The notes under the pieces: generated by a model
Databases searched by the model: none
What the model saw: the letters and a program-made list of their open reading frames with translations, nothing else
Told to the model about the DNA's origin: nothing
Position numbers and translations under genes: made by a program
In this document: positions 1 to 64,000 of the stretch, in pieces
Layout of the letters: each line of letters opens with the position of its first letter
Numbering within the stretch: the stretch's first letter is position 1
Source: Albidovulum litorale
GTDB taxonomy: Bacteria > Pseudomonadota > Alphaproteobacteria > Rhodobacterales > Rhodobacteraceae
Assembly: GCF_025751495.1 (NCBI RefSeq)
Contig: NZ_JAOWKZ010000004.1
Coordinates: 248,001 to 312,000 of the forward strand
DNA length: 64,000 nt
Direction: 5' to 3'

Positions 1-68
1 CACCAAGTTGCGAATGTCGGAAGAGGGCCGCGCGATGCGGCCGGTTCAGGTTTGTAATCGGTGGCCAT
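1..68 (-). CDS. 5' end of an unidentified gene, cut by the left edge
   Basis: An open frame starts with ATG at 68 and runs off the left edge without a stop (about 22 codons, beginning M-A-T-D-Y-K-P-E-P). It begins 2 bases after the TGA of the upstream lipoprotein gene (71-73), which is the spacing of co-transcribed genes. The visible part is too short for a family assignment, and no signal peptide is seen. The start is chosen from the tight spacing only. Confidence 0.4.
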   Translation of the reverse strand, partial: MATDYKPEPAASRGPLPTFATW

Positions 69-70
69 GG

Positions 71-286
71 TCAGTTCCACCCACCGCCGCTTCCACCACC
101 ACCACCACCGCCGTCGCCATAGCTGGATGGCGTTACGGGTTCTGAGGGTTGCGCGCGCGTCGTCGGCGTTGGTGCACTGACAGTGGGCTGTACCGTCTCT
201 GTCGTCGGGTCTGGTGGGGCCGTCGGCACTGGCACACAGGCCGCAAGTGCGATCACGGCGCAGAGGATCATACTCCGCTTTGACAT
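71..286 (-). CDS. small Gly-rich lipoprotein
   Basis: This 71-residue protein begins with a short basic N-terminus (MSKRS), a hydrophobic stretch and a lipobox ending in A-A-C17. It is therefore expected to be lipidated and held at the membrane facing the periplasm. The mature part is Pro/Thr-rich and ends in a run of glycines (about residues 58-71). The start ATG at 286 is preferred to one 19 codons upstream because it is preceded at the right distance by GAGGAA and puts the signal sequence at the N-terminus. It lies 2 bases upstream of the gene cut by the left edge. No function can be assigned. The Pro/Thr then Gly composition suggests a flexible surface tether. Confidence 0.6.
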   Translation of the reverse strand: MSKRSMILCAVIALAACVPVPTAPPDPTTETVQPTVSAPTPTTRAQPSEPVTPSSYGDGGGGGGGSGGGWN

Positions 287-339
287 GACAAATTCCTCAC
301 TAAAAATATGTTTTATCCTACCACTTTTGTGGCTTTCCA

Positions 340-632
340 TCAACGAAGCGGCGTTTCCAGCTCGCTGAGCTCAACCGGGCGCAGCCAGACCGACTGTGCC
401 AATTCGGTTTCTCGCGCGCCCATTTGGGTCGTGACGTCAATCCCGATCCGTTCAAGCGTGTGTGCCAGTGCCTGCGTATCGTGGACGGTGTTCCGCAAGG
501 GCGGGATGTGCGCATTGCTGTCCATGCCCACGGCCACTGCGTGCCTTTCAACGGCCTTCACACCCGGGATGATGCAAAACGCCAGGACGAAGAAAATAAT
601 ACCCGGCGTAGAGCGGCGAGTAGCAATCTCAT
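340..632 (-). pseudogene. remnant of a caspase-like (peptidase C14) gene
   Basis: In the frame ending at 340, about 73 residues from a GTG at 561 read like the N-terminal strand of bacterial caspase-fold proteins: V-A-V-G-M-D-S-N-A-H-I-P-P-L-R-N-T-V-H-D followed by a helix and G-I-D-V. A signal-peptide core (I-I-F-F-V-L-A-F-C-I-I-P-G-V-K-A) precedes it in the same frame but has no start codon. The plausible ATG (632, M-R-L-L-L-A-A-L) is in another frame, which implies a frameshift between about 590 and 615. The frame stops after about 70 residues, whereas a caspase domain needs roughly 230, so the catalytic His and Cys are absent. I read it as a truncated, frameshifted remnant. An alternative is a short functional protein from the GTG start. 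Confidence 0.5.
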
Positions 633-764
633 GGTGCCTCTATGCTCGCGGTCGGTAGAAATACAATATGCCCAGCATAGCGCAAATCGGCTGTTTTTCT
701 ATTCAGGTTCTCATTACCTTCGGCTGAATATCCACACTGGCCGCAACCGTTTCGAGGAGGAAGA

Positions 765-1697
765 ATGAGAGACAAAATCGTCATTCTTGGGGTTTTCGTT
801 GCCGATACCTCCTATCGGGCAGAGCGGCAGCCGAGGATGGGGGAAACTATTCTCGGCAACAGTTTCGTCCTCGGCCCCGGCGGCAAGGGATCGAACCAGT
901 CGGTCGCAGCAGCCATGGCCGGGGCGGATGTGCGGTTTGTCACCCGGGTAGGCCGCGATGCCTTTGCCGAGATCGCGCGGCAAACATGGGCCAAGGCCGG
1001 GGTTAATGCCGATGTGACCGAGGATGCCGAAAGTTATACCGGTGCGGCCTATATTTTCATTGAGGAATCGACCGGCAATAACGCTATCATCATCGCGCCC
1101 GGGGCTGCCGGCCGGATATCGGTGGAGGATGTTGAGGCGCGGGCTGATGCAATCAGCAGCGCCGCGATCTTCCTAACTCAGCTCGAGCAGCCGATGGCGG
1201 CAGCTCGACGCGGGTTGGAAATAGCGCGGGCTGGCGGGGCGGTGACGATCCTGAACCCGGCCCCGGCGGTGGTCCTCGAAGCGGACATGCTACGCTTGTG
1301 CGACTACGTCACGCCGAATGAATCCGAGGCTGAAGGCATTACCGGGATTGCTGTCCGAAACATCGCAGATGCTGAACGTGCAGCCGGGCGGCTGCTAGAA
1401 AAAGGTGTCGGCGCCGCGATTATCACGCTCGGGCAAAACGGGGTGTTTTATCGCGACCGCGAGCGTTGTGTGCATGTGCCGGCCGTGGCCGCAGGTCCGG
1501 TGGTGGAGACGACAGGTGCTGGCGACGCGTTCAACGGGGCTTTCGCGGCCGAACTGGCGCGTGGTGCCGATCCTGTCGCGGCGGTGCGTTTCGGCTGTGC
1601 GGGAGCCGGCATTTCGGTGACCCGGCCGGGGACCGCGCCATCGATGCCGTCGCGGTCCGAGATCGAAGCGTTTCTTGCCTCAGGCAGGTTCGACTGA
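765..1697 (+). CDS. rbsK: ribokinase-type PfkB family sugar kinase
   Basis: This 310-residue cytoplasmic kinase is expected to phosphorylate ribose or a similar sugar with ATP. The PfkB features are present in order: the N-terminal glycine-rich signature with G-G-K-G-S-N-Q (residues 39-45) and the C-terminal signature E-T-T-G-A-G-D-A-F-N-G-A-F (about 248-260), whose Asp (254) is the expected catalytic base. Length and motifs match ribokinases. The start ATG follows a strong GAGGAGGAAG site. No sugar transporter or isomerase lies beside it, so the substrate is uncertain. Another PfkB substrate (nucleoside, fructose) cannot be excluded. It is convergent with the RND pump gene, with only 52 bases between them. 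Confidence 0.82.
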   Translation: MRDKIVILGVFVADTSYRAERQPRMGETILGNSFVLGPGGKGSNQSVAAAMAGADVRFVTRVGRDAFAEIARQTWAKAGVNADVTEDAESYTGAAYIFIEESTGNNAIIIAPGAAGRISVEDVEARADAISSAAIFLTQLEQPMAAARRGLEIARAGGAVTILNPAPAVVLEADMLRLCDYVTPNESEAEGITGIAVRNIADAERAAGRLLEKGVGAAIITLGQNGVFYRDRERCVHVPAVAAGPVVETTGAGDAFNGAFAAELARGADPVAAVRFGCAGAGISVTRPGTAPSMPSRSEIEAFLASGRFD

Positions 1698-1749
1698 CCC
1701 GGCATTGATGATGGTCCGATCGACCAGAAAGGATTTGCGTCAAAATACT

Positions 1750-4700
1750 TCAGGCCTCACCGGCATCACGCTTGACCCGGAAGACTGCGAGATACAGCGC
1801 CGGGGCGAAGACGAGCGTGATGACCGTTCCTGCGATGATACCGCCCATCATTGCATAGGCCATCGGCCCCCAGAAGATCTGGCGCGAAATTGGGATCAGC
1901 GCAAGGCTCGCCGCCGCCGCCGTCAGAAGGATCGGACGCGCGCGGGCATCTGAGGCCTCGAACACCGCGTCCCATGTCGACCGGCCCTTGTGCTTCAGCA
2001 CCTCGATCTCATCGACAAGGATGATCGAGTTGCGGATCAGGATGCCGATGAGCGCCAGCACGCCAAGGATCGCGACGAAGCCAAGGGGGGCACCCGAGGG
2101 CACCAGCGCGGCAACAACGCCGATGAGGCCGAGGGGGGCGACGCAGAGGACGACGAATGTCAGCCGGAAGCTTTGCATCTGGATCATGATCAGCGTCAGC
2201 ATGATCAGGATCATCAGCGGCACGACAGCGGCGATGGGGGCCTGGCTTTTGGCACTTTCGGCGACCGAGCCGCCGACCTCCACCGCATAACCGAAGGGCA
2301 GGTTGGCGTTGAAGTCTGCGATCTTGCCTTCCAGCGCCTTCACCACCGTGGCGGGCTGGTCCTTGCCTTCGATCCCCGCCTTGACGGTGATCGTCGGCAT
2401 GCGGTTGCGTTGGTGGATGACGGGCTGCTCGGTCTCATACCGGAAGGTCGCGACCGAGCGGAGCGGGATCGTTACGCCGCCCGTGGTGGACAGTTGCAAC
2501 CCGGCCAGAGCCTCCACCGATTGCCGCGATGCGTCATCGCCGCGCGCAAGAATATCGACCAGATAGGCGGCGTCGCGCAGCTCCGTGACCTTGGTGCCGT
2601 CATAGATCGCATTCAGCGCGGCGGCGATGTCGCGCGGCGTGATGCCAAGCTGGCGCGCCCGGTCCTGAAGGATATCGACGCGCACCACGCGGGCCGGTTC
2701 GTTCCAGTCCATGACGATATCGCGCAGGCGGCTGTCGGTGTCGGCAATGGCCGTCAGTTCACGGGCATAGTCGCGCAAGATCGCGATATCGGGGCCCGAG
2801 ATGCGGTACTGGACCGGGCGGCCGACCGGCGGGCCGATATCCAGAAGCTTGACGAAGATGTCGACGCCGGGGAATTCCTTCGCCGCGCGGTCGCGCAGGT
2901 CGACGCGCAAAGTGTCGCGCGCCTCGACCGATTGGGTCTGGATTACGATCTGCCCGGTATTCGGCCCCGGTGTCGGCACGTCATAGGCCAAAAGGAAACG
3001 CGGTGCACCGCGTCCGACATAGGAGGACCAGAAAAGCACCCGCTCGTCACCCTCCAGATAGGCCTCCATCCGGTCCATCTGGGCCGCTGTCTCTGTGATC
3101 GAGGCATTCTGCGGCAGGGCGAAATCAAGGATCAGTTCCGGCCGGTCGGAATTGGGGAAGAACTGCTGTTCGACAAAGCGCATGCCGAAGACGGAAAGCG
3201 CAAAGGGCGCGACGGTTAGGCCGATCGTCAGCCAGCGATGCCCCATCGCCCATCGTAGGAGCATATGGAACATCTTCCGCGCCCGTCCTGGCTCGGCTGA
3301 ATCGTGCGCCATCTTCGCGGGCAGGAAGGTCACGCCCAGAAGCGGCGCGAAGAGGACGGCGACGATCCATGAGACGAGAAGTGACACGGCGATGACGACG
3401 AATAGAGAGAAGGTGAACTCGCCTGCCGCCGAATTATTGAGCCCGATGGGGATAAAGCCCGCGACCGTCACCAGTGTGCCCGACAGCATCGGGAAGGCGA
3501 TTGAGGTCCATGCGTAGGAGGCCGACGCAAGCAGGCTCTCACCCTTTTCCAGCCGCGAAATCATCGTCTCGATCGCGATCATCGCGTCATCGACGAGCAG
3601 TCCTAGGGCAATGATCAGCGCGCCGAGCGAGATACGCTGAAGCGTGAAGCCGAGATAGTGCATGACCACGAAGGTGATGGCGAGGACGAGCGGGATCGTC
3701 AGCGTCACGACAAAGCCCGCGCGCAGGCCAAGCGAGATGAAGCTGACGGCAAGGACGATCAGCACCGCTTCGAGAAGCGCCTGAAGGAAATGGCCCACTG
3801 CCTCATCCACCACATGCGGCTGGTCCGCGACTTGATGGATCTCGATCCCAATCGGCAGGTCGGCCTGCGCCCTCGCCATGACTGCGTTCAGTTCCCCGCC
3901 GAATTCGAGGATGTTTGATCCCTTCTTCATGCCGACGGCGAGGCCAACCGCCTCTTGCCCCTTGTAGCGGAACAGTTCCGACGGCGGGTCCTGATAGGCG
4001 CGGCGGATATCGGCGACATCGGTCAGGCGGAAGAAGCGGTCGCCGACGCGCAGGTTGATGTCCTCAAGGCTTTCGGTGCCGGAGAACTGGCCACCGATCC
4101 GTACCAGAACCCGTTCGGGACCAGCGTCAATGACGCCCGAAGGCAGGATCGCGTTCTGTGCGGCCAGCGTCGCCTGCACCGCCTGCTGATTGAGGCCAAG
4201 CGCGGCGAGCCGCTCGGTCGAGAATTCCAGATAGATCGTTTCGTCCTGTGTGCCGAAAAGCTCCACCTTGCCCGCATCGGGCAGGGCCTGCACGGCGCGC
4301 CTGACACGTTCGACATAGTCGCGCACCTCGCGCGGTGTGAACCCGTCCGAGGTGAAGGCATAGAGATTGCCGAAGACATCGCCGAAATTGTCGTTGAACT
4401 GCATCCCTGCGAATTCCGCCGGGAAATCGGGCCGGATATCGGCCATCATGTTGCGCACTTCCTGCCAGATCCGCGGAAGTTCGCGGGCTTTGGTTGTCGG
4501 CAGCAACTCGAGATAGACCATCGACTGGCCGGGCCGGGTGACAGACCGCGTGTAGTCCAGCTCATCAAGATCTTCGAGTTTTTTCTCGATCCGGTCCGTG
4601 ACCTGGGTCAGCGTTTCCTGAACATCCGCGCCCGGCAGGGCGGCGGCGATGATCATGGTCTTGATGGCGAAATCGGGGTCTTCCTCCCGCCCGATTTCGA

Positions 4701-4797
4701 AATAGGCCATTATCCCCGCCAGAAGTGAGACGATCATCAGGAACCAGACAAACGAGCGGTGGTTGAGCGCCCAGTCGGAAAGATTAAAACGGGTCAT
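1750..4797 (-). CDS. RND family efflux pump inner-membrane protein
   Basis: This 1015-residue AcrB/MexB-type proton-driven exporter has the family's usual size and two-fold repeat: a first membrane helix (residues about 14-33), a large periplasmic porter region, helices from about 335, a second periplasmic region after about 545 and a final helix block from about 850. The proton-relay aspartates of helix 4 are present in L-L-V-D-D-A-M-I-A-I-E (about 400-410). It is the last gene of a three-gene operon with two membrane-fusion proteins; its ATG overlaps the stop of the preceding gene by 4 bases. No outer-membrane channel gene is seen, so a TolC homologue elsewhere is presumably used. The substrate cannot be told from sequence; the family exports drugs, biocides, detergents or solvents. 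Confidence 0.9.
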   Translation of the reverse strand: MTRFNLSDWALNHRSFVWFLMIVSLLAGIMAYFEIGREEDPDFAIKTMIIAAALPGADVQETLTQVTDRIEKKLEDLDELDYTRSVTRPGQSMVYLELLPTTKARELPRIWQEVRNMMADIRPDFPAEFAGMQFNDNFGDVFGNLYAFTSDGFTPREVRDYVERVRRAVQALPDAGKVELFGTQDETIYLEFSTERLAALGLNQQAVQATLAAQNAILPSGVIDAGPERVLVRIGGQFSGTESLEDINLRVGDRFFRLTDVADIRRAYQDPPSELFRYKGQEAVGLAVGMKKGSNILEFGGELNAVMARAQADLPIGIEIHQVADQPHVVDEAVGHFLQALLEAVLIVLAVSFISLGLRAGFVVTLTIPLVLAITFVVMHYLGFTLQRISLGALIIALGLLVDDAMIAIETMISRLEKGESLLASASYAWTSIAFPMLSGTLVTVAGFIPIGLNNSAAGEFTFSLFVVIAVSLLVSWIVAVLFAPLLGVTFLPAKMAHDSAEPGRARKMFHMLLRWAMGHRWLTIGLTVAPFALSVFGMRFVEQQFFPNSDRPELILDFALPQNASITETAAQMDRMEAYLEGDERVLFWSSYVGRGAPRFLLAYDVPTPGPNTGQIVIQTQSVEARDTLRVDLRDRAAKEFPGVDIFVKLLDIGPPVGRPVQYRISGPDIAILRDYARELTAIADTDSRLRDIVMDWNEPARVVRVDILQDRARQLGITPRDIAAALNAIYDGTKVTELRDAAYLVDILARGDDASRQSVEALAGLQLSTTGGVTIPLRSVATFRYETEQPVIHQRNRMPTITVKAGIEGKDQPATVVKALEGKIADFNANLPFGYAVEVGGSVAESAKSQAPIAAVVPLMILIMLTLIMIQMQSFRLTFVVLCVAPLGLIGVVAALVPSGAPLGFVAILGVLALIGILIRNSIILVDEIEVLKHKGRSTWDAVFEASDARARPILLTAAAASLALIPISRQIFWGPMAYAMMGGIIAGTVITLVFAPALYLAVFRVKRDAGEA

Positions 4798-5858
4798 TCG
4801 GCCACGCGCGGGCCGACGATCTGCCCGTCCTTCAATGAATGGATGCCCTTGACGATAACCTCATCACCGGCGGCCAGACCGCCCGTGACGACGACGAAGT
4901 CGGCAATGTCGATGCCTAGCGTCACCGGTATCCGTTGAACACTGTGGTCCGCCCGGTCGACGCGCCAGACCGCCTGGCTGCCGTCGGTAACGAGGATCGC
5001 TGCCCGGGGCAGGACCACGGCCGCATCTGGCCCGGCCGATGGCGACACCCGCGCCAGTGCGCCCAGCCGGAAGGATTCGGGCGGCGACTCGAGCGTCAGG
5101 TGCAGCCGTCGCGTGCGGGTCGTGCGCTCGGCGACCGGGTCGATACGTGTCAGCACGGCCGAGGTGGTGATCGCGGGGTTCGCGACAAGCTGAACGCCAA
5201 AGCGAATTCCGATGTCGATGTTCGCAACATCCTGTTCCGAAAGGTCGATCAGAACCTCGCGCTCGCCTGTCCCTGCAAGCCGCAGCACCGGTTGTCCTGC
5301 GGCGAGTGCGGCGCCTGGTTCGGCGAATACGCCGGTCACCACGCCCGACTGTGGCGCGGTCAGGGTGGCGAAGTCAAAAAGGTCGCGTGCCCGGGCAAAT
5401 GTCGCCTCGGCCTGCTCCAGCCCTGCTTCGGCGGCGACCAATGCGCGTTCGGCATCCTCGACCCGGGTTTCACTGCCGACGCCGCGGGCCGCCAGTTCGC
5501 GTGCCCGATCTGTCGCATCCCGGGCGGAGCGCAGCTGCGCGGTTGCCACAGCGACACCAGCCTCGGCTGCGCGCAATCCGGCGTCGAGTTCTTCGGGATC
5601 GAGCCGGGCCAGAACCTGACCTGTCGCAACAACGTCGCCGGCAGATACCGGGCGTTCGGCGATGATACCGGCGAGCGGGAAGCCGAGATCGGTCTCGATC
5701 CGCGCACTGACGGTGCCGACATAGGAGACAGGCAGGCTCGCCTCAGGCCGGACGATGACCGACACCACGGGGCGTGGCTCCTGCGGTTCATTAATGCTGG
5801 CGGTTTCGGCGCCTGCGGGACCTGCGAGGGCAAGAAGGAGGACAAGTGCGGTTCTCAT
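4794..5858 (-). CDS. periplasmic membrane-fusion protein of the RND pump (second of two)
   Basis: This 354-residue HlyD/AcrA-family adaptor would bridge the RND pump and an outer-membrane channel. It has a signal peptide (residues 1-17, cleaved after A-G-A), a split biotinyl-lipoyl domain (G-D-V-V-A-T-G-Q-V-L-A-R-L-D near residue 65, second half T-A-P-Q-S-G-V-V near 170), an Ala/Glu/Arg-rich coiled-coil hairpin between them, and a beta-barrel domain after. It overlaps its neighbours on both sides by 4 bases (ATGA), indicating translational coupling. It differs clearly from the adjacent fusion protein, so this is not a recent duplicate. Two different fusion proteins with one RND pump resembles the TriABC arrangement of Pseudomonas. 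Confidence 0.88.
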   Translation of the reverse strand: MRTALVLLLALAGPAGAETASINEPQEPRPVVSVIVRPEASLPVSYVGTVSARIETDLGFPLAGIIAERPVSAGDVVATGQVLARLDPEELDAGLRAAEAGVAVATAQLRSARDATDRARELAARGVGSETRVEDAERALVAAEAGLEQAEATFARARDLFDFATLTAPQSGVVTGVFAEPGAALAAGQPVLRLAGTGEREVLIDLSEQDVANIDIGIRFGVQLVANPAITTSAVLTRIDPVAERTTRTRRLHLTLESPPESFRLGALARVSPSAGPDAAVVLPRAAILVTDGSQAVWRVDRADHSVQRIPVTLGIDIADFVVVTGGLAAGDEVIVKGIHSLKDGQIVGPRVAE

Positions 5859-6907
5859 TGCCCTGCCTCCACCGCCCGGACAACGCGGCCGGGATAAAGC
5901 AGTTGCGCACCGCGACCGACGATCATCGCGCCGTCGGCAATTCCGTCCGCAAGCACAACCGTGCCGGTTTCGTACCGTTCGACCGAGACCGGTTTCAGCG
6001 ACACGGCCATGGTCGCGGGATCGACCTGCCAGACGGCGGGACTGTCGGCCAGGGCGGTAATCACAGTGTAGGGAAGGATAACGTGGGCGGGGCCAGACAG
6101 CGTCACGCTGCCCCGGACCGGATCGCCATAGGAGAGGGTTTCGGGCGGGTCTTCGACCCCGACCGTCACGGAAACGGTGCCGGTGCGGGCATCGACAACG
6201 GGCGAAACCTCAGTGATCCGGCCGGTGAACGTCACCTCGGGCCTGTCGATGGCGTTGAGCGTTACTCTTTCCGGCGGTGGGCCAAGCGTCATCATGCCCT
6301 CGGGCACGTCAAAGACGGCGTCGAACCCGGTGCCGAGCGCAAGCTCCAGAACCGGCTGCGCGGCGCCCACGACCTGACCGGCCTCGGCCATGCGGCTCGT
6401 GACTGTTGCGTCACCTGGTGCGACGATCTCGGTATCGGCGAGCGCTTTCTTCGCCCGGTCGAGCACCGCTTCGGCCTGTGCCAGCGCGCCTTCGGCGATG
6501 CGCAGCGCGTCCTCGGCGCTTTCCCGGGCGATGCGCGTCGTGGCACCGCGGTCCAGTAGCGCTTCCTGTCGGTCGAGGTTCTCGCTTGCCTGCCGGTGAT
6601 CTGCGCGTGCCGTGGACAGCCCGGCCTCGGCTGCGCGCAAAGCCTGTTCCTGCTGGACCGCATCCAGCCTTGCGAGTACCGCACCCGGTGCCACGGTGGC
6701 ACCGGCATCGACCAGAACCTCGGCGATGCGGCCACCTTGCGGAAAAGCGACCGCCAGTTCATCGCGGGCGCGGATTTCCCCGGTCAGCGAATATACGCGT
6801 TCATCGGGAACTGCTTTCGCCGTGACAATCTCAACCGCCAGCGGTGTTTCCGCCATGGCCGGTGCTGAAACAAGGGCGATAAGGGTGGCCAGTCCTGTCA
6901 GACGCAT
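5855..6907 (-). CDS. periplasmic membrane-fusion protein of the RND pump (first of two)
   Basis: This 350-residue HlyD/AcrA-family adaptor is the first gene of the efflux operon. The signal peptide is at residues 1-18, cleaved after A-M-A. The lipoyl halves (G-A-T-V-A-P-G-A-V-L-A-R-L-D near 60 and V-A-P-G-D-A-T-V-T-S near 160) flank a coiled-coil hairpin, with the barrel domain following. The frame stays open far upstream (to 7636), but that stretch is antisense to the phosphorylase gene. The ATG at 6907, with GGAGAA nine bases before it, gives a normal signal peptide and is the real start. The 186-base gap to the divergent phosphorylase gene should hold the operon promoter. No regulator gene adjoins it. 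Confidence 0.86.
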   Translation of the reverse strand: MRLTGLATLIALVSAPAMAETPLAVEIVTAKAVPDERVYSLTGEIRARDELAVAFPQGGRIAEVLVDAGATVAPGAVLARLDAVQQEQALRAAEAGLSTARADHRQASENLDRQEALLDRGATTRIARESAEDALRIAEGALAQAEAVLDRAKKALADTEIVAPGDATVTSRMAEAGQVVGAAQPVLELALGTGFDAVFDVPEGMMTLGPPPERVTLNAIDRPEVTFTGRITEVSPVVDARTGTVSVTVGVEDPPETLSYGDPVRGSVTLSGPAHVILPYTVITALADSPAVWQVDPATMAVSLKPVSVERYETGTVVLADGIADGAMIVGRGAQLLYPGRVVRAVEAGQ

Positions 6908-7093
6908 GGCTGTTCTCCGTCGGTTCCGACTCGGCAACTTTGGCAACGGTAACAAAGCGGGATGACAGGTGCGAGGGCGGAACGGCAGAGAACGGGTGCG
7001 ACGCGGCGGCAAGCAGGCATCGGGCCCGACGCCGGACTTGCCCGGACAAGGCCATGATGCGACAAGGATTTTGAACATTGCGGGAGAGCGGAC

Positions 7094-7918
7094 ATGCGCG
7101 AGCGGATATTGGCGGCGGCTGATCACATCCGGGCCCTCGGCGCCCCGCGTCCCGACATTGCGCTCGTTCTCGGCTCGGGCCTCGGCCCGCTCGCTGATGA
7201 GGTGCAGGGCATGGCCATCCCCTATGCCGACATCCCGGATTTCCCGGTATCGACCGCGCCGAGCCATGCGGGACAATTGCGGATCGGCCGCCTCTTCGGC
7301 CGCGATTGCGTCGTGATGCAGGGCCGGGTGCACATGTATGAGGGATATTCTCCGCAGGAGGTCGTCTTCCCCATCCGGGTGATGCAGGAACTGGGGGCGT
7401 ATACGTTGGTTCTTACGAACGCGGCGGGGGGTATGAACCCGGTCTACAGGGCAGGCGATCTGGTGGTGATCGAGGATCACCTGTCGCTTGCCGTTGCCTC
7501 GGGCCTTGATCCCCTGAGGGGTCCGAACGACCCGGATGTCGGTCCGCGCTTCGTGTCGATGAACCGGGCCTATGATCCCGCCCTTGTGGCGCTCGCCGAA
7601 CGGATCGGAGGTCTCAGGCGCGGGGTCTATGCCCATGTCGTCGGGCCAAGCTTTGAACCGCCCGCCTTGATCCGCATGCTGAAATCAGCGGGCTGCGACC
7701 TTGTCGGCATGTCGACCGTGCCCGAGGTAATTGCGGCACGGCATCTGGACATGAAGGTGCTTGCCATCTCGGCCGTGACCAACATCGCCGTCGACAGCAC
7801 CGCTAACACCCACATCACCAATGAGGACGAGGTCTGGGAAACCGCCCGCGCGATCCAGCCGCGCTTTCTGGCGCTGATGCAGGCGCTTATCCCGGCTTTG
7901 CCCAAGGAGGATGCATGA
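7094..7918 (+). CDS. purine-nucleoside phosphorylase (trimeric, PNP/MTAP superfamily)
   Basis: This 274-residue enzyme should cleave purine nucleosides with phosphate to base and (deoxy)ribose-1-phosphate. Family motifs are visible: L-V-L-G-S-G-L-G (phosphate loop, about 23-30), H-A-G-Q (about 60), Q-G-R-V-H-M-Y-E-G-Y (about 80), T-N-A-A-G-G (about 112), G-P-S-F-E-P-P-A and the signature V-G-M-S-T-V-P-E-V. The Asn of V-T-N-I (base recognition in 6-oxopurine enzymes) is kept. Usual relatives read Y-E-T-P-A-E where this one has F-E-P-P-A-L. Its stop overlaps the start of the amidohydrolase gene (ATGA), so the two are co-translated. With that neighbour, methylthioinosine or inosine are likely substrates. 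Confidence 0.85.
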   Translation: MRERILAAADHIRALGAPRPDIALVLGSGLGPLADEVQGMAIPYADIPDFPVSTAPSHAGQLRIGRLFGRDCVVMQGRVHMYEGYSPQEVVFPIRVMQELGAYTLVLTNAAGGMNPVYRAGDLVVIEDHLSLAVASGLDPLRGPNDPDVGPRFVSMNRAYDPALVALAERIGGLRRGVYAHVVGPSFEPPALIRMLKSAGCDLVGMSTVPEVIAARHLDMKVLAISAVTNIAVDSTANTHITNEDEVWETARAIQPRFLALMQALIPALPKEDA

Positions 7919-9234
7919 CCACCTTTCCGACCCGCGTCGAGACGCTGATTATCAATGCCCGCATCCTGACCATGGATGCGGCGTTTACCGAGATCGCCGA
8001 TGGCGCGCTGGCCATTGCGGGCGGGCGGATCGCGGCGTTGGGGCCTAAGGCCGCGGCTGAAGGCGTGACCGCCGATCGCGTGATCGACGCGAAGGGCGGA
8101 CTGGTTCTGCCGGGCCTGATCAACACCCATTGCCATGCCGCGATGACGCTCTTTCGTGGGCTGGCCGACGACCGTCCGCTGGACGGGTTCCTGCAAACCG
8201 TCTGGGCCGCCGAGGCCGCGCATGTGACGCCGGAGACGGTTCAGGCGGGGGCCGCTCTCGGTCTGGCTGAGATGGCGCTCGGTGGGGTGACGCATGTGGT
8301 GGACATGTATTTCCACCCCGCCGCGACCGTCGCGGCGGCCGAAAAGCTCGGGCTTGGCCTGACGGTGGGGCCGGTCTTTATCGGCTTCGACGGGATCGAC
8401 CACCTGCCCTGGCCCGAGCGGCTGGCCTTTGCCGAGGACTTCGTCACCACTCATCGCGACCGGCCCGGCATCGACCTGATGCTGATGCCGCATTCCTGTT
8501 ACACACTCGACGCGGGCAAGCTTGCCGAGGTGACCGCGATGTCTGGGCGGCTTGGCGTTCCAATCCATGTCCATGCGGCCGAGGCGCCGTCGGAAATGGC
8601 ACTCGCCAAGGAACAACACGGCACCACGCCGATCCGGGTACTTGATCAGGCAGGCATGCTGCGCCCCGGCACGCTTCTGGCCCATGCGGTCCATCTCGAC
8701 GACGAAGAGATTGCACTGGTTGCCGAACGCGGCGCGGTCGTGTCCCACAACCCGCTGTCGAACGCCAAACTTGCCTCTGGCACCGCCCGGATCAAAGCGA
8801 TGCGGCAGGCTGGGGTGACCCTGTCGCTTGGAACTGATGGCGCGTCGAGCGGCAATGACCTCGACATGTGGAAGGCGATGCGTCAGGCCGCCTTCATGCA
8901 GATCCTCGCGACCGGAGAGCCGGATGTGCTGCCCGCGCGCGAGGTGGTTGCGATGGCCACGCTTGGCGGCGCGGCAGCGATCGGGCAATCGGACCGAACC
9001 GGGGTGCTGGCCCCGGGAATGCAGGCGGATCTGATCGTGATCGACATGTCCGCGCCGCACCTGATTCCCTGCTTCGATCCCTATTCCGCGCTGGTCTATG
9101 CCGCCGGGCGAGAGGACGTCGCCCATGTCTTTGCCCGCGGCCGTCATGTCGTTGATGAGCGATCGCTGACGGTTCCGATCCCCGACGAGATCGCGACCGT
9201 GCAATCTGTCGCCGACGCAATTCGTAAAGCCTGA
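7915..9234 (+). CDS. amidohydrolase, methylthioadenosine/S-adenosylhomocysteine deaminase-like
   Basis: This 439-residue metal-dependent amidohydrolase belongs to the ATZ/TRZ-MtaD branch. The metal ligands are in order: N-T-H-C-H (H-x-H, about residue 71), H-V-H-A-A-E (about 220), H-A-V-H-L-D-D-E (about 255) and L-G-T-D-G-A-S-S-G (catalytic Asp, about 305). The TIM-barrel is flanked by the usual N- and C-terminal beta-sandwich (V-L-P-G-L-I and A-D-L-I-V-I-D). It is expected to deaminate an adenine-type nucleoside such as methylthioadenosine or S-adenosylhomocysteine. Translational coupling to a 6-oxopurine phosphorylase supports a deaminate-then-phosphorolyse salvage pathway. Guanine or chlorohydrolase activities are possible alternatives within the family. 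Confidence 0.83.
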   Translation: MTTFPTRVETLIINARILTMDAAFTEIADGALAIAGGRIAALGPKAAAEGVTADRVIDAKGGLVLPGLINTHCHAAMTLFRGLADDRPLDGFLQTVWAAEAAHVTPETVQAGAALGLAEMALGGVTHVVDMYFHPAATVAAAEKLGLGLTVGPVFIGFDGIDHLPWPERLAFAEDFVTTHRDRPGIDLMLMPHSCYTLDAGKLAEVTAMSGRLGVPIHVHAAEAPSEMALAKEQHGTTPIRVLDQAGMLRPGTLLAHAVHLDDEEIALVAERGAVVSHNPLSNAKLASGTARIKAMRQAGVTLSLGTDGASSGNDLDMWKAMRQAAFMQILATGEPDVLPAREVVAMATLGGAAAIGQSDRTGVLAPGMQADLIVIDMSAPHLIPCFDPYSALVYAAGREDVAHVFARGRHVVDERSLTVPIPDEIATVQSVADAIRKA

Positions 9235-9479
9235 TCAGGCGTTTGCGCGACGACGCTGTCCCGGAGCATTGCTGGGTGCATTTCGGCCAAACGAAGAGCC
9301 GTGAACCGGACTGCCACAGATAGCAACAAACTGCCGCCAGTCGGTTTGAATGTTGCCGATTCTGTAGATAATATGCCCATTGACGGATGTCCCGCCCCCG
9401 AAATGTGGGGGCCGTATTTCAGTGCTTCAGTGAGTCCGAGCGAGTTCAAGGCCGTCACTGCCGCCGAAAGGTCCGCGCA

Positions 9480-10605
9480 ATGGGAAGTTCAAGGATCGAT
9501 GACATTTTGCCATCGCATTCTGGCGACGAATCCCCCTGTTTTGAAGACTTGCTGGCCGATGGTTCCTTTCAGGCACGGCTGGCCAAAGCGCGCCAAGAGC
9601 GGGCGCGGGTCTTGGCCAAAGCCGGTATTGCCGATGAAAGCGATCTCTTGTTGCAGCGGCGCAATCCGTGGGACCGGCTTCCACCAGCTAATGACCCCGA
9701 AGCACATGAGCCACGTCAAACGACCGAGAAACCGCGACCGCAAGAATCAGAACCCCTGATCTTGCCGTTGCGCCTTGAAGAGCCGAAAGCGTCGCGTCCG
9801 ATGGCGCAAGCACCCAAGCGCCCAATCGTGCCGCCCCCCGTCGCCGCAGTTGAGCCTGCAACACGGTTGCCGAAGACGGCTGCACGACCCGAAAGAAGAA
9901 TTGGACGGTTTGCTGTCGCGGGCGGGTTCTTTGCGGGACTTGCAATCGGAGCCGTGCTGGCATTCACCGCACCGACGTCGATCCAGTCATGGATCGCATT
10001 GCGCGTCGCCCTGCTCGGGTCGTCGGGACCAGTCGGTGCCGTTCCGCCCGTTCCGCCGGTCGCGGTTCCGTCCGACGATGCTACGATCGCGGCGGAAGGG
10101 GCGTCTCCGCGCCCCGCTATCGGGGGCGGATTGGCGCTCCTTGCCGCTCAGACGCTGTCACACAGTCAGCCAAGATTGCGTTTGGACCGGATAGATCCAA
10201 TTGTTCTGGAAGAACCGCCACAGCACTACGTTGTCTGGGACTCGCCGGGCGTTGACCTTAGTTTGGGCAATCAGGCGGAACCAACGCCCGCTGTTTCAGA
10301 GTGGAACCGGTGATCAGCTATCCGCAAAGGGTCCTGCTGCATGCTCCGGCCAGTGTCACTCAGGATCAGATGGATTAGGTCATGACCGAAGTCGACACGG
10401 CAGGCTTCTCGTCGCAAGAGATAAGACGCGTCGGGCTCGTGATCAGCACTTCCAATGTCCGATGTTTTTTTACCCAGAGGATGCCGAAGCCGCCGCCGCC
10501 ATGGCGGATGCAATCGGCGCTCATACACGCGGTTTCACAAGTTTCACCTCGGCACCTCCGAAAGGCACGATCTAGCTCTGGCTTGCCGGTCGGGGGCGCG
10601 TTGAT
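9480..10605 (+). pseudogene. broken gene for a single-pass membrane protein (two frameshifts, two stops)
   Basis: The first open part (9480-10313, from an ATG preceded by GAAAGG) encodes about 277 residues: a charged N-terminal region, a Pro-rich linker, one membrane helix (F-F-A-G-L-A-I-G-A-V-L-A-F) and a Pro/Val-rich stretch. The similarity-like text then continues in other frames. From about 10304 it reads E-P-V-I-S-Y-P-Q-R-V-L-L-H-A-P-A-S-V, interrupted by TAG at 10376. It resumes as M-T-E-V-D-T-A-G-F-S and V-I-S-T-S-N-V-R, shifts frame again at a run of seven T near 10464-10471, and continues F-Y-P-E-D-A-E-A-A-A-A-M-A-D-A-I-G to a second TAG at 10573, followed by L-W-L-A-G. Joined, these make one plausible protein of about 370 residues. 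The function is unknown. Several errors in one read-through could also be assembly mistakes. Confidence 0.6.
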
Positions 10606-10894
10606 GCGTCGGAAAGCGGTGTACAAGACTTGCAGCGACCCGGGCGCAGCGGGATCAGGATATTCTGGATCTCAGCCGCCTTTAGCTGAAGCAGTTGAAA
10701 CACGGTGATACCCCGTTAGCCTTGAAGCTATGGGGGCAGAAGACCGTATACAGGAACCGCGTTTTCTAGCGATGAGGCTGCAGATTGTGCGATCTGCGCC
10801 AGGTGCTGGAGTAATTTGCATTGTTCCGACCAAAGCCCGTATCGTGCCTCGCCTTTAGCCCCTACAACAGTCCGAAAGGAGACGGGCCGAGGTT
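10606..10894. other. intergenic region upstream of the sensor kinase operon
   Basis: Between the broken gene and the sensor kinase I see no credible coding frame, no RNA gene and no strong hairpin. The kinase operon promoter and ribosome-binding site (GAAAGGAGACGG, about 20 bases before the GTG start) must lie in its right part. Confidence 0.5.
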
Positions 10895-12289
10895 GTGATA
10901 GCGAAACATTTCAGATCATGGAGCGACAGATCTCTGGCCGCGCAGTTCGCAATCGCCGGCGGTGTCGTCATGGTTCTGGCCATGATCCTCATCGGAAATG
11001 TCGTTGTCGCGCGGATCGAGGAAAGCGTGGTGCGCAACACCGCTTATGCGACCTCGCAATACATGGACAGCATTATCGCGCCACTTAGCCAGGACATCGC
11101 CGAAACGGATGACCTACCCCCTGGTGCAAGGCGCGCGCTCGACGAGGTCTTCAACAACACGCCACTCGGCGACAGGGTGGTCTCTTTCAAGCTGTGGAAG
11201 CCGGACGGGCTTGTTGTTGAGGCGTCAGACAAGTCCATCGTTGGACAGCATTTCGCCGTGACCGAAAACCTTACGGCCGCGTTTCGGGGCGAGATTAGGG
11301 CCGATTTCGAGGATCTGAACGACGAAGAGGATCAGGGCGAAAGCGCGCTCGGCATTCCGCTTCTGGAGATCTACAGCCCGATCCGCGAGGTCTGGTCCGG
11401 AGAGGTGATCGGTGTTGCCGAGTTCTACGCCTCCGCGATCCAGCTTGAACGCGATCTGGCCGAGGCCCGGCGCAACAGCTGGCTGGCTGTTGCGCTGCTG
11501 TTTCTGGCGGTGGGAAGCCTGCTCTTTCTCATCGTGCTACGCGGCAGCCGCATCATCGACCGACAGCGCGAGACGCTGACCCGGCAGCTTGACGATCTGT
11601 CTGCGATGTCGGCCAACAACACGACCTTGCGCCAGCGTGTTCAGCAGGCTGCCGCACGTGCGTCGGCGATGAACGATCAGGCGCTGCGCCGGATTGGCGC
11701 CGATCTGCATGACGGACCTGCCCAGCTCTTGAGTTTCGCAGCGTTGCGGCTCGACAATCTGCGGGACTCGGTGGGCGATACCGCAGAACTCGATGCGGTC
11801 GAGCGGGCGGTCAAGGATGCCATTCGTGAGGTGCGCAGCATCTCGAAAGGTCTGTCGTTGCCCGATATCGAGGCGCGGTCGCCCTGTGACATCATCCGCA
11901 ACGTGGCAGAGGCGCATATGGTCCGGACCGGCACGGACGTTGTCCTGACCTGCGATATGGAGGGAGCCGCAGACCTGTCCGAAGCCGCCAAGATTTGTCT
12001 TTATCGTTTCGTACAGGAAGGACTGAACAATGCCTGGCGCTACGCGAGCGGTATAGGGCAGGAAGTATCGCTGACCGCCAGCCAAGGTGTGATCCGGCTT
12101 CGTGTCGCAGACCGGGGGCCGGGTTTCCCGGACCGGATGTCGCCCGCAGAGGCGAGCGATTTTTCCGGCATCGGTCTGTCCGGCCTGCGCGACCGGGTTG
12201 AAAGTCTCGGCGGGACGTTCAAGGTCGGGCCGCGCAGCGAAGGTCCCGGCGCGATGATTGAAATGGAACTCGAAGCAGAGGCGAGTTGA
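10895..12289 (+). CDS. NarL-type sensor histidine kinase
   Basis: This 464-residue inner-membrane kinase has helix 1 at about residues 17-40, a periplasmic sensor loop of about 160 residues, and helix 2 at about 195-215. A HisKA_3 dimerisation helix follows, with its phospho-acceptor His in R-R-I-G-A-D-L-H-D-G-P-A-Q (about residue 271). The HATPase domain has N-box Q-E-G-L-N-N-A and G-box motifs D-R-G-P-G-F and G-I-G-L-S-G-L-R-D-R. This is the NarX/DegS class that pairs with LuxR-type regulators, and such a gene follows with a 1-base overlap. The start is a GTG. The stimulus is unknown; the loop has no cysteines or recognised sensor signature. Confidence 0.85.
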   Translation: MIAKHFRSWSDRSLAAQFAIAGGVVMVLAMILIGNVVVARIEESVVRNTAYATSQYMDSIIAPLSQDIAETDDLPPGARRALDEVFNNTPLGDRVVSFKLWKPDGLVVEASDKSIVGQHFAVTENLTAAFRGEIRADFEDLNDEEDQGESALGIPLLEIYSPIREVWSGEVIGVAEFYASAIQLERDLAEARRNSWLAVALLFLAVGSLLFLIVLRGSRIIDRQRETLTRQLDDLSAMSANNTTLRQRVQQAAARASAMNDQALRRIGADLHDGPAQLLSFAALRLDNLRDSVGDTAELDAVERAVKDAIREVRSISKGLSLPDIEARSPCDIIRNVAEAHMVRTGTDVVLTCDMEGAADLSEAAKICLYRFVQEGLNNAWRYASGIGQEVSLTASQGVIRLRVADRGPGFPDRMSPAEASDFSGIGLSGLRDRVESLGGTFKVGPRSEGPGAMIEMELEAEAS

Positions 12290-12936
12290 TGGACCAGATC
12301 CGTGTTGTCATTGCCGATGACCACCCGCTCTACCGTGAAGGTGTCGCCCGAAGCCTGTCGGATGCCGAGGGGATCACGGTGGTTGGCGAAGGTCAGGACG
12401 CAGACAGTGCCGTCGAACTGACTGAAGCCAAACGACCCGACGTGGTTCTTCTTGACCTGTCGATGCCGGGCGGTGGCGGGCTTTCGGCGCTCGGCCGCAT
12501 TATGACGCTGCCCGAGCCACCAGTGATCGCGATGCTGACGGTGTCCGAGGACGACGACGACGTGATGCAGGCGCTGAAAGCGGGCGCAAAGGGATATGTC
12601 CTGAAAGGCGTAGGCTCACGCGAACTGGTGGCGATTGTCAGGGATCTGGCGCGGGGCCAATCCTATGTCTCGCCCGCGCTGGCAGCGCGCATCCTCCACG
12701 CGATGCGGTCCGATAGTAGCGCGAAGCGCCAGGCCAATCCGATCGAGGATCTGTCGCGGCGCGAGGAGGACATCCTGAAACTCGTCGCGGCAGGGAAAAG
12801 CAACAAGGAAGTGGGGCTGGAACTTTCGCTGCAGGAGAAGACGGTCAAGCACTACATGACCACGATCCTGCAAAAGCTCCATGTTCGCAACAGGGTTGAG
12901 GCGGCGGTTATGGCGCGTGATTACTGGAAGAAGTGA
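12289..12936 (+). CDS. NarL/LuxR-type response regulator
   Basis: This 215-residue regulator has an N-terminal receiver domain (acidic pair D-D near residue 10, phospho-acceptor Asp in V-V-L-L-D-L-S-M-P, about residue 54, Lys in V-L-K-G near 105). A C-terminal LuxR helix-turn-helix follows (L-S-R-R-E-E-D-I-L-K-L-V-A-A-G-K-S-N-K-E-V and K-T-V-K-H-Y-M-T). Its ATG overlaps the kinase stop (TGATG), so the pair is coupled. It should bind DNA when phosphorylated by the upstream kinase. The Ser/Gly-rich exported protein encoded convergently just downstream is a candidate partner or target, by position only. Confidence 0.9.
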   Translation: MDQIRVVIADDHPLYREGVARSLSDAEGITVVGEGQDADSAVELTEAKRPDVVLLDLSMPGGGGLSALGRIMTLPEPPVIAMLTVSEDDDDVMQALKAGAKGYVLKGVGSRELVAIVRDLARGQSYVSPALAARILHAMRSDSSAKRQANPIEDLSRREEDILKLVAAGKSNKEVGLELSLQEKTVKHYMTTILQKLHVRNRVEAAVMARDYWKK

Positions 12937-12957
12937 CCGTCTGCGGCGTTTCCAGTA

Positions 12958-13647
12958 TTATTCGAGATGCAGGACATCCCGGATACGAAAGATATCTTTG
13001 GCCGTGAGTGCGCGGCGGGTAACGGTTCGCCCGTTCGGGTCCTTCAACTCATAGGTGCTGCCCGAAACGGTCTCGTGCCAGCCGCGATAGTCGGTGATCT
13101 CGATATGCCCCTTTACCTCGTCGATCTCGATGACGGCATGAACGCCATCGGGCAACCTCTGCCCTTTCGCGGATGCTTTCAGCCTGCGAAGCCTGCTGAC
13201 ATCTGATCGCCGGGCAGTACGCCGCTCAACGACCTTGCCGCGTTTGTTGAGCCGCTCGAAGCTTCCGTCGCGGATGCGTTCGGTATGCCCGTCTACGAAC
13301 TGAACATGAATGCCGTCACCCCCGAAGACGCGGGGTTTGCCACCCGATGAACCGGTTCCGCTGGTACTCGTTCCGGACGCGCTGCTGCCCGAACCCGAGA
13401 TTCCCGAACTGGAACTGCTGCTGCCCGATCCGCTATTGCCCGACCCGGAGCCGCTGTTGTCCGACCCCGAACTGGAACTGCCCGAGCCACTGCCCGAATT
13501 CGATCCCTTTGCCTCGGCGGTGCTGAGGGTCGTCAGTGAAGGTGCGCAATAGACACCAGCCGCCAGCGCACCGAGGCGGCTCAGTGCGGCACGACGTGAC
13601 AGAAGCCGTCTGGCTTCATTGCTCAAGCGCTTCTCCTTCCGGATCAA
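12958..13647 (-). CDS. exported protein with Ser/Gly-repeat linker
   Basis: This 229-residue protein of unknown function has a twin-arginine-like signal (L-L-S-R-R-A-A-L-S-R-L-G, about residues 15-26, then a hydrophobic run to about 38). A strikingly low-complexity Ser/Gly linker follows (about 48-105). The C-terminal domain of about 120 residues is basic and beta-rich, with two similar blocks: G-H-T-E-R-I-R-D-G-S-F-E and T-Y-E-L-K-D-P-N-G-R-T-V. A repeated motif of the type D-x-x-G-R-x-V-x-x-R-x-x-x-x-x-D appears twice (about 134 and 205), suggesting an internal duplication. It is convergent with the response regulator (21 bases apart). It probably sits in the periplasm or at the surface. 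Confidence 0.68.
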   Translation of the reverse strand: MIRKEKRLSNEARRLLSRRAALSRLGALAAGVYCAPSLTTLSTAEAKGSNSGSGSGSSSSGSDNSGSGSGNSGSGSSSSSSGISGSGSSASGTSTSGTGSSGGKPRVFGGDGIHVQFVDGHTERIRDGSFERLNKRGKVVERRTARRSDVSRLRRLKASAKGQRLPDGVHAVIEIDEVKGHIEITDYRGWHETVSGSTYELKDPNGRTVTRRALTAKDIFRIRDVLHLE

Positions 13648-13975
13648 CCCTACACATGACGTCGACTAATGACCAAATCAGAGCCGGGGGAACCCGCTTG
13701 CTTCGTCCGATGCGGTGCCGTCCATGCGCTCCCCCGATACCATTCCCAGCAGTCCAATTGACGCCACCCTAAGGCGCTCGTTGTCAATCGTGTCGCATGG
13801 GCGGCACAAAGTCATCCGACCTTGGTCCGACAAAGCGCACTGCTGAGTTCGGTCGGGTTGAAATGGTGAATTTGAGTATCCGGGACCGAACGGGAAAGGC
13901 CCGGTTCCGGATACAATACCATTCTCAAGCGCGCGTGGGCCTGACAGCGGGTGCCCGGGCGCGAGATGGGGGCCG
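13648..13975. other. intergenic region between fdhA and the Ser/Gly-rich protein gene
   Basis: These 328 bases hold no credible gene. They contain the strong inverted repeat at 13876-13914 downstream of fdhA and, near the right-hand start at 13647, the presumed promoter of the Ser/Gly-rich protein gene. Confidence 0.6.
13876..13914 (-). terminator. hairpin downstream of fdhA
   Basis: The arms 13876-13888 (GTATCCGGGACCG) and 13902-13914 (CGGTTCCGGATAC) are complementary over 13 bases with one G-T pair and a 13-base loop. It lies about 60 bases after the fdhA stop in the direction of transcription. There is no clear U-tract, so it may be an RNA-stabilising end or a Rho-assisted terminator. Confidence 0.55.
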
Positions 13976-16756
13976 TTATTCGGCCGCCATGTCCGCAGTG
14001 ATCTTCTCGACTTTGACGGCCGCGAACTTGAATTCCGGGATCTTGCCGTAGGGATCAAGCGCCGGGTTGGTCAGGATGTTCGCCGCCGCCTCTACATAGG
14101 CGAAGGGGACAAAGACCATATCCTCGGCGATGGCCCGGTCAGCCCGCGCCATGATCTCGATCGAGCCGCGCCGGGTCGAGAGGCGGATGCGTTCGCCCGG
14201 CTCGACACCAAGCCGCTTCAGCGTATCGGGGTGGAGCGAGCAGTTTGCCTCGGGTTCCACAGCGTCAAGTACCTTCGACCGCCGTGTCATCGAGCCGGTA
14301 TGCCAGTGTTCAAGTTGGCGGCCCGTGGTGACGATCATCGGGTATTCGGTGTCCGGCAGTTCGGCGGGCGGGATCACGCTGGCAGGCGTGAACTTCGCCC
14401 GTCCGCCCGCACGCGGGAAGCCGTTGCCAAAGACGATGGGCTGGCCGGGGTCTTCGGGCGACAGCGACGGATAGGTCACCGCGCCTTCGTTCTCCAGCCG
14501 CTCCCAGGTGATGTTGTCGAGGGACTTCATCGTCTTCTTCATCTCGGCGAAGACCTCGGACGGATGGGTGTAGGTCCAGCCGAGCCCGATCCGGTTGGCA
14601 AGGTCGGTGGTGATCGCCCAATCCTCGCGCGCCTCGCCCGGGGGCGTGACGGCGGCGCGGCCGATTTGCACCTGCCGGTTGGTGTTCGTGACCGTGCCGT
14701 TCTTTTCATAGAAGGCGGCGGCGGGCAGGATCACGTCGGCATAGTTCGCGGTCTCGGTCAGGAAGATATCCTGCACGACGAGGTGATCGAGCATCGCCAG
14801 CGCCTCGCGCGCATGGTTCAGGTCGGGGTCAGACATGGCCGGGTTCTCGCCAAGGATATACATGCCCTTGATGTCGCCGTGATGGACGGCATCGAGGATT
14901 TCCGTCACCGTCAGCCCCTTCTCATTCGAGAAGTCGCCCGAGCCCCAGACGCCCGAGAACTTGCCCCGGATGCTGTCATCCGTGACGGTCTGGTAGTCAG
15001 GCAGGAACATCGGGATCAGGCCCGCGTCAGACGCGCCCTGTACGTTGTTCTGACCGCGAAGCGGGTGCAGGCCGGTGCCCGGCCGTCCGACATGGCCGCA
15101 CATCAGCGCAAGCGAGATCAGGCAGCGGGAATTGTCGGTGCCGTGGATGTGCTGGCTGACACCCATGCCCCAGAAGATCATGCCTGCCTTGGAGGTCGCG
15201 AAGTCACGCGCCACCTGACGAAGCTGGTCGGCGGGAATGCCGCAGATCGGTTCCATCTTCTCTGGCGTGAAGTTTGCCAGATGCGCCTTCTCGGCCTCCC
15301 AGTTCTCGGTATAGGCCTCGATATACTGGCGGTCGTAGAGCCCTTCCTCGACGATCGTGTGCATGATCGCGTTCAGCATGCTGACATCCGCGCCGGGGCG
15401 GAATTTCAGCATGTGGGTGGCGAAACGGCGCAGGCCGACGCCCCTCGGGTCCATGACGATGAGCTTGCCGCCGCGTTTGGTGAACTGCTTGAAATAGGTC
15501 GCCGCGACCGGGTGGTTTTCGATCGGGTTGCAGCCGATGACGATGGCGACATCCGCGTTCTGGATCTCGTTGAACGTGGCTGTCACCGCGCCGGAGCCCA
15601 CGTTTTCCAGAAGCGCGGCCACGGAGGAGGCATGGCAAAGCCGGGTGCAGTGGTCGACGTTGTTATGACCGAAGCCCTGACGGATGAACTTCTGGAAGAG
15701 ATAGGCCTCTTCGTTCGAACATTTGGCCGATCCGAAACCCGCGATGGCGCGACCGCCGGTCTTCTCGGCAAGAGCCTTCATGCCGCCCGCAGCGAAATCC
15801 AGCGCCTCGTCCCAGCTTGCCTCGCGGAAATGCTGCGACCAGTTCGCGGGATCGACGTTCAGCCCCTTGGCGGGCGCATCCTCGCGCCGGATCAAGGGTT
15901 TGGTCAGCCGGTGCGGGTGGTGGATATAGTCAAAGCCGAAGCGGCCCTTGACGCAGAGGCGGCCCTCATTGGCGGGGCCGTTGATGCCCTCGACATATTT
16001 GACCTTGCCGTCCTTCACTTTCAGCGAGACTTGGCAGCCGACACCGCAGAACGGGCAGACAGAGGTGGTCTCAGAGTCGTAATCTGCGCGGTCGCCGACC
16101 TGCGCATCATCAACCACCGTCGCGGGCATCAGGGCACCGGTCGGGCAGGCCTGCACGCATTCGCCGCAGGCGACGCAGGTTGACTGCCCCATCGGGTCAG
16201 CCATGTCGAAGACCGGGTAGGCATCATGCCCGCGGCCCGCCATGCCGATCACGTCATTGACCTGAACTTCGCGGCAGGCACGGACGCAGAGGCCGCAGGA
16301 GATGCAGGCATCGAGGTTGACGCGCATCGCAACATGGCTGTCGTCGAGAAGCGGGATGCGCTCCTTTTCGACCTTGGGGAAGCGGCTGGTAGAGACGCCA
16401 TTGGCCGCAGCCATGTCCCAGAGATGCGCCGACTTGTCATGCGCCGTGGCCTGTTCCGGCTGGTCGGCGAGCAGAAGCTCCATCACAATCTCGCGCGATT
16501 TCTTCGCGCGTGCGGTATCGGTCTTCACCACCATGCCGTTCGCCGGGTTGCGGCAGCACGAGGCGGCGAGCACACGCTCGCCCTCCACTTCCACCACGCA
16601 GGCGCGGCAGTTGCCGTCGGGGCGGTAGCCGGTCTGGTCCTTGTGGCAAAGGTGCGGGATCACCTTGCCTTCGCGCTTTGCGACCTCCCAGATCGTTTCG
16701 CCGGGGGCGGCGGTGACTTCGGTGCCGTCGAGGGTGAACTTGATTGCGTCGGTCAT
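13976..16756 (-). CDS. fdhA: NAD-linked formate dehydrogenase, molybdo/tungstopterin alpha subunit
   Basis: This 926-residue cytoplasmic catalytic subunit oxidises formate to CO2. From the N-terminus it has a NuoG-like [2Fe-2S] domain (Cys 37, 50, 53 and 67/68), a His-containing linker, and two ferredoxin-type [4Fe-4S] sites (C-I-S-C-G-L-C-V-R-A-C and C-V-A-C-G-E-C-V-Q-A-C-P). The bis-MGD enzyme domain follows, with its own cluster C-P-F-C-G-V-G-C. The metal-ligand position reads D-H-C-T-R-L-C-H-A-S-S-V, so it uses Cys, not selenocysteine, followed by the conserved His. The start ATG at 16756 is one base after the fdhB stop (TGACATG). The FDH family includes Mo and W forms; the fused fdhB and the tungstate importer in this window favour W. 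No fdsC or fdsD adjoins; fdhD is 37 kb away. Confidence 0.93.
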   Translation of the reverse strand: MTDAIKFTLDGTEVTAAPGETIWEVAKREGKVIPHLCHKDQTGYRPDGNCRACVVEVEGERVLAASCCRNPANGMVVKTDTARAKKSREIVMELLLADQPEQATAHDKSAHLWDMAAANGVSTSRFPKVEKERIPLLDDSHVAMRVNLDACISCGLCVRACREVQVNDVIGMAGRGHDAYPVFDMADPMGQSTCVACGECVQACPTGALMPATVVDDAQVGDRADYDSETTSVCPFCGVGCQVSLKVKDGKVKYVEGINGPANEGRLCVKGRFGFDYIHHPHRLTKPLIRREDAPAKGLNVDPANWSQHFREASWDEALDFAAGGMKALAEKTGGRAIAGFGSAKCSNEEAYLFQKFIRQGFGHNNVDHCTRLCHASSVAALLENVGSGAVTATFNEIQNADVAIVIGCNPIENHPVAATYFKQFTKRGGKLIVMDPRGVGLRRFATHMLKFRPGADVSMLNAIMHTIVEEGLYDRQYIEAYTENWEAEKAHLANFTPEKMEPICGIPADQLRQVARDFATSKAGMIFWGMGVSQHIHGTDNSRCLISLALMCGHVGRPGTGLHPLRGQNNVQGASDAGLIPMFLPDYQTVTDDSIRGKFSGVWGSGDFSNEKGLTVTEILDAVHHGDIKGMYILGENPAMSDPDLNHAREALAMLDHLVVQDIFLTETANYADVILPAAAFYEKNGTVTNTNRQVQIGRAAVTPPGEAREDWAITTDLANRIGLGWTYTHPSEVFAEMKKTMKSLDNITWERLENEGAVTYPSLSPEDPGQPIVFGNGFPRAGGRAKFTPASVIPPAELPDTEYPMIVTTGRQLEHWHTGSMTRRSKVLDAVEPEANCSLHPDTLKRLGVEPGERIRLSTRRGSIEIMARADRAIAEDMVFVPFAYVEAAANILTNPALDPYGKIPEFKFAAVKVEKITADMAAE

Positions 16757-16757
16757 G

Positions 16758-18443
16758 TCAGACCTCATCCGGGAAATGTTTCATCGTCAGGCGGATCGGG
16801 TTCGGGGCAGCCTGCCCCAGCCCGCAGATCGAGGCGTCGCCCATGACCTGGCAGAGGTCTTCCAGCAACTCCGCGTCCCATTTGTCAGCCTGCATCAGCT
16901 TTACCGCCTTTTCACAGCCGACGCGGCAGGGGGTGCACTGGCCGCAGCTCTCGCTTTCAAAGAAGCGCAGCATGTTGAGGGCGGCGGCCTTGGCGCTGTC
17001 CTTGTCCGACAGCACGACCACAGCAGCGGAGCCGATGAAGGTGCCATGCGGCTGGAGCGTGTCGAAGTCCAAGGGGATGTCGGACATGGATGCAGGCAGG
17101 AGGCCGGAGGACGGGCCGCCCGGCTGATAGGCCTTAAAGGCGTGACCTTCGGCCATGCCGCCGCAGGCGTCGATGATATCGGTGATCGTCGATCCGGCGG
17201 GCAGCAGGTAGACGCCCGGTTTCGCCACGCGGCCCGAGACCGAGTAGGAGCGCAGGCCCTTCCGCCCGTTCTTCTCGGTCGAGTTCAGAACTTCCGGCCC
17301 CTCGCGCACGATCCGTGTGACCCAGTGTAGCGTCTCGACGTTATGGACAAGCGTCGGGCGGTCGAAGATGCCCACGGCGGCGACATAGGGCGGGCGCTGG
17401 CGCGGGATGCCGCGCTTGCCTTCGATCGATTCGATCATCGCGCTTTCTTCGCCGCAGATATAGGCGCCTGCACCCCGGCGCAGCTCGACCTCACCCTTCA
17501 GGATGATCCCAGCACCTTCCAGCGCCTTGATCTCGCGGCGCAGGATTTCCAGAACGGCGGGATATTCGTCGCGCATGTAGATGAAGGAACGTTCCGCCTC
17601 GACCGCCCAGGCGGCGATCAGCATGCCTTCCAGCATCAGATGCGGTGTGCGTTCAAGATAGTAGCGATCCTTGAACGTGCCCGGTTCTCCCTCATCGCCA
17701 TTCACGGCGAGGTAGCGGACACCCGGATTGGCACGGACAAAGCCCCACTTCCGGCCCGAGGGGAAACCCGCGCCGCCAAGGCCGCGCAAGCCGGAGGCGA
17801 GCACGGTTTCCTGCACCTCTTCCCAGTCGCCGGATTTGCGCAGTTCGGCGAGTTTCGCGTAGCCGCCCGCAGCCTTGTAGGCCGCGAAATCCTCGTAGGC
17901 CGGGATTTCGGCGTGGAAATGGCCGTCTGCCAGCGCTGCCTCGACCTTCGAGGGCGTGGCATTGTCGATATGCTTGTGACCGATCTCCAGAACCGGCGCG
18001 GTGTCGCAGCGGCCCATGCAGGGCGCGCGCAGGACGCGGATCTTCTTCGGGTCCATGCCTTTTTCGAGCGCGGCGATAAGTGCCTCGGAGCCGGCGAGTT
18101 CGCAGGAGAGCGATTCACAGACGCGAATCGTCAGGTCGGGCGGCGGCGTCTCGCCTTCTTTCACCGGGTCGAAATGGGCGTAAAAGGTTGCGACCTCCCA
18201 GATCTCGGCCATGCCGGTGCCCAGTTCCTCGGCGAGCGCACGCAGATGCGGGGCCGAGAGGCAGCCGTATTTGTCCTGAATGAGGTGCAGATACTCGATC
18301 AACAGGTCGCGGCGGCGCGGACCGTCGCCCAGGAGCGCGCGAACCTCGGCCCATGCCTGATCCTCAAGCTGCCGCCCCTTCGGCGTCTTGCGCCCCTTGC
18401 CCCGTCCGGATTTCCAGACGCCGCCCTTGTCGTCGAGTGCCAT
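16758..18443 (-). CDS. fdhB: formate dehydrogenase beta subunit, NuoE-NuoF fusion (diaphorase)
   Basis: This 561-residue protein passes electrons from fdhA to NAD+. The N-terminal NuoE/FdsG-like part (about residues 25-165) has the [2Fe-2S] ligands C-E-S-L-S-C and C-M-G-R-C-D. The NuoF/FdsB-like part (from about 190) has G-L-G-G-A-G-F-P-S-G-R-K-W, the NADH/FMN motif G-A-G-A-Y-I-C-G-E-E and the [4Fe-4S] motif S-C-G-Q-C-T-P-C-R with a distal Cys in S-I-C-G-L-G. Fusion of the two subunits is the form known in Methylobacterium extorquens FDH1, a tungsten enzyme; Rhodobacter capsulatus has them separate. The ATG at 18443 is chosen over an upstream TTG (18488). It is the first gene of the fdhBA operon. 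Confidence 0.93.
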   Translation of the reverse strand: MALDDKGGVWKSGRGKGRKTPKGRQLEDQAWAEVRALLGDGPRRRDLLIEYLHLIQDKYGCLSAPHLRALAEELGTGMAEIWEVATFYAHFDPVKEGETPPPDLTIRVCESLSCELAGSEALIAALEKGMDPKKIRVLRAPCMGRCDTAPVLEIGHKHIDNATPSKVEAALADGHFHAEIPAYEDFAAYKAAGGYAKLAELRKSGDWEEVQETVLASGLRGLGGAGFPSGRKWGFVRANPGVRYLAVNGDEGEPGTFKDRYYLERTPHLMLEGMLIAAWAVEAERSFIYMRDEYPAVLEILRREIKALEGAGIILKGEVELRRGAGAYICGEESAMIESIEGKRGIPRQRPPYVAAVGIFDRPTLVHNVETLHWVTRIVREGPEVLNSTEKNGRKGLRSYSVSGRVAKPGVYLLPAGSTITDIIDACGGMAEGHAFKAYQPGGPSSGLLPASMSDIPLDFDTLQPHGTFIGSAAVVVLSDKDSAKAAALNMLRFFESESCGQCTPCRVGCEKAVKLMQADKWDAELLEDLCQVMGDASICGLGQAAPNPIRLTMKHFPDEV

Positions 18444-18630
18444 GGCCACGTATCCCGTCGTACACAGTTCAGGTGCCGCTTCTGACAAACCGATACTTTG
18501 GGATCAATTTCGCAATCCCGTCGGCCGATAGAAGAATCCTATCAAAAGCGACGCTTTCCAGTGATACAATTTCTCATGCTTCGGCGAAGAGCGATGGACA
18601 GAAAGCGCCGCCTTGCGTATCCCGGGCGTC

Positions 18631-18858
18631 ATGAAATGGGATCAGGAAATAGACGCGACCGGGCTTTTGTGCCCGTTGCCGGTGCTCAAGGCGCGCAAGC
18701 GGCTTTCAGGTATGGCGCAGGGTGCGGTGCTGCGGCTGATTGCAACTGACCCGGCTGCGGTGATTGACGTGCCGCATTTCTGTGCCGAGGCGGGGCATGA
18801 CCTGATTTCCACTGCTGAGGAAGGTGCGGCGCAGATCTACCTCATCCGCCGCCGCTGA
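18631..18858 (+). CDS. TusA-family sulfur-carrier protein
   Basis: This 75-residue cytoplasmic protein has the family signature L-L-C-P-L-P-V-L-K-A-R-K (Cys at about residue 14), whose Cys carries persulfide sulfur. Length and fold (I-A-T-D-P-A-A-V-I-D-V-P-H-F) fit TusA/SirA relatives. ATG 18631 is preferred to a TTG six codons upstream because it begins the conserved W-D-Q-E-I-D-A-T-G strand, though its ribosome site is weak. It is divergent from fdhB and overlaps the 3' end of the convergent tetR gene by 17 bases. Sulfur carriers are needed to sulfurate formate dehydrogenase (via FdhD) and to modify tRNA; the location suggests the former, by inference only. Confidence 0.8.
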   Translation: MKWDQEIDATGLLCPLPVLKARKRLSGMAQGAVLRLIATDPAAVIDVPHFCAEAGHDLISTAEEGAAQIYLIRRR

Positions 18859-19486
18859 CCGCGTCTTCGCGGTGGCGGGCCAGAAAGACCCGAAGTTCCT
18901 CATCCGAGGCAGGGCGGCCGGTGAAGGTTTCCAGATAGGTCGGAATGCGCCTGAGGCGCGCCTCCAGCGTCTCGGCGGTACCGAGCGCGATGTAACCGAC
19001 CTGCGTCAGATAGATCGCGTTGGCGCGGATATCGGCCTCTTCCGCAACATAGCCGTGACGTTGAAACATCGCGCGTATTGCGGCAATTCGGGCTGCGTCG
19101 GCCGCGTCGAAAGCGGCTTTCAGGGCGGTATCCGTCCGCGCCCAGTTTCGCATCGCGTGGTCAAGCGCCGCGTCGAAGAGTTCGGGGGTGATCCAGCAGT
19201 CGAAGAGATTAAGAACGGCGGCATTGATTGTCGGGGCGACGAGCTCAGTCTGGCGGACCAGGTTGCCAGTGTTTTTCTCCTGCCAGCGGGTGATCAGCGC
19301 CGCCAGCAATGCCTCGCGGTCGGGAAAGTGCCAGTAGAAGCTGGTTCGCGACAGACGTAGCCGCTTGGCCAGAGGCAGAATCTTTACCGCCTCCACCCCG
19401 CCTTCGATCAGCATCGCGTAAGCGGCCTCGATCCAGCCGCTTTCCGTGCCGCGCCAACCGCGTCCAAGGGGTTCCAAGTCGTCCAT
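18842..19486 (-). CDS. TetR-family transcriptional regulator
   Basis: This 214-residue regulator has an N-terminal helix-turn-helix (about residues 18-62) containing G-V-E-A-V-K-I-L-P-L-A-K-R-L-R-L-S-R-T-S and the hallmark F-Y-W-H-F-P-D-R-E-A-L. A variable all-helical ligand-binding domain follows. It is divergent from the StcD-like flavoprotein gene. The 148 bases between them hold a perfect 14-bp palindrome, the expected kind of operator, so it probably represses that gene and itself. The inducer is unknown. Its 3' end overlaps the tusA-like gene. Confidence 0.86.
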   Translation of the reverse strand: MDDLEPLGRGWRGTESGWIEAAYAMLIEGGVEAVKILPLAKRLRLSRTSFYWHFPDREALLAALITRWQEKNTGNLVRQTELVAPTINAAVLNLFDCWITPELFDAALDHAMRNWARTDTALKAAFDAADAARIAAIRAMFQRHGYVAEEADIRANAIYLTQVGYIALGTAETLEARLRRIPTYLETFTGRPASDEELRVFLARHREDAVSGGG

Positions 19487-19530
19487 ACCATCCGCTTACC
19501 GCGTAATTGGGGGATGCGAGCGTAAAAAAT

Positions 19531-19544
19531 CGACACATGTGTCG
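19531..19544. promoter_or_regulatory. palindromic operator, probably for the TetR regulator
   Basis: CGACACATGTGTCG is a perfect 14-bp palindrome flanked by A-rich and T-rich runs (19525-19530, 19546-19550). It lies 44 bases upstream of the tetR start and 90 bases upstream of the flavoprotein start. Its position and symmetry suit a TetR dimer. Confidence 0.65.
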
Positions 19545-19634
19545 GTTTTTGCCATTCTGAGGATCCAAAACCGCTCTAAAAGCGATTCCACAACAGCCCG
19601 GGACTGGCCCGGGCAATTCGACAGGACATGTGCC

Positions 19635-21677
19635 ATGGCTTCGAACGACCCGCTGTTGCAGCCCTATCAGCTCAAGCATCTGACGCTGAAAAACCGGATC
19701 ATGACGACGAGCCATGAGCCTGCCTATCCCGAAGATGGCATGCCGAAGGACCGCTATCGCGCCTATCATGTGGAGCGGGCAAAGGCGGGCGTGGCGATGA
19801 CGATGACGGCGGGTTCCGCCTCGGTTAGCCGCGACAGCCCGCCGGTCTTCAACAACGTGCTCGTCTGGAAGGACGAGGTCGTCGGCTGGATGCGGAAGCT
19901 CGCCGACGAGTGCCACGATCAAGGCTGCGCGGTGATGATCCAGCTCACCCATCTCGGTCGGCGGACAGGCTGGGACAAGGGCGCCTGGCTGCCCTCTGTC
20001 AGTTCCACCCGCGACCGCGAGCCGGCGCATCGCCGCTTCCCCAAGCTCGCCGAGGACTGGGACATCGCACGGATCATCGGCGATTTCGCCGATGCCGCCG
20101 AGCGGATGAAGCAGGCGGGCCTCGATGGGGTTGAGATCATGACCCACGGTCATCTCCTCGACCAGTTCATCTCGCCGCTCACCAACGAACTCGACGGGCC
20201 CTACGGCAAGGAAAGCCTCGCCACGAGGATGCGCCTGACGCTCGACATCATTGACGCGGTGCGTCGCCGTGTGGGCGACGCTTTTATTGTCGGCACGCGG
20301 TTTGCGCCCGATGAGGCCGAAGAGGGCGGCATCACCGAGGAAATGGGCCTCGAGATCGCGCATATGTTCAAGGCGAGCGGACAGGTCGACTACCTTAACA
20401 TCAACCGCGGCCGCATCCACACCGACCCGGCGATGACCGACATGATCCCGATCCAGGGCGCGCGCTCGGCGCCGCATCTCGACCTCGCCGGAAGGGTCCG
20501 GGCCGAAGTCGGCTTGCCGACCTTCCACGCCGCGCGCATTCCTGACGTGGCAACGGCGCGACACGCAGTCGTGACAGGGCAGCTCGACATGGTGGGCATG
20601 ACCCGCGCGCACATGGCCGACCCCTATATCGTCCAGAAGATCCGGGAAGGCCGCGAGGATGACATCCGACCCTGCGTCGGCGCGACATACTGCCTCGACC
20701 GAATCTATGGCGCGGGCGAGGCGCTTTGCATTCACAACGCGGCGACGGGCCGCGAACTGACGATGCCGCACAAGATCGCGCGCGCGGAGCAGCCGAAGCG
20801 GATCGTGATCGCGGGCGCTGGTCCGGCCGGCCTCGAGGCGGCGCGGGTCGCCGCCGAACGCGGCCACCATGTCACAGTGTTCGAGGCTGCCGACCAGCCC
20901 GGCGGTCAGGTCCGGCTGACCGCGCAGACGAAGCGCCGGTCCGAGATGATCGGGATTATCGACTGGCGCATGGCGCAATGTGCTGCGCGCGATGTAGAGT
21001 TCCGTTTCAACACCTGGGCCGAGGCCGACGATGTCATGGCCCTCAATCCCGATGTCGTGATCGTCGCGACGGGCGGCCTGCCGCACACGGACATCCTTTC
21101 GTCCGGCGACGACCTCACGGTTTCGGCCTGGGATATCCTTTCTGGCGACGCCAAGCCCGGCCGTGATGTCCTGATCTACGACGAGGCCGGCGACCATGCG
21201 GCGCTTCAGGCGGCCGACGTGCTTGCCGCGAGCGGCGCGAAGGTCGAAATCATGACCCGAGACCGCAGCTTCTCGCCCGATGTCATGGCGATGAACCTTG
21301 TCCCCTATATGCGGAGTTTGCAGGAGAAGGACGTCACTTTCACCGTGACCTGGCTTCTCAAGGCGGTACGCAAGGCGGGCAACCGGCTGATGGCGACACT
21401 CGGGACGGATTACTCCAAATTCACGAAGGACAAGGACTACGACCAGATCGTCGTGAACTGCGGCACGATGCCGAATGCCGACCTCTACTTCGACCTCAAG
21501 GAGCAGTCGGTCAACCGTGGCGAAGTCGACCATGCCGCACTGATCGACGGTCGGCCGCAGGAGTTGCGCACCAACCCCGAAGGGCGGTTCCAGCTTTTCC
21601 GCATCGGCGACGCGGTTTCGGCGCGGAACACGCATGCGGCGATCTATGACGCGCTTCGGCTGGTGAAAGACATCTGA
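19635..21677 (+). CDS. StcD-like flavoprotein (N-methylproline demethylase / NADH:flavin oxidoreductase family)
   Basis: This 680-residue enzyme has an N-terminal old-yellow-enzyme FMN barrel (Q-L-T-H-L-G-R-R at about 97, G-H-L-L-D-Q-F-I-S-P at about 170). A Cys-containing linker follows (C-V-G-A-T-Y-C ... L-C-I-H-N, about 346-366). The C-terminal part binds FAD/NAD (V-I-A-G-A-G-P-A-G-L-E-A-A at about 393 and a second dinucleotide site). Layout and size match trimethylamine dehydrogenase, 2,4-dienoyl-CoA reductase and the stachydrine-pathway demethylase StcD; the wording of the barrel fits StcD best. Demethylation would release formaldehyde. The second of the four usual cluster cysteines is Ala. 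ATG 19635 is used because upstream in-frame sequence runs through the regulator promoter. It is controlled by the divergent TetR, by inference. Confidence 0.78.
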   Translation: MASNDPLLQPYQLKHLTLKNRIMTTSHEPAYPEDGMPKDRYRAYHVERAKAGVAMTMTAGSASVSRDSPPVFNNVLVWKDEVVGWMRKLADECHDQGCAVMIQLTHLGRRTGWDKGAWLPSVSSTRDREPAHRRFPKLAEDWDIARIIGDFADAAERMKQAGLDGVEIMTHGHLLDQFISPLTNELDGPYGKESLATRMRLTLDIIDAVRRRVGDAFIVGTRFAPDEAEEGGITEEMGLEIAHMFKASGQVDYLNINRGRIHTDPAMTDMIPIQGARSAPHLDLAGRVRAEVGLPTFHAARIPDVATARHAVVTGQLDMVGMTRAHMADPYIVQKIREGREDDIRPCVGATYCLDRIYGAGEALCIHNAATGRELTMPHKIARAEQPKRIVIAGAGPAGLEAARVAAERGHHVTVFEAADQPGGQVRLTAQTKRRSEMIGIIDWRMAQCAARDVEFRFNTWAEADDVMALNPDVVIVATGGLPHTDILSSGDDLTVSAWDILSGDAKPGRDVLIYDEAGDHAALQAADVLAASGAKVEIMTRDRSFSPDVMAMNLVPYMRSLQEKDVTFTVTWLLKAVRKAGNRLMATLGTDYSKFTKDKDYDQIVVNCGTMPNADLYFDLKEQSVNRGEVDHAALIDGRPQELRTNPEGRFQLFRIGDAVSARNTHAAIYDALRLVKDI

Positions 21678-21777
21678 CGTCTTTCGCTTTCGTCTCCGTT
21701 CGTTATTGTGGTGGCTCGAATCCGGCGATCAGACCGGGAATGCCACCGCAAGCGACGGTCGGGAGGAAAGGCGAAAG

Positions 21778-22641
21778 ATGAGATATCTGGCTGCGAAAAC
21801 GGCTGCCGAGGCGGCAGGAGCCTTGGCTGCTGAAAAGGGTCTGACCCGGATTCTGGCGGGGGGCACGGATGTGCTCGTGCAGCTTCGATCCGGCATGGTC
21901 GAACCCGACCTGATTGTCGATATCAAGAAGATCCCCGGCATTCGCGGGATCGTCACCGAGAACGGCGGTTTCCGCATCGGGGCGGCTGTGTCGGGTGCCG
22001 AGATCGGCGAACACGCCGCGCTCTGCGCCGCATGGCCCGGTGTGGCCGAGGGCGTGCAGCTGATCGGCTCGACCCAGGTGCAGGGCCGCTGCACCATGGT
22101 CGGCAATCTCTGCAATGCCTCGCCGGCAGGCGATGCGGTGCCCTCGCTGGTCGCCGCCAACGCTGTCGCCCGAATCGCTGGTCCTGATGGCGAACGCGAT
22201 TGTCCCGTCGCGGACGTTCCGGCAGGCCCCGGCAAGACCACGCTGAAGAAGGGCGAGATCATCACGTCGATCTTCCTGCCCGCGCGGCCCGAACACGCGG
22301 CCGACGCCTATCTTCGCTTCATCCCGAGGACCGAGATGGACATCGCGGTGGCTTCGGCTGGCGTGTCGCTGGAACTGAACGCCGATGGCACGGTAAAGGT
22401 CGCGCGCATCGCGCTGGGCGCCGTCGCGCCGACAGTTGTTCTTGCCGAAGCGGCAGGCAAGGCGCTGGTCGGCACGAAACTCGATGACGACGCGCTCGCG
22501 GCGATGGCCAAAGCCTGCGAAGCCATCTGCAACCCGATCGACGACAAGCGCGGGACCATCGCCTTCCGCACCAAAACCGCAGGAACGCTCGCCAGGCGCG
22601 CTGCCCTTATCGCCTATACCCGCGCCGGAGGTTCGAAATGA
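21778..22641 (+). CDS. molybdenum hydroxylase FAD subunit (CoxM-like)
   Basis: This 287-residue protein is the FAD-binding medium subunit of a xanthine-dehydrogenase/CO-dehydrogenase family enzyme. It carries the flavin motifs I-L-A-G-G-T-D-V-L-V-Q-L (about residue 30) and T-M-V-G-N-L-C-N-A-S-P-A-G-D (about 108). Electrons pass from the Mo site via the iron-sulfur subunit to this FAD. The start ATG 21778 follows GGGAGGAAAGG. It overlaps the next gene by 4 bases. It is in line after the StcD-like gene with a 100-base gap, so it could be in the same transcript. Confidence 0.87.
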   Translation: MRYLAAKTAAEAAGALAAEKGLTRILAGGTDVLVQLRSGMVEPDLIVDIKKIPGIRGIVTENGGFRIGAAVSGAEIGEHAALCAAWPGVAEGVQLIGSTQVQGRCTMVGNLCNASPAGDAVPSLVAANAVARIAGPDGERDCPVADVPAGPGKTTLKKGEIITSIFLPARPEHAADAYLRFIPRTEMDIAVASAGVSLELNADGTVKVARIALGAVAPTVVLAEAAGKALVGTKLDDDALAAMAKACEAICNPIDDKRGTIAFRTKTAGTLARRAALIAYTRAGGSK

Positions 22642-23114
22642 CCAAGCTGCATGTCTCCACCACGATCAATGGCGATGCGTATGAATTCCTCTGCGCGCCG
22701 GAGGAAACGCTGCTCGACGTGCTCAGGAACCGCCTTGGCCTGACCGGCGCAAAGGAAGGCTGCGGCACCGGCGATTGCGGTGCCTGTTCGGTAACGGTGA
22801 ACGGGCGGCTGGTCTGTTCCTGTCTGGTGCTGGGTGCCGAGGCCGACGGGGCAGAGGTCACGACCATCGAGGGCATGGCCGATGGCGACGAGTTGCACCC
22901 GCTGCAGCGCCATTTCATCGACGGCGCGGCGCTGCAATGCGGGGTCTGCACGCCCGGCATTCTCGTTGCCGCCAAGGCGCTTCTGGAGAAGAACCCGGAC
23001 CCGAGTGACGAGGAACTGCGCTATTGGCTCGCCGGCAATCTCTGCCGCTGTACCGGTTACGACAAGATCATCCGCGCCGTTCAGGCGGCGGCGGCCGAAA
23101 TGAGGGGGGCCTGA
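22638..23114 (+). CDS. molybdenum hydroxylase [2Fe-2S] subunit (CoxS-like)
   Basis: This 158-residue small subunit has two [2Fe-2S] domains: a plant-ferredoxin type (C-G-T-G-D-C-G-A-C-S-V ... V-C-S-C, about residues 41-63) and a helical one (C-G-V-C-T-P-G and C-R-C-T-G-Y, about 101-140). Length and motifs are those of CoxS/XdhA-type subunits. It is the middle gene of the operon, overlapping the FAD-subunit gene by ATGA and lying one base before the large-subunit gene. Confidence 0.92.
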   Translation: MTKLHVSTTINGDAYEFLCAPEETLLDVLRNRLGLTGAKEGCGTGDCGACSVTVNGRLVCSCLVLGAEADGAEVTTIEGMADGDELHPLQRHFIDGAALQCGVCTPGILVAAKALLEKNPDPSDEELRYWLAGNLCRCTGYDKIIRAVQAAAAEMRGA

Positions 23115-23115
23115 C

Positions 23116-25356
23116 ATGTCCTTGGACGAATACACCCGTCGCGAGTTCAAGCAGGTCGGCACGCGGGTCCGCCGCCCGGATGGGGTGGATAAGGTCACCG
23201 GTCGGGCGATGTACGGTGCCGATGCGACTGCGCCCGGCATGCTCACGGGCCGCATCCTGCGGTCCCCGCATGCCCACGCGCGGATCAAGAGCATCGACGT
23301 CTCGGCGGCGCTGGCGCTGAAGGGCGTGAAGGCCGTGATCACCGGCGATGATTTCGCCGTTCCCGAGGATGATTTCATCCGAGACGTGCAGGAAAATTGC
23401 ATGGCGCGTGGCAAGGCACTTTACGATGGCCATGCCGTCGCCGCGGTCGCCGCGACCGATGCGGCCACGGCGAAGGCCGCGCTCAAGGCCATCAAGGTCG
23501 ATTACGAAATCCTGCCCCACGTGACCGATGTCGATGAGGCGATGAAGCCCGGCGCGCCGGTCGTGCAGGCGGGCCGGGTGCAGGAAAATGTGCCGAAGGG
23601 ATATTCGGAGAACGTCACCGCGCATTTCGAATTCGGTCACGGCGACATGGAAGCCGGGTTCGCCAAGGCCGACAAGATCATTGAGCGCAGCTTCAAGACC
23701 GCCGCCACCCATCAGGGCTATATCGAACCCCATGCCTGCCTCGCCTCGGTCACCTCGGACGGCAAGGCCGATCTCTGGTGCTGCACGCAAGGACAATTCT
23801 ATGTCCGCACGCTCTGCGCCACGATCATGGGGATGGAGGCGAGCCAGTTGCGCGTTACCGCCTCCGAAATCGGCGGCGGCTTTGGCGGCAAGACGACGGT
23901 CTTCATCGAACCCGTGGCGCTGATGCTGTCGAAGAAAGCCGGCCGACCGGTCAAGATCGTGATGAGCCGGGACGAGGTTTTCCGGGCGACCGGCCCGACC
24001 GTTTCGTCGTCCTCCGACGTCAAGATCGGCATGTCCAAGGACGGCCGGATCACGGCGGCAGAGGCGACGCTTCGTTATCAGGGCGGCGCGTTTCCCTGCG
24101 GCACGACCGAATTCGGCTGCTCGGCGGCCTTCGCGGCCTATGATCTGGACGCCGTCCGCACCTACGGCTGGTCGGTCATGACCAACCGCCCGAAAGAGGC
24201 CGCTTATCGCGCCCCGGGTGCGCCGATGGCGGTCTATGCGGTTGAAAGCGTGGTCGATGAACTGTGCCTGCATTTCGGCCTCGATCCGCTTGAGACCCGC
24301 CTGAAGAACGCCGCGCGCAAGGGCACGAAATCCTCCTACGGGCCGACCTTCCCTGATATCGGGTTGGTGGCGACGCTGGAGGCGGCAAAGGCCCATCCGC
24401 ATTACAAGGCCCCGCTGAAGCCCGGTCAGGGTCGCGGCCTGTCCTGCGGCTTCTGGTTCAATTTTGGCGGCAATACCTGTGTCAGCCTCAACGTGAACAC
24501 CGACGGCACGGTCGGCATTACCGAGGGCAACCCGGATATCGGCGGGTCCCGCGCCTCGATCAGCCTGATGGCGGCCGAGGAACTGGGCATTCCCTATGAA
24601 CGTATTCGCACCATCGTCGCCGACACCTCGTCATTGGGGTACAACGATGTGACAGATGGCAGCCGCGTGACCTTCGCGGTGGGGCTGGCCACGATCAAGG
24701 CTGCCCGCGATGCGATCAGGAAAATGAGCGCGCGCGCGGCAAAGATATGGGGCATCGACCCCGAGGCCGTGGAATGGAAGGATGGCGCTGCTGTGCCCGC
24801 TGGACCCAATGCCGGAAAGTTCCCGCCGATGACGCTCGCCGAGATCGCTGCGGTTTCGGCCGAGACGGGGGGGCCCATCGCGGGGCATTACGAGGTCAAT
24901 GCCGATGGCGCGGGCGTCAGCTTTGGCGTCCATCTCTGCGATGTCGAGGTCGACCGTGAGACCGGCGCGACCAAGGTGTTGCGCTACACCGTCTTCCAGG
25001 ATGCCGGCAAGGCCGTGCACCCCGACTATGTCGAGGGACAGATGCAGGGCGGGGCCGTGCAGGGCATCGGCTGGGCGCTGAACGAGGAGTATATCTACGG
25101 GGCGGACGGTCGGCTTCAGAACCCGACTTTCCTCGACTACCGCGTTCCGGTGGCCTCTGACCTGCCGATGATCGAGACGGTGATCCTTGAAATCCCGAAC
25201 CCGGGCCACCCCTACGGCGTGCGCGGTGTGGGCGAAACCGGGATCGTGCCGCCGCTCGCCGCGCTCTCGAACGCGGTGTCGCACGCGACCGGCGTCCGCA
25301 TGACGGAATTGCCGATGTCGCCGCCGCGGGTGCTGAAGGCCATCGGGGGCGCCTGA
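23116..25356 (+). CDS. molybdenum hydroxylase large (molybdopterin) subunit (CoxL-like)
   Basis: This 746-residue catalytic subunit belongs to the xanthine oxidase superfamily. Visible features: the ald_Xan_dh_C N-terminal domain (V-R-R-P-D-G-V-D-K-V-T-G-R-A, about 18-31), E-I-G-G-G-F-G-G-K-T (about 253-262), the loop A-Y-R-A-P-G-A-P, and the C-terminal catalytic Glu in G-V-G-E-T-G-I-V-P-P. CO dehydrogenases have A-Y-R-C-S-F-R at the loop, so this is not a CO oxidiser. The substrate is probably a nitrogen heterocycle or aldehyde. No xdhC- or coxDEF-type maturation gene follows; instead a MoaD-like gene starts at the stop codon. Neighbours are the StcD-like enzyme and an amine-type importer. 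Confidence 0.88.
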   Translation: MSLDEYTRREFKQVGTRVRRPDGVDKVTGRAMYGADATAPGMLTGRILRSPHAHARIKSIDVSAALALKGVKAVITGDDFAVPEDDFIRDVQENCMARGKALYDGHAVAAVAATDAATAKAALKAIKVDYEILPHVTDVDEAMKPGAPVVQAGRVQENVPKGYSENVTAHFEFGHGDMEAGFAKADKIIERSFKTAATHQGYIEPHACLASVTSDGKADLWCCTQGQFYVRTLCATIMGMEASQLRVTASEIGGGFGGKTTVFIEPVALMLSKKAGRPVKIVMSRDEVFRATGPTVSSSSDVKIGMSKDGRITAAEATLRYQGGAFPCGTTEFGCSAAFAAYDLDAVRTYGWSVMTNRPKEAAYRAPGAPMAVYAVESVVDELCLHFGLDPLETRLKNAARKGTKSSYGPTFPDIGLVATLEAAKAHPHYKAPLKPGQGRGLSCGFWFNFGGNTCVSLNVNTDGTVGITEGNPDIGGSRASISLMAAEELGIPYERIRTIVADTSSLGYNDVTDGSRVTFAVGLATIKAARDAIRKMSARAAKIWGIDPEAVEWKDGAAVPAGPNAGKFPPMTLAEIAAVSAETGGPIAGHYEVNADGAGVSFGVHLCDVEVDRETGATKVLRYTVFQDAGKAVHPDYVEGQMQGGAVQGIGWALNEEYIYGADGRLQNPTFLDYRVPVASDLPMIETVILEIPNPGHPYGVRGVGETGIVPPLAALSNAVSHATGVRMTELPMSPPRVLKAIGGA

Positions 25357-25601
25357 TGGTCAAGGTCCTGCTCTGGGGTTCGCTCAGGCAGGCCACGGAC
25401 GGGCTGACCGAGGTCGAGGTCGAGGCGACGAATTTCAAGCAACTCCTCGACCGGCTGGGCGAGGCGTATCCCGGCTTGCAACCGCAGATTAAGCGCGGCG
25501 TGTCGATGTCGTTGAACGGTGTGATCTACCGCGAGGCGTGGTTTACGGAGATTCCGCCGGATAGCGAGGTTGTGCTGATGCCTTATATGACCGGCGGATA
25601 G
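25356..25601 (+). CDS. MoaD/ThiS-family ubiquitin-like sulfur carrier
   Basis: This 81-residue beta-grasp protein ends in the diagnostic Gly-Gly (M-T-G-G), which is normally adenylated and converted to thiocarboxylate. Its ATG overlaps the last base of the large-subunit stop codon, so it is coupled to the hydroxylase operon. Usual roles are molybdopterin synthase small subunit or thiamin sulfur carrier. A copy tied to a molybdenum hydroxylase suggests a dedicated cofactor role. There is no MoaE- or ThiG-like partner here. Confidence 0.78.
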   Translation: MVKVLLWGSLRQATDGLTEVEVEATNFKQLLDRLGEAYPGLQPQIKRGVSMSLNGVIYREAWFTEIPPDSEVVLMPYMTGG

Positions 25602-25802
25602 GGCGATTTTCCGGTGATTTTCGGCGTGGCAGTCGTTTTTATTCCGGATCTGTCGTAATTTCGTCAAAGCTCTTGCGCGATTTGACGCATTTCGTATGAA
25701 AGGCGTCGTTCTTGCCGAACGGGTTGAAAACCGCACGGTGTTCCGATTTAGTCAGGACAAGAGTCAAAAAGACTCACGAAAAGCAACACGGGGAGCCCGA
25801 AT

Positions 25803-26909
25803 TTGACCAATGCCAAAACCGGCGGCGACGCCGCATTCGTCGAATTTGAACACGTTCAAAAAAGCTATGACGGGGAAACGCTGGTCGTCAAAGACCTGAA
25901 CCTCTCGATCGCGAAGGGCGAGTTCCTGACGATGCTCGGGCCGTCCGGTTCGGGCAAGACCACCTGCCTGATGATGCTGGCGGGGTTCGAGACCGCGACG
26001 CATGGCGATATCCGGCTGGGTGGCAGGCCGATCAACAACATCCCGCCGCACAAGCGTGGTATCGGCATGGTGTTCCAGAACTATGCGCTTTTCCCGCACA
26101 TGACAGTGGCCGAAAACCTTTCCTTTCCGTTGGAAGTACGCGGCATGGGCAAGTCAGAGCGCGAGGCGAAGGTCAAGCGCGCGCTCGACATGGTGCAGAT
26201 GGGCCAATTCGGCGGCCGCCGTCCGGCGCAGATGTCGGGTGGCCAGCAGCAGCGTGTCGCCTTGGCGCGCGCGCTCGTCTTCGAGCCGGAACTGGTGTTG
26301 ATGGACGAACCCTTGGGCGCGCTCGACAAGCAGTTGCGCGAACACATGCAGTTCGAGATCACCCGCCTGGCGCATGACCTTGGCATCACGACGGTCTACG
26401 TCACCCACGACCAGACCGAGGCGCTGACGATGTCGGACAATGTCGCTGTTTTCGATGACGGCCGCATCCAGCAGCTTGCCCCGCCCGATGTGCTTTATGA
26501 AGAACCGGCCAACAGCTTCGTCGCCCAGTTCATCGGCGAAAACAACACGCTTCTCGGTGCTGTGAAAGAGATCAAGGGCGATATCGCCGTCGTAGAACTG
26601 GACGATGGCGAACTGATCGACTGCAAGCCGGTCAACGTCTCCAAGCCCGGTGAACGCACCCGCGTGTCGATCCGGCCCGAGCGGGTGGAGTTCAACAAGG
26701 CCCGGCTTCAGCCCGGCGCCCATACGCTCAAGGCCGAGGTGCTTGAATTCATCTATATGGGCGACATCTTCCGCACCCGCCTGCGCGTTGCTGGCAACGA
26801 CGAATTCATCGTCAAGACCCGCAACGCCCCCGATCAGGTTCGGCTTAAGCCGGGCGCGCAGATCGAGATCGGCTGGCTGCCGCAGGATTGCCGCGCGCTC
26901 GACGCCTGA
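25803..26909 (+). CDS. ABC importer ATP-binding protein, polyamine (PotA) type
   Basis: This 368-residue ATPase has Walker A L-G-P-S-G-S-G-K-T-T (about 58-67), signature M-S-G-G-Q-Q-Q-R-V-A-L, Walker B L-V-L-M-D-E-P-L-G-A-L-D, the switch His in V-Y-V-T-H-D, and a C-terminal TOBE domain (about 280-360). Length and TOBE domain place it with PotA/FbpC-type importers. The start appears to be TTG (25803), with GGGGA about eight bases upstream; no ATG is in frame before the Walker A region. It heads the operon ATPase, binding protein, permease, permease. Confidence 0.88.
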   Translation: MTNAKTGGDAAFVEFEHVQKSYDGETLVVKDLNLSIAKGEFLTMLGPSGSGKTTCLMMLAGFETATHGDIRLGGRPINNIPPHKRGIGMVFQNYALFPHMTVAENLSFPLEVRGMGKSEREAKVKRALDMVQMGQFGGRRPAQMSGGQQQRVALARALVFEPELVLMDEPLGALDKQLREHMQFEITRLAHDLGITTVYVTHDQTEALTMSDNVAVFDDGRIQQLAPPDVLYEEPANSFVAQFIGENNTLLGAVKEIKGDIAVVELDDGELIDCKPVNVSKPGERTRVSIRPERVEFNKARLQPGAHTLKAEVLEFIYMGDIFRTRLRVAGNDEFIVKTRNAPDQVRLKPGAQIEIGWLPQDCRALDA

Positions 26910-26924
26910 ACAAAACAAGCGAAT

Positions 26925-26958
26925 TTGGTCCGGATGCCTATCCCGGGGTGCGGACCAA
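26925..26958 (+). repeat. intergenic hairpin between the ATPase and binding-protein genes
   Basis: The arms TTGGTCCG (26925-26932) and CGGACCAA (26951-26958) are perfectly complementary around an 18-base loop that can itself pair CCC with GGG. It sits 35 bases before the binding-protein start. It probably marks mRNA processing or stability rather than termination, as no U-tract follows. Confidence 0.55.
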
Positions 26959-26992
26959 CAAGATCAAGACGGGAGCTTATAGGGAGTAAGCA

Positions 26993-28087
26993 ATGAAACT
27001 GACTACAACTCTTCTTGCGACATCCGCGTTGGTGGTGTCCGCCGGGGCTGCCTCGGCCATCGACCTGACGCTGGTGTCCTGGGGCGGCGCTTACCAGAAG
27101 TCGCAGCTCAAGGCCTATGCCGAGCCGTACATGGCCGCCAATCCGGACGTGAACATCATCTGGGACGAAAGCTCGGCCGAAGCCGTGGCGAAGCTCCGCG
27201 CGATGAACGAAGCGGGCAACCTGACCTGGGATCTGGTCGACGTTGACGCCGCTGACAGCTTCCGTCTTTGCGACGAAGGGCTGGCGATGGAATACGACCC
27301 GGACGAACTGCTCGCCCCGGCACCGGACGGCACTCCGGCCTCCGAAGATTTTGGCGCTCAGATCGTCAACGACTGCTATATCCCGCAGATCGTCTATTCC
27401 ACCACCTTCGGCTACCGCACCGATCTGGTCGGCGACACGCCGCCGTCGAGCATCTGCGACGTCTTTGACCTGGAAGCCTATCCCGGCAAGCGCTCGCTGG
27501 AAAAGCGCCCGATCAACAACATGGAATGGGCTCTCCTGTGTGACGGGGTCGCCAAGGAAGACATCTATGACGTCTTGGCGACCGACGAAGGCCAGCAGCA
27601 GGCGCTCGCCAAGCTCGACACGATCAAGGATCAGGTGATCTGGTGGTCGGCCGGCGCTGACACCCCGCAGCTTCTGGCAGACGGTGAAGTCGTGATGGGC
27701 TCGACCTATAACGGTCGGCACTTCTCCGCCATCGCCGAACAGAACCAGCCGATCGGCATGCTCTGGGATGCGCAGGTGTTCAGCTTTGACGGTTGGATCA
27801 TTCCGACCGGTCTGCCGGAGGACCGTCTGGCTGTTGTGAAGGACTTCCTGAAGTTCGCCACCGACACCCAGCGTCTCGCGGATCAGGCCAAGTACATCTC
27901 GTACGGCCCGGCACGTGCTTCTTCGGCTCCGCTCGTTGGTCAGCATGCCGAACTGGGCATCGACATGGCGCCGCATATGCCGACCGATCCGGCCAACGCG
28001 CAGAACGTGTTCTACTACAACTTCGAGTTCTGGGCTGACTATCGCGACGATATCGACGCGAAATTCCAGGCCTGGCTCGCTGGCTAA
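26993..28087 (+). CDS. periplasmic substrate-binding protein, polyamine (PotD) type
   Basis: This 364-residue protein has a classical signal peptide (residues 1-22, cleaved after A-S-A) and the PotD-like opening of the mature chain, L-T-L-V-S-W-G-G-A-Y-Q-K-S-Q. W-D-L-V-D-V-D near 80 is also typical. Four cysteines (for example L-C-D-E-G and N-D-C-Y) could form disulfides. The spermidine/putrescine-binding family also carries other cationic or N-methylated compounds, so the ligand is not settled. Hairpins on both sides of the gene (26925-26958, 28099-28122) may raise its mRNA level over the other subunits. Confidence 0.87.
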   Translation: MKLTTTLLATSALVVSAGAASAIDLTLVSWGGAYQKSQLKAYAEPYMAANPDVNIIWDESSAEAVAKLRAMNEAGNLTWDLVDVDAADSFRLCDEGLAMEYDPDELLAPAPDGTPASEDFGAQIVNDCYIPQIVYSTTFGYRTDLVGDTPPSSICDVFDLEAYPGKRSLEKRPINNMEWALLCDGVAKEDIYDVLATDEGQQQALAKLDTIKDQVIWWSAGADTPQLLADGEVVMGSTYNGRHFSAIAEQNQPIGMLWDAQVFSFDGWIIPTGLPEDRLAVVKDFLKFATDTQRLADQAKYISYGPARASSAPLVGQHAELGIDMAPHMPTDPANAQNVFYYNFEFWADYRDDIDAKFQAWLAG

Positions 28088-28098
28088 GACTGCCTTTC

Positions 28099-28122
28099 GG
28101 AAGGGGCCCCGGGGCCCCTTCC
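28099..28122 (+). repeat. strong hairpin between the binding-protein and permease genes
   Basis: These 24 bases are a perfect palindrome (arm GGAAGGGGCCCC) able to fold into a very stable stem 12 bases after the binding-protein stop. The permease genes follow on the same strand within 50 bases and no U-tract is present, so it more likely causes partial termination or blocks 3' decay. Confidence 0.7.
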
Positions 28123-28171
28123 ACCCATTCGTTTGTGACTTTGAAGACCAATAATCTCTGACGGGGGAGAC

Positions 28172-29809
28172 ATGAGCGACACTACCGATACCGGTCCGAT
28201 GCGGGCCGCCGACGGCACGCCGCTGAAGAAAAGCCTCGCCCGCGCACTCAGGCGGCAGAAGCTCAGGGCGCTTGCGCTGATCGCGCCTCTCCTGTTCTTT
28301 GTGCTGGTGACCTTCGTGGTGCCCATCGCCGACATGCTGTTCCGGTCGGTGGAAAACCAGATCGTCTCCGACACCCTCCCGCATACCGTGCGGCTGCTGT
28401 CCAGCTGGGATTCCTCAACCGGAGAAGCGCCGGATGAGCCGGTCTACGCCGCTCTCGCCGTCGATTTTCAGGCTGCGGCCGAGGAAAAGAACCACACCAA
28501 GCTCGGCACCCGTCTGAACTATGAAAATCCTGGACTTTCCTCGATGTTCCGCAAGACCGGACGCGGGGCCGACGATATCGGCAAGGCGTCGGCCAAAAGG
28601 CTGACCGAACTCGATCCGGCCTGGAAGGACGGCGCGACTTGGGCCGCGCTTCTGGGGTCCGATGACTGGCTGGCCAATATGGCGGAATGGTCGAAGGACG
28701 ATGGCCGCCAGCCGCGCTTCTCGGCCCGTGCCGAGGCTACTTCCGCGCTGCCTTTGACCTCCGATGTCTACACGGCGTTCGCACGGGTCGTACGGACGGA
28801 AGACAAGAAAAGCGCGGTCGAAACCAAACCTTGGCCCGTGCTCTACACCGCGCTGGAACAGGACCTTGCAACGGCTTCGCCCGAGGCTTTGGCGGCAGTG
28901 GGCGGTCCGTCTGCGGGTCTGTTGCAGGCTGCGGGCGCGGCGGTTCCCGGGTTTGAACCGATCTCCTACAAGCAAGCCTTCGTCGATATGGACAAGGGTT
29001 GGGGCGAGGTCGACAGCTGGCAAACCATCCAGTCCTATGCCGCGCGCTATACGCCGGGTTATTTCCTGAACGCCGTTGATCTTGAAAAAAGCCCCGACGG
29101 CATTCAGCAGCGCCCCGAACAGCAGCAGATCTACCTCATGCTCTTCTGGCGCACGATCTGGATGTCGATGCTGATCACCTTCTGCTGCTTGCTTCTGGGG
29201 TATCCGGTGGCGTGGATCCTGGCCAACCTGCGCGCCTCCACCGCGAACGTGTTGATGATCCTCGTGCTGCTGCCGTTCTGGACGTCGCTTCTGGTGCGGA
29301 CCTCGGCCTGGAAGGTGATGTTGCAGCAGCAGGGTGTGATCAACGACATCCTCGTCTGGCTTGGCCTTGTCGATGACGCCAGCCGATTGGTGCTGATCAA
29401 CAACCAGTTCGGCACGATCGTTGCGATGACGCATATCCTGCTGCCGTTCATGATCCTTCCGCTTTACTCGGTGATGAAGACGATCCCGCCATCCTATCTG
29501 CGCGCCGCAAAGTCGCTTGGTGCGACCAACTGGACGGCCTTCTGGAGGGTCTATTTCCCGCAATCGGTGCCGGGCATCGGTGCAGGCTCGATCCTGTGCT
29601 ACATCCTCGCCATCGGCTACTACATCACGCCGGAACTCGTCGGCGGTACGCAAGGCGTGTTCATCTCGAACCGGATCGCCTTCCACATCTCGTCCTCGCT
29701 GAACTGGGGTCTGGCGGCGGCTTTGGGCACGATCCTCTTGGGGGCGGTCCTGCTGCTCTACTACGTCTACGACAAGATCGTCGGCATCGATAACGTGAAG
29801 CTGGGGTAA
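28172..29809 (+). CDS. ABC importer permease, PotB type, with large periplasmic insert
   Basis: This 545-residue inner-membrane permease has helix 1 at about residues 33-56, then a non-membrane segment of about 260 residues, then five or more helices from about 325. The coupling motif is near E-S-type position as Y-L-R-A-A-K-S-L-G-A-T-N-W-T-A-F-W-R-V-Y (about 448-467), the EAA loop contacting the ATPase. PotB proteins are usually about 280 residues; the extra 260 all lie between helices 1 and 2, outside the membrane. The insert is Ala/Lys/Glu-rich with no known domain that I recognise. It is followed 5 bases later by the second permease gene. Confidence 0.85.
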   Translation: MSDTTDTGPMRAADGTPLKKSLARALRRQKLRALALIAPLLFFVLVTFVVPIADMLFRSVENQIVSDTLPHTVRLLSSWDSSTGEAPDEPVYAALAVDFQAAAEEKNHTKLGTRLNYENPGLSSMFRKTGRGADDIGKASAKRLTELDPAWKDGATWAALLGSDDWLANMAEWSKDDGRQPRFSARAEATSALPLTSDVYTAFARVVRTEDKKSAVETKPWPVLYTALEQDLATASPEALAAVGGPSAGLLQAAGAAVPGFEPISYKQAFVDMDKGWGEVDSWQTIQSYAARYTPGYFLNAVDLEKSPDGIQQRPEQQQIYLMLFWRTIWMSMLITFCCLLLGYPVAWILANLRASTANVLMILVLLPFWTSLLVRTSAWKVMLQQQGVINDILVWLGLVDDASRLVLINNQFGTIVAMTHILLPFMILPLYSVMKTIPPSYLRAAKSLGATNWTAFWRVYFPQSVPGIGAGSILCYILAIGYYITPELVGGTQGVFISNRIAFHISSSLNWGLAAALGTILLGAVLLLYYVYDKIVGIDNVKLG

Positions 29810-29814
29810 GAGAT

Positions 29815-31032
29815 ATGAGCATCGGTCATCCCGAAATTCCGAAGCCGAGCCTCACCGGCTTTACCGTTCCGCTTATGGCCGTTGCAGGGCTGTTGCTGGG
29901 ATATGTCGTCGGCACCGCAAAGGGGCAGCCCTTGCTGGGGCTGATCGCCGGGGCGGCGGTTGCGGCGGCCCTCGGGTTTGTCCTGGCCAGTTTCGTGCCG
30001 GACCGCCGTGTCGGCCGGCTTGGTACGGCGGTGGTGGCGGCAATCGCGGGCTTTGTCATGGCTGGCGTCTCCGGCGCGGTGGTGGGCGTGATCATCGGCC
30101 TGATCGTAAGCTGGTTCGCCTATTGGCTTTCCACCGGCGATTACCGCAGCACCGTTCCGGTCTATGCGACCGCGGGCGATGTGCTGTGGCACAATACGTT
30201 CAAGCTGATCTGCGGGCTGATCTTCTTCTTCCTGATCGCTCCGATCGTTGTGGTCTTGCCGCTGAGTTTCAACGCTCAGGACTTCTTTACCTTCACGCCC
30301 GAGATGCTGGCCTTCGACCCCGAAGGCTATTCGCTGAAGCATTACCGAGATTTCTTTAACAATCCCGACTGGACCCGGCCGCTGAAGAACTCGTTCATCA
30401 TCGCGCCCTTGGCCACGATCATCTCGGTGTCGCTGGGCACACTGGCCGCGATCGGTCTTTCGCAGAGCCATGTACCCGGTCGCCGGGCGATCATGGCGAT
30501 CCTGATCTCGCCGATGATCGTGCCGCTGATCATCTCGGCGACCGGCATGTTCTTCTTCTATTCGAAGCTCGGCAACTGGATGGAAGGCAATCTTGGCCTG
30601 AGCCAGGACTTCATCGGCTATGTGAAGGTGGTCCTTGCCCATGCGGTACTCGGAATTCCCTTTGTTATCATCACGGTAACAGCAACGCTCGTGGGCTTTG
30701 ACCGGTCGCTGACCCGGGCTGCGGCGAATATGGGGGCGGGGCCTGTGCGGACCTTCTTCAAGGTGCAGATGCCGCTCATTCTGCCGGGCGTCATCTCGGG
30801 TGGCCTCTTTGCCTTCATCACCTCGTTTGACGAGGTCGTGGTGGTGCTTTTCGTCGGTTCGGCGAGCCAGAAGACGCTGCCTTGGCAGATGTTTACCGGT
30901 CTGCGCGAGCAGATTTCGCCAACGATCCTTGCGGTCGCCACGGTGCTTGTCACCTTCTCGATCATCCTTCTGACCACGGTCGAACTGCTGCGCCGCCGGT
31001 CGGAACGGCTGCGGGGCATGAGCCCGACCTGA
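29815..31032 (+). CDS. ABC importer permease, PotC type, with extra N-terminal membrane domain
   Basis: This 405-residue permease is about 140 residues longer than normal PotC. The extra N-terminal part (about 1-125) holds four short hydrophobic segments rich in Gly/Ala/Val (about 15-35, 40-60, 70-88, 90-105). The regular permease core starts near residue 130 (C-G-L-I-F-F-F-L-I-A-P-I-V-V-V-L-P). The EAA loop R-A-A-A-N-M-G-A-G-P-V-R-T-F-F-K-V-Q (about 301-318) contacts the ATPase. It is the last gene of the importer operon, followed by a terminator-like hairpin. Confidence 0.86.
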   Translation: MSIGHPEIPKPSLTGFTVPLMAVAGLLLGYVVGTAKGQPLLGLIAGAAVAAALGFVLASFVPDRRVGRLGTAVVAAIAGFVMAGVSGAVVGVIIGLIVSWFAYWLSTGDYRSTVPVYATAGDVLWHNTFKLICGLIFFFLIAPIVVVLPLSFNAQDFFTFTPEMLAFDPEGYSLKHYRDFFNNPDWTRPLKNSFIIAPLATIISVSLGTLAAIGLSQSHVPGRRAIMAILISPMIVPLIISATGMFFFYSKLGNWMEGNLGLSQDFIGYVKVVLAHAVLGIPFVIITVTATLVGFDRSLTRAAANMGAGPVRTFFKVQMPLILPGVISGGLFAFITSFDEVVVVLFVGSASQKTLPWQMFTGLREQISPTILAVATVLVTFSIILLTTVELLRRRSERLRGMSPT

Positions 31033-31094
31033 GACCGTCCGATCCCGGTCGGCAGGGCGTCGGCCTTCGGTCTGCAAAACGTATGGCAAGAGCG

Positions 31095-31117
31095 CACGCC
31101 GGGTTAATCCCGGCGTG
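31095..31117 (+). terminator. hairpin after the importer operon
   Basis: CACGCCGGG (31095-31103) and CCCGGCGTG (31109-31117) form a perfect 9-bp stem with loop TTAAT, 62 bases after the last permease stop. It is followed by a T-containing but not T-rich stretch (TATCGCTTT). It is the probable operon terminator. A further inverted repeat, CGCAAAG-TCCG-CTTTGCG, lies at 31160-31177. Confidence 0.6.
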
Positions 31118-31266
31118 TATCGCTTTGGGCCGCGTGCGCTGGATGGAGATTACGTCCTGCGCAAAGTCCGCTTTGCGGACGAAGTGGGTATTTGCTGCAT
31201 TTTCATCAAAGGCTGCTTTGGGGCGGATCTGCTGTTTGCCAATTTCTCAGCAACGTCTTCCGTCTC

Positions 31267-31677
31267 TCAGGATTCTCTCGTCCAGACCAGCGTTCCGACG
31301 ACAGGGTTTTCTAGGCCGGGCATCTTAGCCGGGGCAGATTCGATGTTCATGGTGTCGCCATCCAGACGGTAGCGCCGCCGCTGCTCGCCACCAACCCAAG
31401 GCTCGAACCAGGCCATTTCTACGCTGGTCACGAATTCTTGGCCCTCGATTCTGTATTGTCCGGAATATGCAACCATGGCGTCGAAAGCGGCGGCTTTGTC
31501 TTCGACGGTCGTAGGAGCCTTTCGGCCAGACGGCGTCAGTAGGGCGATCATTCGCCCCGATGGTTGGATCACAATGCATCCAATCGGCTCACGCCCGAAC
31601 GGCATATGCTTTTCACCGGTAACAGTATCGGTGAGGTAGAAAGAGTTAAGTGTCCAGGTCCCAATTGGAGACGGCAT
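31267..31677 (-). CDS. lipocalin-like domain protein
   Basis: This 136-residue protein opens with P-I-G-T-W-T-L-N-S-F, the usual start of the bacterial lipocalin-like (Lipocalin_5) family. It keeps G-R-M-I-A-L-L-T and a run of alternating beta strands ending R-R-R-Y-R-L-D-G-D. It has no signal peptide with the chosen start. ATG 31677, with AGGA nine bases upstream, is preferred to in-frame starts at 31755 and 31707. It probably binds a small hydrophobic ligand in the cytoplasm; the role is unknown. It stands alone between two larger units and looks less GC-rich than its neighbours. Confidence 0.72.
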   Translation of the reverse strand: MPSPIGTWTLNSFYLTDTVTGEKHMPFGREPIGCIVIQPSGRMIALLTPSGRKAPTTVEDKAAAFDAMVAYSGQYRIEGQEFVTSVEMAWFEPWVGGEQRRRYRLDGDTMNIESAPAKMPGLENPVVGTLVWTRES

Positions 31678-31856
31678 CTGCGACGATCCTGTGACTGAGT
31701 AGTACATCACTAAACGCAACTCGCAATTCGTTCCAATCGTTTGTTGCCACGCCACAGCCTAGCACCGTTCTTAACGCGCCCAGAGCCGTCGTTAGCTGCT
31801 AAGGGGCGAAAAAGAAAAATTTAAACTTCTGCTCCCGGCTCAGATCCGACATCGCG

Positions 31857-32801
31857 TTAGCCGAGCAGGCTGAGCCAGACCGAGACGGTCACGACCGAAA
31901 GCGCGGTGGCGAAAAGGACGGCCGTCGCCGCCACCCGTTTGCCGACGCCGTACATATTGGCGAAGACATAGGCGTTGACCCCGGGCGCCATCGCGGCCGT
32001 GACAACGGCCGAGCGGAACGGAGCCTGCGGAAGGTCGAGCGTTTGCCCCAGCGTCCAGGTGATCGTCGGGTGCAGGATCAGACCCACGGCGCAGACGTAG
32101 AGGACGGTCAGCAGGTCCCCCTCGGGCCGGTAACGCACCAGTACCCCGCCGAGCCCGAACAAGGCGGCGGGCAGGGCGGCTCGGATCATCAGGTCGATGG
32201 CTTCGGTCAGCACGCCCGGCAGGGTGGTGCCCGTCAGGTTGACCGCGAAGCCGAGCGCAATGCCGATCACCAGCGCGTTCTTCACCATTGCGGTGATCAC
32301 AGCGCGGACGGTCGTGAAGACGCCCGCGCCGCCATGTCGTGCGATCTCCATCGCGGTGATGCCGAGCGCGTAACAGAAGGGCGAATGCAGGGCGATGATC
32401 GCGTAGTTCGCAGCCAGCGCATCGGAGCCATAGGCGCGTTCGGTGATGGGCAGGCCGAGCAGCAAAGAATTGGAGAAGAGGCAGCAGAAACCGATGGCCA
32501 CTGCATCGGTCCACGGACGGCCAAATAGAAACCTCGCGCCCAGAAGGCCAACGAAAAAGCCCGTCGTGGCGCCGGTGTAGAACGACACGAGCAAGGGCCA
32601 CTGGAAGGTCTGGTCGAGATCGAGTGTCGAGATGGCGCGGAACAGAAGGCAGGGGATCGCGAAGTTCTGGGTGAACTTCATCAACCCGTCGACACCCTGA
32701 TCACTGAAGGCCCGAAACCTGACCGCGAGATACCCGAACCCGATGACCAGAAAGACCGGCAGCGTGACTTCCAGAAGCGTCTGGATCGGCAGGCCGGGCA
32801 A
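31857..32801 (-). CDS. AEC-family (auxin efflux carrier-like) transporter
   Basis: This 314-residue integral membrane protein has about ten hydrophobic helices in two halves and the N-terminal V-F-L-V-I-G-F-G-Y and F-A-I-P-C-L-L-F-R typical of the bacterial AEC/MleP group. These are secondary carriers for malonate, malate or other organic acids; the substrate here is unknown. Its ATG lies 5 bases after the stop of the MBL-fold gene, so it may be the last gene of the long housekeeping operon that starts at 38468. Confidence 0.82.
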   Translation of the reverse strand: MPGLPIQTLLEVTLPVFLVIGFGYLAVRFRAFSDQGVDGLMKFTQNFAIPCLLFRAISTLDLDQTFQWPLLVSFYTGATTGFFVGLLGARFLFGRPWTDAVAIGFCCLFSNSLLLGLPITERAYGSDALAANYAIIALHSPFCYALGITAMEIARHGGAGVFTTVRAVITAMVKNALVIGIALGFAVNLTGTTLPGVLTEAIDLMIRAALPAALFGLGGVLVRYRPEGDLLTVLYVCAVGLILHPTITWTLGQTLDLPQAPFRSAVVTAAMAPGVNAYVFANMYGVGKRVAATAVLFATALSVVTVSVWLSLLG

Positions 32802-32806
32802 CAGGG

Positions 32807-33607
32807 CTAAACCTCGTATTCCAGCACCATCCCGTCGTAGGCGGCGCTGATATGGTCAGGGGTCTCGGCCTCGACCGTCCCGTGGTCGAGGTCGATATGC
32901 ATATTGGTCAGAACGCCGCGATTCGGCCGGGCGCGCGCCAGCCATTCCAGCGTCAGGGCCAGATGGGCATGGGTCGGGTGCGGCTTGCGCCGGAGCGCGT
33001 CGACGATGAAGCAGTCAAGCCCGGTCAGGTGGCTTTGCCAGACCGGCTCAGGGATCGCCAGCACGTCGGGCAGGTAGACAAGCCCGCCGATGCGGAAGCC
33101 GAGCGCGTCGATATCGCCGTGATCGACCTCGAACGGGTCGAAGCTGATCCGCCCGCCCGGCCCGTCGATATGGACCGGGCCCCTGATCGTGTGCAGATCG
33201 CAGATCGGCGGATAGGAGGAGCCTTCGGGCTGCACGAACGCGTAGGCGAAGCGCGACATCAGCGCTTCCTGCGTCGGCGCATCGGCCCAGACCGGAACCT
33301 TGCGGCGGTTGAGGAAGACCAACTGGCGCAGGTCGTCGAGCCCATTCACATGGTCAGCATGGGAATGGGTGTAGAGGACCGCATCGAGATGGTCGATTTC
33401 CACCTTCAGAAGCTGTTCGCGCATGTCGGGCGACGTGTCGATCAGAACGCGGGTGATGCCCTCATCGCCGATCCGCTCGACCAGCATCGAACAGCGGCTG
33501 CGGCGGTTCTTCGGGTTTTCCGGGTCGCAATCGCCCCAGAGCCCGCCGATGCGCGGCACGCCGCCCGACGACCCGCAGCCAAGGATGGTGAAGCGCATAA
33601 GCGCCAT
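32807..33607 (-). CDS. MBL-fold metallohydrolase (PhnP/RNase Z-like)
   Basis: This 266-residue protein carries the metallo-beta-lactamase motif T-H-S-H-A-D-H-V-N-G (about 84-93) and downstream metal ligands in V-D-H-G-D and D-A-L-R, ending N-M-H-I-D-L-D-H. The opening F-T-I-L-G-C-G-S-S-G-G-V-P-R is typical of the PhnP-like phosphodiesterase group that commonly follows tatD in alphaproteobacteria. Its ATG (33607) is one base after the tatD stop (TGACATG). The substrate is probably a cyclic or nucleotide phosphodiester; the precise role is unknown. No phn genes are present. Confidence 0.85.
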   Translation of the reverse strand: MALMRFTILGCGSSGGVPRIGGLWGDCDPENPKNRRSRCSMLVERIGDEGITRVLIDTSPDMREQLLKVEIDHLDAVLYTHSHADHVNGLDDLRQLVFLNRRKVPVWADAPTQEALMSRFAYAFVQPEGSSYPPICDLHTIRGPVHIDGPGGRISFDPFEVDHGDIDALGFRIGGLVYLPDVLAIPEPVWQSHLTGLDCFIVDALRRKPHPTHAHLALTLEWLARARPNRGVLTNMHIDLDHGTVEAETPDHISAAYDGMVLEYEV

Positions 33608-33608
33608 G

Positions 33609-34415
33609 TCAGGCCGCCTTTGCGGCCGCTGCCGCCTTGGTGAAGAGCCGCTCAAAATTCGCCTCGGTGCGGGTCGCAAAATCTTCGTAGCTGAGGCCGA
33701 AAATTTCTGCCCCGACCTTTGCCGTATGCGCAGTGTAGGCCGGTTCGTTGCGTCGCCCGCGATGCGGCGGGGGGGCAAGGTAGGGCGCGTCGGTTTCGAC
33801 AAGGATGCGGTCGACCGGGGCGCTCGCGAAGATGTCGCGCAACTCCTGGCTTTTCGGGAAGGCGGCGATACCGGACATGGACAGGTAAAAGCCAAGGTCG
33901 AGGGCGGCTTTCGCGAGGTCCGGCCCCGAGGAATAGCAGTGCATGACGCAAGCGTAAGCACCGTTCCGGTATTCCTCGCTCAGGATGCGGGCCATATCCT
34001 CATCCGCCGCGCGGGCATGGATGATGAGCGGCAAGCCGGTCTCACGCGCCGCCGCGATATGGATGCGGAGCGACTGCTGCTGCACCTCGGCGCTGTCGGC
34101 TGTGTAGTGGTAGTCGAGCCCGGTTTCGCCGATGCCGACGAATTTCGGGTGTTTGGCGAGGCGGGTGAAGTCGTCGACCGTGGCCATCGGTTCTTCCGCC
34201 GCGCTCATCGGATGGGTGCCTGCCGCATAGAAGACATTGGCATGGGTTTCCGCGATGGCGCGGACCTGCGGTTCATTCTTCAGCCGCGTGCAGATCGTTA
34301 CAATGCGGTGGACGCCTGCCGTATTGGCGCGGGCGATGACATCATGCAGTTCCCCGGCAAAGTCAGGGAAGTCGAGATGGCAATGGCTGTCAGTGATGAG
34401 TGCGGGTCTGGTCAT
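33609..34415 (-). CDS. tatD: TatD-family metal-dependent deoxyribonuclease
   Basis: This 268-residue TIM-barrel hydrolase has D-S-H-C-H-L-D (metal H-x-H, residues 10-12), the Glu of G-E-T-G-L-D-Y-H (about 98-105), H-A-R-A-A-D, H-C-Y-S-S and the Asp of V-E-T-D-A-P-Y-L. Together these are the full TatD set. The family has 3'-5' exonuclease activity linked to DNA repair or quality control. It lies between holB (70 bases upstream) and the MBL gene (1 base downstream), its normal alphaproteobacterial context. Confidence 0.9.
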   Translation of the reverse strand: MTRPALITDSHCHLDFPDFAGELHDVIARANTAGVHRIVTICTRLKNEPQVRAIAETHANVFYAAGTHPMSAAEEPMATVDDFTRLAKHPKFVGIGETGLDYHYTADSAEVQQQSLRIHIAAARETGLPLIIHARAADEDMARILSEEYRNGAYACVMHCYSSGPDLAKAALDLGFYLSMSGIAAFPKSQELRDIFASAPVDRILVETDAPYLAPPPHRGRRNEPAYTAHTAKVGAEIFGLSYEDFATRTEANFERLFTKAAAAAKAA

Positions 34416-34484
34416 GGCCTGCCTTTAGCGCGTTTTTCAGCCGAGGGGAATGCGGCGAGGGCAGGGAATGGGGAAAGCTTTAGC

Positions 34485-35615
34485 CTAGGCGCTGATCGTG
34501 TCGCGGGCGGCCTCATCGATCTTCAGCACCATGTCGAGAATCAACGCGGCGGGGTCGAGATTGACGGCGCGGCCGTGTCGGGCGCGGGCGCCGAGGCTTT
34601 GGCTAAGTTCGGCCCAGCGGCGGCCTGCTGCGGCATGGGGGGCAAGGCGGGACAGAAGCTGCGCTTCGCCCGGCGCGGCCTCTGGTCCGGTGGTTCCGGT
34701 GGCACCCGCGCGGGCGAGGCGGGCGAGGAAGAGGTCCAAGAGGTCGAGGAGGAGCGAGAGTTTCTCCTCCGCCCCGCGTTGCGCGGCGCTTTCGGCAAGT
34801 TTCAGGGCCTGCGGCCGGTCGAGGCGCGGGAGCGTCGAGAACAGCCGGACGATGGCGGCGTAGGTGTCGAGTCCGTCGAGATTGGTCAGCCTGATCGCCT
34901 CGCCGACGGAGCCGCCGGCAAGGGTTGCAAGGGCGGCGCCATTTCCGGCGTCGGCCCCGGCGGCGGTCATGGCTTTGGTGAGGGCGTCGGGGCTGAGCGT
35001 GGTGAGCCGCAGTTCGCGACAGCGCGAGCGGATCGTCGGCAGAAGGCGCGACGGCTGGTGCGAGATCAGGAGGAAGGTGACGCCATGGGGCGGCTCCTCC
35101 AGCATCTTCAGAAGCGCATTGGCGGCGGCGGTGTTCATCTCATCCGCCGGATCGACGATCACCGCGCGGCGGCCGCCATCGGTGGCGGAGAGGTGCAGGA
35201 AGCTTTTCATCCGGCGGACTTCATCGACGGTGATGACGGTCTTGAGCCGCTTCTTGTCGTCGTCCCAGGCCCGGCGCAGGGGAAAGAGCCGGGGCTCCGA
35301 ACCGGCATGGATGCGGCGGGCGACCGGGTGGTCGGGGGCGATCTCAAGCGATGCGGGCGCCGGGGCCGGATCACCGAAAAGGCCGCCGCCGTCGTCTTCG
35401 GGCGTGGCCAGAAGAAAGCGCGCGATGCGCCAGGCGAGCGTTGCCTTGCCGACCCCGAGCGGACCGGTCAGAAGCCAGGCGTGATGAAGCCTGCCCGAGC
35501 CATAGGCATCGAGAAAGGCGGCCTCGGCGGTGTCCTGCCCGATCAGGCGGGCGGTGTCGCGCGGATGCGGCGCGCCTTCGACCCGGTCGGGTTCGGGATG
35601 ACCCTCATCGCTCAT
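34485..35615 (-). CDS. holB: DNA polymerase III delta-prime subunit
   Basis: This 376-residue clamp-loader protein has an AAA+ N-terminal domain with G-P-L-G-V-G-K-A-T-L-A-W-R (about 51-63), Asp-rich Walker B V-I-V-D-P-A-D (about 150), and A-A-N-A-L-L-K-M-L-E-E-P-P (about 158-170) and S-R-C-R sensor motifs. The helical C-terminal collar is Ala-rich. The four-Cys zinc module of the E. coli protein is not visible; only the S-R-C-R Cys remains in that half. It overlaps the tmk stop by 4 bases, so the two are translationally coupled. Confidence 0.9.
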   Translation of the reverse strand: MSDEGHPEPDRVEGAPHPRDTARLIGQDTAEAAFLDAYGSGRLHHAWLLTGPLGVGKATLAWRIARFLLATPEDDGGGLFGDPAPAPASLEIAPDHPVARRIHAGSEPRLFPLRRAWDDDKKRLKTVITVDEVRRMKSFLHLSATDGGRRAVIVDPADEMNTAAANALLKMLEEPPHGVTFLLISHQPSRLLPTIRSRCRELRLTTLSPDALTKAMTAAGADAGNGAALATLAGGSVGEAIRLTNLDGLDTYAAIVRLFSTLPRLDRPQALKLAESAAQRGAEEKLSLLLDLLDLFLARLARAGATGTTGPEAAPGEAQLLSRLAPHAAAGRRWAELSQSLGARARHGRAVNLDPAALILDMVLKIDEAARDTISA

Positions 35616-36223
35616 GCCAGCGCCCCTTCGGCGATGGCGGCGACCTCCTCGGCGACGGTTTCCGGCAAGCGGTTGCCGTCGATGACCCGGAATCGGGCCG
35701 GGAATTCGGCGGCCAGCGCGAGGAAACCGTCACGCATGCGCGCCTGCAAGCCCGCGCCGAAATCCTCGAACCGTTCTTCAGTGCCGTTGCGCCCCTTTGC
35801 ACGGGCAAGGCCGACCTCCGGGTCCATGTCGATCAGGAAGGTTAGGTCGGGTTCACGGCCGATCATCATCTGGTGCAGGCGGTCCACCGTGCCGCGCAGA
35901 TCGCCCCGCGAAAGGCCCTGATACATCCGGGTTGAATCGGCGAAGCGGTCAGAGATGACGACCTTGCCCGCCTTCAACGCGGGTTCGATCACCCGTTCGA
36001 GATGATCGCGGCGGGCGGCGGTGAAAAGGAGGATTTCCGTCTCGGCCGACCAGCGGTCGGGGTCGCCTTCCAGGACCAGCCGCCGGATTTCCTCGGCGCC
36101 CGGAGAGCCGCCCGGTTCGCGGGTCAGGACGACATCGCGGCCCGCAGCCCGCAGGCGATCGGCCAGCATCCGCGCCTGGGTCGATTTGCCGGACCCGTCG
36201 ATCCCCTCAAACGTGATGAACAT
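35612..36223 (-). CDS. tmk: thymidylate kinase
   Basis: This 203-residue kinase phosphorylates dTMP to dTDP. The P-loop F-E-G-I-D-G-S-G-K-S-T-Q is at residues 4-15, the D-R-F/S motif is I-S-D-R-F-A-D-S-T (about 92-100), and the lid contains G-R-N-G-T-E-E-R-F-E. Length is typical. It lies 8 bases after dacC and overlaps holB, a common alphaproteobacterial order. Confidence 0.94.
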   Translation of the reverse strand: MFITFEGIDGSGKSTQARMLADRLRAAGRDVVLTREPGGSPGAEEIRRLVLEGDPDRWSAETEILLFTAARRDHLERVIEPALKAGKVVISDRFADSTRMYQGLSRGDLRGTVDRLHQMMIGREPDLTFLIDMDPEVGLARAKGRNGTEERFEDFGAGLQARMRDGFLALAAEFPARFRVIDGNRLPETVAEEVAAIAEGALA

Positions 36224-36231
36224 GCCGCCGG

Positions 36232-37401
36232 TCAGCTTTGAAACTCGGCGACTTCGGCCACAACCAGTTTGGCCAAGATGCCGAAGGCGGTGCGCAACCG
36301 GCTGGTGAAGCCGCCTTTTGGCACGGCCTGTTCCGCCACAAGCGGAATGGTCACCATCGGAATACCCGGGATGTCGATCTGCATCTCGGCCAGTTTCTGA
36401 CCGTCTTCGATCGGCGCCTCGATCGGGCTGGAATAGACCACATTGGCCTTCAGCGTTTCCTGCGCGAGCGAGGGCAGAAGCAATTCGACGTCATCGCCGA
36501 CGACAAGGCCGACTTTTGTCGCCTCGCCCAGCCAGACATCGGCCTCGGCGATGCGGGTGCCCTTCTGGGCGACCGTCTTCTGGACGAATTCGCGAAAGGC
36601 CCAGTTGGTGATCGCCTCGGCCTCCTGCGCGCGCTCGGCCTCACTGGCCATCCCGGTAAGGACGAAGACGATGCGCCGACCGTTCTGATGCACCGCCGAG
36701 CCGACGAGACCATAACCGGCTTCGGACGTATGGCCGGTCTTCAGCCCATCAGCGGTCCAGTCTCCGTTGCCACCGGTCCGCAACATAGGGTTGCGGTTGC
36801 GGGAGTTGGCGGGCACCCGATCCTTGTAGTTGTACTCCGTCATCGCGAAATACGGGTAGAACTCGGGAAACTCGGTGATCAGACGCGTGGCTATGAAGCC
36901 GAGGTCGCGCGGGCTCATCCGCTGGTTTGGGTCGGGCCAGCCAGACGAATTCGCAAAGGTCGACTGGGTCATACCAAGGTCCCTGGCGCGCTGTGTCATA
37001 AGCTTTGCGAAGTTTTCCTCGGAACCGGCGAGGCCTTCGGCGACCACGACGCAGGCATCGTTGCCCGAGTTGATGATGATGCCGTGGATCAGCTCTTCGA
37101 CAGTGGGACGGTCATCCGGCTTCACGAACATTTTCGACCCGCCCATCTGCCAGGCCTTGGTCGAGACGGAGAAGGTCGTGTCCATGCTGGCCCGCCCGTC
37201 CTTGACCGCCTCAAAGAGCATGTTCAGCGTCATCAGCTTGGACATCGAGGCGGGCGGCAGGGGGGCATCCGCGTTCTTTTCAAGAAGAACGGTGCCGGTT
37301 GTCATGTCGTAAACCCAGGCCGCCTGCGCGCGGGTGTCGAAAGCCTGGGCCGGAATGGCGATAACGAGCCCGAGGAGGAGCGCGGCGAGGTGGCGGAACA
37401 T
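36232..37401 (-). CDS. dacC: D-alanyl-D-alanine carboxypeptidase (PBP5/6 type)
   Basis: This 389-residue penicillin-binding protein trims peptidoglycan pentapeptides. It has a signal peptide (residues 1-20, cleaved after A-Q-A), the three active-site motifs S-M-S-K (52-55), S-G-N (112-114) and K-T-G (about 216), then a C-terminal beta domain ending in an amphipathic helix that anchors it to the outer face of the inner membrane. The frame continues upstream to 37527, but ATG 37401, with GAGG eight bases before it, gives the proper signal peptide. It is followed by tmk. The paralogue letter is uncertain. Confidence 0.88.
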   Translation of the reverse strand: MFRHLAALLLGLVIAIPAQAFDTRAQAAWVYDMTTGTVLLEKNADAPLPPASMSKLMTLNMLFEAVKDGRASMDTTFSVSTKAWQMGGSKMFVKPDDRPTVEELIHGIIINSGNDACVVVAEGLAGSEENFAKLMTQRARDLGMTQSTFANSSGWPDPNQRMSPRDLGFIATRLITEFPEFYPYFAMTEYNYKDRVPANSRNRNPMLRTGGNGDWTADGLKTGHTSEAGYGLVGSAVHQNGRRIVFVLTGMASEAERAQEAEAITNWAFREFVQKTVAQKGTRIAEADVWLGEATKVGLVVGDDVELLLPSLAQETLKANVVYSSPIEAPIEDGQKLAEMQIDIPGIPMVTIPLVAEQAVPKGGFTSRLRTAFGILAKLVVAEVAEFQS

Positions 37402-37421
37402 CTGAGACCTCAGTCCTTTGC

Positions 37422-38468
37422 TTATTGCGTCACGGGATAGGCGTCGGCAAAGCCGGCTTCTTTGACCCGGGCGAGCAGCGCGTCGCGTTCGGCCACCGAG
37501 GCAGCGGGGCCGATCAGGACGCGCCAATAGGGTTTTTCGTTGCCCTGTTCACGGATGATCGTGGCCGTCAGGCCGGCCGCCTTTGCCTTTTCTGCTGCCT
37601 TGTTGGCATTGGCTTCGGCGGTGAAGGTGGCGATCTGGATGTAGGAACGTTTCAGCGTGGCCGCCGGTGCGGTGGCGCTCAGCGGTTCGCCAACCTCGGC
37701 CCGGTCGATGGCGGCGGCTGCACCCGCGATCGGGTCGAGCGGGGCCTGTTCGATCTGACCTGACGTGATGCCGCCGGTCACCGGCGCGTCTAGTGCCGGA
37801 TCGGCCTGCGGTTTCTTGCGCAGGAACCCGAAGAGACCGCCGGACTTCTTCTTTGGGGCGGGCTCGGCCGCAGGGGCTTCGGCGGCGGGTTCGACGGGGG
37901 TTTCCGCAGCGATCTCGGCGGCCGGAGCAGCTGCAGCCGGGGCGGCGGCAGGCGCAGTTTCCGGGGCGGGTTCGACAGCGGCGGCCTGGGCCTCGGCCTC
38001 CGGTTCGTCGACCTGTTCGGCGTCGGACGGGGGTGGCAGTTCCACCTCTTTGCGTCGCAGGGCCACGATGCTGAGTTCGGCGGGCTGGCCTGCCAGCATG
38101 CCAAGTTCCTCTGCTGCATCCGATGAGACCTGAACGCTCGGTCCCGGATTGTCACGTTCGCGCCGGAACAGGGCGCCGGTGACTGACTTGCCGTTGGTCG
38201 CGTTGCGGATGATGACGCGTTCGGGGTCGGTCACATCGGCGTGGGCGACCCAAATCCCGCCAAGCGAGGGGCGCCCATCCCAGAGACCCTTTGCGGTCAG
38301 TTGAAACACATCGGGGGCTTCAACCTCGGCACCGACGGCGGCTTTAGCAGCAGCCGGTTGCCCGGTTTCTGGTCCGGAGGACTGCGATGACGTCCCGGTC
38401 TGCTGACACCCGCCAAGAGCAAGCGAAAGCAACGCCGCCCCGAGCCACGCCAATCCCTGCCTATTCAT
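37422..38468 (-). CDS. SPOR-domain lipoprotein (RlpA-like)
   Basis: This 348-residue protein has a lipoprotein signal (lipobox L-G-G-C21), an RlpA-like beta-barrel region at about 55-140, a long Ala/Glu/Pro-rich linker (about 145-215) with a basic patch K-K-K-S-G-G-L-F-G-F-L-R-K-K, and a C-terminal SPOR domain (about 268-348, S-Y-I-Q-I-A-T-F and W-R-V-L-I-G-P). SPOR domains bind denuded glycan strands at the division septum. It is the first gene of the string with dacC (20 bases on), consistent with a cell-wall role. The catalytic Asp/His of lytic RlpA are not obvious. Confidence 0.83.
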   Translation of the reverse strand: MNRQGLAWLGAALLSLALGGCQQTGTSSQSSGPETGQPAAAKAAVGAEVEAPDVFQLTAKGLWDGRPSLGGIWVAHADVTDPERVIIRNATNGKSVTGALFRRERDNPGPSVQVSSDAAEELGMLAGQPAELSIVALRRKEVELPPPSDAEQVDEPEAEAQAAAVEPAPETAPAAAPAAAAPAAEIAAETPVEPAAEAPAAEPAPKKKSGGLFGFLRKKPQADPALDAPVTGGITSGQIEQAPLDPIAGAAAAIDRAEVGEPLSATAPAATLKRSYIQIATFTAEANANKAAEKAKAAGLTATIIREQGNEKPYWRVLIGPAASVAERDALLARVKEAGFADAYPVTQ

Positions 38469-38710
38469 GCTCGCCCCCGATTTTGCACGAGCTCTGCGTC
38501 GTGCTTGTCTGCCTAATATTTTTGTACGGCAACCGACCCCCTGACTCGGATCAAATCGGTCGTATTACCCCAAGAACATGCGGTGTTCCGCGCCTGATTG
38601 TTTATTGTAGCGGTTCGGCACCTTCAAGAAAAGGCTGCGCCAGACCTTGTTGCGGAAATCAGCCATGTAGTCTTTCAGAATCGCGAGCGGCAGGATAAGG
38701 CCGGTTTGCC

Positions 38711-38800
38711 GGAAGCGTGGCCGAGTGGTTGAAGGCACTGGTCTTGAAAACCAGCGACGGGGAAACTCGTTCGTGGGTTCGAATCCCACCGCTTCCGCCA
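38711..38800 (+). tRNA. tRNA-Ser (anticodon UGA)
   Basis: This 90-base gene folds as a class II tRNA. The acceptor arms GGAAGCG and CGCTTCC pair, followed by an encoded CCA at 38798-38800. The anticodon stem is CTGGT/ACCAG around loop CTTGAAA, anticodon TGA at 38745-38747. The variable arm is long and the T arm is G-T-G-G-G-T-T-C-G-A-A-T-C-C-C-A-C. It reads UCA (and UCG by wobble). Confidence 0.97.
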
Positions 38801-38943
38801 TTCCTTGGGAATAGGTTGTTTTTCTGACGGTCGGGCGGGCTTCGTGATCCTAACCGCCACCGCTGACAGCTGTCCGGTGAACATCGGTATGACCGGCCAG
38901 CGATCTCAGATGACCGGGCGCATATCATTCTTATTCCAAGGAA
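38801..38943. repeat. inverted repeat flanking the spacer after tRNA-Ser
   Basis: TTCCTTGGGAATA (38801-38813), directly after the tRNA CCA end, is matched by TATTCCAAGGAA (38932-38943), its reverse complement save for one extra G. The arms are 118 bases apart and end at the stop of the sensor kinase gene. No integrase or gene lies between. The meaning is unknown. Confidence 0.4.
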
Positions 38944-40299
38944 TTATTCGGTCTCGGATGCGCCAAGCCCGCGGCGGGCGGGGACTGAGAATGTGACCCG
39001 CAGCCCGCCCAGGTCTTCGGACTGCGACAGCGCGATGCGGCCGCCATAGGCGTGCATCAGATCGGCGGCGATGGCGAGGCCGAGCCCGGTGCCCGGCATC
39101 GAAGTATCGAGGCGTCCGCCCGACCGCAGCGCCTCGCGCCGGCTTTCCTCGGGAATACCGGGGCCGTCATCCTCGATCGCGAACCATATGTCGTCGGGGG
39201 ACTCGCCGCCGATGACACGGACGGCCTTCCGGGCCCATTTGAACGCATTTTCAAGCGTATTGCCGAGGATCTCTTCCAGGTCCTGCGCATCCATCGGGAT
39301 ATGGATGCGGTCTGACAGGTCCACTTTCAGGGATTTGTCTTTGGCGTTGGGCATCGAACGGAAGAGGCGCGCAAGACGGTCCACCGATTTGGAGAGTCGT
39401 GTTTGCGTCTTCGTCGTCGCGCCGGTGTTCTCGGCGCGGATGCGGGCAAGCGAGCGCTGCAATTGCGCGTCAACGCGGTCGAGAGCCTCATGTGCTCGGT
39501 CCAGTTCGATCCCCTGACTGGTCAGCGCGTCGAGTTCATTGCGCAGGATGGCCGTGGGTGTTCTGAGCGCATGCGCAAGGTCCGCCGCCTGCCTGCGGCC
39601 GCGTTCGACGATCTCGCGGTTGCGGTGCAGGAGCGTGTTGATATCGGTGACTAGGGGCGCCACTTCGTCAGGGTAATCGGCCGGGTCAAGCGTATCGTTG
39701 CTGTCCCAGCGGTGCGCGACATCCTTGCGCAGCTTGTTCAGCGGCCGGATGACGGCCGACATCTGCAGCATTGCGCCAGCAACGCCCAGCGCGCCGATGA
39801 ACGCGAATGTGGTCAAGAGGCTTTGCCGGATCTGACTACGCTCGGCATCCAGAGAGTCGAGGGACTCGGCTACGGCAACAGTCCAGGCTGTGCCGTCGTC
39901 CAGCTGCACCATGCTGGCGATACCGCGCAGATGACCTTCGGGGCCGGGACCGTTCCAGTAGTCCGGATCGATCGTGTCCACTTGAGGATGATCTAGGAGG
40001 GTATCGAAGAGCGACCGCGACGCGATTGCTTCGCCGTCCGAGGCGATGACCTGCCAGTAGCGTCCAGAATAGGTCCGCTGATAGGCGGGGTCTGTCAGCA
40101 ATCCTTCCATCGCATCGGCATCGCCGCCGCTGTTACCGAGCGCGGCGACGACCTGAAGGTAGCGATCGCGAAGCGCGGTATCGAACCGGTGAAGGCTCAG
40201 CGCGTCGAAATAATAGAACAGAGCGACGCCGCCGATGGCAATGATCAGGCCGGCCCAAAGCAATCCGCCGACGATTGCACGCTGCCGAAGCGAACGCAT
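38944..40299 (-). CDS. sensor histidine kinase (PhoQ-like, HisKA)
   Basis: This 451-residue inner-membrane kinase has helix 1 at about residues 8-31, a periplasmic sensor of about 135 residues, and helix 2 at about 165-187. A HAMP-like linker follows, then a HisKA helix with the phospho-acceptor His in A-D-L-A-H-A-L-R-T-P (about 242), and an HATPase domain (N-box N-T-L-E-N-A-F-K-W-A, G-boxes D-D-G-P-G-I-P and G-T-G-L-G-L-A-I-A). The ATG at 40299 overlaps the stop of the response-regulator gene. The layout resembles PhoQ-type envelope sensors. A PepSY-type secreted protein heads the operon and could modulate it. Confidence 0.88.
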   Translation of the reverse strand: MRSLRQRAIVGGLLWAGLIIAIGGVALFYYFDALSLHRFDTALRDRYLQVVAALGNSGGDADAMEGLLTDPAYQRTYSGRYWQVIASDGEAIASRSLFDTLLDHPQVDTIDPDYWNGPGPEGHLRGIASMVQLDDGTAWTVAVAESLDSLDAERSQIRQSLLTTFAFIGALGVAGAMLQMSAVIRPLNKLRKDVAHRWDSNDTLDPADYPDEVAPLVTDINTLLHRNREIVERGRRQAADLAHALRTPTAILRNELDALTSQGIELDRAHEALDRVDAQLQRSLARIRAENTGATTKTQTRLSKSVDRLARLFRSMPNAKDKSLKVDLSDRIHIPMDAQDLEEILGNTLENAFKWARKAVRVIGGESPDDIWFAIEDDGPGIPEESRREALRSGGRLDTSMPGTGLGLAIAADLMHAYGGRIALSQSEDLGGLRVTFSVPARRGLGASETE

Positions 40300-40958
40300 C
40301 AATCGGAATCGATCATGTAACCGCGGCCGCGGACCGTCTGGATGAAGTCGCTGCCGAGCTTCTTCCTAAGCCGCGTGATAAACACGGCGATCGTATTGGA
40401 ATCCCGGTCGCCGTCATATTCGTAGATATGGTCGGACAGCTCTGTCCGGGACACGAGACGACCGGCATTATGAAACAGATAGGAAAGCACGGCGTTTTCC
40501 TGAGCGGTCAGCTCGACTGGGAAACTGCCCTTGGTGACGCGGCCGTTGCGGGTGTCGAACTCGACATCGTCCTTACGGAACACCGGGTTGGCAATGCCGG
40601 TCTTGCGGCGCAGAAGTGCGCGGACGCGTGCCGAAAGCTCCGCCATGTGAAAAGGTTTCGACAGATAATCGTCGGCCCCTGCGTCAAGCCCGTCGACCCG
40701 GTCGGTCCATCCGTCCCGGGCGGTCAGGATCAGGACCGGTGTGTCGACCTTATAGGCGCGCCATTCCTTTAAAACCGACAGGCCGTCCTTCTTCGGAAGG
40801 CCGATATCAAGTATGATGACGTCGTAGGCTTCGTTAGAGCCGCGGAAAACCGCCTCCTCGCCATCATGTACGACGTCGACAACCTGTCCCTCGGCGCTGA
40901 GCGCCCGCTTGATCTGGTCGCACAGAACGGTTTCGTCTTCGGCAATTAGTATTCGCAT
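40299..40958 (-). CDS. OmpR/PhoP-type response regulator
   Basis: This 219-residue regulator has an N-terminal receiver (E-D-E at 7-9, phospho-acceptor Asp in V-I-I-L-D-I-G-L-P, about 51, Lys in Y-L-S-K-P-F). The C-terminal winged helix contains L-T-A-Q-E-N-A-V-L-S-Y-L, S-N-T-I-A-V-F-I-T-R-L-R-K-K-L and T-V-R-G-R-G-Y. It is co-transcribed with the kinase (overlap) and the upstream PepSY-type gene (43-base gap). Confidence 0.92.
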   Translation of the reverse strand: MRILIAEDETVLCDQIKRALSAEGQVVDVVHDGEEAVFRGSNEAYDVIILDIGLPKKDGLSVLKEWRAYKVDTPVLILTARDGWTDRVDGLDAGADDYLSKPFHMAELSARVRALLRRKTGIANPVFRKDDVEFDTRNGRVTKGSFPVELTAQENAVLSYLFHNAGRLVSRTELSDHIYEYDGDRDSNTIAVFITRLRKKLGSDFIQTVRGRGYMIDSD

Positions 40959-41001
40959 GGTCGATCCTGGCGTGATCCGTGGCTAGTGGTGCCGTGATAC
41001 A

Positions 41002-41523
41002 CTACTTTTTACTGCCGCCGCTACCACCGCCGTTGCCGCCACCGTTGCCGCCACCGTTTCCACCGCCGTTGCCGCCACTATTGCCGCTGCCGCCACTGTT
41101 GCCGCCGCTGGAATTGCCCTTGCCGGGATTGGCCGTGCCAGAATTGCCGACGCCCTTCTTCGATTTGCCGCCCGGGTTGGCACGTGCGGCCTGACGCACC
41201 GCCCTGGCGCTTTCCGAAGCACCGGGTAAAGGTTTGCCGGTCGCGGCATCGACGACGACGCTGGCCAGTTTGCCGTTCGGCTGCATCACCAGAACATGAT
41301 AGTAGATGCCATCCGCTTCAAAGGCGCGGACATCCACCGCTTCACCTGAAACGCTGCTTTGCACTGAACGTAGTATGTTCGCCAGACTTTGGCTTTGCCC
41401 GGCCTTCACGCTGTCGCGCAACTCTGCCTGGCTGAGTTCACGCATACCGGCCGCCTGCACCGTCAGGGGTGCAAGCATCAGGGCAAGAATGCCAACCGTG
41501 AGAATGCGCTTTATCATATGCAT
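41002..41523 (-). CDS. PepSY-like secreted protein with Gly/Asn/Ser-rich tail
   Basis: This 173-residue exported protein has a signal peptide at residues 1-24 (cleaved after V-Q-A-A) and a small PepSY-like unit at about 30-100 (A-D-G-I-Y-Y-H-V-L-V-M-Q-P-N-G-K-L-A-S-V-V-V-D-A, with A-T-G-K). A tail of about 60 residues follows, built of G-G-N/G-N-S repeats ending in Lys. PepSY proteins next to PhoPQ-like systems often tune the sensor. It is the first gene of the operon with the regulator and kinase. An alternative start is Met 3 (41517). A perfect inverted repeat touches the start codon, suggesting tight control. Confidence 0.75.
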   Translation of the reverse strand: MHMIKRILTVGILALMLAPLTVQAAGMRELSQAELRDSVKAGQSQSLANILRSVQSSVSGEAVDVRAFEADGIYYHVLVMQPNGKLASVVVDAATGKPLPGASESARAVRQAARANPGGKSKKGVGNSGTANPGKGNSSGGNSGGSGNSGGNGGGNGGGNGGGNGGGSGGSKK

Positions 41524-41540
41524 TGCGTATCAAATACGCA
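41524..41540. promoter_or_regulatory. inverted repeat at the start of the PepSY-like gene
   Basis: TGCGTATCAAATACGCA is a perfect 7-bp inverted repeat with a 3-base spacer, ending at the base before the ATG (41523). It covers the ribosome-binding region. It could be a DNA operator or an mRNA hairpin that hides the start. Confidence 0.5.
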
Positions 41541-41697
41541 GTGAATGGGGCATGAATAGGGTGTTGTCGCCCGGTTCAATGCGAATGTGGTCTCTAATTG
41601 GTTAACGATTGACCGATTCGCCGGTCGTTGTCGCCGAATAACGGCGGGCGGTGTCTAAAAGGCGAGATCGGGAGATGCAACGATACGAGGACGAATC

Positions 41698-42558
41698 ATG
41701 ACACGCTCACCGCATATGTTGATGAAAGCCGCCTGTTTCGCCGTCGCGTCGCTCGGGGCGGTGGCATTCGTGACGTCTGTTGCAATGCCGGATGCAGCCT
41801 ATGCCAAGAACGGCAACGGTGGCGGCAATGGCGGTGGCAAGGGAGGCGGAAAGAGCGCCGACAAAGGCGGTAATGGAAAGGGTTACGGCAAGGGCGGGAA
41901 CGTGAATAAGGGCGGTGGCAAGCGAACGACCGCCGCGAAATCCACCAAGGTCATCAAGAAGACGACGACTGTCTCTGCTGTCCCGGGCGAGCCGCTGCAT
42001 CCGAGCGAGTTGGGCAAGTGGAACGCCAAGAATGCGAACCAGGCCGCGCTTGATGCGCATATCCGCAACCAGAATTTCAACGGCACGATCGGCGCGCTGT
42101 CGCAATACCAGTTGGCCGCAAAGGCTGCCGCGGGCGAGGAACTGACCGAGGACGAACAGGCCGCGCTCGACTCGCTCCTTGGTGAGCGTGAGCCGGTGGA
42201 AGTGTCGGATCAGGAACTCGAAGATCTGCTCAACGCGGATACCGTCGAAGGTGATCCGCAGTATTCGGTCCAAGATGGTGTGGTGTCGTGCAGTGCAAAC
42301 TGCGACGCCGCCGACGAGGCTGCCGCACAGGATATCGTCGACGCGGCGGTCGACAGCGCCCAGGATGAGGCCGATCAAGCCGCGCTGGATGATCTTCTCT
42401 CTGACTCCGAGGCGCGGATCGTCGATGAATCCAACAAGGAACTGTCGCCCGAGCGCACCGAGGATCTTCTCGATGAGCTGGCTTCGGCCCTCGGCGTCAC
42501 CCGCGCGCTTCCGGTCGAAGACGAGGAGGCACCGGCAGAAGAAACCGTGGCAGAGTAA
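41698..42558 (+). CDS. secreted protein with basic Gly-rich and acidic halves
   Basis: This 286-residue protein has a signal peptide at about residues 1-36 (cleaved after A-Y-A). The first mature segment is a Gly/Lys/Asn-rich low-complexity stretch (about 37-75) followed by a basic Lys/Thr patch. A conserved-looking block follows (P-L-H-P-S-E-L-G-K-W-N-A-K-N-A-N near 100-120). The rest (about 145-286) is very acidic, Asp/Glu/Ala-rich and helical, with the only two cysteines in C-S-A-N-C. The charge changes from strongly positive to strongly negative along the chain. It is divergent from the PepSY-like gene, whose 174-base spacer they share. No known function. Cell-surface or matrix attachment is a guess. 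Confidence 0.7.
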   Translation: MTRSPHMLMKAACFAVASLGAVAFVTSVAMPDAAYAKNGNGGGNGGGKGGGKSADKGGNGKGYGKGGNVNKGGGKRTTAAKSTKVIKKTTTVSAVPGEPLHPSELGKWNAKNANQAALDAHIRNQNFNGTIGALSQYQLAAKAAAGEELTEDEQAALDSLLGEREPVEVSDQELEDLLNADTVEGDPQYSVQDGVVSCSANCDAADEAAAQDIVDAAVDSAQDEADQAALDDLLSDSEARIVDESNKELSPERTEDLLDELASALGVTRALPVEDEEAPAEETVAE

Positions 42559-42576
42559 CTGCCACGCAGGCAAGAA

Positions 42577-42606
42577 CAGCCCCCGGTTTCAACGGTCCTG
42601 GGGCTG
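42577..42606 (+). terminator. weak hairpin after the acidic secreted protein gene
   Basis: CAGCCCC (42577-42583) pairs with GGGGCTG (42600-42606) around a 16-base loop, 18 bases after the stop. It is followed by an A-rich, not T-rich, stretch, so termination would be inefficient and the small downstream gene may be co-transcribed. Confidence 0.35.
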
Positions 42607-42685
42607 ATAAAATAATAAAAACAATAAGATAAATATGAGGAAGGGCAGTGCAGACTTCGTGCTGAATTAGAAGGGGAAGTACGAT

Positions 42686-42928
42686 ATGCCACTGTATTGG
42701 ATCATCGACCGCCTGGCGCTTGTAACGGCGATCGGCACGTCTTCGACCATGCTGCTGCTGCAGCAACCCGAGGCCTGTATCGCAGCGCTGACAATCTGGC
42801 CGTTGACCCGTGGGATCATCTCGGTCGTGGACGTTTTCTTCGTCTTCTTCACCAACCAGCCGCTGGTCCGCTCGAGAGAGTATCAGCAGTCGCTGGGTGA
42901 CAGCACTTCGCACAGGATTGCAGACTGA
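42686..42928 (+). CDS. small membrane protein of unknown function
   Basis: This 80-residue frame starts with ATG after a good ribosome site (AAGGGGAAG, about 9 bases upstream). It has two hydrophobic segments: R-L-A-L-V-T-A-I-G-T-S-S-T-M-L-L-L (about 9-25) and W-P-L-T-R-G-I-I-S-V-V-D-V-F-F-V-F-F (about 38-55). A polar tail follows. It is 127 bases downstream of the acidic secreted protein gene and immediately before a strong terminator, which supports a real gene. I do not recognise the family. Confidence 0.55.
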   Translation: MPLYWIIDRLALVTAIGTSSTMLLLQQPEACIAALTIWPLTRGIISVVDVFFVFFTNQPLVRSREYQQSLGDSTSHRIAD

Positions 42929-42973
42929 ACAGCCCGCCCGCGACCGGTGCGTTTTCTACCGGAGCCGGTTCGA

Positions 42974-43000
42974 AAAGAAGCCCGCAGTGCGGGCTTCTTT
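42974..43000. terminator. strong bidirectional terminator
   Basis: AAAGAAGCCCGC (42974-42985) and GCGGGCTTCTTT (42989-43000) form a 12-bp perfect stem with loop AGT, followed on the plus strand by CGTTTT and on the minus strand by TCG. It lies between convergent genes and should stop transcription from both sides. Confidence 0.9.
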
Positions 43001-43032
43001 CGTTTTGGTAGGTGAGTCGGTCCGCGAAACGA

Positions 43033-44406
43033 TCACCCCAATACGGTCTTCACCGCCCGCGCTGTCGCCGCGACGACCTTATCGGCTTCGGCCTTGGTCA
43101 GGCAGAAGGGCGGCGCGAAGCCGAGGATGTCGCCCTGCGGCATGGCCCGGGCGATGACCTTATCCTGCGCCAGCAGCGTGGCCGAGACCTGCGGGCCGAT
43201 CTTCTTTGCCGGGTCGAAGAAACGACGGTCGGCCTTATCCTCGACGAACTCGACCGAGCAGAGCATGCCCTCGCCGCGGATATCGCCGACATGGGGATGA
43301 TCGGCCAGCGCCTCGGCCATGGTCTTTTTCAGATAGGCCCCGACCTCACCCGCGTTCTGCACGAGGTTCAGATCGTCGATGAGCTGAAGGTTCGCGACCC
43401 CCGCCGCCGCGCCGATTGGATGGGCGGAATAGGTCCAGCCATGACCGATGGGGCCGTTTTCGTCGGTGCCCTGTTCCAGCACCTTCCAGACCCGGTCCGA
43501 GACGATGGAGCCCGATAGCGGCGCATAGGCCGAGGTCAGGCCCTTGGCGATGGTGATGATATCGGCCTCGATCCCGTAGTGATCCGATCCGAACATCGTG
43601 CCGAGACGGCCAAAGCCGGTCACGACCTCGTCCACGATCAGCAGGATATCGTGCTTTTTCAGAACCTTCTGGATCGCCGCCCAGTAGCCTGCGGGCGGCG
43701 GTACGATGCCGCCGGTGCCCAGAACCGGTTCGCCGATGAAGGCCGCGATGGTGTCCGCGCCTTCCCGCTCGATCAGGGCCTCAAGCTCGGCCACGCAATG
43801 GGCCACGAAATCGGCCTCGGACTGGTTCAGGTCCTTGCGGCGGTAGTAGTAGGGCGCCTCGGTGTGGATCACCTGCGCCAGCGGCAGGTCGAACTTCTTG
43901 TGGAAGAGTTCCAGCCCCGTCAGCGAGCCGGTCACGAGGCCAGAGCCGTGATAGCCGCGCCAGCGCGAGATGATCTTTTTCTTCTCGGGCCGTCCGAGGA
44001 CGTTGTTGAAATACCAGACGAGCTTGACGTTCGTCTCGTTCGCGTCGGACCCGCCGAGCCCGAAATAGACCTTCGACATGTTCGACGGCGCCCGGTCGAC
44101 GATCATCTTGGCGAGCGTGATCGAGGCCTCCGTGCCGTGGCCGACATAGGAATGGTAATAGGCCAGTTCCTTTGCCTGCGCCGCAATCGCCTCGGCGATC
44201 TCCTGTCGTCCGTAGCCCACGTTGACGCAGTAGAGCCCCGCGAAGGCGTCCAGCAGCCGGTTGCCGTCCCGATCCTCGATATGCACGCCCGAGGCGGTCT
44301 TGATCACCCGGCTCGGGCTTTCGCCGCGCGCATGTTGGGCAAGATGGGTCGAAGGGTGGAAAAAGTTCTCGCGGTCCCAGCGGTCGATTTGGTCATTCGT
44401 CAGCAT
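43033..44406 (-). CDS. doeD: class III aminotransferase, probable diaminobutyrate transaminase of ectoine catabolism
   Basis: This 457-residue PLP enzyme has the class III signature around L-L-I-V-D-E-V-V-T-G-F-G-R-L-G (about 255-269), with PLP-binding Asp in V-D-E and the Schiff-base Lys in I-T-I-A-K-G-L-T-S-A-Y (about 290). G-G-S-D-A-N-E-T-N-V-K-L-V and R-Y-Y-Y-R-type loops are like putrescine/taurine:pyruvate transaminases. In ectoine-degradation clusters a gene of this kind (doeD/atf) converts 2,4-diaminobutyrate to aspartate semialdehyde. It lies 14 bases after the semialdehyde dehydrogenase gene. The start ATG 44406 follows AAGGGAAAG. By sequence alone another omega-amine substrate is possible. 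Confidence 0.8.
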   Translation of the reverse strand: MLTNDQIDRWDRENFFHPSTHLAQHARGESPSRVIKTASGVHIEDRDGNRLLDAFAGLYCVNVGYGRQEIAEAIAAQAKELAYYHSYVGHGTEASITLAKMIVDRAPSNMSKVYFGLGGSDANETNVKLVWYFNNVLGRPEKKKIISRWRGYHGSGLVTGSLTGLELFHKKFDLPLAQVIHTEAPYYYRRKDLNQSEADFVAHCVAELEALIEREGADTIAAFIGEPVLGTGGIVPPPAGYWAAIQKVLKKHDILLIVDEVVTGFGRLGTMFGSDHYGIEADIITIAKGLTSAYAPLSGSIVSDRVWKVLEQGTDENGPIGHGWTYSAHPIGAAAGVANLQLIDDLNLVQNAGEVGAYLKKTMAEALADHPHVGDIRGEGMLCSVEFVEDKADRRFFDPAKKIGPQVSATLLAQDKVIARAMPQGDILGFAPPFCLTKAEADKVVAATARAVKTVLG

Positions 44407-44420
44407 CGGTCTTTCCCTTC

Positions 44421-45896
44421 TCATGCCCAGTCACGGCAGACGTACTTGATTTCGGTGAATTCCTCCATGCCCAGACGCGATCCTTCGCGACCGAGGCCGG
44501 ATTGTTTCATGCCCCCGAAGGGGATCGGCGCGCCGGTCACCTTGGTCCGGTTGACCGCGACCATGCCGAACTGAAGCGCACGGCTTGCACGGTAGATGCG
44601 GCGCGGGTCCTGCGTGTGGACATAGGCAACCAGCCCGTATTCAGTGTCGTTGGCGCGGGTCAGCGCCTCTTCCTCGGTATCGAAAGGCACGATGGCGGCG
44701 ACGGGACCGAAGGTTTCTTCGTGCAGGATTTCGGCATCGGCGGGCACGTCGGTCAGGACGGTCGGCTCATAGAAGAGCGGGCCGAGCGGATGGCGCTTGC
44801 CGCCGCAGGCGAGCGTCGCGCCCTTGGACAGCGCGTCCGCAACCTGTTCTTCCTGCTTGGCGACGGCCTTTTCGTTCATCAGCGGACCGATATCGCGATC
44901 CTCTAGCCCCGGCCCGATGGAAAGGTTTTGCGTCGCCGACGTGAATCGGCGGCAGAACGCGTCATAGACCGGTCGTTCGACGAAGATCCGGTTCGCGCCA
45001 AGGCAATCCTGCCCGGAGGTGGCGAATTTCGCCTTGATGGTCTCCGTCACCGCCACCTCAAGATCGGCATCCGCGAAGACAAGAACTGGCGCGTGGCCGC
45101 CAAGTTCCATCACCAGCCGTTTTACCGTTTTAGCGGACTGGCGGTAGAGCAACCGCCCGATCTCGGTCGAGCCGGTGAACGACAGGACACGCACGCGCGG
45201 GTCATCGGTCCACGGCCCGACGATCTCGGGGGCGTCGCCGGTGACGACGTTGAAGACACCTGCGGGAAGGCCAGCGCGGGCGGCCAGTTCGGCTAATGCC
45301 AGCGCCGACAGCGGGGTTTCGGCCGAGGGATGCGCGACGATTGTGCAGCCTGCGGCCAGCGCGGCGGCGGCCTTGCGGGTCAGCATGGCGGCGGGGAAGT
45401 TCCACGGCGTGATGAGGGCGGCCACCCCGGCCGGTTCGCGCCAGACCTCCACCTCGGCATCGGCGAGATGCGAGGTGACGCCTTCGACATTCGGCCGCTT
45501 GGACTCTTCGGCATAAAACTCCACGAAGGAGGCGGCGTAGTCGATTTCCCCGCGCGCCTCGGAAAGCGGTTTGCCCTGCTCGACGACCATGATCTGCGCA
45601 AGCTCTTCACGGTGGGCCACGATCAGGTTGAACCAGTTCCGCAAGAGGTGCGACCGGTCCTGCGGCAGGCGCGCGGCCCAGGACGGAAAGGCGCGGGCAG
45701 CGGCATCGACAGCCGTGGTCGCGTCCGCCCCGGTCAGCTTCGCCACGCTGGCGACGATCTGTCCGGTCGCGGGGTCGGTGACGGGGAAGGTCGCGCCGTC
45801 GTGGCCCTCTATCCATTGGCCATCGACATAGGAGGAGGTACGCAGGAGGGATGTGTCCGCCCGCAGGTCGGTGCCGATGGCGCTTATGTCGTTCAT
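44421..45896 (-). CDS. doeC: NAD(P)-dependent semialdehyde dehydrogenase, probable aspartate-semialdehyde oxidiser
   Basis: This 491-residue aldehyde dehydrogenase is GabD-like. It has the N-W-F-type cofactor region I-T-P-W-N-F-P-A-A-M, F-T-G-S-T-E-I-G-R, catalytic Glu in M-E-L-G-G-H-A-P and catalytic Cys in S-G-Q-D-C-L-G-A-N-R. In ectoine clusters (doeC/ssd) it oxidises aspartate semialdehyde to aspartate; classic GabD oxidises succinate semialdehyde. ATG 45896 with GGAG ten bases upstream is preferred to an in-frame start at 45935. It is followed by the transaminase and preceded on the same strand by the AsnC-type regulator. Confidence 0.82.
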   Translation of the reverse strand: MNDISAIGTDLRADTSLLRTSSYVDGQWIEGHDGATFPVTDPATGQIVASVAKLTGADATTAVDAAARAFPSWAARLPQDRSHLLRNWFNLIVAHREELAQIMVVEQGKPLSEARGEIDYAASFVEFYAEESKRPNVEGVTSHLADAEVEVWREPAGVAALITPWNFPAAMLTRKAAAALAAGCTIVAHPSAETPLSALALAELAARAGLPAGVFNVVTGDAPEIVGPWTDDPRVRVLSFTGSTEIGRLLYRQSAKTVKRLVMELGGHAPVLVFADADLEVAVTETIKAKFATSGQDCLGANRIFVERPVYDAFCRRFTSATQNLSIGPGLEDRDIGPLMNEKAVAKQEEQVADALSKGATLACGGKRHPLGPLFYEPTVLTDVPADAEILHEETFGPVAAIVPFDTEEEALTRANDTEYGLVAYVHTQDPRRIYRASRALQFGMVAVNRTKVTGAPIPFGGMKQSGLGREGSRLGMEEFTEIKYVCRDWA

Positions 45897-46086
45897 CTTC
45901 AGTGCTCCGCAGTTTCCAGCCGCCTTCGACGTCATGACGATCAGGCTTGCGGGGGAAGTATCGCCCGGGAGCGGATGGGACCGGGTCTGAATTTCCCGAT
46001 TCTGGCAGACGATTCATCTGAAATCGGCCGCAAATACAGTCAAAATTTTGGGGCGGGTTATTCTAGGGTTCTGCCGGGCGTCCGGG

Positions 46087-46578
46087 TCAGCCGAGTCCTT
46101 CGACCAGAGCTTCGATAGGCGGCACCGAGGGCCCCTTGACCGGTTTGGTCACGACATAGGTGAAATAGCGGGCGATGCGGGCATCGCCGTTCAGAAGGTC
46201 GTCGATGAAGTGCTGATAGGCGTCGATATCACGGGTGACGATCTGCAAAAGGTAGTCGAATCCGCCCCCCAGCGCCCAGCAGGCGGTGATCTCGTCATGG
46301 CGGCGGGTGGTTTCCTCAAAATCGCGCTGCGCCTTGGCGCCGTGATCGGCAAGTTCGACGGTGACGAAGACAGTCACGTTGGGGCCGAGCTTTCTGAGCG
46401 AGATGGCCGCGTGATAGCCTTCGATGATCCCGGCCTTTTCAAGGCGTTTCAGCCTCTCCCAGCAGGGCGTGGGGGACAGGTTTATGCGTGACGCAAGCTC
46501 GGCCTTGGTGATGCGGCCCTCTGTCGAGAGAACCTTCAATATGGCGATATCCCGCCTGTCGAGTTTCAGCAAAGACAC
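46087..46578 (-). CDS. Lrp/AsnC-family regulator of the ectoine cluster
   Basis: This regulator of about 163 residues has an N-terminal helix-turn-helix (I-L-K-V-L-S-T-E-G-R-I-T-K-A-E-L-A-S-R-I then S-P-T-P-C-W-E-R-L-K-R-L) and a C-terminal RAM ligand domain (Y-L-L-Q-I-V-T-R-D-I-D-A-Y). It is divergent from eutB (86-base spacer) and upstream of the dehydrogenase and transaminase genes, exactly where asnC/doeX sits in known ectoine clusters. It may sense an ectoine-derived diamine, by analogy. The start is GTG (46578) very close to GGGAGG, or a TTG two codons on with better spacing. Confidence 0.88.
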   Translation of the reverse strand: MSLLKLDRRDIAILKVLSTEGRITKAELASRINLSPTPCWERLKRLEKAGIIEGYHAAISLRKLGPNVTVFVTVELADHGAKAQRDFEETTRRHDEITACWALGGGFDYLLQIVTRDIDAYQHFIDDLLNGDARIARYFTYVVTKPVKGPSVPPIEALVEGLG

Positions 46579-46664
46579 CGCCTCCCGGTCACGTTACCGT
46601 GGAGGTCAGACATATTGGACTTCGGTGCCAAGGTCCAAGGTCAAATTCGGAAAGGGCCGCTGAC

Positions 46665-47657
46665 ATGTCTTCAGCGTCGGTGACGCTCGATGAAATACTG
46701 GCCGCCCGGGATCGGATCGGGGGGGCGCTTCGCCGGACGCCGGTCGAGGTGTCGGCGAGCCTGTCGGAGATAATGGGCGTGCCGGTCCATCTGAAGCTGG
46801 AGCATCGGCAGATCACCGGCAGCTTCAAGTTGCGCGGCGCGACCAATGCCGTGCTATGCCTGTCGGATGCAGACCGCGCGAAGGGTGTCGTTGCCGCGTC
46901 CACCGGCAATCACGGACGGGCGCTTGCCCATGCCGCGCGCGAGGCCGGTCTGCCCGCCGTCATCTGCATGTCCAACCTCGTGCCCGCGAACAAGGTCGAG
47001 GCGATCCGGGCGCTGGGCGCCGAGATCCGCATTGTCGGACGCTCGCAGGACGATGCGCAGGAAGAGGTCGAGCGGCTGGTGGCCGAGGCGGGCATGGTCA
47101 TGCTGCCGCCCTTCGATCACGCCGATATCATTGCCGGTCAGGGCACGCTCGGGCTCGAACTTCTGGAACAGGTTCCTGATGTGGAGACGGTTCTGGTGCA
47201 GCTTTCGGGCGGGGGCCTGATCGCTGGCGTTGCCGCGGCACTGAAGGGGATGCGGCCCGATATCAGGGTCATTGGCATCTCAATGGAACGCGGGGCGGCG
47301 ATGCAGGCGTCTTTGGCGGCGGGGCGCCCGGTCGAGGTGGAGGAACTGCCGACGCTGGCTGACAGCCTTGGCGGCGGCATCGGGCTGGAAAACCGCCACA
47401 CCTTCGCGATGGTGCGCGATCTGGTGGATGAGGTCGTGCTTCTGACTGAGGCGGAGATCGCCGAAGGTGTCCGCCACGCCTATTGGCAGGAACGCCAGAT
47501 CGTCGAAGGCGCGGGCGCGGTCGGGATCGCGGCGCTGCTGGCCGGTAAGGTGCGGCCTTCGGGCAAGACGGCAGTTCTTCTGTCGGGCGGTAATATCGAC
47601 ATGGGCCTGCATCACCGCCTAGTTTCGGGCGAGGATGTCGACGTGGCGAAAGGATAG
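46665..47657 (+). CDS. eutB: EutB, threonine dehydratase-like PLP enzyme of hydroxyectoine use
   Basis: This 330-residue fold-type II PLP enzyme has the Lys in S-F-K-L-R-G-A-T-N-A (about 53), S-T-G-N-H-G-R-A and the glycine-rich phosphate loop S-G-G-G-L-I-A-G (about 182). The family is threonine/serine dehydratase. The gene order eutB-eutC-doeA-doeB identifies it as EutB, thought to act with EutC in turning the hydroxyectoine-derived intermediate into the diaminobutyrate route. ATG 46665 is chosen, with AAAGGG upstream; an upstream frame start (46599) overlaps the shared promoter. eutC begins 2 bases after its stop. Confidence 0.86.
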   Translation: MSSASVTLDEILAARDRIGGALRRTPVEVSASLSEIMGVPVHLKLEHRQITGSFKLRGATNAVLCLSDADRAKGVVAASTGNHGRALAHAAREAGLPAVICMSNLVPANKVEAIRALGAEIRIVGRSQDDAQEEVERLVAEAGMVMLPPFDHADIIAGQGTLGLELLEQVPDVETVLVQLSGGGLIAGVAAALKGMRPDIRVIGISMERGAAMQASLAAGRPVEVEELPTLADSLGGGIGLENRHTFAMVRDLVDEVVLLTEAEIAEGVRHAYWQERQIVEGAGAVGIAALLAGKVRPSGKTAVLLSGGNIDMGLHHRLVSGEDVDVAKG

Positions 47658-47659
47658 AC

Positions 47660-48652
47660 ATGCCGAGTATACGGATACTGAGCGAAACGGAACTGCGGCA
47701 GGCCATCCCGCTCGATCTTGCGGCCGTGAACTGCGTGGCGGAGGGTTTTGCCGCGTTAGGCGGCGGCACGGTTGAAATGCCGCCGATCCTGTCCATGGGC
47801 ATTCGGGAGAATAACGGCGAGGTCGATGTAAAGACCGCCCATATTACCGGGGCCGAAAGCTTCACGATCAAGATGTCGCCGGGATTTTACGACAATCCCG
47901 CAATCGGCCTGCCAACCACGAACGGGATCATGGTGGTATTCTCGGCAAAGACCGGGCAGGTCGAGGCGCTGCTTCTGGACAATGGCTATCTGACGGAAGT
48001 GCGCACTGCCGCCGCCGGGGCCGTCGCGGCCCGGGCGCTGGCGCGCGAGGACGCCGCGACCGCCTGCATCGTCGGCGCGGGGATGCAGGCGCGGCTGCAG
48101 TTGAAGGCGCTCTGCCTTGTCCGGCCGATCACCTCGGCAGTGATATGGGCGCGGGATACGGCCAAGGCCGAGGCGGCGGCGAAAGAGCTTTCCGCTGACC
48201 TTGGCATCCCGGTTACGGCGTCGTCCGATCTCGCCGGCGCGGTTTCGGGTGCCGATGTGATCGTGACCACGACCCCCGCCGCCGAGCCGCTGATCAAGGC
48301 CGACTGGCTGCGCCCGGGCCAGCATGTGACGGCCATGGGCTCCGACCAGCATCACAAGGCGGAACTTGAGCCCGCCTGCCTGACCCTTGCCGATCTTTAT
48401 GTGCCCGACCGTCAGAGCCAGACCGCGCTGATGGGTGAGTTGCGCGGGGCCATCGAGGCCGGGCTGGTCCCGCCCGACCGCACCTTCACCGAACTGGGTG
48501 ACATCGTCGCGGGCAAGGCCCCGGGCCGCACCTCGCCCGATCAGATCACCATCGCCGACCTGACCGGCACCGGCGTTCAGGACACCGCCATCGCCACCTT
48601 TGCCCGCCAACGTGCCGACGCGGCGGGCATCGGCACAGATTTCAACAGCTAA
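47660..48652 (+). CDS. eutC: EutC, ornithine cyclodeaminase-family enzyme of hydroxyectoine use
   Basis: This 330-residue protein of the ornithine cyclodeaminase/mu-crystallin family has a Rossmann site A-C-I-V-G-A-G-M-Q-A-R-L-Q (about 135-147), L-L-L-D-N-G-Y-L-T-E-V-R-T-A-A-A-G (about 105-121) and D-V-I-V-T-T-T-P. It is proposed to work with EutB on hydroxylated diaminobutyrate. The ribosome site is AAAGGA, 6 bases before ATG. It is part of the eutB-eutC-doeA-doeB operon. Confidence 0.86.
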   Translation: MPSIRILSETELRQAIPLDLAAVNCVAEGFAALGGGTVEMPPILSMGIRENNGEVDVKTAHITGAESFTIKMSPGFYDNPAIGLPTTNGIMVVFSAKTGQVEALLLDNGYLTEVRTAAAGAVAARALAREDAATACIVGAGMQARLQLKALCLVRPITSAVIWARDTAKAEAAAKELSADLGIPVTASSDLAGAVSGADVIVTTTPAAEPLIKADWLRPGQHVTAMGSDQHHKAELEPACLTLADLYVPDRQSQTALMGELRGAIEAGLVPPDRTFTELGDIVAGKAPGRTSPDQITIADLTGTGVQDTAIATFARQRADAAGIGTDFNS

Positions 48653-48670
48653 CCGCGAAAGTAGCCTCAG

Positions 48671-49858
48671 ATGACCATGGCAACGCTTTACTTCACCCGG
48701 GAAGAATACGCCGCCCGCATCGCCAAGACGCGCAAGGCAATGGAGGCGAAGGGGGTCGATCTCATCATCGTCTCGGACCCGTCCAACATGGCCTGGCTGA
48801 CAGGCTATGACGGCTGGTCCTTCTACGTCCACCAATGCGTGCTGCTGGGGATGGAGGGCGATCCCGTCTGGTTCGGGCGCGGGCAGGACGCGAACGGGGC
48901 CAAGCGCACCGTCTTCATGTCCCATGACGACATCATCGGCTATCCTGACCACTACGTGCAGTCGACCGAGCGGCATCCGATGGATTACCTGTCGGAGCGT
49001 ATTGCCGAGCGTGGCTGGGCAAGCGCCCGGATCGGGGTCGAGATGGACAACTACTGGTTCTCGGCTGCTGCCTTCGCGTCACTCCAAAAGCATTTGCCCA
49101 ATGCGCGTTTCAGCGACTCGACGGCGCTGGTGAACTGGCAGCGAGCGGTGAAGTCCGAGCAGGAGCTCGATTACATGCGCGTTGCGGGCAAGATCGTCAG
49201 CAAGATGCACCGGCGCATTTTCGACACCGTCGAACCGGGGATGAGGAAATGCGACCTCGTGGCCGAGATTTATGATGCCGGGTTGCGCTACGATGAAGGG
49301 ATCGGCGCGGGCGGCGATTATCCCGCCATCGTGCCGCTTCTGCCCTCGGGTGCCGATGCCTCTGCCCCGCACCTGACCTGGGATGACAAGCCGATGAAGT
49401 CGGGCGAGGGCACGTTCTTTGAAATCGCGGGTGCCTATCACCGCTATCACTGCCCGCTGTCGCGGACCGTCTTCCTCGGCAAGCCGACGAAGACCTTCCT
49501 CGATGCCGAAAAGGCCGTGCTGGAAGGCATGGAGGCGGGGCTTGAAGCCGCGAAGGCGGGCAATCTCTGCGAGGATATCGCCCATGCCTTCTTCGGGGTC
49601 CTCAAGAAATACGGGATCACCAAGGACAACCGCACCGGCTATCCGATCGGGATTTCTTACCCGCCCGACTGGGGCGAGCGCACCATGTCGCTGCGCCCCG
49701 GCGACAAGACCGTTCTGGAAGAGAACATGACCTTCCACTTCATGACCGGCCTCTGGATGGAGGATTGGGGCTTCGAGATCACCGAGAGCATCGTCATCGG
49801 CAAGGGTGCGCCCGAGCTGTTGGCCGATGTGCCCCGGCAGATGGTTGTGAAGGGGTAA
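48671..49858 (+). CDS. doeA: ectoine hydrolase (M24 peptidase-like)
   Basis: This 395-residue enzyme opens the ectoine ring to N-acetyl-diaminobutyrate. It has a creatinase-like N-terminal domain (about 1-150; W-L-T-G-Y-D-G-W-S-F-Y) and a pita-bread catalytic domain (about 160-395; E-I-A-G-A-Y-H-R-Y-H-C-P-L-S-R-T and the closing E-N-M-T-F-H-F). Some metal-binding residues of true M24 peptidases look replaced, as known for DoeA. It is 18 bases after eutC and 4 bases before doeB. An alternative start is ATG 48677. Confidence 0.9.
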   Translation: MTMATLYFTREEYAARIAKTRKAMEAKGVDLIIVSDPSNMAWLTGYDGWSFYVHQCVLLGMEGDPVWFGRGQDANGAKRTVFMSHDDIIGYPDHYVQSTERHPMDYLSERIAERGWASARIGVEMDNYWFSAAAFASLQKHLPNARFSDSTALVNWQRAVKSEQELDYMRVAGKIVSKMHRRIFDTVEPGMRKCDLVAEIYDAGLRYDEGIGAGGDYPAIVPLLPSGADASAPHLTWDDKPMKSGEGTFFEIAGAYHRYHCPLSRTVFLGKPTKTFLDAEKAVLEGMEAGLEAAKAGNLCEDIAHAFFGVLKKYGITKDNRTGYPIGISYPPDWGERTMSLRPGDKTVLEENMTFHFMTGLWMEDWGFEITESIVIGKGAPELLADVPRQMVVKG

Positions 49859-49862
49859 GCCC

Positions 49863-50852
49863 GTGAAACCGAACCCGATTATGCCGACGATTCCGTTCGA
49901 TCAGGACGGTGCCCACCATGGCTTCCTGCGCCTGCCCTACAGCCGTGACGACAGCGCCTGGGGGTCGGTGATGATGCCCATCACCGTGATCCGGAACGGT
50001 GATGGCCCGACCGCGCTTCTGACCGGCGCCAATCATGGCGACGAATATGAAGGGCCGGTGGCGCTGATGGATCTGGCGGCAACGCTCGATCCGGCCGAGG
50101 TCACGGGGCGGGTGATCATCGTGCCCGCCCTCAATTATCCCGCCTTCCGTGCGGGCACGCGCACCTCGCCCATCGACAAGGGCAATATGAACCGGTCTTT
50201 CCCCGGTGCGCCTGATGGCACCGTGACGCAGAAGATCGCGGATTATTTCCAGCGCACGCTGGTGCCGATGGCCGATATCGTCCTCGACTACCATTCAGGC
50301 GGCAAAACGCTCGACTTCCTGCCCTTCGCCGCGGTCCACGTGCTCGAGGACAAGGCGCAGGAGGCAGCCTCAGTCGCCGCGATGAAGGCCTTCAACGCGC
50401 CCTGGTCGATGATGATGCTGGAGATTGACGCGGTCGGCATGTTCGACACGGCGGTGGAGGAACAGGGCAAGGTCTTTGTCACGACCGAGCTGGGCGGCGG
50501 CGGCACGGCCACGGCGCGGTCGATCGGCATCGCCAAGAAAGGGGTGCGCAATCTCCTGATCCATGCCGGTATCCTGAAGGGCGCGCTGGAGACGGGGCCG
50601 ACCGTCAACCTCGATATGCCGGATGGCGACTGCTTCCACTTCGCCGAAGGTGACGGACTGATCGAGCCGATGTCCGATCTGGGCGATGTGGTCGCGAAGG
50701 GCCAGCCATTGGCCCGGATCTGGGCACCGGACCGGACCGGCGTGCCGCCGGTGACCATTGCGGCGAAACGTGCGGGGCTTCTGACCGCACGGCATTTCCC
50801 CGGTCTCGTCAAGGCGGGCGACTGTGTCGCGGTGATCGCGGTCGAGGTCTAG
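49863..50852 (+). CDS. doeB: N-alpha-acetyl-L-2,4-diaminobutyrate deacetylase
   Basis: This 329-residue zinc hydrolase of the succinylglutamate desuccinylase/aspartoacylase family releases acetate from acetyl-diaminobutyrate. Zn ligands are G-A-N-H-G-D-E-Y-E-G (about 57-66) and the His of D-Y-H-S-G-G-K (about 143); the catalytic Glu is in T-E-L-G-G-G-G. The start is GTG with AAGGGG upstream. It is the last gene of the ectoine operon, overlapping the 3' end of the convergent moeA fusion gene by 4 bases. Confidence 0.9.
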   Translation: MKPNPIMPTIPFDQDGAHHGFLRLPYSRDDSAWGSVMMPITVIRNGDGPTALLTGANHGDEYEGPVALMDLAATLDPAEVTGRVIIVPALNYPAFRAGTRTSPIDKGNMNRSFPGAPDGTVTQKIADYFQRTLVPMADIVLDYHSGGKTLDFLPFAAVHVLEDKAQEAASVAAMKAFNAPWSMMMLEIDAVGMFDTAVEEQGKVFVTTELGGGGTATARSIGIAKKGVRNLLIHAGILKGALETGPTVNLDMPDGDCFHFAEGDGLIEPMSDLGDVVAKGQPLARIWAPDRTGVPPVTIAAKRAGLLTARHFPGLVKAGDCVAVIAVEV

Positions 50853-52972
50853 AGCCCGAAGCCCTGATAGGGCAGGAACCGCACCGGATCGCCGGGCTGG
50901 ACGGCCAGCGCTTCGTCGGGCAGTTCGACGAGGCCGGTAGCCCAGTTCAGTCCGCTGATCCGGCCCGAACCTTCCGAGGCGAAGACCTCCACCCTCCCAT
51001 CCGCGCCGATCCGGGCGCGGAGATATTCGCGCCGTCCTGCCTTCTTGGACTTGGCGAAACCTGCGGGCAGGGTCATGGCCAGGGGCTCGGCCCAGCCCGC
51101 GCCGGACAGGAGGCTGATGGCGGGGCGCGCAAAGATCGCCGCGCAAACGAAGGCCGCGACCGGGTTGCCGGGCAGGCCGAAGACCGGCACGCCGGACCAG
51201 AGCGCAAGCGCGAGGGGCCGCCCGGGCTTCATCGCGATGCGCCAGCTTGTGAGGTGCCCGCGTGTCCGCAGGAGGGCCGAGACGTGATCCTCATCCCCCG
51301 CCGATGCTCCGCCCGAGGTCAGGATCACATCGGCCTCCGCCGCGCCGCGGTCGAGTGCGGCGGCGATCAAGGTCGGGTCGTCGCGGACATGGCCGAGATC
51401 GACCGGCACCGCGTCCCACGCAGCCGCCATGGCCAGAAGCATCGGCCGGTTGGCGTCGTAGATCTGGTGTGGTTCGGCCTGGTCCGCCGGGCTGCCGATG
51501 ATTTCGTCCCCGGTTGAAAGGACGCCGACACGAAGCGGCCGGAAGACCTCGACTTCGGCAATGCCAAGGGCGGAAAGCAGGGCAAGGTCTGGCGCTCGCA
51601 GCCGGTGACCCGCGCTGAGCGCCACTGCGCCTTCGGTCACGTCCTCGCCCGCCTTGCGGGTATTGGCGCGCGGTTTCACCGGGCCGTCGAACGCAACCGT
51701 CGCGCCATCGGTCGCACAATCCTCTTCCAGCACCACAGTATCGACGCCTTCGGGCAAGATCGCCCCGGTCAGGATGCGGATCGCATGGCCCTCTGGCACG
51801 GTGCCGCCAAAGGGTTGCCCTGCCGCTGCCCGTCCCGCCACCAGCGGCAGGCGCTGGACGCCCGTACCGTTCGCGGCATGGGCAAAGCCATAGCCGTCGA
51901 CGGCGGAATTGGGCCGTGGCGGGTTCGACCGCCGCGCGATGCAATCGGCGGCCAGAACCCGGCCGGACGCCTTCGCCACGGGCAGGGTTTCGGTTTGTGT
52001 GATCGGGACGAGGGCCACGCGCAGCCGTTCTAGCGCGTCATCCACCGGCACCCATTCCACGCCCTGCGGCATGGCAAAGCAATCATCGCGAAGTCGGGGT
52101 GGGATCAAAGCCGAGGAAAGAGTTGTACGGGCGGCTTTCTCAATCAATGCCTGATGGCCGAGGCCAAGAATCCAACCCTCCTCAGGGTCACCTTCGCGTG
52201 TCATGGCCTCAAGGACTCCCGGTTCAAGCGCGGCCAGACCAGCGGAGAGAATACGCACCTGCGCACGATCTCTGATCTCGTTCGGCTCTGCCAGTTCGGC
52301 AATGGTTTTTGCGATCAGCGAGGGGAAGAGTTCGACCAGCGTGATTGGCGCCTGTCTGCTTTCGAAGGGTCGTACCGCGAGTGCGGCGCCGAAGCGTTTC
52401 CGAAGCTGCTGAAGTCGCGCGATTCCAAGTAGCGCTTGAGAACCGACAGAGCCGACGCCGGACAGCTTCCAGACAGGTTGTGTGCCCGGGGCGGCTTCGC
52501 AGACACGCCTTTCGGCAAAGGGGTTCTCATAGCTGGCTTTGTTGCGCGGCAAGTCTGCAATGTCGCGTTGCAGACCGTTGCCCCAGAACGGGCCGCTTCC
52601 TGGAAATAAACGGTTGATCGCACCCGCAGCATCAAACCGATTGTTCGCGTTGTCGGTGCCGTCTTGGATCCGAGCTGCGATCTCGGTCCAGAGTGCGAGT
52701 GGATCATCGCTTCCACATAGGGCTTTGGCAAAACCGCGCGGATATCCGAAGGGAAAGTCGAACCCTGCCAATACGCGGCGGCCTTTATAGCATTCACGCT
52801 CGAACAAAGTGCAAAGCGCCTGTACCGCATCCTCGCGGGTTCGGTAGTACTCCGTACCGGCATCACCTGCTCTGCTCGCAACTCCGATCCAGATCGCGTC
52901 CTTCGAGGGCCGCTCGGGTGAAGGTGAAGCGGTCCCAGACCAATCGACAACGACGATTGTGTCGAAGCTCAC
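50849..52972 (-). CDS. moeA: DUF429-like domain fused to molybdopterin molybdotransferase MoeA
   Basis: This 707-residue protein has residues 1 to about 295 resembling the DUF429 family (I-V-V-V-D-W-S-G-T-A-S-P at 6-17; A-G-F-D-F-P-F-G-Y-P near 68, an RNase H-like fold). Residues about 301-707 are a complete MoeA, which inserts Mo or W into adenylylated molybdopterin: V-D-G-Y-G-F-A, L-S-T-G-D-E-I, S-G-G-A-S-A-G-D-E-D-H-V, M-K-P-G-R-P-L-A and G-L-P-G-N-P-V-A-A-F. An internal ATG (52072, residue 301) sits at the junction but has no good ribosome site. The N-terminal coding part looks less GC-rich than the MoeA part. It is the last gene of fdhD-mobA-mobB-moeA, overlapping mobB by 4 bases. Confidence 0.85.
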   Translation of the reverse strand: MSFDTIVVVDWSGTASPSPERPSKDAIWIGVASRAGDAGTEYYRTREDAVQALCTLFERECYKGRRVLAGFDFPFGYPRGFAKALCGSDDPLALWTEIAARIQDGTDNANNRFDAAGAINRLFPGSGPFWGNGLQRDIADLPRNKASYENPFAERRVCEAAPGTQPVWKLSGVGSVGSQALLGIARLQQLRKRFGAALAVRPFESRQAPITLVELFPSLIAKTIAELAEPNEIRDRAQVRILSAGLAALEPGVLEAMTREGDPEEGWILGLGHQALIEKAARTTLSSALIPPRLRDDCFAMPQGVEWVPVDDALERLRVALVPITQTETLPVAKASGRVLAADCIARRSNPPRPNSAVDGYGFAHAANGTGVQRLPLVAGRAAAGQPFGGTVPEGHAIRILTGAILPEGVDTVVLEEDCATDGATVAFDGPVKPRANTRKAGEDVTEGAVALSAGHRLRAPDLALLSALGIAEVEVFRPLRVGVLSTGDEIIGSPADQAEPHQIYDANRPMLLAMAAAWDAVPVDLGHVRDDPTLIAAALDRGAAEADVILTSGGASAGDEDHVSALLRTRGHLTSWRIAMKPGRPLALALWSGVPVFGLPGNPVAAFVCAAIFARPAISLLSGAGWAEPLAMTLPAGFAKSKKAGRREYLRARIGADGRVEVFASEGSGRISGLNWATGLVELPDEALAVQPGDPVRFLPYQGFGL

Positions 52973-53463
52973 AGCCCGACCTCCTTCAGTATGAAATCCG
53001 CGATCGCGGTGATGTCGTTCAGATCGAAGACCGGCACGTCGAGACCCGCAGGCACTGTATCTGAGGCCACCGCCCGCACCGTCGGATTGTCGGGCGCAAG
53101 CAGGGGACGGCCGGTTTCGGCACGATGGGCTTCAACCTTCGGATGGCTTTCGCGCTTGTAACCCTCGATCAGCACCAGATCGACGGGGGAGAGTTTTGTC
53201 AGAAGCTCGGCCAAGGGCGGCTCGTTCGCGCCGCGCAATTCATGCATGAGCGCCCAGCGGACGGGCGAGGCGACCAGAACTTCGCGCGCGCCCGCCTGCC
53301 GGTGGCGGAAACTGTCGCGGCCCTCGTGGTCGATCTCGGTCGCATGATGGGCGTGCTTGACGGTCGAGACGCTGAAGCCGCGACCGGTGATCTCCTCCAC
53401 CAGCCGCTCCATCAGCGTGGTCTTGCCGGAGTTCTTCCAGCCGGTGACGCCGTAGACCCTCAT
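52969..53463 (-). CDS. mobB: molybdopterin-guanine dinucleotide biosynthesis protein MobB
   Basis: This 164-residue GTP-binding protein has the P-loop G-W-K-N-S-G-K-T-T-L (about 7-16), H-A-H-H-A-T-E-I-D-H and L-I-E-G-Y-K-R-E-S-H-P-K (about 105-116). It helps MobA attach GMP to the cofactor. It overlaps mobA and the moeA fusion by 4 bases each. Confidence 0.92.
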   Translation of the reverse strand: MRVYGVTGWKNSGKTTLMERLVEEITGRGFSVSTVKHAHHATEIDHEGRDSFRHRQAGAREVLVASPVRWALMHELRGANEPPLAELLTKLSPVDLVLIEGYKRESHPKVEAHRAETGRPLLAPDNPTVRAVASDTVPAGLDVPVFDLNDITAIADFILKEVGL

Positions 53464-54065
53464 GCGATCAGCCTTTCCGCCTCTGCGATGTCTTCGGGCG
53501 TGTTGATGTTGAAGAAGGGGTCGAAGGGGTCCGAGGGAAACTCGGCGATGCCAGCCTCATGGCGGTCGGTCCAGAGGACGATCTTCCTCAGACCGCCTTC
53601 CAATGCGGCGCGCAGATCGTTGCGCAGCGCGACCGGCCAGAGGCCGAAGGTCGGGTGCTGCCAGAGCTTGCCGGTATCGTCTCGGCTGGCGGCCAGCGCG
53701 AGGCCCGAGGGGCCGGCGGCGGCCTGAAGCCGGGCGACCAGATCGGCGGGGAAGAAGGGCGTATCGGCGGCGACCGTGACGATGGATGCGGCGCCCAGCC
53801 CCGCTGCCCAGTCGAGCCCGGCGAGGACACCGGCTAGCGGGCCGGGATGGTCGGGCAGGCTGTCTGGCAGGACGGGCAGGCCAAATTCGGCAAACCGCGC
53901 CGGATCGCCGTTGGCGTTGATCGCGAGGGGTGCGCATTGGGGCCCCAGCCGTGCGATCACCCGGTCGATGAGCCGCTCGCCCGCCACGCGTTTCAACCCC
54001 TTGTCGCCGCCGCCCATCCGGGTCGCCTTGCCACCGGCGAGGATGACGCCGGGCGTACTAGTCAT
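53460..54065 (-). CDS. mobA: molybdenum cofactor guanylyltransferase
   Basis: This 201-residue nucleotidyltransferase makes MGD, the cofactor form used by formate dehydrogenase. The GTP-binding motif is V-I-L-A-G-G-K-A-T-R-M-G-G-G-D-K-G (about 7-23) and the metal Asp is in V-A-A-D-T-P-F-F (about 99). ATG 54065 is used because it opens the nucleotide-binding strand; the frame extends 12 codons further upstream. It overlaps fdhD by 8 bases and mobB by 4. Confidence 0.91.
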   Translation of the reverse strand: MTSTPGVILAGGKATRMGGGDKGLKRVAGERLIDRVIARLGPQCAPLAINANGDPARFAEFGLPVLPDSLPDHPGPLAGVLAGLDWAAGLGAASIVTVAADTPFFPADLVARLQAAAGPSGLALAASRDDTGKLWQHPTFGLWPVALRNDLRAALEGGLRKIVLWTDRHEAGIAEFPSDPFDPFFNINTPEDIAEAERLIA

Positions 54066-54927
54066 CCCCCGCCCCCTTGCGCCGGTGCTTGCGATCCTCA
54101 TCCTCGCCAGTCAGCGCGGCGTCGCGGATCAACCGGTCCTCGCCTGAGAGACAGACGAACCTTTGTCCCCGCATCCGGCCGATCAGGGTAAGCCCGATCT
54201 GCCGCGCGATCTCTACCCCCCACGCGGTGAAGCCCGAGCGTGAGGCGAGGACGGGGATGCCCATCTGGGCGGTCTTGATCACCATTTCCGAGGTCAGCCG
54301 TCCGGTCGTGTAAAGGATCTTGTCGTCTGCGGGCACAGCGTGGCGGAACATGAAACCCGCGATCTTGTCTACCGCATTGTGTCGGCCGACATCCTCCATA
54401 TACACCAAGGGCCGGTCCCCCTGACAGAGCACGGTTCCGTGGATCGCCCCGGCTTCGAGATAGAGCGAAGGCGTGGTGTTGATCTCTCTCGCCAGCTTGT
54501 AGAGCCAGCTGGTGCGGACCTCTGCTTCGGGCAACACCAGCCCCTCCAGCCCCTCCATCATGTCGCCAAAGACCGTGCCCACCGCACAGCCACTGGTCCG
54601 GGTCTTTTTCTTCACCTTCTCCTCGTAAGAGGTCGCGCGTTCGGTGCGGACAACGACGGTCTCGATCTCCTCGTCGTAATCGACGCCCGTCACCACATCG
54701 TCGGCCTTCAGCATCCCCTGATTGCGCAGGAAGCCGAGCGCGAGATAGTCGGGGTAATCGCCGATGGTCATCGCCGTCACAATCTCCTGACTGTTCAGGA
54801 AGATCGTCAACGGCCGCTCCTCCACCACCGCGATTTCGGTGGGGGCGCCGGTCTGATCGGTGCCAGTGACGCGGCGGGTCAGGCGCGGGTCGGCGGGGTG
54901 GGGAAGGATCGGCAGGTCAGGGATCAT
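54058..54927 (-). CDS. fdhD: formate dehydrogenase sulfurtransferase FdhD
   Basis: This protein of about 289 residues is needed to sulfurate the cofactor of formate dehydrogenase, taking sulfur from a desulfurase. Family blocks: E-R-P-L-T-I-F-L-N-S-Q-E, L-A-L-G-F-L-R, V-G-R-H-N-A-V-D-K, T-G-R-L-T-S-E-M and L-A-S-R-S-G-F-T-A-W-G-V. The cysteine loop reads T-S-G-C-A-V-G: the first Cys of the C-x-x-C in E. coli FdhD is kept, but the second is Gly. The start is ATG 54927 or 54954; both have GGAA-type sites. It heads the fdhD-mobA-mobB-moeA operon and is divergent from the DUF2478 gene. Confidence 0.88.
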   Translation of the reverse strand: MIPDLPILPHPADPRLTRRVTGTDQTGAPTEIAVVEERPLTIFLNSQEIVTAMTIGDYPDYLALGFLRNQGMLKADDVVTGVDYDEEIETVVVRTERATSYEEKVKKKTRTSGCAVGTVFGDMMEGLEGLVLPEAEVRTSWLYKLAREINTTPSLYLEAGAIHGTVLCQGDRPLVYMEDVGRHNAVDKIAGFMFRHAVPADDKILYTTGRLTSEMVIKTAQMGIPVLASRSGFTAWGVEIARQIGLTLIGRMRGQRFVCLSGEDRLIRDAALTGEDEDRKHRRKGAGDD

Positions 54928-54993
54928 CGGGCGGCTTTCCGTTTCGGCCCGCATCTTGTATTCCGGCGGAAGCGGTTTCAAGGGGATGCGGGC

Positions 54994-55500
54994 ATGCTCG
55001 GCTATGTCATCGCGGAAGGACGGGGCGCGGCGGACCGGGTGCTGGCCGATCTGGCGCGGCATCTGCATGACGAAGGCTGGCCGCTGGCCGGAGCCGTTCA
55101 GGTCAATTCCGAACGTGGCGAGATGCATCCCTGCGACATGGACCTGCATGTGCTGGCCGCTGACCGGATGGTGCGGATATCGCAGAATCTCGGGTCGCTC
55201 GCCAAGGGGTGCAGGCTCGACCCGTCGGGGCTGGAACAGGCTGTCGGCATGGTCGAGGCGGCGCTGGAGGCACAGCCCGGGCCGCGCCTTCTGATCGTCA
55301 ATAAGTTCGGCAAGCAGGAAATCGACGGCCGCGGCTTCCGGCCCGTCATTGGCCGCGCGCTTGCGGCTGGGGTGCCGGTTCTGACGGCGGTCAACAAGGC
55401 CAACCTGCCGGGGTTCGAGGCCTTTGCCCATGGGCTGGCCGAATCCCTGCCACTGGATTTCGACGCCATTCTGGACTGGTGTCACCGCACGGCGGAATAG
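54994..55500 (+). CDS. DUF2478-family protein of the Mo/W transport locus
   Basis: This 168-residue cytoplasmic protein has V-I-A-E-G-R-G-A-A-D-R-V-L (about 5-17), G-C-R-L-D and L-L-I-V-N-K-F-G-K-Q-E (about 99-109), the blocks of the DUF2478 family that is often found with molybdate or tungstate importers. The L-I-V-N-K-F-G stretch looks like a nucleotide-associated strand, but no classical P-loop is present. ATG 54994 follows AAGGGGA. It is divergent from fdhD and 126 bases upstream of tupB. Function is not established; a link to Mo/W handling is inferred from position. Confidence 0.75.
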   Translation: MLGYVIAEGRGAADRVLADLARHLHDEGWPLAGAVQVNSERGEMHPCDMDLHVLAADRMVRISQNLGSLAKGCRLDPSGLEQAVGMVEAALEAQPGPRLLIVNKFGKQEIDGRGFRPVIGRALAAGVPVLTAVNKANLPGFEAFAHGLAESLPLDFDAILDWCHRTAE

Positions 55501-55526
55501 GGGCTTCAGGCCTGACCGGCAAAAGT

Positions 55527-55584
55527 GGACAAAATGTCCCTCCAGAACGTCACCTTGTCCGTTTTCACCCCCATAATGTCCCTC
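55527..55584. promoter_or_regulatory. repeats upstream of the tungstate importer operon
   Basis: GGACA-AAA-TGTCC is a perfect inverted repeat at 55527-55539. The 10-mer AATGTCCCTC occurs at 55533-55542 and again at 55575-55584, exactly 42 bases (about four helical turns) apart. A third, looser TTGTCCG lies between. The pattern looks like a multi-site operator for a metal-oxyanion regulator. No ModE/TunR gene is in the window. Confidence 0.5.
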
Positions 55585-55626
55585 TATGGAGGAAGAGAGA
55601 TTCGCAACCGGCAGGGCGGCTGAGGC

Positions 55627-56331
55627 ATGAACGATATCGTCGAGGGGCTCTGGCAAGCCGCAAGGCTCGTCGTCACGCTCGACCCCGGGCTGGCCGAGAT
55701 TACCCTGCGATCCTTGCAGGTTACGGTGACCGCGACGGTGATCGCCTCGGCCATCGGTCTGCCGATGGGTGCCTGGATCGCGGTCAACCGGTTCCGTCTG
55801 CGCCGCTTCGCCATCGCGATACTGAACGCGCTTATGGGATTGCCGCCGGTCGTCGTCGGCTTGATCGTCTATGTGCTTCTGTCGCGCTCGGGTCCGCTGG
55901 GCGTTCTGGGGCTTCTCTTCACGCCCACGGCGATGATCATCGCGCAGGTGATCATCATCACGCCGATCATCGCCTCGATCTCGCATCAGGCGATCCGCGA
56001 ATTATGGGCGGATTACCATGACCTTCTGATCTCGCTTCATGCCACGCGGGCGCAACGGATCAAGACGCTTCTGTGGGACGGGCGGCGGGCGCTGATGACC
56101 GCGTCGCTCGCCGGGTTCGGGCGCGCGATCGGAGAGGTCGGGGCGATCATGATCGTCGGCGGCAATATCGACCATGCGACGCGGGTCCTGACGACGGCCA
56201 TCGCGCTGGAGACGGGGAAGGGCGATTTCGGGCTCGCTTTGGCGCTGGGCTTCGTCCTGATCGCCCTCGCCATCGCGGTGAACCTTGCGCTGCACATGCT
56301 CTCGGGCACCGAAAGGGGCAGCCGATGGTAA
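55627..56331 (+). CDS. tupB: tungstate ABC importer permease
   Basis: This 234-residue inner-membrane protein has five to six helices and the permease EAA-type loop L-H-A-T-R-A-Q-R-I-K-T-L-L (about 136-148), followed by G-F-G-R-A-I-G-E-V-G-A-I-M-I-V-G-G-N-I. This wording is typical of TupB/WtpB-like tungstate permeases. Its 3' end overlaps tupC by 7 bases. The family assignment to tungstate rather than molybdate rests on the TupA-type binding protein in the operon. Confidence 0.88.
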   Translation: MNDIVEGLWQAARLVVTLDPGLAEITLRSLQVTVTATVIASAIGLPMGAWIAVNRFRLRRFAIAILNALMGLPPVVVGLIVYVLLSRSGPLGVLGLLFTPTAMIIAQVIIITPIIASISHQAIRELWADYHDLLISLHATRAQRIKTLLWDGRRALMTASLAGFGRAIGEVGAIMIVGGNIDHATRVLTTAIALETGKGDFGLALALGFVLIALAIAVNLALHMLSGTERGSRW

Positions 56332-57041
56332 GCGCGATCCTGCCCCTTGTGTTGGAAGACGTCGAACTGCGCCGGCAGGGCAAGCGCATCCTCGGTCCGG
56401 TATCCCTGACACTGGAGGGCGAGGGGATCACCGTCGTCATGGGGCCGAACGGGGCGGGCAAGACCTCGCTTCTGAGGGCCATGCACGGGCTTGAACGGAT
56501 CAACCGGGGCCGCGCGGTCTGGCAGGGCGGCGCCGAGGATGTCCGGGCGCGGCAGGCTTTCGTTTTTCAGACGCCTGTCCTGATGCGCCGCAGCGTTCTC
56601 GACTGTATCGCCTATCCGCTGATCCTTGACGGGGTCGCGCGCAGGGATGCCCGGGCGCGGGGCGAGGCGGCGGCGGAAGAGGTCGGGCTGCATGTCACGC
56701 TGTCCGCGCCGGTCAGTGTTCTGTCGGGCGGTGAGCGGCAGAAGATGGCGCTGGCCCGCGCGCTGATCCGGGCGCCGGAGGTTCTGTTCCTCGATGAGCC
56801 CTGCGCCAATCTCGACCTGCATTCGACGGCCGAGATCGAGCGCGTGCTGACGGCTGCCCGCGACCGGGGCACACGCATCGTCATGTCCACCCACAATGTC
56901 GGTCAGGCGCGCCGCCTTGCCGACGATATCCTCTTCCTCTTCGATGGCCGGTTGATCGAGACCGGCAGCGGGGACGCTTTCTTTGCCGGGCCGGGAACGC
57001 CGGAAGCCAGAGCCCATATCAACGGAGACCTTTTACCATGA
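56325..57041 (+). CDS. tupC: tungstate ABC importer ATP-binding protein
   Basis: This 238-residue ATPase has Walker A M-G-P-N-G-A-G-K-T-S-L-L (about 39-50), Q-loop V-F-Q-T-P-V-L, signature L-S-G-G-E-R-Q-K, Walker B V-L-F-L-D-E-P-C-A-N-L-D and switch His in M-S-T-H-N. It lacks the C-terminal regulatory domain of ModC. The open frame extends upstream inside tupB, but ATG 56325, preceded by AAAGGGG, is the natural start. It overlaps tupA (ATGA). Confidence 0.9.
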   Translation: MVSAILPLVLEDVELRRQGKRILGPVSLTLEGEGITVVMGPNGAGKTSLLRAMHGLERINRGRAVWQGGAEDVRARQAFVFQTPVLMRRSVLDCIAYPLILDGVARRDARARGEAAAEEVGLHVTLSAPVSVLSGGERQKMALARALIRAPEVLFLDEPCANLDLHSTAEIERVLTAARDRGTRIVMSTHNVGQARRLADDILFLFDGRLIETGSGDAFFAGPGTPEARAHINGDLLP

Positions 57042-57841
57042 TGTTCAAGACCGCCTTTGCCGCCCTTTCGGCGCTCTGGCTCGCGACTGCGGCCGGGGCC
57101 GAGGAGCTGAAGATGGCCGTGACGACCTCCTTCGCCAATTCCGGCCTTGCCGAGGTGCTTTTGCCGGAGATCCAGAAGGATACCGGGATCGAGGTGCAGC
57201 TTCTGGTCGTCGGCACGGGTCAGGCGCTGAAGCTCGGCGAAGCCGGCGATGTGGATGCGGTTCTGGTGCATGCCAAGGCCGCCGAGGAAGCTTTCGTGGA
57301 GGCAGGCAACGCCACCCACCGGCGCGAGATCATGTACAACGATTTCGTCGTCGTGGGACCTGCGGGTGACCCTGCCGGTGCGAAGGCGGCGGGCTCGGCA
57401 TCCGAGGCATTCGCACTGATCGAAGAGGCGCAGGCCCCCTTCGTCAGCCGCGGTGATGACAGCGGCACGCACAAGGCCGAACTGAAGATCTGGGCCTCGG
57501 CCGGGATCGAGCCCGCGGGCGACTGGTACAAGGCCGTCGGTCAGGGCATGGGCGCGGCACTGAACACCGCTGCCGGGATGGACGCCTATATCTTCGCCGA
57601 CCGGGCGAGCTGGCTGAACTTCGACAACAAGGCGGGCTTGGATTTGCTGTTCCAAGGCGATCCGGCGCTCTTCAACCAATATGCTTATCTGCCGGTCAAT
57701 CCCGAGAAGCATGCGCATGTGAAGGCCGACGCTGCGAAGGCGCTGGAGGACTGGCTGGTCAGCGACAAGGCCAAGGGCCTGATCGAAGGCTACCAGATCG
57801 GTGGCCAGAAGCTCTTCCACTTCAACGCGGAAGCGATGTGA
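57038..57841 (+). CDS. tupA: tungstate-binding periplasmic protein
   Basis: This 267-residue protein has a signal peptide at residues 1-21 (cleaved after A-G-A). TupA-type oxyanion motifs are present: T-T-S-F-A-N-S-G-L (about 29-37), V-L-V-H-A (about 79), M-Y-N-D-F-V-V-V-G-P (about 98-107) and S-R-G-D-D-S-G-T-H (about 146-154). These match TupA, which binds tungstate far more tightly than molybdate. It is the last gene of the operon and is followed by a 9-bp hairpin. Confidence 0.9.
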   Translation: MMFKTAFAALSALWLATAAGAEELKMAVTTSFANSGLAEVLLPEIQKDTGIEVQLLVVGTGQALKLGEAGDVDAVLVHAKAAEEAFVEAGNATHRREIMYNDFVVVGPAGDPAGAKAAGSASEAFALIEEAQAPFVSRGDDSGTHKAELKIWASAGIEPAGDWYKAVGQGMGAALNTAAGMDAYIFADRASWLNFDNKAGLDLLFQGDPALFNQYAYLPVNPEKHAHVKADAAKALEDWLVSDKAKGLIEGYQIGGQKLFHFNAEAM

Positions 57842-57848
57842 GATTGAT

Positions 57849-57874
57849 GGCGCGGCGGCTGCGGTCGCCGCGCC
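57849..57874. terminator. hairpin between tupA and the AraC gene
   Basis: GGCGCGGCG (57849-57857) and CGCCGCGCC (57866-57874) form a perfect 9-bp GC stem with an 8-base loop, 8 bases after the tupA stop and between convergent genes. There is no T-tract, so termination may need Rho. Confidence 0.5.
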
Positions 57875-57910
57875 CTATCCGGACGTCACGTGAAGAATGT
57901 CCGAAACCGC

Positions 57911-58813
57911 CTATGCGGCCCGCGCATTCCCCAATTGCTGACGCTGCCGGTTGCGTTCCTCGCGCGGTGGAAGCCCGAATTTCCGGGCGTAGTCGCGGCT
58001 GAACTGTGCGGGGCTTTCATAGCCGACATCGAACGCGACCGAGGAAATCGCGTCGGTGGTTTCAAGGATCAGGCGGCGTGCTTCCAGCAGGCGGACCTCT
58101 TTCTTATACTGCCCGGGGGTTTGGCCGGTTACGGCCTTGAAATGCGCGTGGAACGATGACTTGCTCATCCCGGCAAGTTCAGCCAGCGCGGCCACCGAAA
58201 GCGGCTCATTGATCGAGGCGCGGATCGACGCGATTGCCCGCGCGAGGTGGTTTGAAGGATCGTCGCGGCGCAGAAACCGTCGGAGGATGGAGCCTTGGGC
58301 CGACAGCAGAAGGCGTGCGTGAATCTCGCGAATAAGGATCGGACCAAGAAGCGGCGCGGCGTCATTGCCCCGGGCAAGAGCGAGGAACCGGGTGATGGCG
58401 TCGAGAAGGTCAGGTTCCACCGGATGGCATGTGAGCGCCGCCGCATTCGAAGGACCGTCGGTGAAGTCCGGCATCTGGTCATAGAAGCTTTTCAGCAGGC
58501 CGAGATCGATTGGCAGCACGAAGGCGATATAAGGCGCGTCCGGTGATGCTTCGGTGATGCGCGACAATACAGGAAGATCGTGGCTGACAATGATCGCATG
58601 CTCTGCCGGGCAATGGACTGACAGCGTACCCGCTGTCACCTGTTTTGCGCCCTTCAGGATCACGCAAATGAGCGGCCGATAAAATGTGCCCTCGATATCG
58701 GACGGATGGCTGCGCCGGAGAATGACGGCGTCTCCCAAGCCTAGATTTGTAACGCCATCCGCGGCGCCGGAAGACGTGCACTCTCCAATCAGTCGGCTCA
58801 GCTCTGGTCGCAT
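57911..58813 (-). CDS. AraC-family regulator
   Basis: This 300-residue regulator has an N-terminal AraC_N-type cupin domain (about 15-170) and a C-terminal double helix-turn-helix (about 195-290) with L-A-E-L-A-G-M-S-K-S-S-F-H-A-H-F-K and the signature V-A-F-D-V-G-Y-E-S-P-A-Q-F-S-R-D-Y. It is divergent from the aldo/keto reductase gene across a 187-base AT-rich spacer. Regulators of this subgroup commonly control an adjacent oxidoreductase, so that gene is the likely target. Confidence 0.88.
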   Translation of the reverse strand: MRPELSRLIGECTSSGAADGVTNLGLGDAVILRRSHPSDIEGTFYRPLICVILKGAKQVTAGTLSVHCPAEHAIIVSHDLPVLSRITEASPDAPYIAFVLPIDLGLLKSFYDQMPDFTDGPSNAAALTCHPVEPDLLDAITRFLALARGNDAAPLLGPILIREIHARLLLSAQGSILRRFLRRDDPSNHLARAIASIRASINEPLSVAALAELAGMSKSSFHAHFKAVTGQTPGQYKKEVRLLEARRLILETTDAISSVAFDVGYESPAQFSRDYARKFGLPPREERNRQRQQLGNARAA

Positions 58814-59000
58814 GAATCCTCCATCGAATTGATACGAAAGACCGATAGCACAGTTTGCTCGTCGCTTTACGCTGATTCCATAACTTTAGAGGATTTGACA
58901 AATTTAAGGAACTATTTGGCAGGTATCACGTCATTCACTGGATTAATCTGTTTCATACAGTCAATTATCCCCCAATCCGGGGTTTAAGCCGGAGATCATC

Positions 59001-59924
59001 ATGACCAGCCATTCCACTGCCAAGCCCATGACATCCATCGCACTGCCATTGGTCGGGTTCGGCACCTATCTCATTTCCAACGAGGACGCGCCGGACGCTG
59101 TCGCCGCGGCAATCCGCGCTGGCTACCGTCACATCGACACCGCGGCGGGCTACCAGAATGAGGCGGGCGTGGGCGAAGGCATCCGCAAGGGTCTGGCTGC
59201 CGGTGCGCTTGACCGTGCGGACCTTTATGTAACGACCAAGCTCTGGCCCGGAAATGCCGCCTGGGGAGACACGCCCAAGGATTACGATGAGACCATCGCG
59301 GCTTTCGAGGCATCGCGTGCGGCGCTGAGTTTGGACTATGTCGATCTCTACCTCATCCATGCGCCGTCCGGCGGGTCAGAACGGGTGAATGAGTGGCGGG
59401 CGCTGGTCGATCTGAAGGCGCAGGGTAAAGTGCGGGCGATCGGGGTGAGCAACTATACCGAAGCGCATATCGGGGAAATCCAGGCCGCAGGGCTGCCGAT
59501 GCCGGAATACAATCAGATCGAGTTGCATCCGTGGTCGCAGAAGCCCCGGCTTTTGAAATTCATGGCGGAGAACGGGATCGCGCCGATCGCCTACAGCTCG
59601 CTTGTGCCGCTTTCGACCTGGCGCACCACGCCCGGCGAGGCCAGCGCGAAGACCGCCGAGATGCAGGCCGCAGGGGAAGCGGAAGGCTCACCCTTCAAGG
59701 CGATGGCTGCCAAGTACGGGGTGACGGAAGCGCAGGTGCTGCTTCGTTGGGGGGTGCAGAAGGGGTTCGCTGTCCTGCCAAAGAGCCTGAATGCGGAGCG
59801 CATGCGCCAGAACATCGATCTCTTCGGGTTCGAGATTGATGAAGGCGACATGGCGATGATTGAGGGCATGGACCGTGGCGACGGCGTCGCCTGGGCGACC
59901 GGCGATCCACGCTTCATGGGGTGA
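59001..59924 (+). CDS. aldo/keto reductase
   Basis: This 307-residue NADPH-dependent TIM-barrel reductase has the catalytic tetrad D-T-A-A-G-Y (Asp and Tyr, about 49-54), Lys of T-T-K-L-W (about 83) and His of L-I-H-A-P (about 117). The signature G-V-S-N-Y is at about 152, and the nucleotide site V-L-P-K-S-L-N is near 265. It probably reduces aldehydes or ketones such as methylglyoxal; the substrate is unknown. It is divergent from the AraC regulator. The start could be ATG 59001 or Met 10 (59028), which begins the conserved strand. Confidence 0.87.
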   Translation: MTSHSTAKPMTSIALPLVGFGTYLISNEDAPDAVAAAIRAGYRHIDTAAGYQNEAGVGEGIRKGLAAGALDRADLYVTTKLWPGNAAWGDTPKDYDETIAAFEASRAALSLDYVDLYLIHAPSGGSERVNEWRALVDLKAQGKVRAIGVSNYTEAHIGEIQAAGLPMPEYNQIELHPWSQKPRLLKFMAENGIAPIAYSSLVPLSTWRTTPGEASAKTAEMQAAGEAEGSPFKAMAAKYGVTEAQVLLRWGVQKGFAVLPKSLNAERMRQNIDLFGFEIDEGDMAMIEGMDRGDGVAWATGDPRFMG

Positions 59925-59944
59925 GACGGTAGAGATCACAGTTT

Positions 59945-59963
59945 CGGGGGCTTCCGGCCTCCG
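59945..59963 (+). terminator. terminator after the aldo/keto reductase gene
   Basis: CGGGGGC (59945-59951) and GCCTCCG (59957-59963) form a 7-bp stem including one G-T pair, with loop TTCCG, followed by ATCCCTTTT. It lies 20 bases after the stop, between convergent genes. Confidence 0.55.
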
Positions 59964-59980
59964 ATCCCTTTTGGCCGCGC

Positions 59981-61303
59981 CTACCGGCCCGGAATTTCCC
60001 CGGCCAGCGAGTTCGGTGCGCTCTTGGTGATCCGGACCTTCGCGATCTGACCCGGTTGCGCGTCAGTCTGGACGTGGACCGCGTGCAGATAGTCGGACTT
60101 GCCGACCATCTGGCCCGGCAGGCGCCCGGGTTTCTCGAAGAGGACCGAAACTTCGCGCCCGACCATCGCCTCCTGCGCCGCGCGCTGCTGTTCGCTGATC
60201 AGCGCCTGAAGGGTCTGGAGGCGGGCATCGGCGATGTCCGCCGCGACCGGCGTTTTTTCGGCCGCAGGGGTGCCCGGGCGGGCAGAGTATTTGAAAGAAT
60301 AGGCCATGCCGTAATTGACCGCGCGGATCAGGTCCATCGTCGCGTCGAAATCGGCATCCGTCTCACCCGGGAAGCCGACGATGAAATCGCCTGACATCAT
60401 CATGTCGGGCCGCGCGGCGCGGATTCGTTCGATCAGACCGAGATATTCTTCCGCCGTATGCTTGCGGTTCATCGCCTTCAGGATGCGATCCGAGCCCGAC
60501 TGCACCGGCAGGTGCAGATAGGGCATCAGTTTCGGCTCTTCGCCATGGGCGGCGATCAGGTCATCGCCCATGTCGTTGGGATGCGAGGTGGTGTAGCGGA
60601 TGCGCTCCAGCCCATCGACTTTCGCCAGTTCCCGCACCAACCGCGCGAGCGTCCAGTCGCCATTGGGGCCCGCCCCGTGATAGGCGTTGACGTTCTGGCC
60701 CAGAAGCGTGATCTCGCGCACGCCCTTTCCCACGAGCCCCCGCGCTTCGGACATGATCCGGTCGGCGGGGCGGCTGACCTCCGACCCGCGCGTATAGGGC
60801 ACCACACAGAAGGCGCAGAACTTGTCGCAGCCTTCCTGCACGGTGAGGAAGGCGGTGGGGCGCACCGAGGCCTTCGGGCGCTCGGGCAGATGGTCGAACT
60901 TGTCCTCTTCGGGAAAGTCGGTATCGACGGTCTTTTCCCCGGCCTCGGCGGCCTTCGCCATCGCGGGCAGGCGGTGATAGCTTTGCGGTCCGACGACCAG
61001 ATCGACAAGCGGCATGCGCTTCAGGATCTCCTCGCCCTCGGCCTGCGCCACGCAGCCCGCAACGCCGATCTTCAGATCGGGTTTCGCGAGCTTCAGGGGG
61101 CGCAGGCGGCCGAGATCGGAATAGACCTTTTCGGCGGCCTTTTCGCGGATATGGCAGGTGTTGAGAAGCACCATGTCGGCGTCTTCGGCCACCTCGGTGG
61201 TGACATAGCCTTCGGCCCCCATGGCCTCGGCCATACGCTCGCTGTCATAGACGTTCATCTGACAGCCGTAAGTCTTGATGAAAAGCTTCTTAGGGGCGGA
61301 CAT
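59981..61303 (-). CDS. miaB: tRNA-2-methylthio-N6-dimethylallyladenosine synthase
   Basis: This 440-residue radical-SAM methylthiotransferase modifies A37 of tRNAs reading UNN codons. The N-terminal UPF0004 domain carries three cluster cysteines (T-Y-G-C-Q-M-N, N-T-C-H-I-R, V-A-G-C-V-A-Q). The radical-SAM motif is C-D-K-F-C-A-F-C (about 158-165), and a C-terminal TRAM domain starts near 375. Length is typical. It is a single gene between convergent and divergent neighbours. The tRNA-Ser(UGA) in this window is one of its expected substrates. Confidence 0.95.
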
Positions 61304-61434
61304 GGCGATACCTTGGGCCGGGACCCGCGGTTCCTAGCGCAAACGGGACCGGCAGGCAATCGGGCGACGGGTGCTTGCATTCAGACGGTGCTTGCCCGAA
61401 TCTGCGCAGGCTTTCTGACCGCACGGAATGGACT

Positions 61435-62304
61435 ATGCAGTTTCCCTCGCTCGATGCTCTTCTCGCTGATGGTCAGAGACTGATCGCCAAGGGCCCGGTC
61501 GCGCTGATCTTTGCCGAGGACCCGGTGGAGATCGCCTCGACCGTCCTTCACCATGTCAGGGCGCGGTTTCGCGAGGTCATCGTCTTTTTGCCCGATGATT
61601 TTACTATTCCCGATGAGGTCGAAACCCTCGCGCATTGGGTACGGTACCACACGCTGGCCCGGCAAGCCGTGCCGGATGCCGTGAATGCGATCATCGAGAA
61701 GGCGCCTGCGGGGACGTGGTTCTACTACTGCTACAATGCCGAATACCTGTTCTTCCCGTTTTGCGAGCACCGCAGCGTGGGCGAACTGCTGGCCTTCCAT
61801 GCCGAGGAGCGGCGCGAGGCGATGCTGGCCTATGTCGTCGACCTCTATGCCCCTGACCTCGACCGTTTCCCCGATGCCGTGAGCCGCGATGAGGCGATGC
61901 TGGACCGGTCGGGCTATTACGCACTGGCGCGGAAAGACCCGGCGACGGGGCATCCCATGGAACGGCAACTGGATTTCTTCGGCGGACTCAGGTGGCGGTT
62001 CGAGGAACATATCCCGGCTGATCGCCGCAAGATCGGCCGCACCGCATTGTTCCGGAGCGCGCCGGGCGTGAAGCTGAGGGATGATCACAGGTTCAACGTC
62101 GAGGAGATGAACACCTATTCCTGCCCCTGGCATCACAACCTGACGGCCGCGATCGCGTCGTTCCGCACGGCGAAGGCGTTGAAAACCAATCCCGGGTCGA
62201 TGTTCGATATCTGGACCTTCAACTGGCACAATTCGGCGAAGTTCGACTGGCATTCGCAGCAGTTGATGGATCTGGGGCTGATGGAGCCGGGGCAGTGGTT
62301 CTGA
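61435..62304 (+). CDS. conserved-looking protein of unknown function
   Basis: This 289-residue soluble protein has no signal peptide or membrane helix. It opens with alternating strand/helix (V-A-L-I-F-A-E-D-P-V-E-I, V-I-V-F-L-P-D-D) reminiscent of a Rossmann or glycosyltransferase-like fold. It has an aromatic-rich middle (W-F-Y-Y-C-Y-N-A-E-Y-L-F-F-P-F-C-E-H) and a His/Trp-rich C-terminus (S-C-P-W-H-H-N, F-N-W-H-N-S-A, W-H-S-Q-Q). The aspartates and histidines could bind a metal. I cannot assign a family with confidence. ATG 61435 begins the ordered part. It is divergent from miaB (131-base spacer). Confidence 0.62.
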   Translation: MQFPSLDALLADGQRLIAKGPVALIFAEDPVEIASTVLHHVRARFREVIVFLPDDFTIPDEVETLAHWVRYHTLARQAVPDAVNAIIEKAPAGTWFYYCYNAEYLFFPFCEHRSVGELLAFHAEERREAMLAYVVDLYAPDLDRFPDAVSRDEAMLDRSGYYALARKDPATGHPMERQLDFFGGLRWRFEEHIPADRRKIGRTALFRSAPGVKLRDDHRFNVEEMNTYSCPWHHNLTAAIASFRTAKALKTNPGSMFDIWTFNWHNSAKFDWHSQQLMDLGLMEPGQWF

Positions 62305-62349
62305 AATCCACTGGTTCTTGTCTAATGTGGGTTTAAACGCTCCGCCGTG

Positions 62350-62775
62350 TCACGACCGGCGCAGCCGGATCACCACATCGACCCGCGCAAGCTCTGCCCC
62401 TTCTGGCAGTTGCGGCAACCGGGCGATTTCCAGATCCTCGACCGGGGCATCGACCAGCCGCCCTTCCTCTTCCCAGAAGAAATGCGGGTGGTCGTCGAGC
62501 CTCGTGTCGAAATAGCTGCGCGACCCGTCGACCGAGATTTCGTGGATCAGCCCTGCCTCGCAGAAGGCCCTGAGCGTGTTGTAGACGGTTGCGAGCGACA
62601 CCGGCTCACCGCTTTCACTGGCAGCGGCATGCAGGCTTTCCGCCGTGACATGCCGGTCCTTGCCGTCACCGACCAGAAGTGCTGCCAGCGACACCCGCTG
62701 CCGCGTCGGCCTCAGCCCAGCCCGCGCCAGCCAGCGTGTTCCGCGTTTCACCGCCTGAGTCTCGATCCCGTCCAT
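62350..62775 (-). CDS. irr: Fur-family iron response regulator (Irr)
   Basis: This 141-residue regulator has a winged helix (L-R-P-T-R-Q-R-V, H-V-T-A-E-S-L-H-A-A-A, V-S-L-A-T-V-Y-N-T-L-R-A-F) and a metal domain with D-D-H-P-H-F-F-W. The wording and the absence of the C-terminal Cys pairs of Fur fit Irr of alphaproteobacteria, which reports iron/haem status. The Cys-Pro haem motif of Bradyrhizobium Irr is not seen, as in other Rhodobacterales. ATG 62775 with AAGGGC upstream is preferred to an in-frame start at 62835. It is divergent from fabA. Confidence 0.86.
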   Translation of the reverse strand: MDGIETQAVKRGTRWLARAGLRPTRQRVSLAALLVGDGKDRHVTAESLHAAASESGEPVSLATVYNTLRAFCEAGLIHEISVDGSRSYFDTRLDDHPHFFWEEEGRLVDAPVEDLEIARLPQLPEGAELARVDVVIRLRRS

Positions 62776-62788
62776 TCGGCGCCCTTCG

Positions 62789-62798
62789 TATTGCAATA
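62789..62798. promoter_or_regulatory. palindrome just upstream of irr
   Basis: TATTGCAATA is a perfect 10-bp palindrome ending 13 bases before the irr start, in the AT-rich irr/fabA spacer. It could be an operator or part of a promoter; the evidence is symmetry and position only. Confidence 0.3.
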
Positions 62799-62931
62799 GG
62801 ATATATAGGCTGTACCGCCTGAACTTTTCAATCATAATTACCCCATGCGTCCGCGGGCCGGTGCCCTTGCCCTGCTGTTGTGACGGGTGGTAGAGGGGTC
62901 ATAACAACAAGCGGTTTGGGGGACAGGTAGA

Positions 62932-63441
62932 ATGGCCGGATTTCCGACGAGTTTCGACAAGGAAGGGTTGCTGAAATGTGCCCGGGGTGAGCTTTTCGGC
63001 CCCGGCAATGCCCAGCTTCCCGCCCCTCCGATGCTAATGATGGACCGGATCACCGATATCTCGGAGGACCGCGGCGAGCATGGCAAGGGCCATGTCGTCG
63101 CCGAGTTCGACATCACCCCAGATCTCTGGTTCTTCGACTGCCATTTCCCGGGCAACCCGATCATGCCGGGCTGCCTCGGGCTCGACGGGCTCTGGCAGTT
63201 GACCGGCTTCAACCTTGGCTGGCGCGGCTGGCAGGGCCGAGGCTATGCACTGGGCGTGGGCGAGGTCAAGCTGACGGGCATGGTGAGGCCGGACCGGAAG
63301 ATGCTGACCTACTACGTTGATTTTACCAAGGCTGTGCAGACCCGCCGCCTGACAATGGGCGTCGCGGATGGACGGGTCGAGGCGGATGGCGAGACCATCT
63401 ATCTCGTCAAGGACATGAAGGTTGCGTTGAGCGAGGCCTAA
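62932..63441 (+). CDS. fabA: 3-hydroxydecanoyl-ACP dehydratase/isomerase
   Basis: This 169-residue hot-dog-fold enzyme introduces the double bond for unsaturated fatty acids. Catalytic His is in [19 protein letters not shown] (about 66-84), and the Asp partner is in the same motif. M-M-D-R-I-T-D-I is at about 36. Length and motifs are those of FabA, not FabZ. It is divergent from irr, its usual neighbour, but fabB does not follow: a convergent methyltransferase gene begins 23 bases on. Confidence 0.94.
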
Positions 63442-63452
63442 TTTCCGTCGGA

Positions 63453-63475
63453 CGGGCGGAGGCGCTATCCGCCCG
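63453..63475. terminator. hairpin between fabA and the convergent methyltransferase gene
   Basis: CGGGCGGA (63453-63460) and TCCGCCCG (63468-63475) form an 8-bp perfect stem with a 7-base loop spanning the 3' end of the methyltransferase gene. It could stop fabA transcription. No T-tract is present. Confidence 0.4.
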
Positions 63476-64000
63476 CCATCGCCGCGCGGACCCCGCGCAC
63501 CTGCCGCGCGATTTCACCGATATGGCGCCCGTCGGTGCCGCAACAGCCGCCCCAGACATGGATATGCGGGAAACGCCGGGCGAGATCGGCCATCTGACCG
63601 CCGAGCTCTTCGGGATCGCCATCTTCGAGATGACCGAGCTTGCAGAGCGACAGCGTATCCATCGCCACGGCGTTCGGCATGAAGCCGCCAAGCCGCCCGG
63701 TCCAGTCACCGGGTGTAAGCGCCGGTTCGAACTCTGACGGGTGGGTGCAGTTGATCATGTAATAGGCGGGCGCACTGCCGGTCGCCGCATCCACGCGCGT
63801 GATCGCCTCTTCCAGCGTTTCGCCGCCCGACAGCTTTCCGCCGAGCTTCACGAAGAACGAGATTACAACGGGCATGTCTGCCGCCTTCGCCGCGCGGCTG
63901 ATTCCGATTGCCTCATGGACACTTGACAGGGTGAGCGCACTGATCTGGTCCGCACCCGCTTTCTTGAACGTCAGAACCTGTTCGGAATGATAGTCCTCGG
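63465..64000 (-). CDS. homocysteine S-methyltransferase family protein (partial, right edge)
   Basis: The C-terminal 177 or so residues of a zinc methyltransferase run off the right edge; the frame is open to 64000. Zinc ligands are visible: the Cys of M-I-N-C-T-H-P and the pair in G-G-C-C-G-T-D near the end. Family text includes Y-H-S-E-Q-V-L-T-F and P-V-V-I-S-F. Members methylate homocysteine from S-methylmethionine, betaine or similar donors. The N-terminus is not visible. The ATG at 63875 is internal. Confidence 0.85.
   Translation of the reverse strand, partial: EDYHSEQVLTFKKAGADQISALTLSSVHEAIGISRAAKAADMPVVISFFVKLGGKLSGGETLEEAITRVDAATGSAPAYYMINCTHPSEFEPALTPGDWTGRLGGFMPNAVAMDTLSLCKLGHLEDGDPEELGGQMADLARRFPHIHVWGGCCGTDGRHIGEIARQVRGVRAAMAGG

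Follow-up and report, generated by a model that had tools for sequence, protein, structure and literature searches.

The row of genes that runs from an StcD-type demethylase gene to a Pot-type importer in Albidovulum litorale is a real syntenic block at the level of the lineage, kept in a few close relatives, and not a widely conserved pathway. We consider it probable that this lineage-specific block comprises three self-contained modules, namely tetR/stcD, coxMSL-moaD, and potADBC. The new part of the locus is the coxMSL-moaD unit, wherein a molybdenum hydroxylase is accompanied by a private carrier. In agreement with the preliminary description of this DNA, the papers listed by our literature searches included no described pathway with a demethylase, a hydroxylase-moaD unit, and an importer, and the same listings, from searches whose terms did not name coxMSL-moaD, included no account of that unit.

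Gene content of the row

Gene families were assigned by using HMMs (Pfam, with NCBIfam for subfamily cut-offs) within the window, by which we mean the whole 64,000-nucleotide stretch of DNA analyzed. All genes previously proposed for the row are open and occur in the order claimed (Table 1), and the moaD-like gene is indeed translationally coupled, with its ATG overlapping the TGA of coxL. The CoxM start was placed by reference to the start conserved in relatives, within a frame that is open from position 21706.

Table 1. Features of the gene row and its immediate surroundings, with positions in the window.
Feature	Position	Strand	Evidence or remark
TusA gene	18631–18858	+	upstream
TetR-family regulator	18842–19486	−	Pfam TetR_N; divergent from the demethylase gene
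Candidate TetR operator, perfect palindrome CGACACATGTGTCG	19531–19544	unstranded	motif comparison of StcD-type loci
StcD/HpbA-type FMN/FAD N-methylproline demethylase (predicted)	19635–21677	+	Oxidored_FMN, Pyr_redox_2
CoxM-type FAD subunit of molybdenum hydroxylase	21778–22641	+	FAD_binding_5, CO_deh_flav_C
CoxS-type 2x[2Fe-2S] subunit	22638–23114	+	Fer2, Fer2_2
CoxL-type molybdopterin subunit, xanthine-dehydrogenase family	23116–25356	+	MoCoBD_1, MoCoBD_2, Ald_Xan_dh_C
ThiS/MoaD-fold carrier, GG end	25356–25601	+	ThiS, 31.1 bits; overlaps coxL stop codon
Promoter-like TTGAAA-17-TTTAGT before potA	25724–25752	+	motif comparison of pot loci
PotA-type ATPase	25803–26909	+	ABC_tran, TOBE_2; TIGR01187 potA, 372.6 bits (cut-off 355.6)
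PotD/Atu4243-type binding protein	26993–28087	+	SBP_bac_8
PotB-type permease	28172–29809	+	BPD_transp_1
PotC-type permease	29815–31032	+	BPD_transp_1
AEC (auxin efflux carrier) family permease	31857–32801	−	TIGR00946, 89 bits (under cut-off of 246)

An StcD/HpbA-type demethylase with a divergent TetR regulator

By family, the flavoprotein is a predicted StcD/HpbA-type N-methylproline demethylase, with an FMN TIM barrel and FAD/NAD domains over approximately 680 amino acids. Over its full length it is 68% identical to the sole match (at an E cut-off of 1e-50) on pSymB of Sinorhizobium meliloti and 70% identical to an annotated HpbA N-methyl-L-proline N-demethylase from Paracoccus plasmids, and in a quick tree, which excluded sequences that contained stops or had fewer than 500 residues, all three fall within one 50-member clade with an SH-aLRT value of 100. 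We take the pSymB copy to be StcD, given that no other match was found on pSymB and that a published account locates stcD there (PMC12239276). The resemblance extends to an Ala residue that replaces one 4Fe-4S cysteine and to a divergent tetR gene, which lies no more than 260 bp upstream in 20 of the 50 StcD-type loci checked, including those of S. meliloti pSymB and Paracoccus HpbA. The earlier reading of an StcD-like flavoprotein with its own TetR stands.

A core motif, GACACNNGTGTC, was picked after looking at upstream regions. With up to two mismatches, it is present upstream of 13 of 20 StcD-type genes that have an adjacent divergent tetR versus 4 of 30 that do not (Fisher p 0.0002), which makes the palindrome between tetR and the demethylase gene a candidate operator. 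Two further matches with three mismatches each occur in the window, at 39180 and 52951, and a scan of all 64 kb revealed no repeat of the palindrome before coxM or potA.

The surroundings of this demethylase differ from those of the Paracoccus hpbA gene that we looked at. The latter has in its vicinity an ABC transporter for proline/glycine betaine and a gene of the pyrroline-5-carboxylate-reductase type (ProC type), whereas the neighbors in the window are the molybdenum hydroxylase genes and those of the Pot-type importer. Among 40 regions around StcD-type relatives, a ProC-like reductase is found in at least 6 and an MTTB methyltransferase in at least 4; both accompany a demethylase that is 82% identical to that of the window (locus L116). 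Molybdenum hydroxylases of other kinds lie near StcD-type genes in L132 and TM1040, at a frequency that we roughly estimate to be no greater than chance.

A molybdenum hydroxylase with its own carrier

FAD, 2x2Fe-2S, and molybdopterin subunits are all encoded, giving the xanthine-dehydrogenase-family architecture, and a ThiS-domain gene lies directly behind coxL, so the proposal of a complete hydroxylase with a dedicated MoaD-fold partner holds. The label "CoxMSL-like" is apt for this architecture but not beyond it. CoxL aligns best to the alpha subunit of 4-hydroxybenzoyl-CoA reductase (1rm6, 335 bits), and its loop reads AYRAPGAP where CO dehydrogenase (8uem) has AYACSF. We take an active-site loop with a copper-binding Cys to be the mark of aerobic CO dehydrogenase, and that identity is rejected because of the loop sequence. 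Nor do the proteins score as xanthine dehydrogenase proper: against the curated XdhABC equivalogs they reach 434 bits versus a cut-off of 780 (P0004), 184 versus 310 (P0002), and 173.6 versus 217 (P0003). CoxL matches 13 NCBIfam models and stays below every one of their cut-offs. To our knowledge, many molybdenum hydroxylases found in genomes have no known substrate.

The enzyme shares its three-subunit architecture and domains with the xanthine-dehydrogenase/4-hydroxybenzoyl-CoA reductase superfamily but forms a separate family within it. Among the plasmid matches listed, identities are at least 61.9% and then drop to 35.5% or less, although members from genomes of the class reach down to 49%. 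As judged by its large subunit, the coxMSL-moaD unit is present in 74 of 385 class genomes. Roseobacters, SAR116, and rhizobia have members of the family. A further difference from the superfamily is that most members have the carrier gene in fourth place; the unit itself includes no XdhC.

The carrier has 81 residues and the ThiS/MoaD fold, and it ends in Gly-Gly, as does MoaD, the small subunit of molybdopterin synthase. Its gene follows coxL in 83 of 83 loci, 81 of which retain the GG end; the two exceptions (L047 and L075) have the carrier gene near a contig end. In a wider tree, sampled from 27 of the 80 hydroxylase loci plus 3 plasmid and 48 class loci, 77 loci could be scored, and 68 of them retain the gene. 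Unlike MoaD, the carrier has no MoaE gene beside it (potA comes next in the window), and it did not align with the MoaD of the same genome, whose gene directly precedes that of MoaE on another contig. The carrier most likely serves maturation of the hydroxylase's own cofactor. A family with its own 81-residue carrier offers a clean genetic handle on the cofactor of one enzyme.

A comparison of the neighbors of hydroxylase loci revealed no partner family beyond limited lineages, and a catabolic partner conserved across lineages was rejected because recurring neighbors are confined to some loci. These include TupA/TupB-type genes (L061, L064, L069, L070, L071, and L100), a GcvT-domain oxidoreductase in at least seven loci, and an acyl-CoA synthetase in at least six. 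All neighbor counts given here, whether for hydroxylase, StcD-type, or pot loci, are lower bounds that depend on our own ORF picking and identity limits.

A PotABCD-type importer

The importer is complete, with all four component types represented. "PotABCD-like" is appropriate as a family-level label: PotA exceeds the NCBIfam potA subfamily cut-off, but PotD has no NCBIfam match at E 0.001. The solved chains nearest to PotD are a spermidine/putrescine-binding protein (8jv1), two sensor fusions, of which one is a GABA sensor, and 4eq7/4euo, a resemblance to polyamine and GABA importers (PotABCD, Atu4243). Residues R242 and D266 are conserved with 4eq7 and in all 16 aligned sequences, the window included. 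The residues of 4eq7 with which this Arg and Asp align have a role in GABA binding, and such a pair would suit a zwitterionic ligand. The importer probably carries a small cationic or zwitterionic amine. Its permeases, PotB (545 amino acids) and PotC (405), are longer than the Escherichia coli models (285 and 257), and of 20 homologous stand-alone loci, at least 11 have an M24 gene nearby, at least 10 an M20 gene, and at least 5 a PRK07480 aminotransferase gene.

Transcription of potADBC probably starts from its own promoter. A motif picked after viewing upstream regions, TTGCAA/TTTAGT, recurs with up to two mismatches at the equivalent position of 20 among the 27 pot loci compared (14 of the 20 stand-alone ones). 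A sigma-70 consensus scan of 19450–31900 lends this proposal no backing because it found no promoter-like site (0 versus 2.5 expected), and the potA element was not reported. The idea that the row is a single regulatory unit is not supported, given the promoter-like element of potA and the restriction of the palindrome to the tetR-stcD interval as opposed to coxM and potA.

Conservation of the row and its explanation

Conservation of the set across the family, which the preliminary description had proposed as a check, was not observed. All three modules are present in 23 of 198 family genomes, and they lie within 15 kb of one another in only 1 of the 23, that of the window (demethylase matches at or below 59% identity and PotD matches at or below 58% were excluded as paralogs, and every hydroxylase match was retained). 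Among 80 hydroxylase loci, four have the full row, one has a row cut by a contig end, one lacks the demethylase (L037), and one more has a demethylase a few kilobases away on the opposite strand (L048). The modules are mostly found apart, which is largely the outcome named beforehand as contrary to a joint function. Demethylase and hydroxylase occur together in 36 of the 198 genomes, slightly more often than expected by chance (Fisher p 0.064).

Nevertheless, the gene order is kept on six contigs including the window, one of them cut by a contig end, and demethylase and hydroxylase genes share the same order in the window, L036, L045, L043, L039, and L038. The stcD-coxM gap is approximately 100 bp in the window and 100 to 221 bp in the five relatives; the moaD-potA gap is approximately 200 bp in the window. 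No terminator on the plus strand was found between modules in our scan, including the moaD-potA gap, which leaves room for a single long transcript. With demethylases that are 72 to 99% identical to one another, the block is older than would be expected of a chance neighborhood, and selection may hold it together.

In the proposed three-module arrangement, a TetR repressor acting at the palindrome would control the flavoenzyme, whose most likely reaction is the demethylation of N-methylproline at the nitrogen to yield proline and a C1 unit. The coxMSL-moaD genes would probably be read through from the tetR-controlled promoter, the dedicated carrier would serve cofactor maturation of the hydroxylase, and potADBC would import its amine. 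Co-induction of the N-methylproline demethylase with the hydroxylase is thereby made testable. More speculatively, coxMSL-moaD might be an undescribed system, widespread in Alphaproteobacteria, wherein the sulfur needed to activate the molybdenum center comes from the private carrier and not from XdhC; in the Defluviimonas-like group, the enzyme would then have become part of N-methylproline use under TetR control. We regard this extension as rather improbable.

Another explanation is that three unrelated units came to occupy a permissive slot beside hemE in an ancestor of the Defluviimonas-like group and were inherited and partly lost. Each unit exists without the others in many genomes, one module is gone in L037 (demethylase) and another in the congener G010 (hydroxylase), and the hemE flank is common to five loci. 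However, order and orientation are kept even though the block demethylases differ by up to 28%, and coxM follows stcD closely in the window. We judge this explanation possible but not likely.

The preliminary description had favored one integrated pathway of import, demethylation, and hydroxylation. The substrate brought in by PotADBC would be an N-methylated amine or a heterocycle, such as proline betaine, N-methylproline, or homarine; the StcD-type enzyme would remove its methyl group, and ring hydroxylation or the oxidation of an aldehyde would fall to the molybdenum enzyme. The gene order on six contigs, the lack of intervening terminators in the scan, and the zwitterion-suited residues of PotD are all consistent with such a pathway. 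Set against these are the single co-location among 23 genomes, the varying module combinations (L037 and G010), the sharing of the potA promoter-like element with stand-alone importers, and the identity of the checked PotD residues in importers that lack the other two modules. Joint function therefore appears unlikely. A conserved bacterial pathway for homarine (N-methylpicolinate) degradation was reportedly described in 2026, and Mgd is said to participate in it. Assignment of the hydroxylase unit to this pathway would be chemically suitable for an N-heterocycle hydroxylase with an N-demethylase and would fit the presence of the hydroxylase in roseobacters and SAR116, but the Ruegeria pomeroyi DSS-3 hydroxylase unit (SPO_RS21915 to SPO_RS21930, with coxL as SPO_RS21925 and moaD as SPO_RS21930) has a hypothetical gene upstream, racemase and GntR genes on the opposite strand downstream, and no transporter beside it, and we consider this assignment highly improbable.

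Formate dehydrogenase and other flanking genes

Upstream of the row, formate dehydrogenase genes (13976–18488) encode alpha and NuoE/F-type beta subunits, followed by a TusA gene that had gone unmentioned previously. The suggestion that the released C1 unit feeds this enzyme is not supported, and formate dehydrogenase was ruled out as a conserved link: among the other composite or partial loci it flanks only the near-identical L036 (Defluviimonas aestuarii JCM 18630), and hemE occupies that flank in L038, L039, and L043, as well as in L037 and G010, which have only part of the row. The hydroxylase unit of Mesorhizobium sp. AR07 adjoins formate dehydrogenase, TusA, Glp, FdhD, and MobA genes, a neighborhood that is a lead to molybdenum supply and not to C1 feeding. 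On the other side of the row, an AEC permease gene near potC is also found in L036, L037, L039, L043, L045, L117, L163, and L166.

Three modules in a probable lineage-specific block

The gene list of the preliminary description was correct when open reading frames and HMM families were checked, and the observation of the gene row stands. A divergent tetR gene precedes the gene for a 680-residue StcD/HpbA-type flavoprotein (the demethylase), which is separated by 100 bp from three molybdenum hydroxylase subunit genes (coxMSL); these are followed by the gene for an 81-residue ThiS/MoaD-fold protein (the carrier), whose start codon overlaps the coxL stop, and about 200 bp later by a four-gene ABC importer (potADBC). 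The closest named relative for the whole row, which lies in a genome of 4.05 Mb in 13 contigs, is Defluviimonas aestuarii, with a hydroxylase large subunit (CoxL) that is 98% identical.

Among 80 loci fetched by hydroxylase, some of which end early at contig ends, the demethylase–hydroxylase–carrier–importer arrangement occurs in four (L036, from D. aestuarii, L039, L043, and L045). In locus L038 the contig stops after demethylase, hydroxylase, and carrier, only the hydroxylase and importer are present in L037, L048 has a demethylase on the opposite strand, and the congener genome G010 has tetR, demethylase, and importer without hydroxylase. A hemE flank is common to L037, L038, L039, L043, and G010. 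Module identities are discordant between loci: those of demethylase, CoxL, and PotA to the window are 74, 87, and 93% for L039 and 90, 85, and 92% for L045. On the best reading, a Defluviimonas-like group started from a single ancestral block whose modules were later lost or exchanged.

We surveyed 198 genomes from the same bacterial family, almost every one representing a different genus, scoring adjacency as within 15 kb, which draft contigs can hide. Demethylase and hydroxylase co-occur in 36 genomes and are adjacent in two of these (the window's genome and G068, on opposite strands), demethylase and PotD in 59 (adjacent in two, the window's genome and G010), and hydroxylase and PotD in 38 (adjacent in one); all three modules occur in 23 genomes and together in one. 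Co-occurrence in the 198 genomes was not significant (p = 0.064, 0.12, and 0.22 for the three pairs in that order). The row had been proposed to import, demethylate, and hydroxylate jointly, with the released C1 unit feeding the upstream formate dehydrogenase. Such a pathway is possible but not favored, and its formate dehydrogenase link is not conserved. We consider a lineage-specific syntenic block of three self-contained modules (demethylase, hydroxylase with carrier, and importer) the probable explanation, held slightly less firmly because a sigma-70 consensus scan did not report, and so does not back, the promoter-like element seen before potA in 20 of 27 pot loci, the window's among them.

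Of 50 StcD-type genes examined, 20 have a divergent tetR no more than 260 bp away. A GACACNNGTGTC motif, allowing up to two mismatches, is found upstream of 13 of these 20 versus 4 of the 30 without tetR (p = 0.0002, which is optimistic because the motif was picked after inspection and two rows are near copies). No second copy of the palindrome precedes coxM or potA in the window. Regulation of the proposed pathway would at best be common to demethylase and hydroxylase.

Features of the window and their coordinates
Feature	Coordinates	Remarks
TusA-type sulfur-transfer gene	18631–18858	between formate dehydrogenase and tetR
Candidate TetR palindrome	19531–19544	perfect
Flavoprotein gene	19635–21677	altered 4Fe-4S motif at about residues 347–368, one Cys to Ala
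Carrier gene (moaD)	25356–25601	
PotB and PotC genes	28172–31032	545 and 405 aa, with long N-terminal extensions not covered by the permease domain
Ectoine/hydroxyectoine degradation cluster	43033–50852	aminotransferase, succinate-semialdehyde-dehydrogenase-like, Lrp-type regulator, EutB, EutC, DoeA, DoeB
moeA, mobB, mobA, and TupA-type tungstate-binding protein	50849–54101 and 57038–57841	TupA under its cut-off

The demethylase

The window flavoprotein shares 70% identity with Paracoccus plasmid proteins that carry the annotation "N-methyl-L-proline N-demethylase HpbA"; its single match on S. meliloti pSymB at E 1e-50 is 68% identical, and PMC12239276 locates stcD on pSymB. A quick tree of 73 rows places the window, pSymB, and HpbA proteins in one 50-row clade (SH-aLRT 100). 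Trimethylamine dehydrogenase has four cysteines in its 4Fe-4S motif, one of which is replaced by alanine in the window, StcD, and HpbA proteins (56 of the 73 rows, window included); the cluster may be altered or absent. Among 40 relatives' neighborhoods fetched, a ProC-like reductase follows the demethylase in six and an MTTB-family methyltransferase precedes it in four, in keeping with proline-betaine use. The window's own genome has seven MTTB-family genes (contigs C3, C7, C8, C9, and C10), whose products may start betaine demethylation ahead of StcD.

The hydroxylase and its carrier

Follow-up value lies in the hydroxylase-plus-carrier family. The large subunit scores under the NCBIfam cut-off of every model matched, and a CO dehydrogenase identity was ruled out. 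It occurs in 61 of 198 family genomes (E 1e-150) and 74 of 385 class genomes (E 1e-200), where members of the hydroxylase family reach as low as 49% identity, and is also carried by SAR116, Sinorhizobium, and Mesorhizobium. At E 1e-170 it matches 35 plasmid records, all at least 61.9% identical, and among 60 records sampled across 278 the next row drops to 35.5%; all 35 are among the 37 plasmid records matched by the carrier query. No gene family conserved across lineages was found around the hydroxylase unit. A 2026 study of homarine catabolism may be relevant to this family.

In one set of loci the carrier gene lies behind coxL in all 83, and its product ends in GG in 81. A broader sample of 78 loci has it in 68, lacks it in nine (CoxL at most 60% identical), and includes one that cannot be scored; this distribution needs two changes on the tree. 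Another ThiS-family gene of the window's genome sits immediately ahead of MoaE, and its product gave no alignment with the carrier. The genome also has two XdhC-type genes, both on other contigs, one less than 1 kb and the other about 3 kb from another hydroxylase large-subunit gene. From the linkage to coxL, this non-alignment, and the remote XdhC genes, we infer a private carrier that would serve the cofactor of the coxMSL hydroxylase.

Moco genes, including a moeA with an extra N-terminal domain, and the TupA-type gene lie about 25 to 32 kb from the hydroxylase. Mesorhizobium sp. AR07 also has a TusA-family gene beside formate dehydrogenase, near the same hydroxylase family.

The importer

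The solved chain nearest to PotD is 8jv1 (named spermidine/putrescine-binding), followed by two sensor fusions (one named GABA sensor) and 4eq7/4euo. R242 and D266 line up with identical residues of 4eq7, and neither varies across all 16 aligned rows, window and stand-alone importers included; in Atu4243 these two residues bind GABA. PotD relatives of at least 63% identity occur in 110 of the 198 family genomes. Of 20 stand-alone importer neighborhoods fetched from these genomes, 11 contain an M24 gene, 10 an M20 deacetylase gene, and five a PRK07480 aminotransferase gene; three M24 genes scanned scored 580 to 606 bits against an ectoine-hydrolase (DoeA) cut-off of 613. Stand-alone importer, M24, and M20 proteins are possibly a separate uptake-and-hydrolysis system. 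Both M24 and M20 genes stand beside importer homologues in loci L156, L158, L160, L161, L162, L164, L168, L172, and L174. PMC10130141 assigns uptake of cadaverine, putrescine, and spermidine to a potFGHI system of R. pomeroyi. The L043 counterparts of PotB and PotC are shorter, at 423 and 295 aa.
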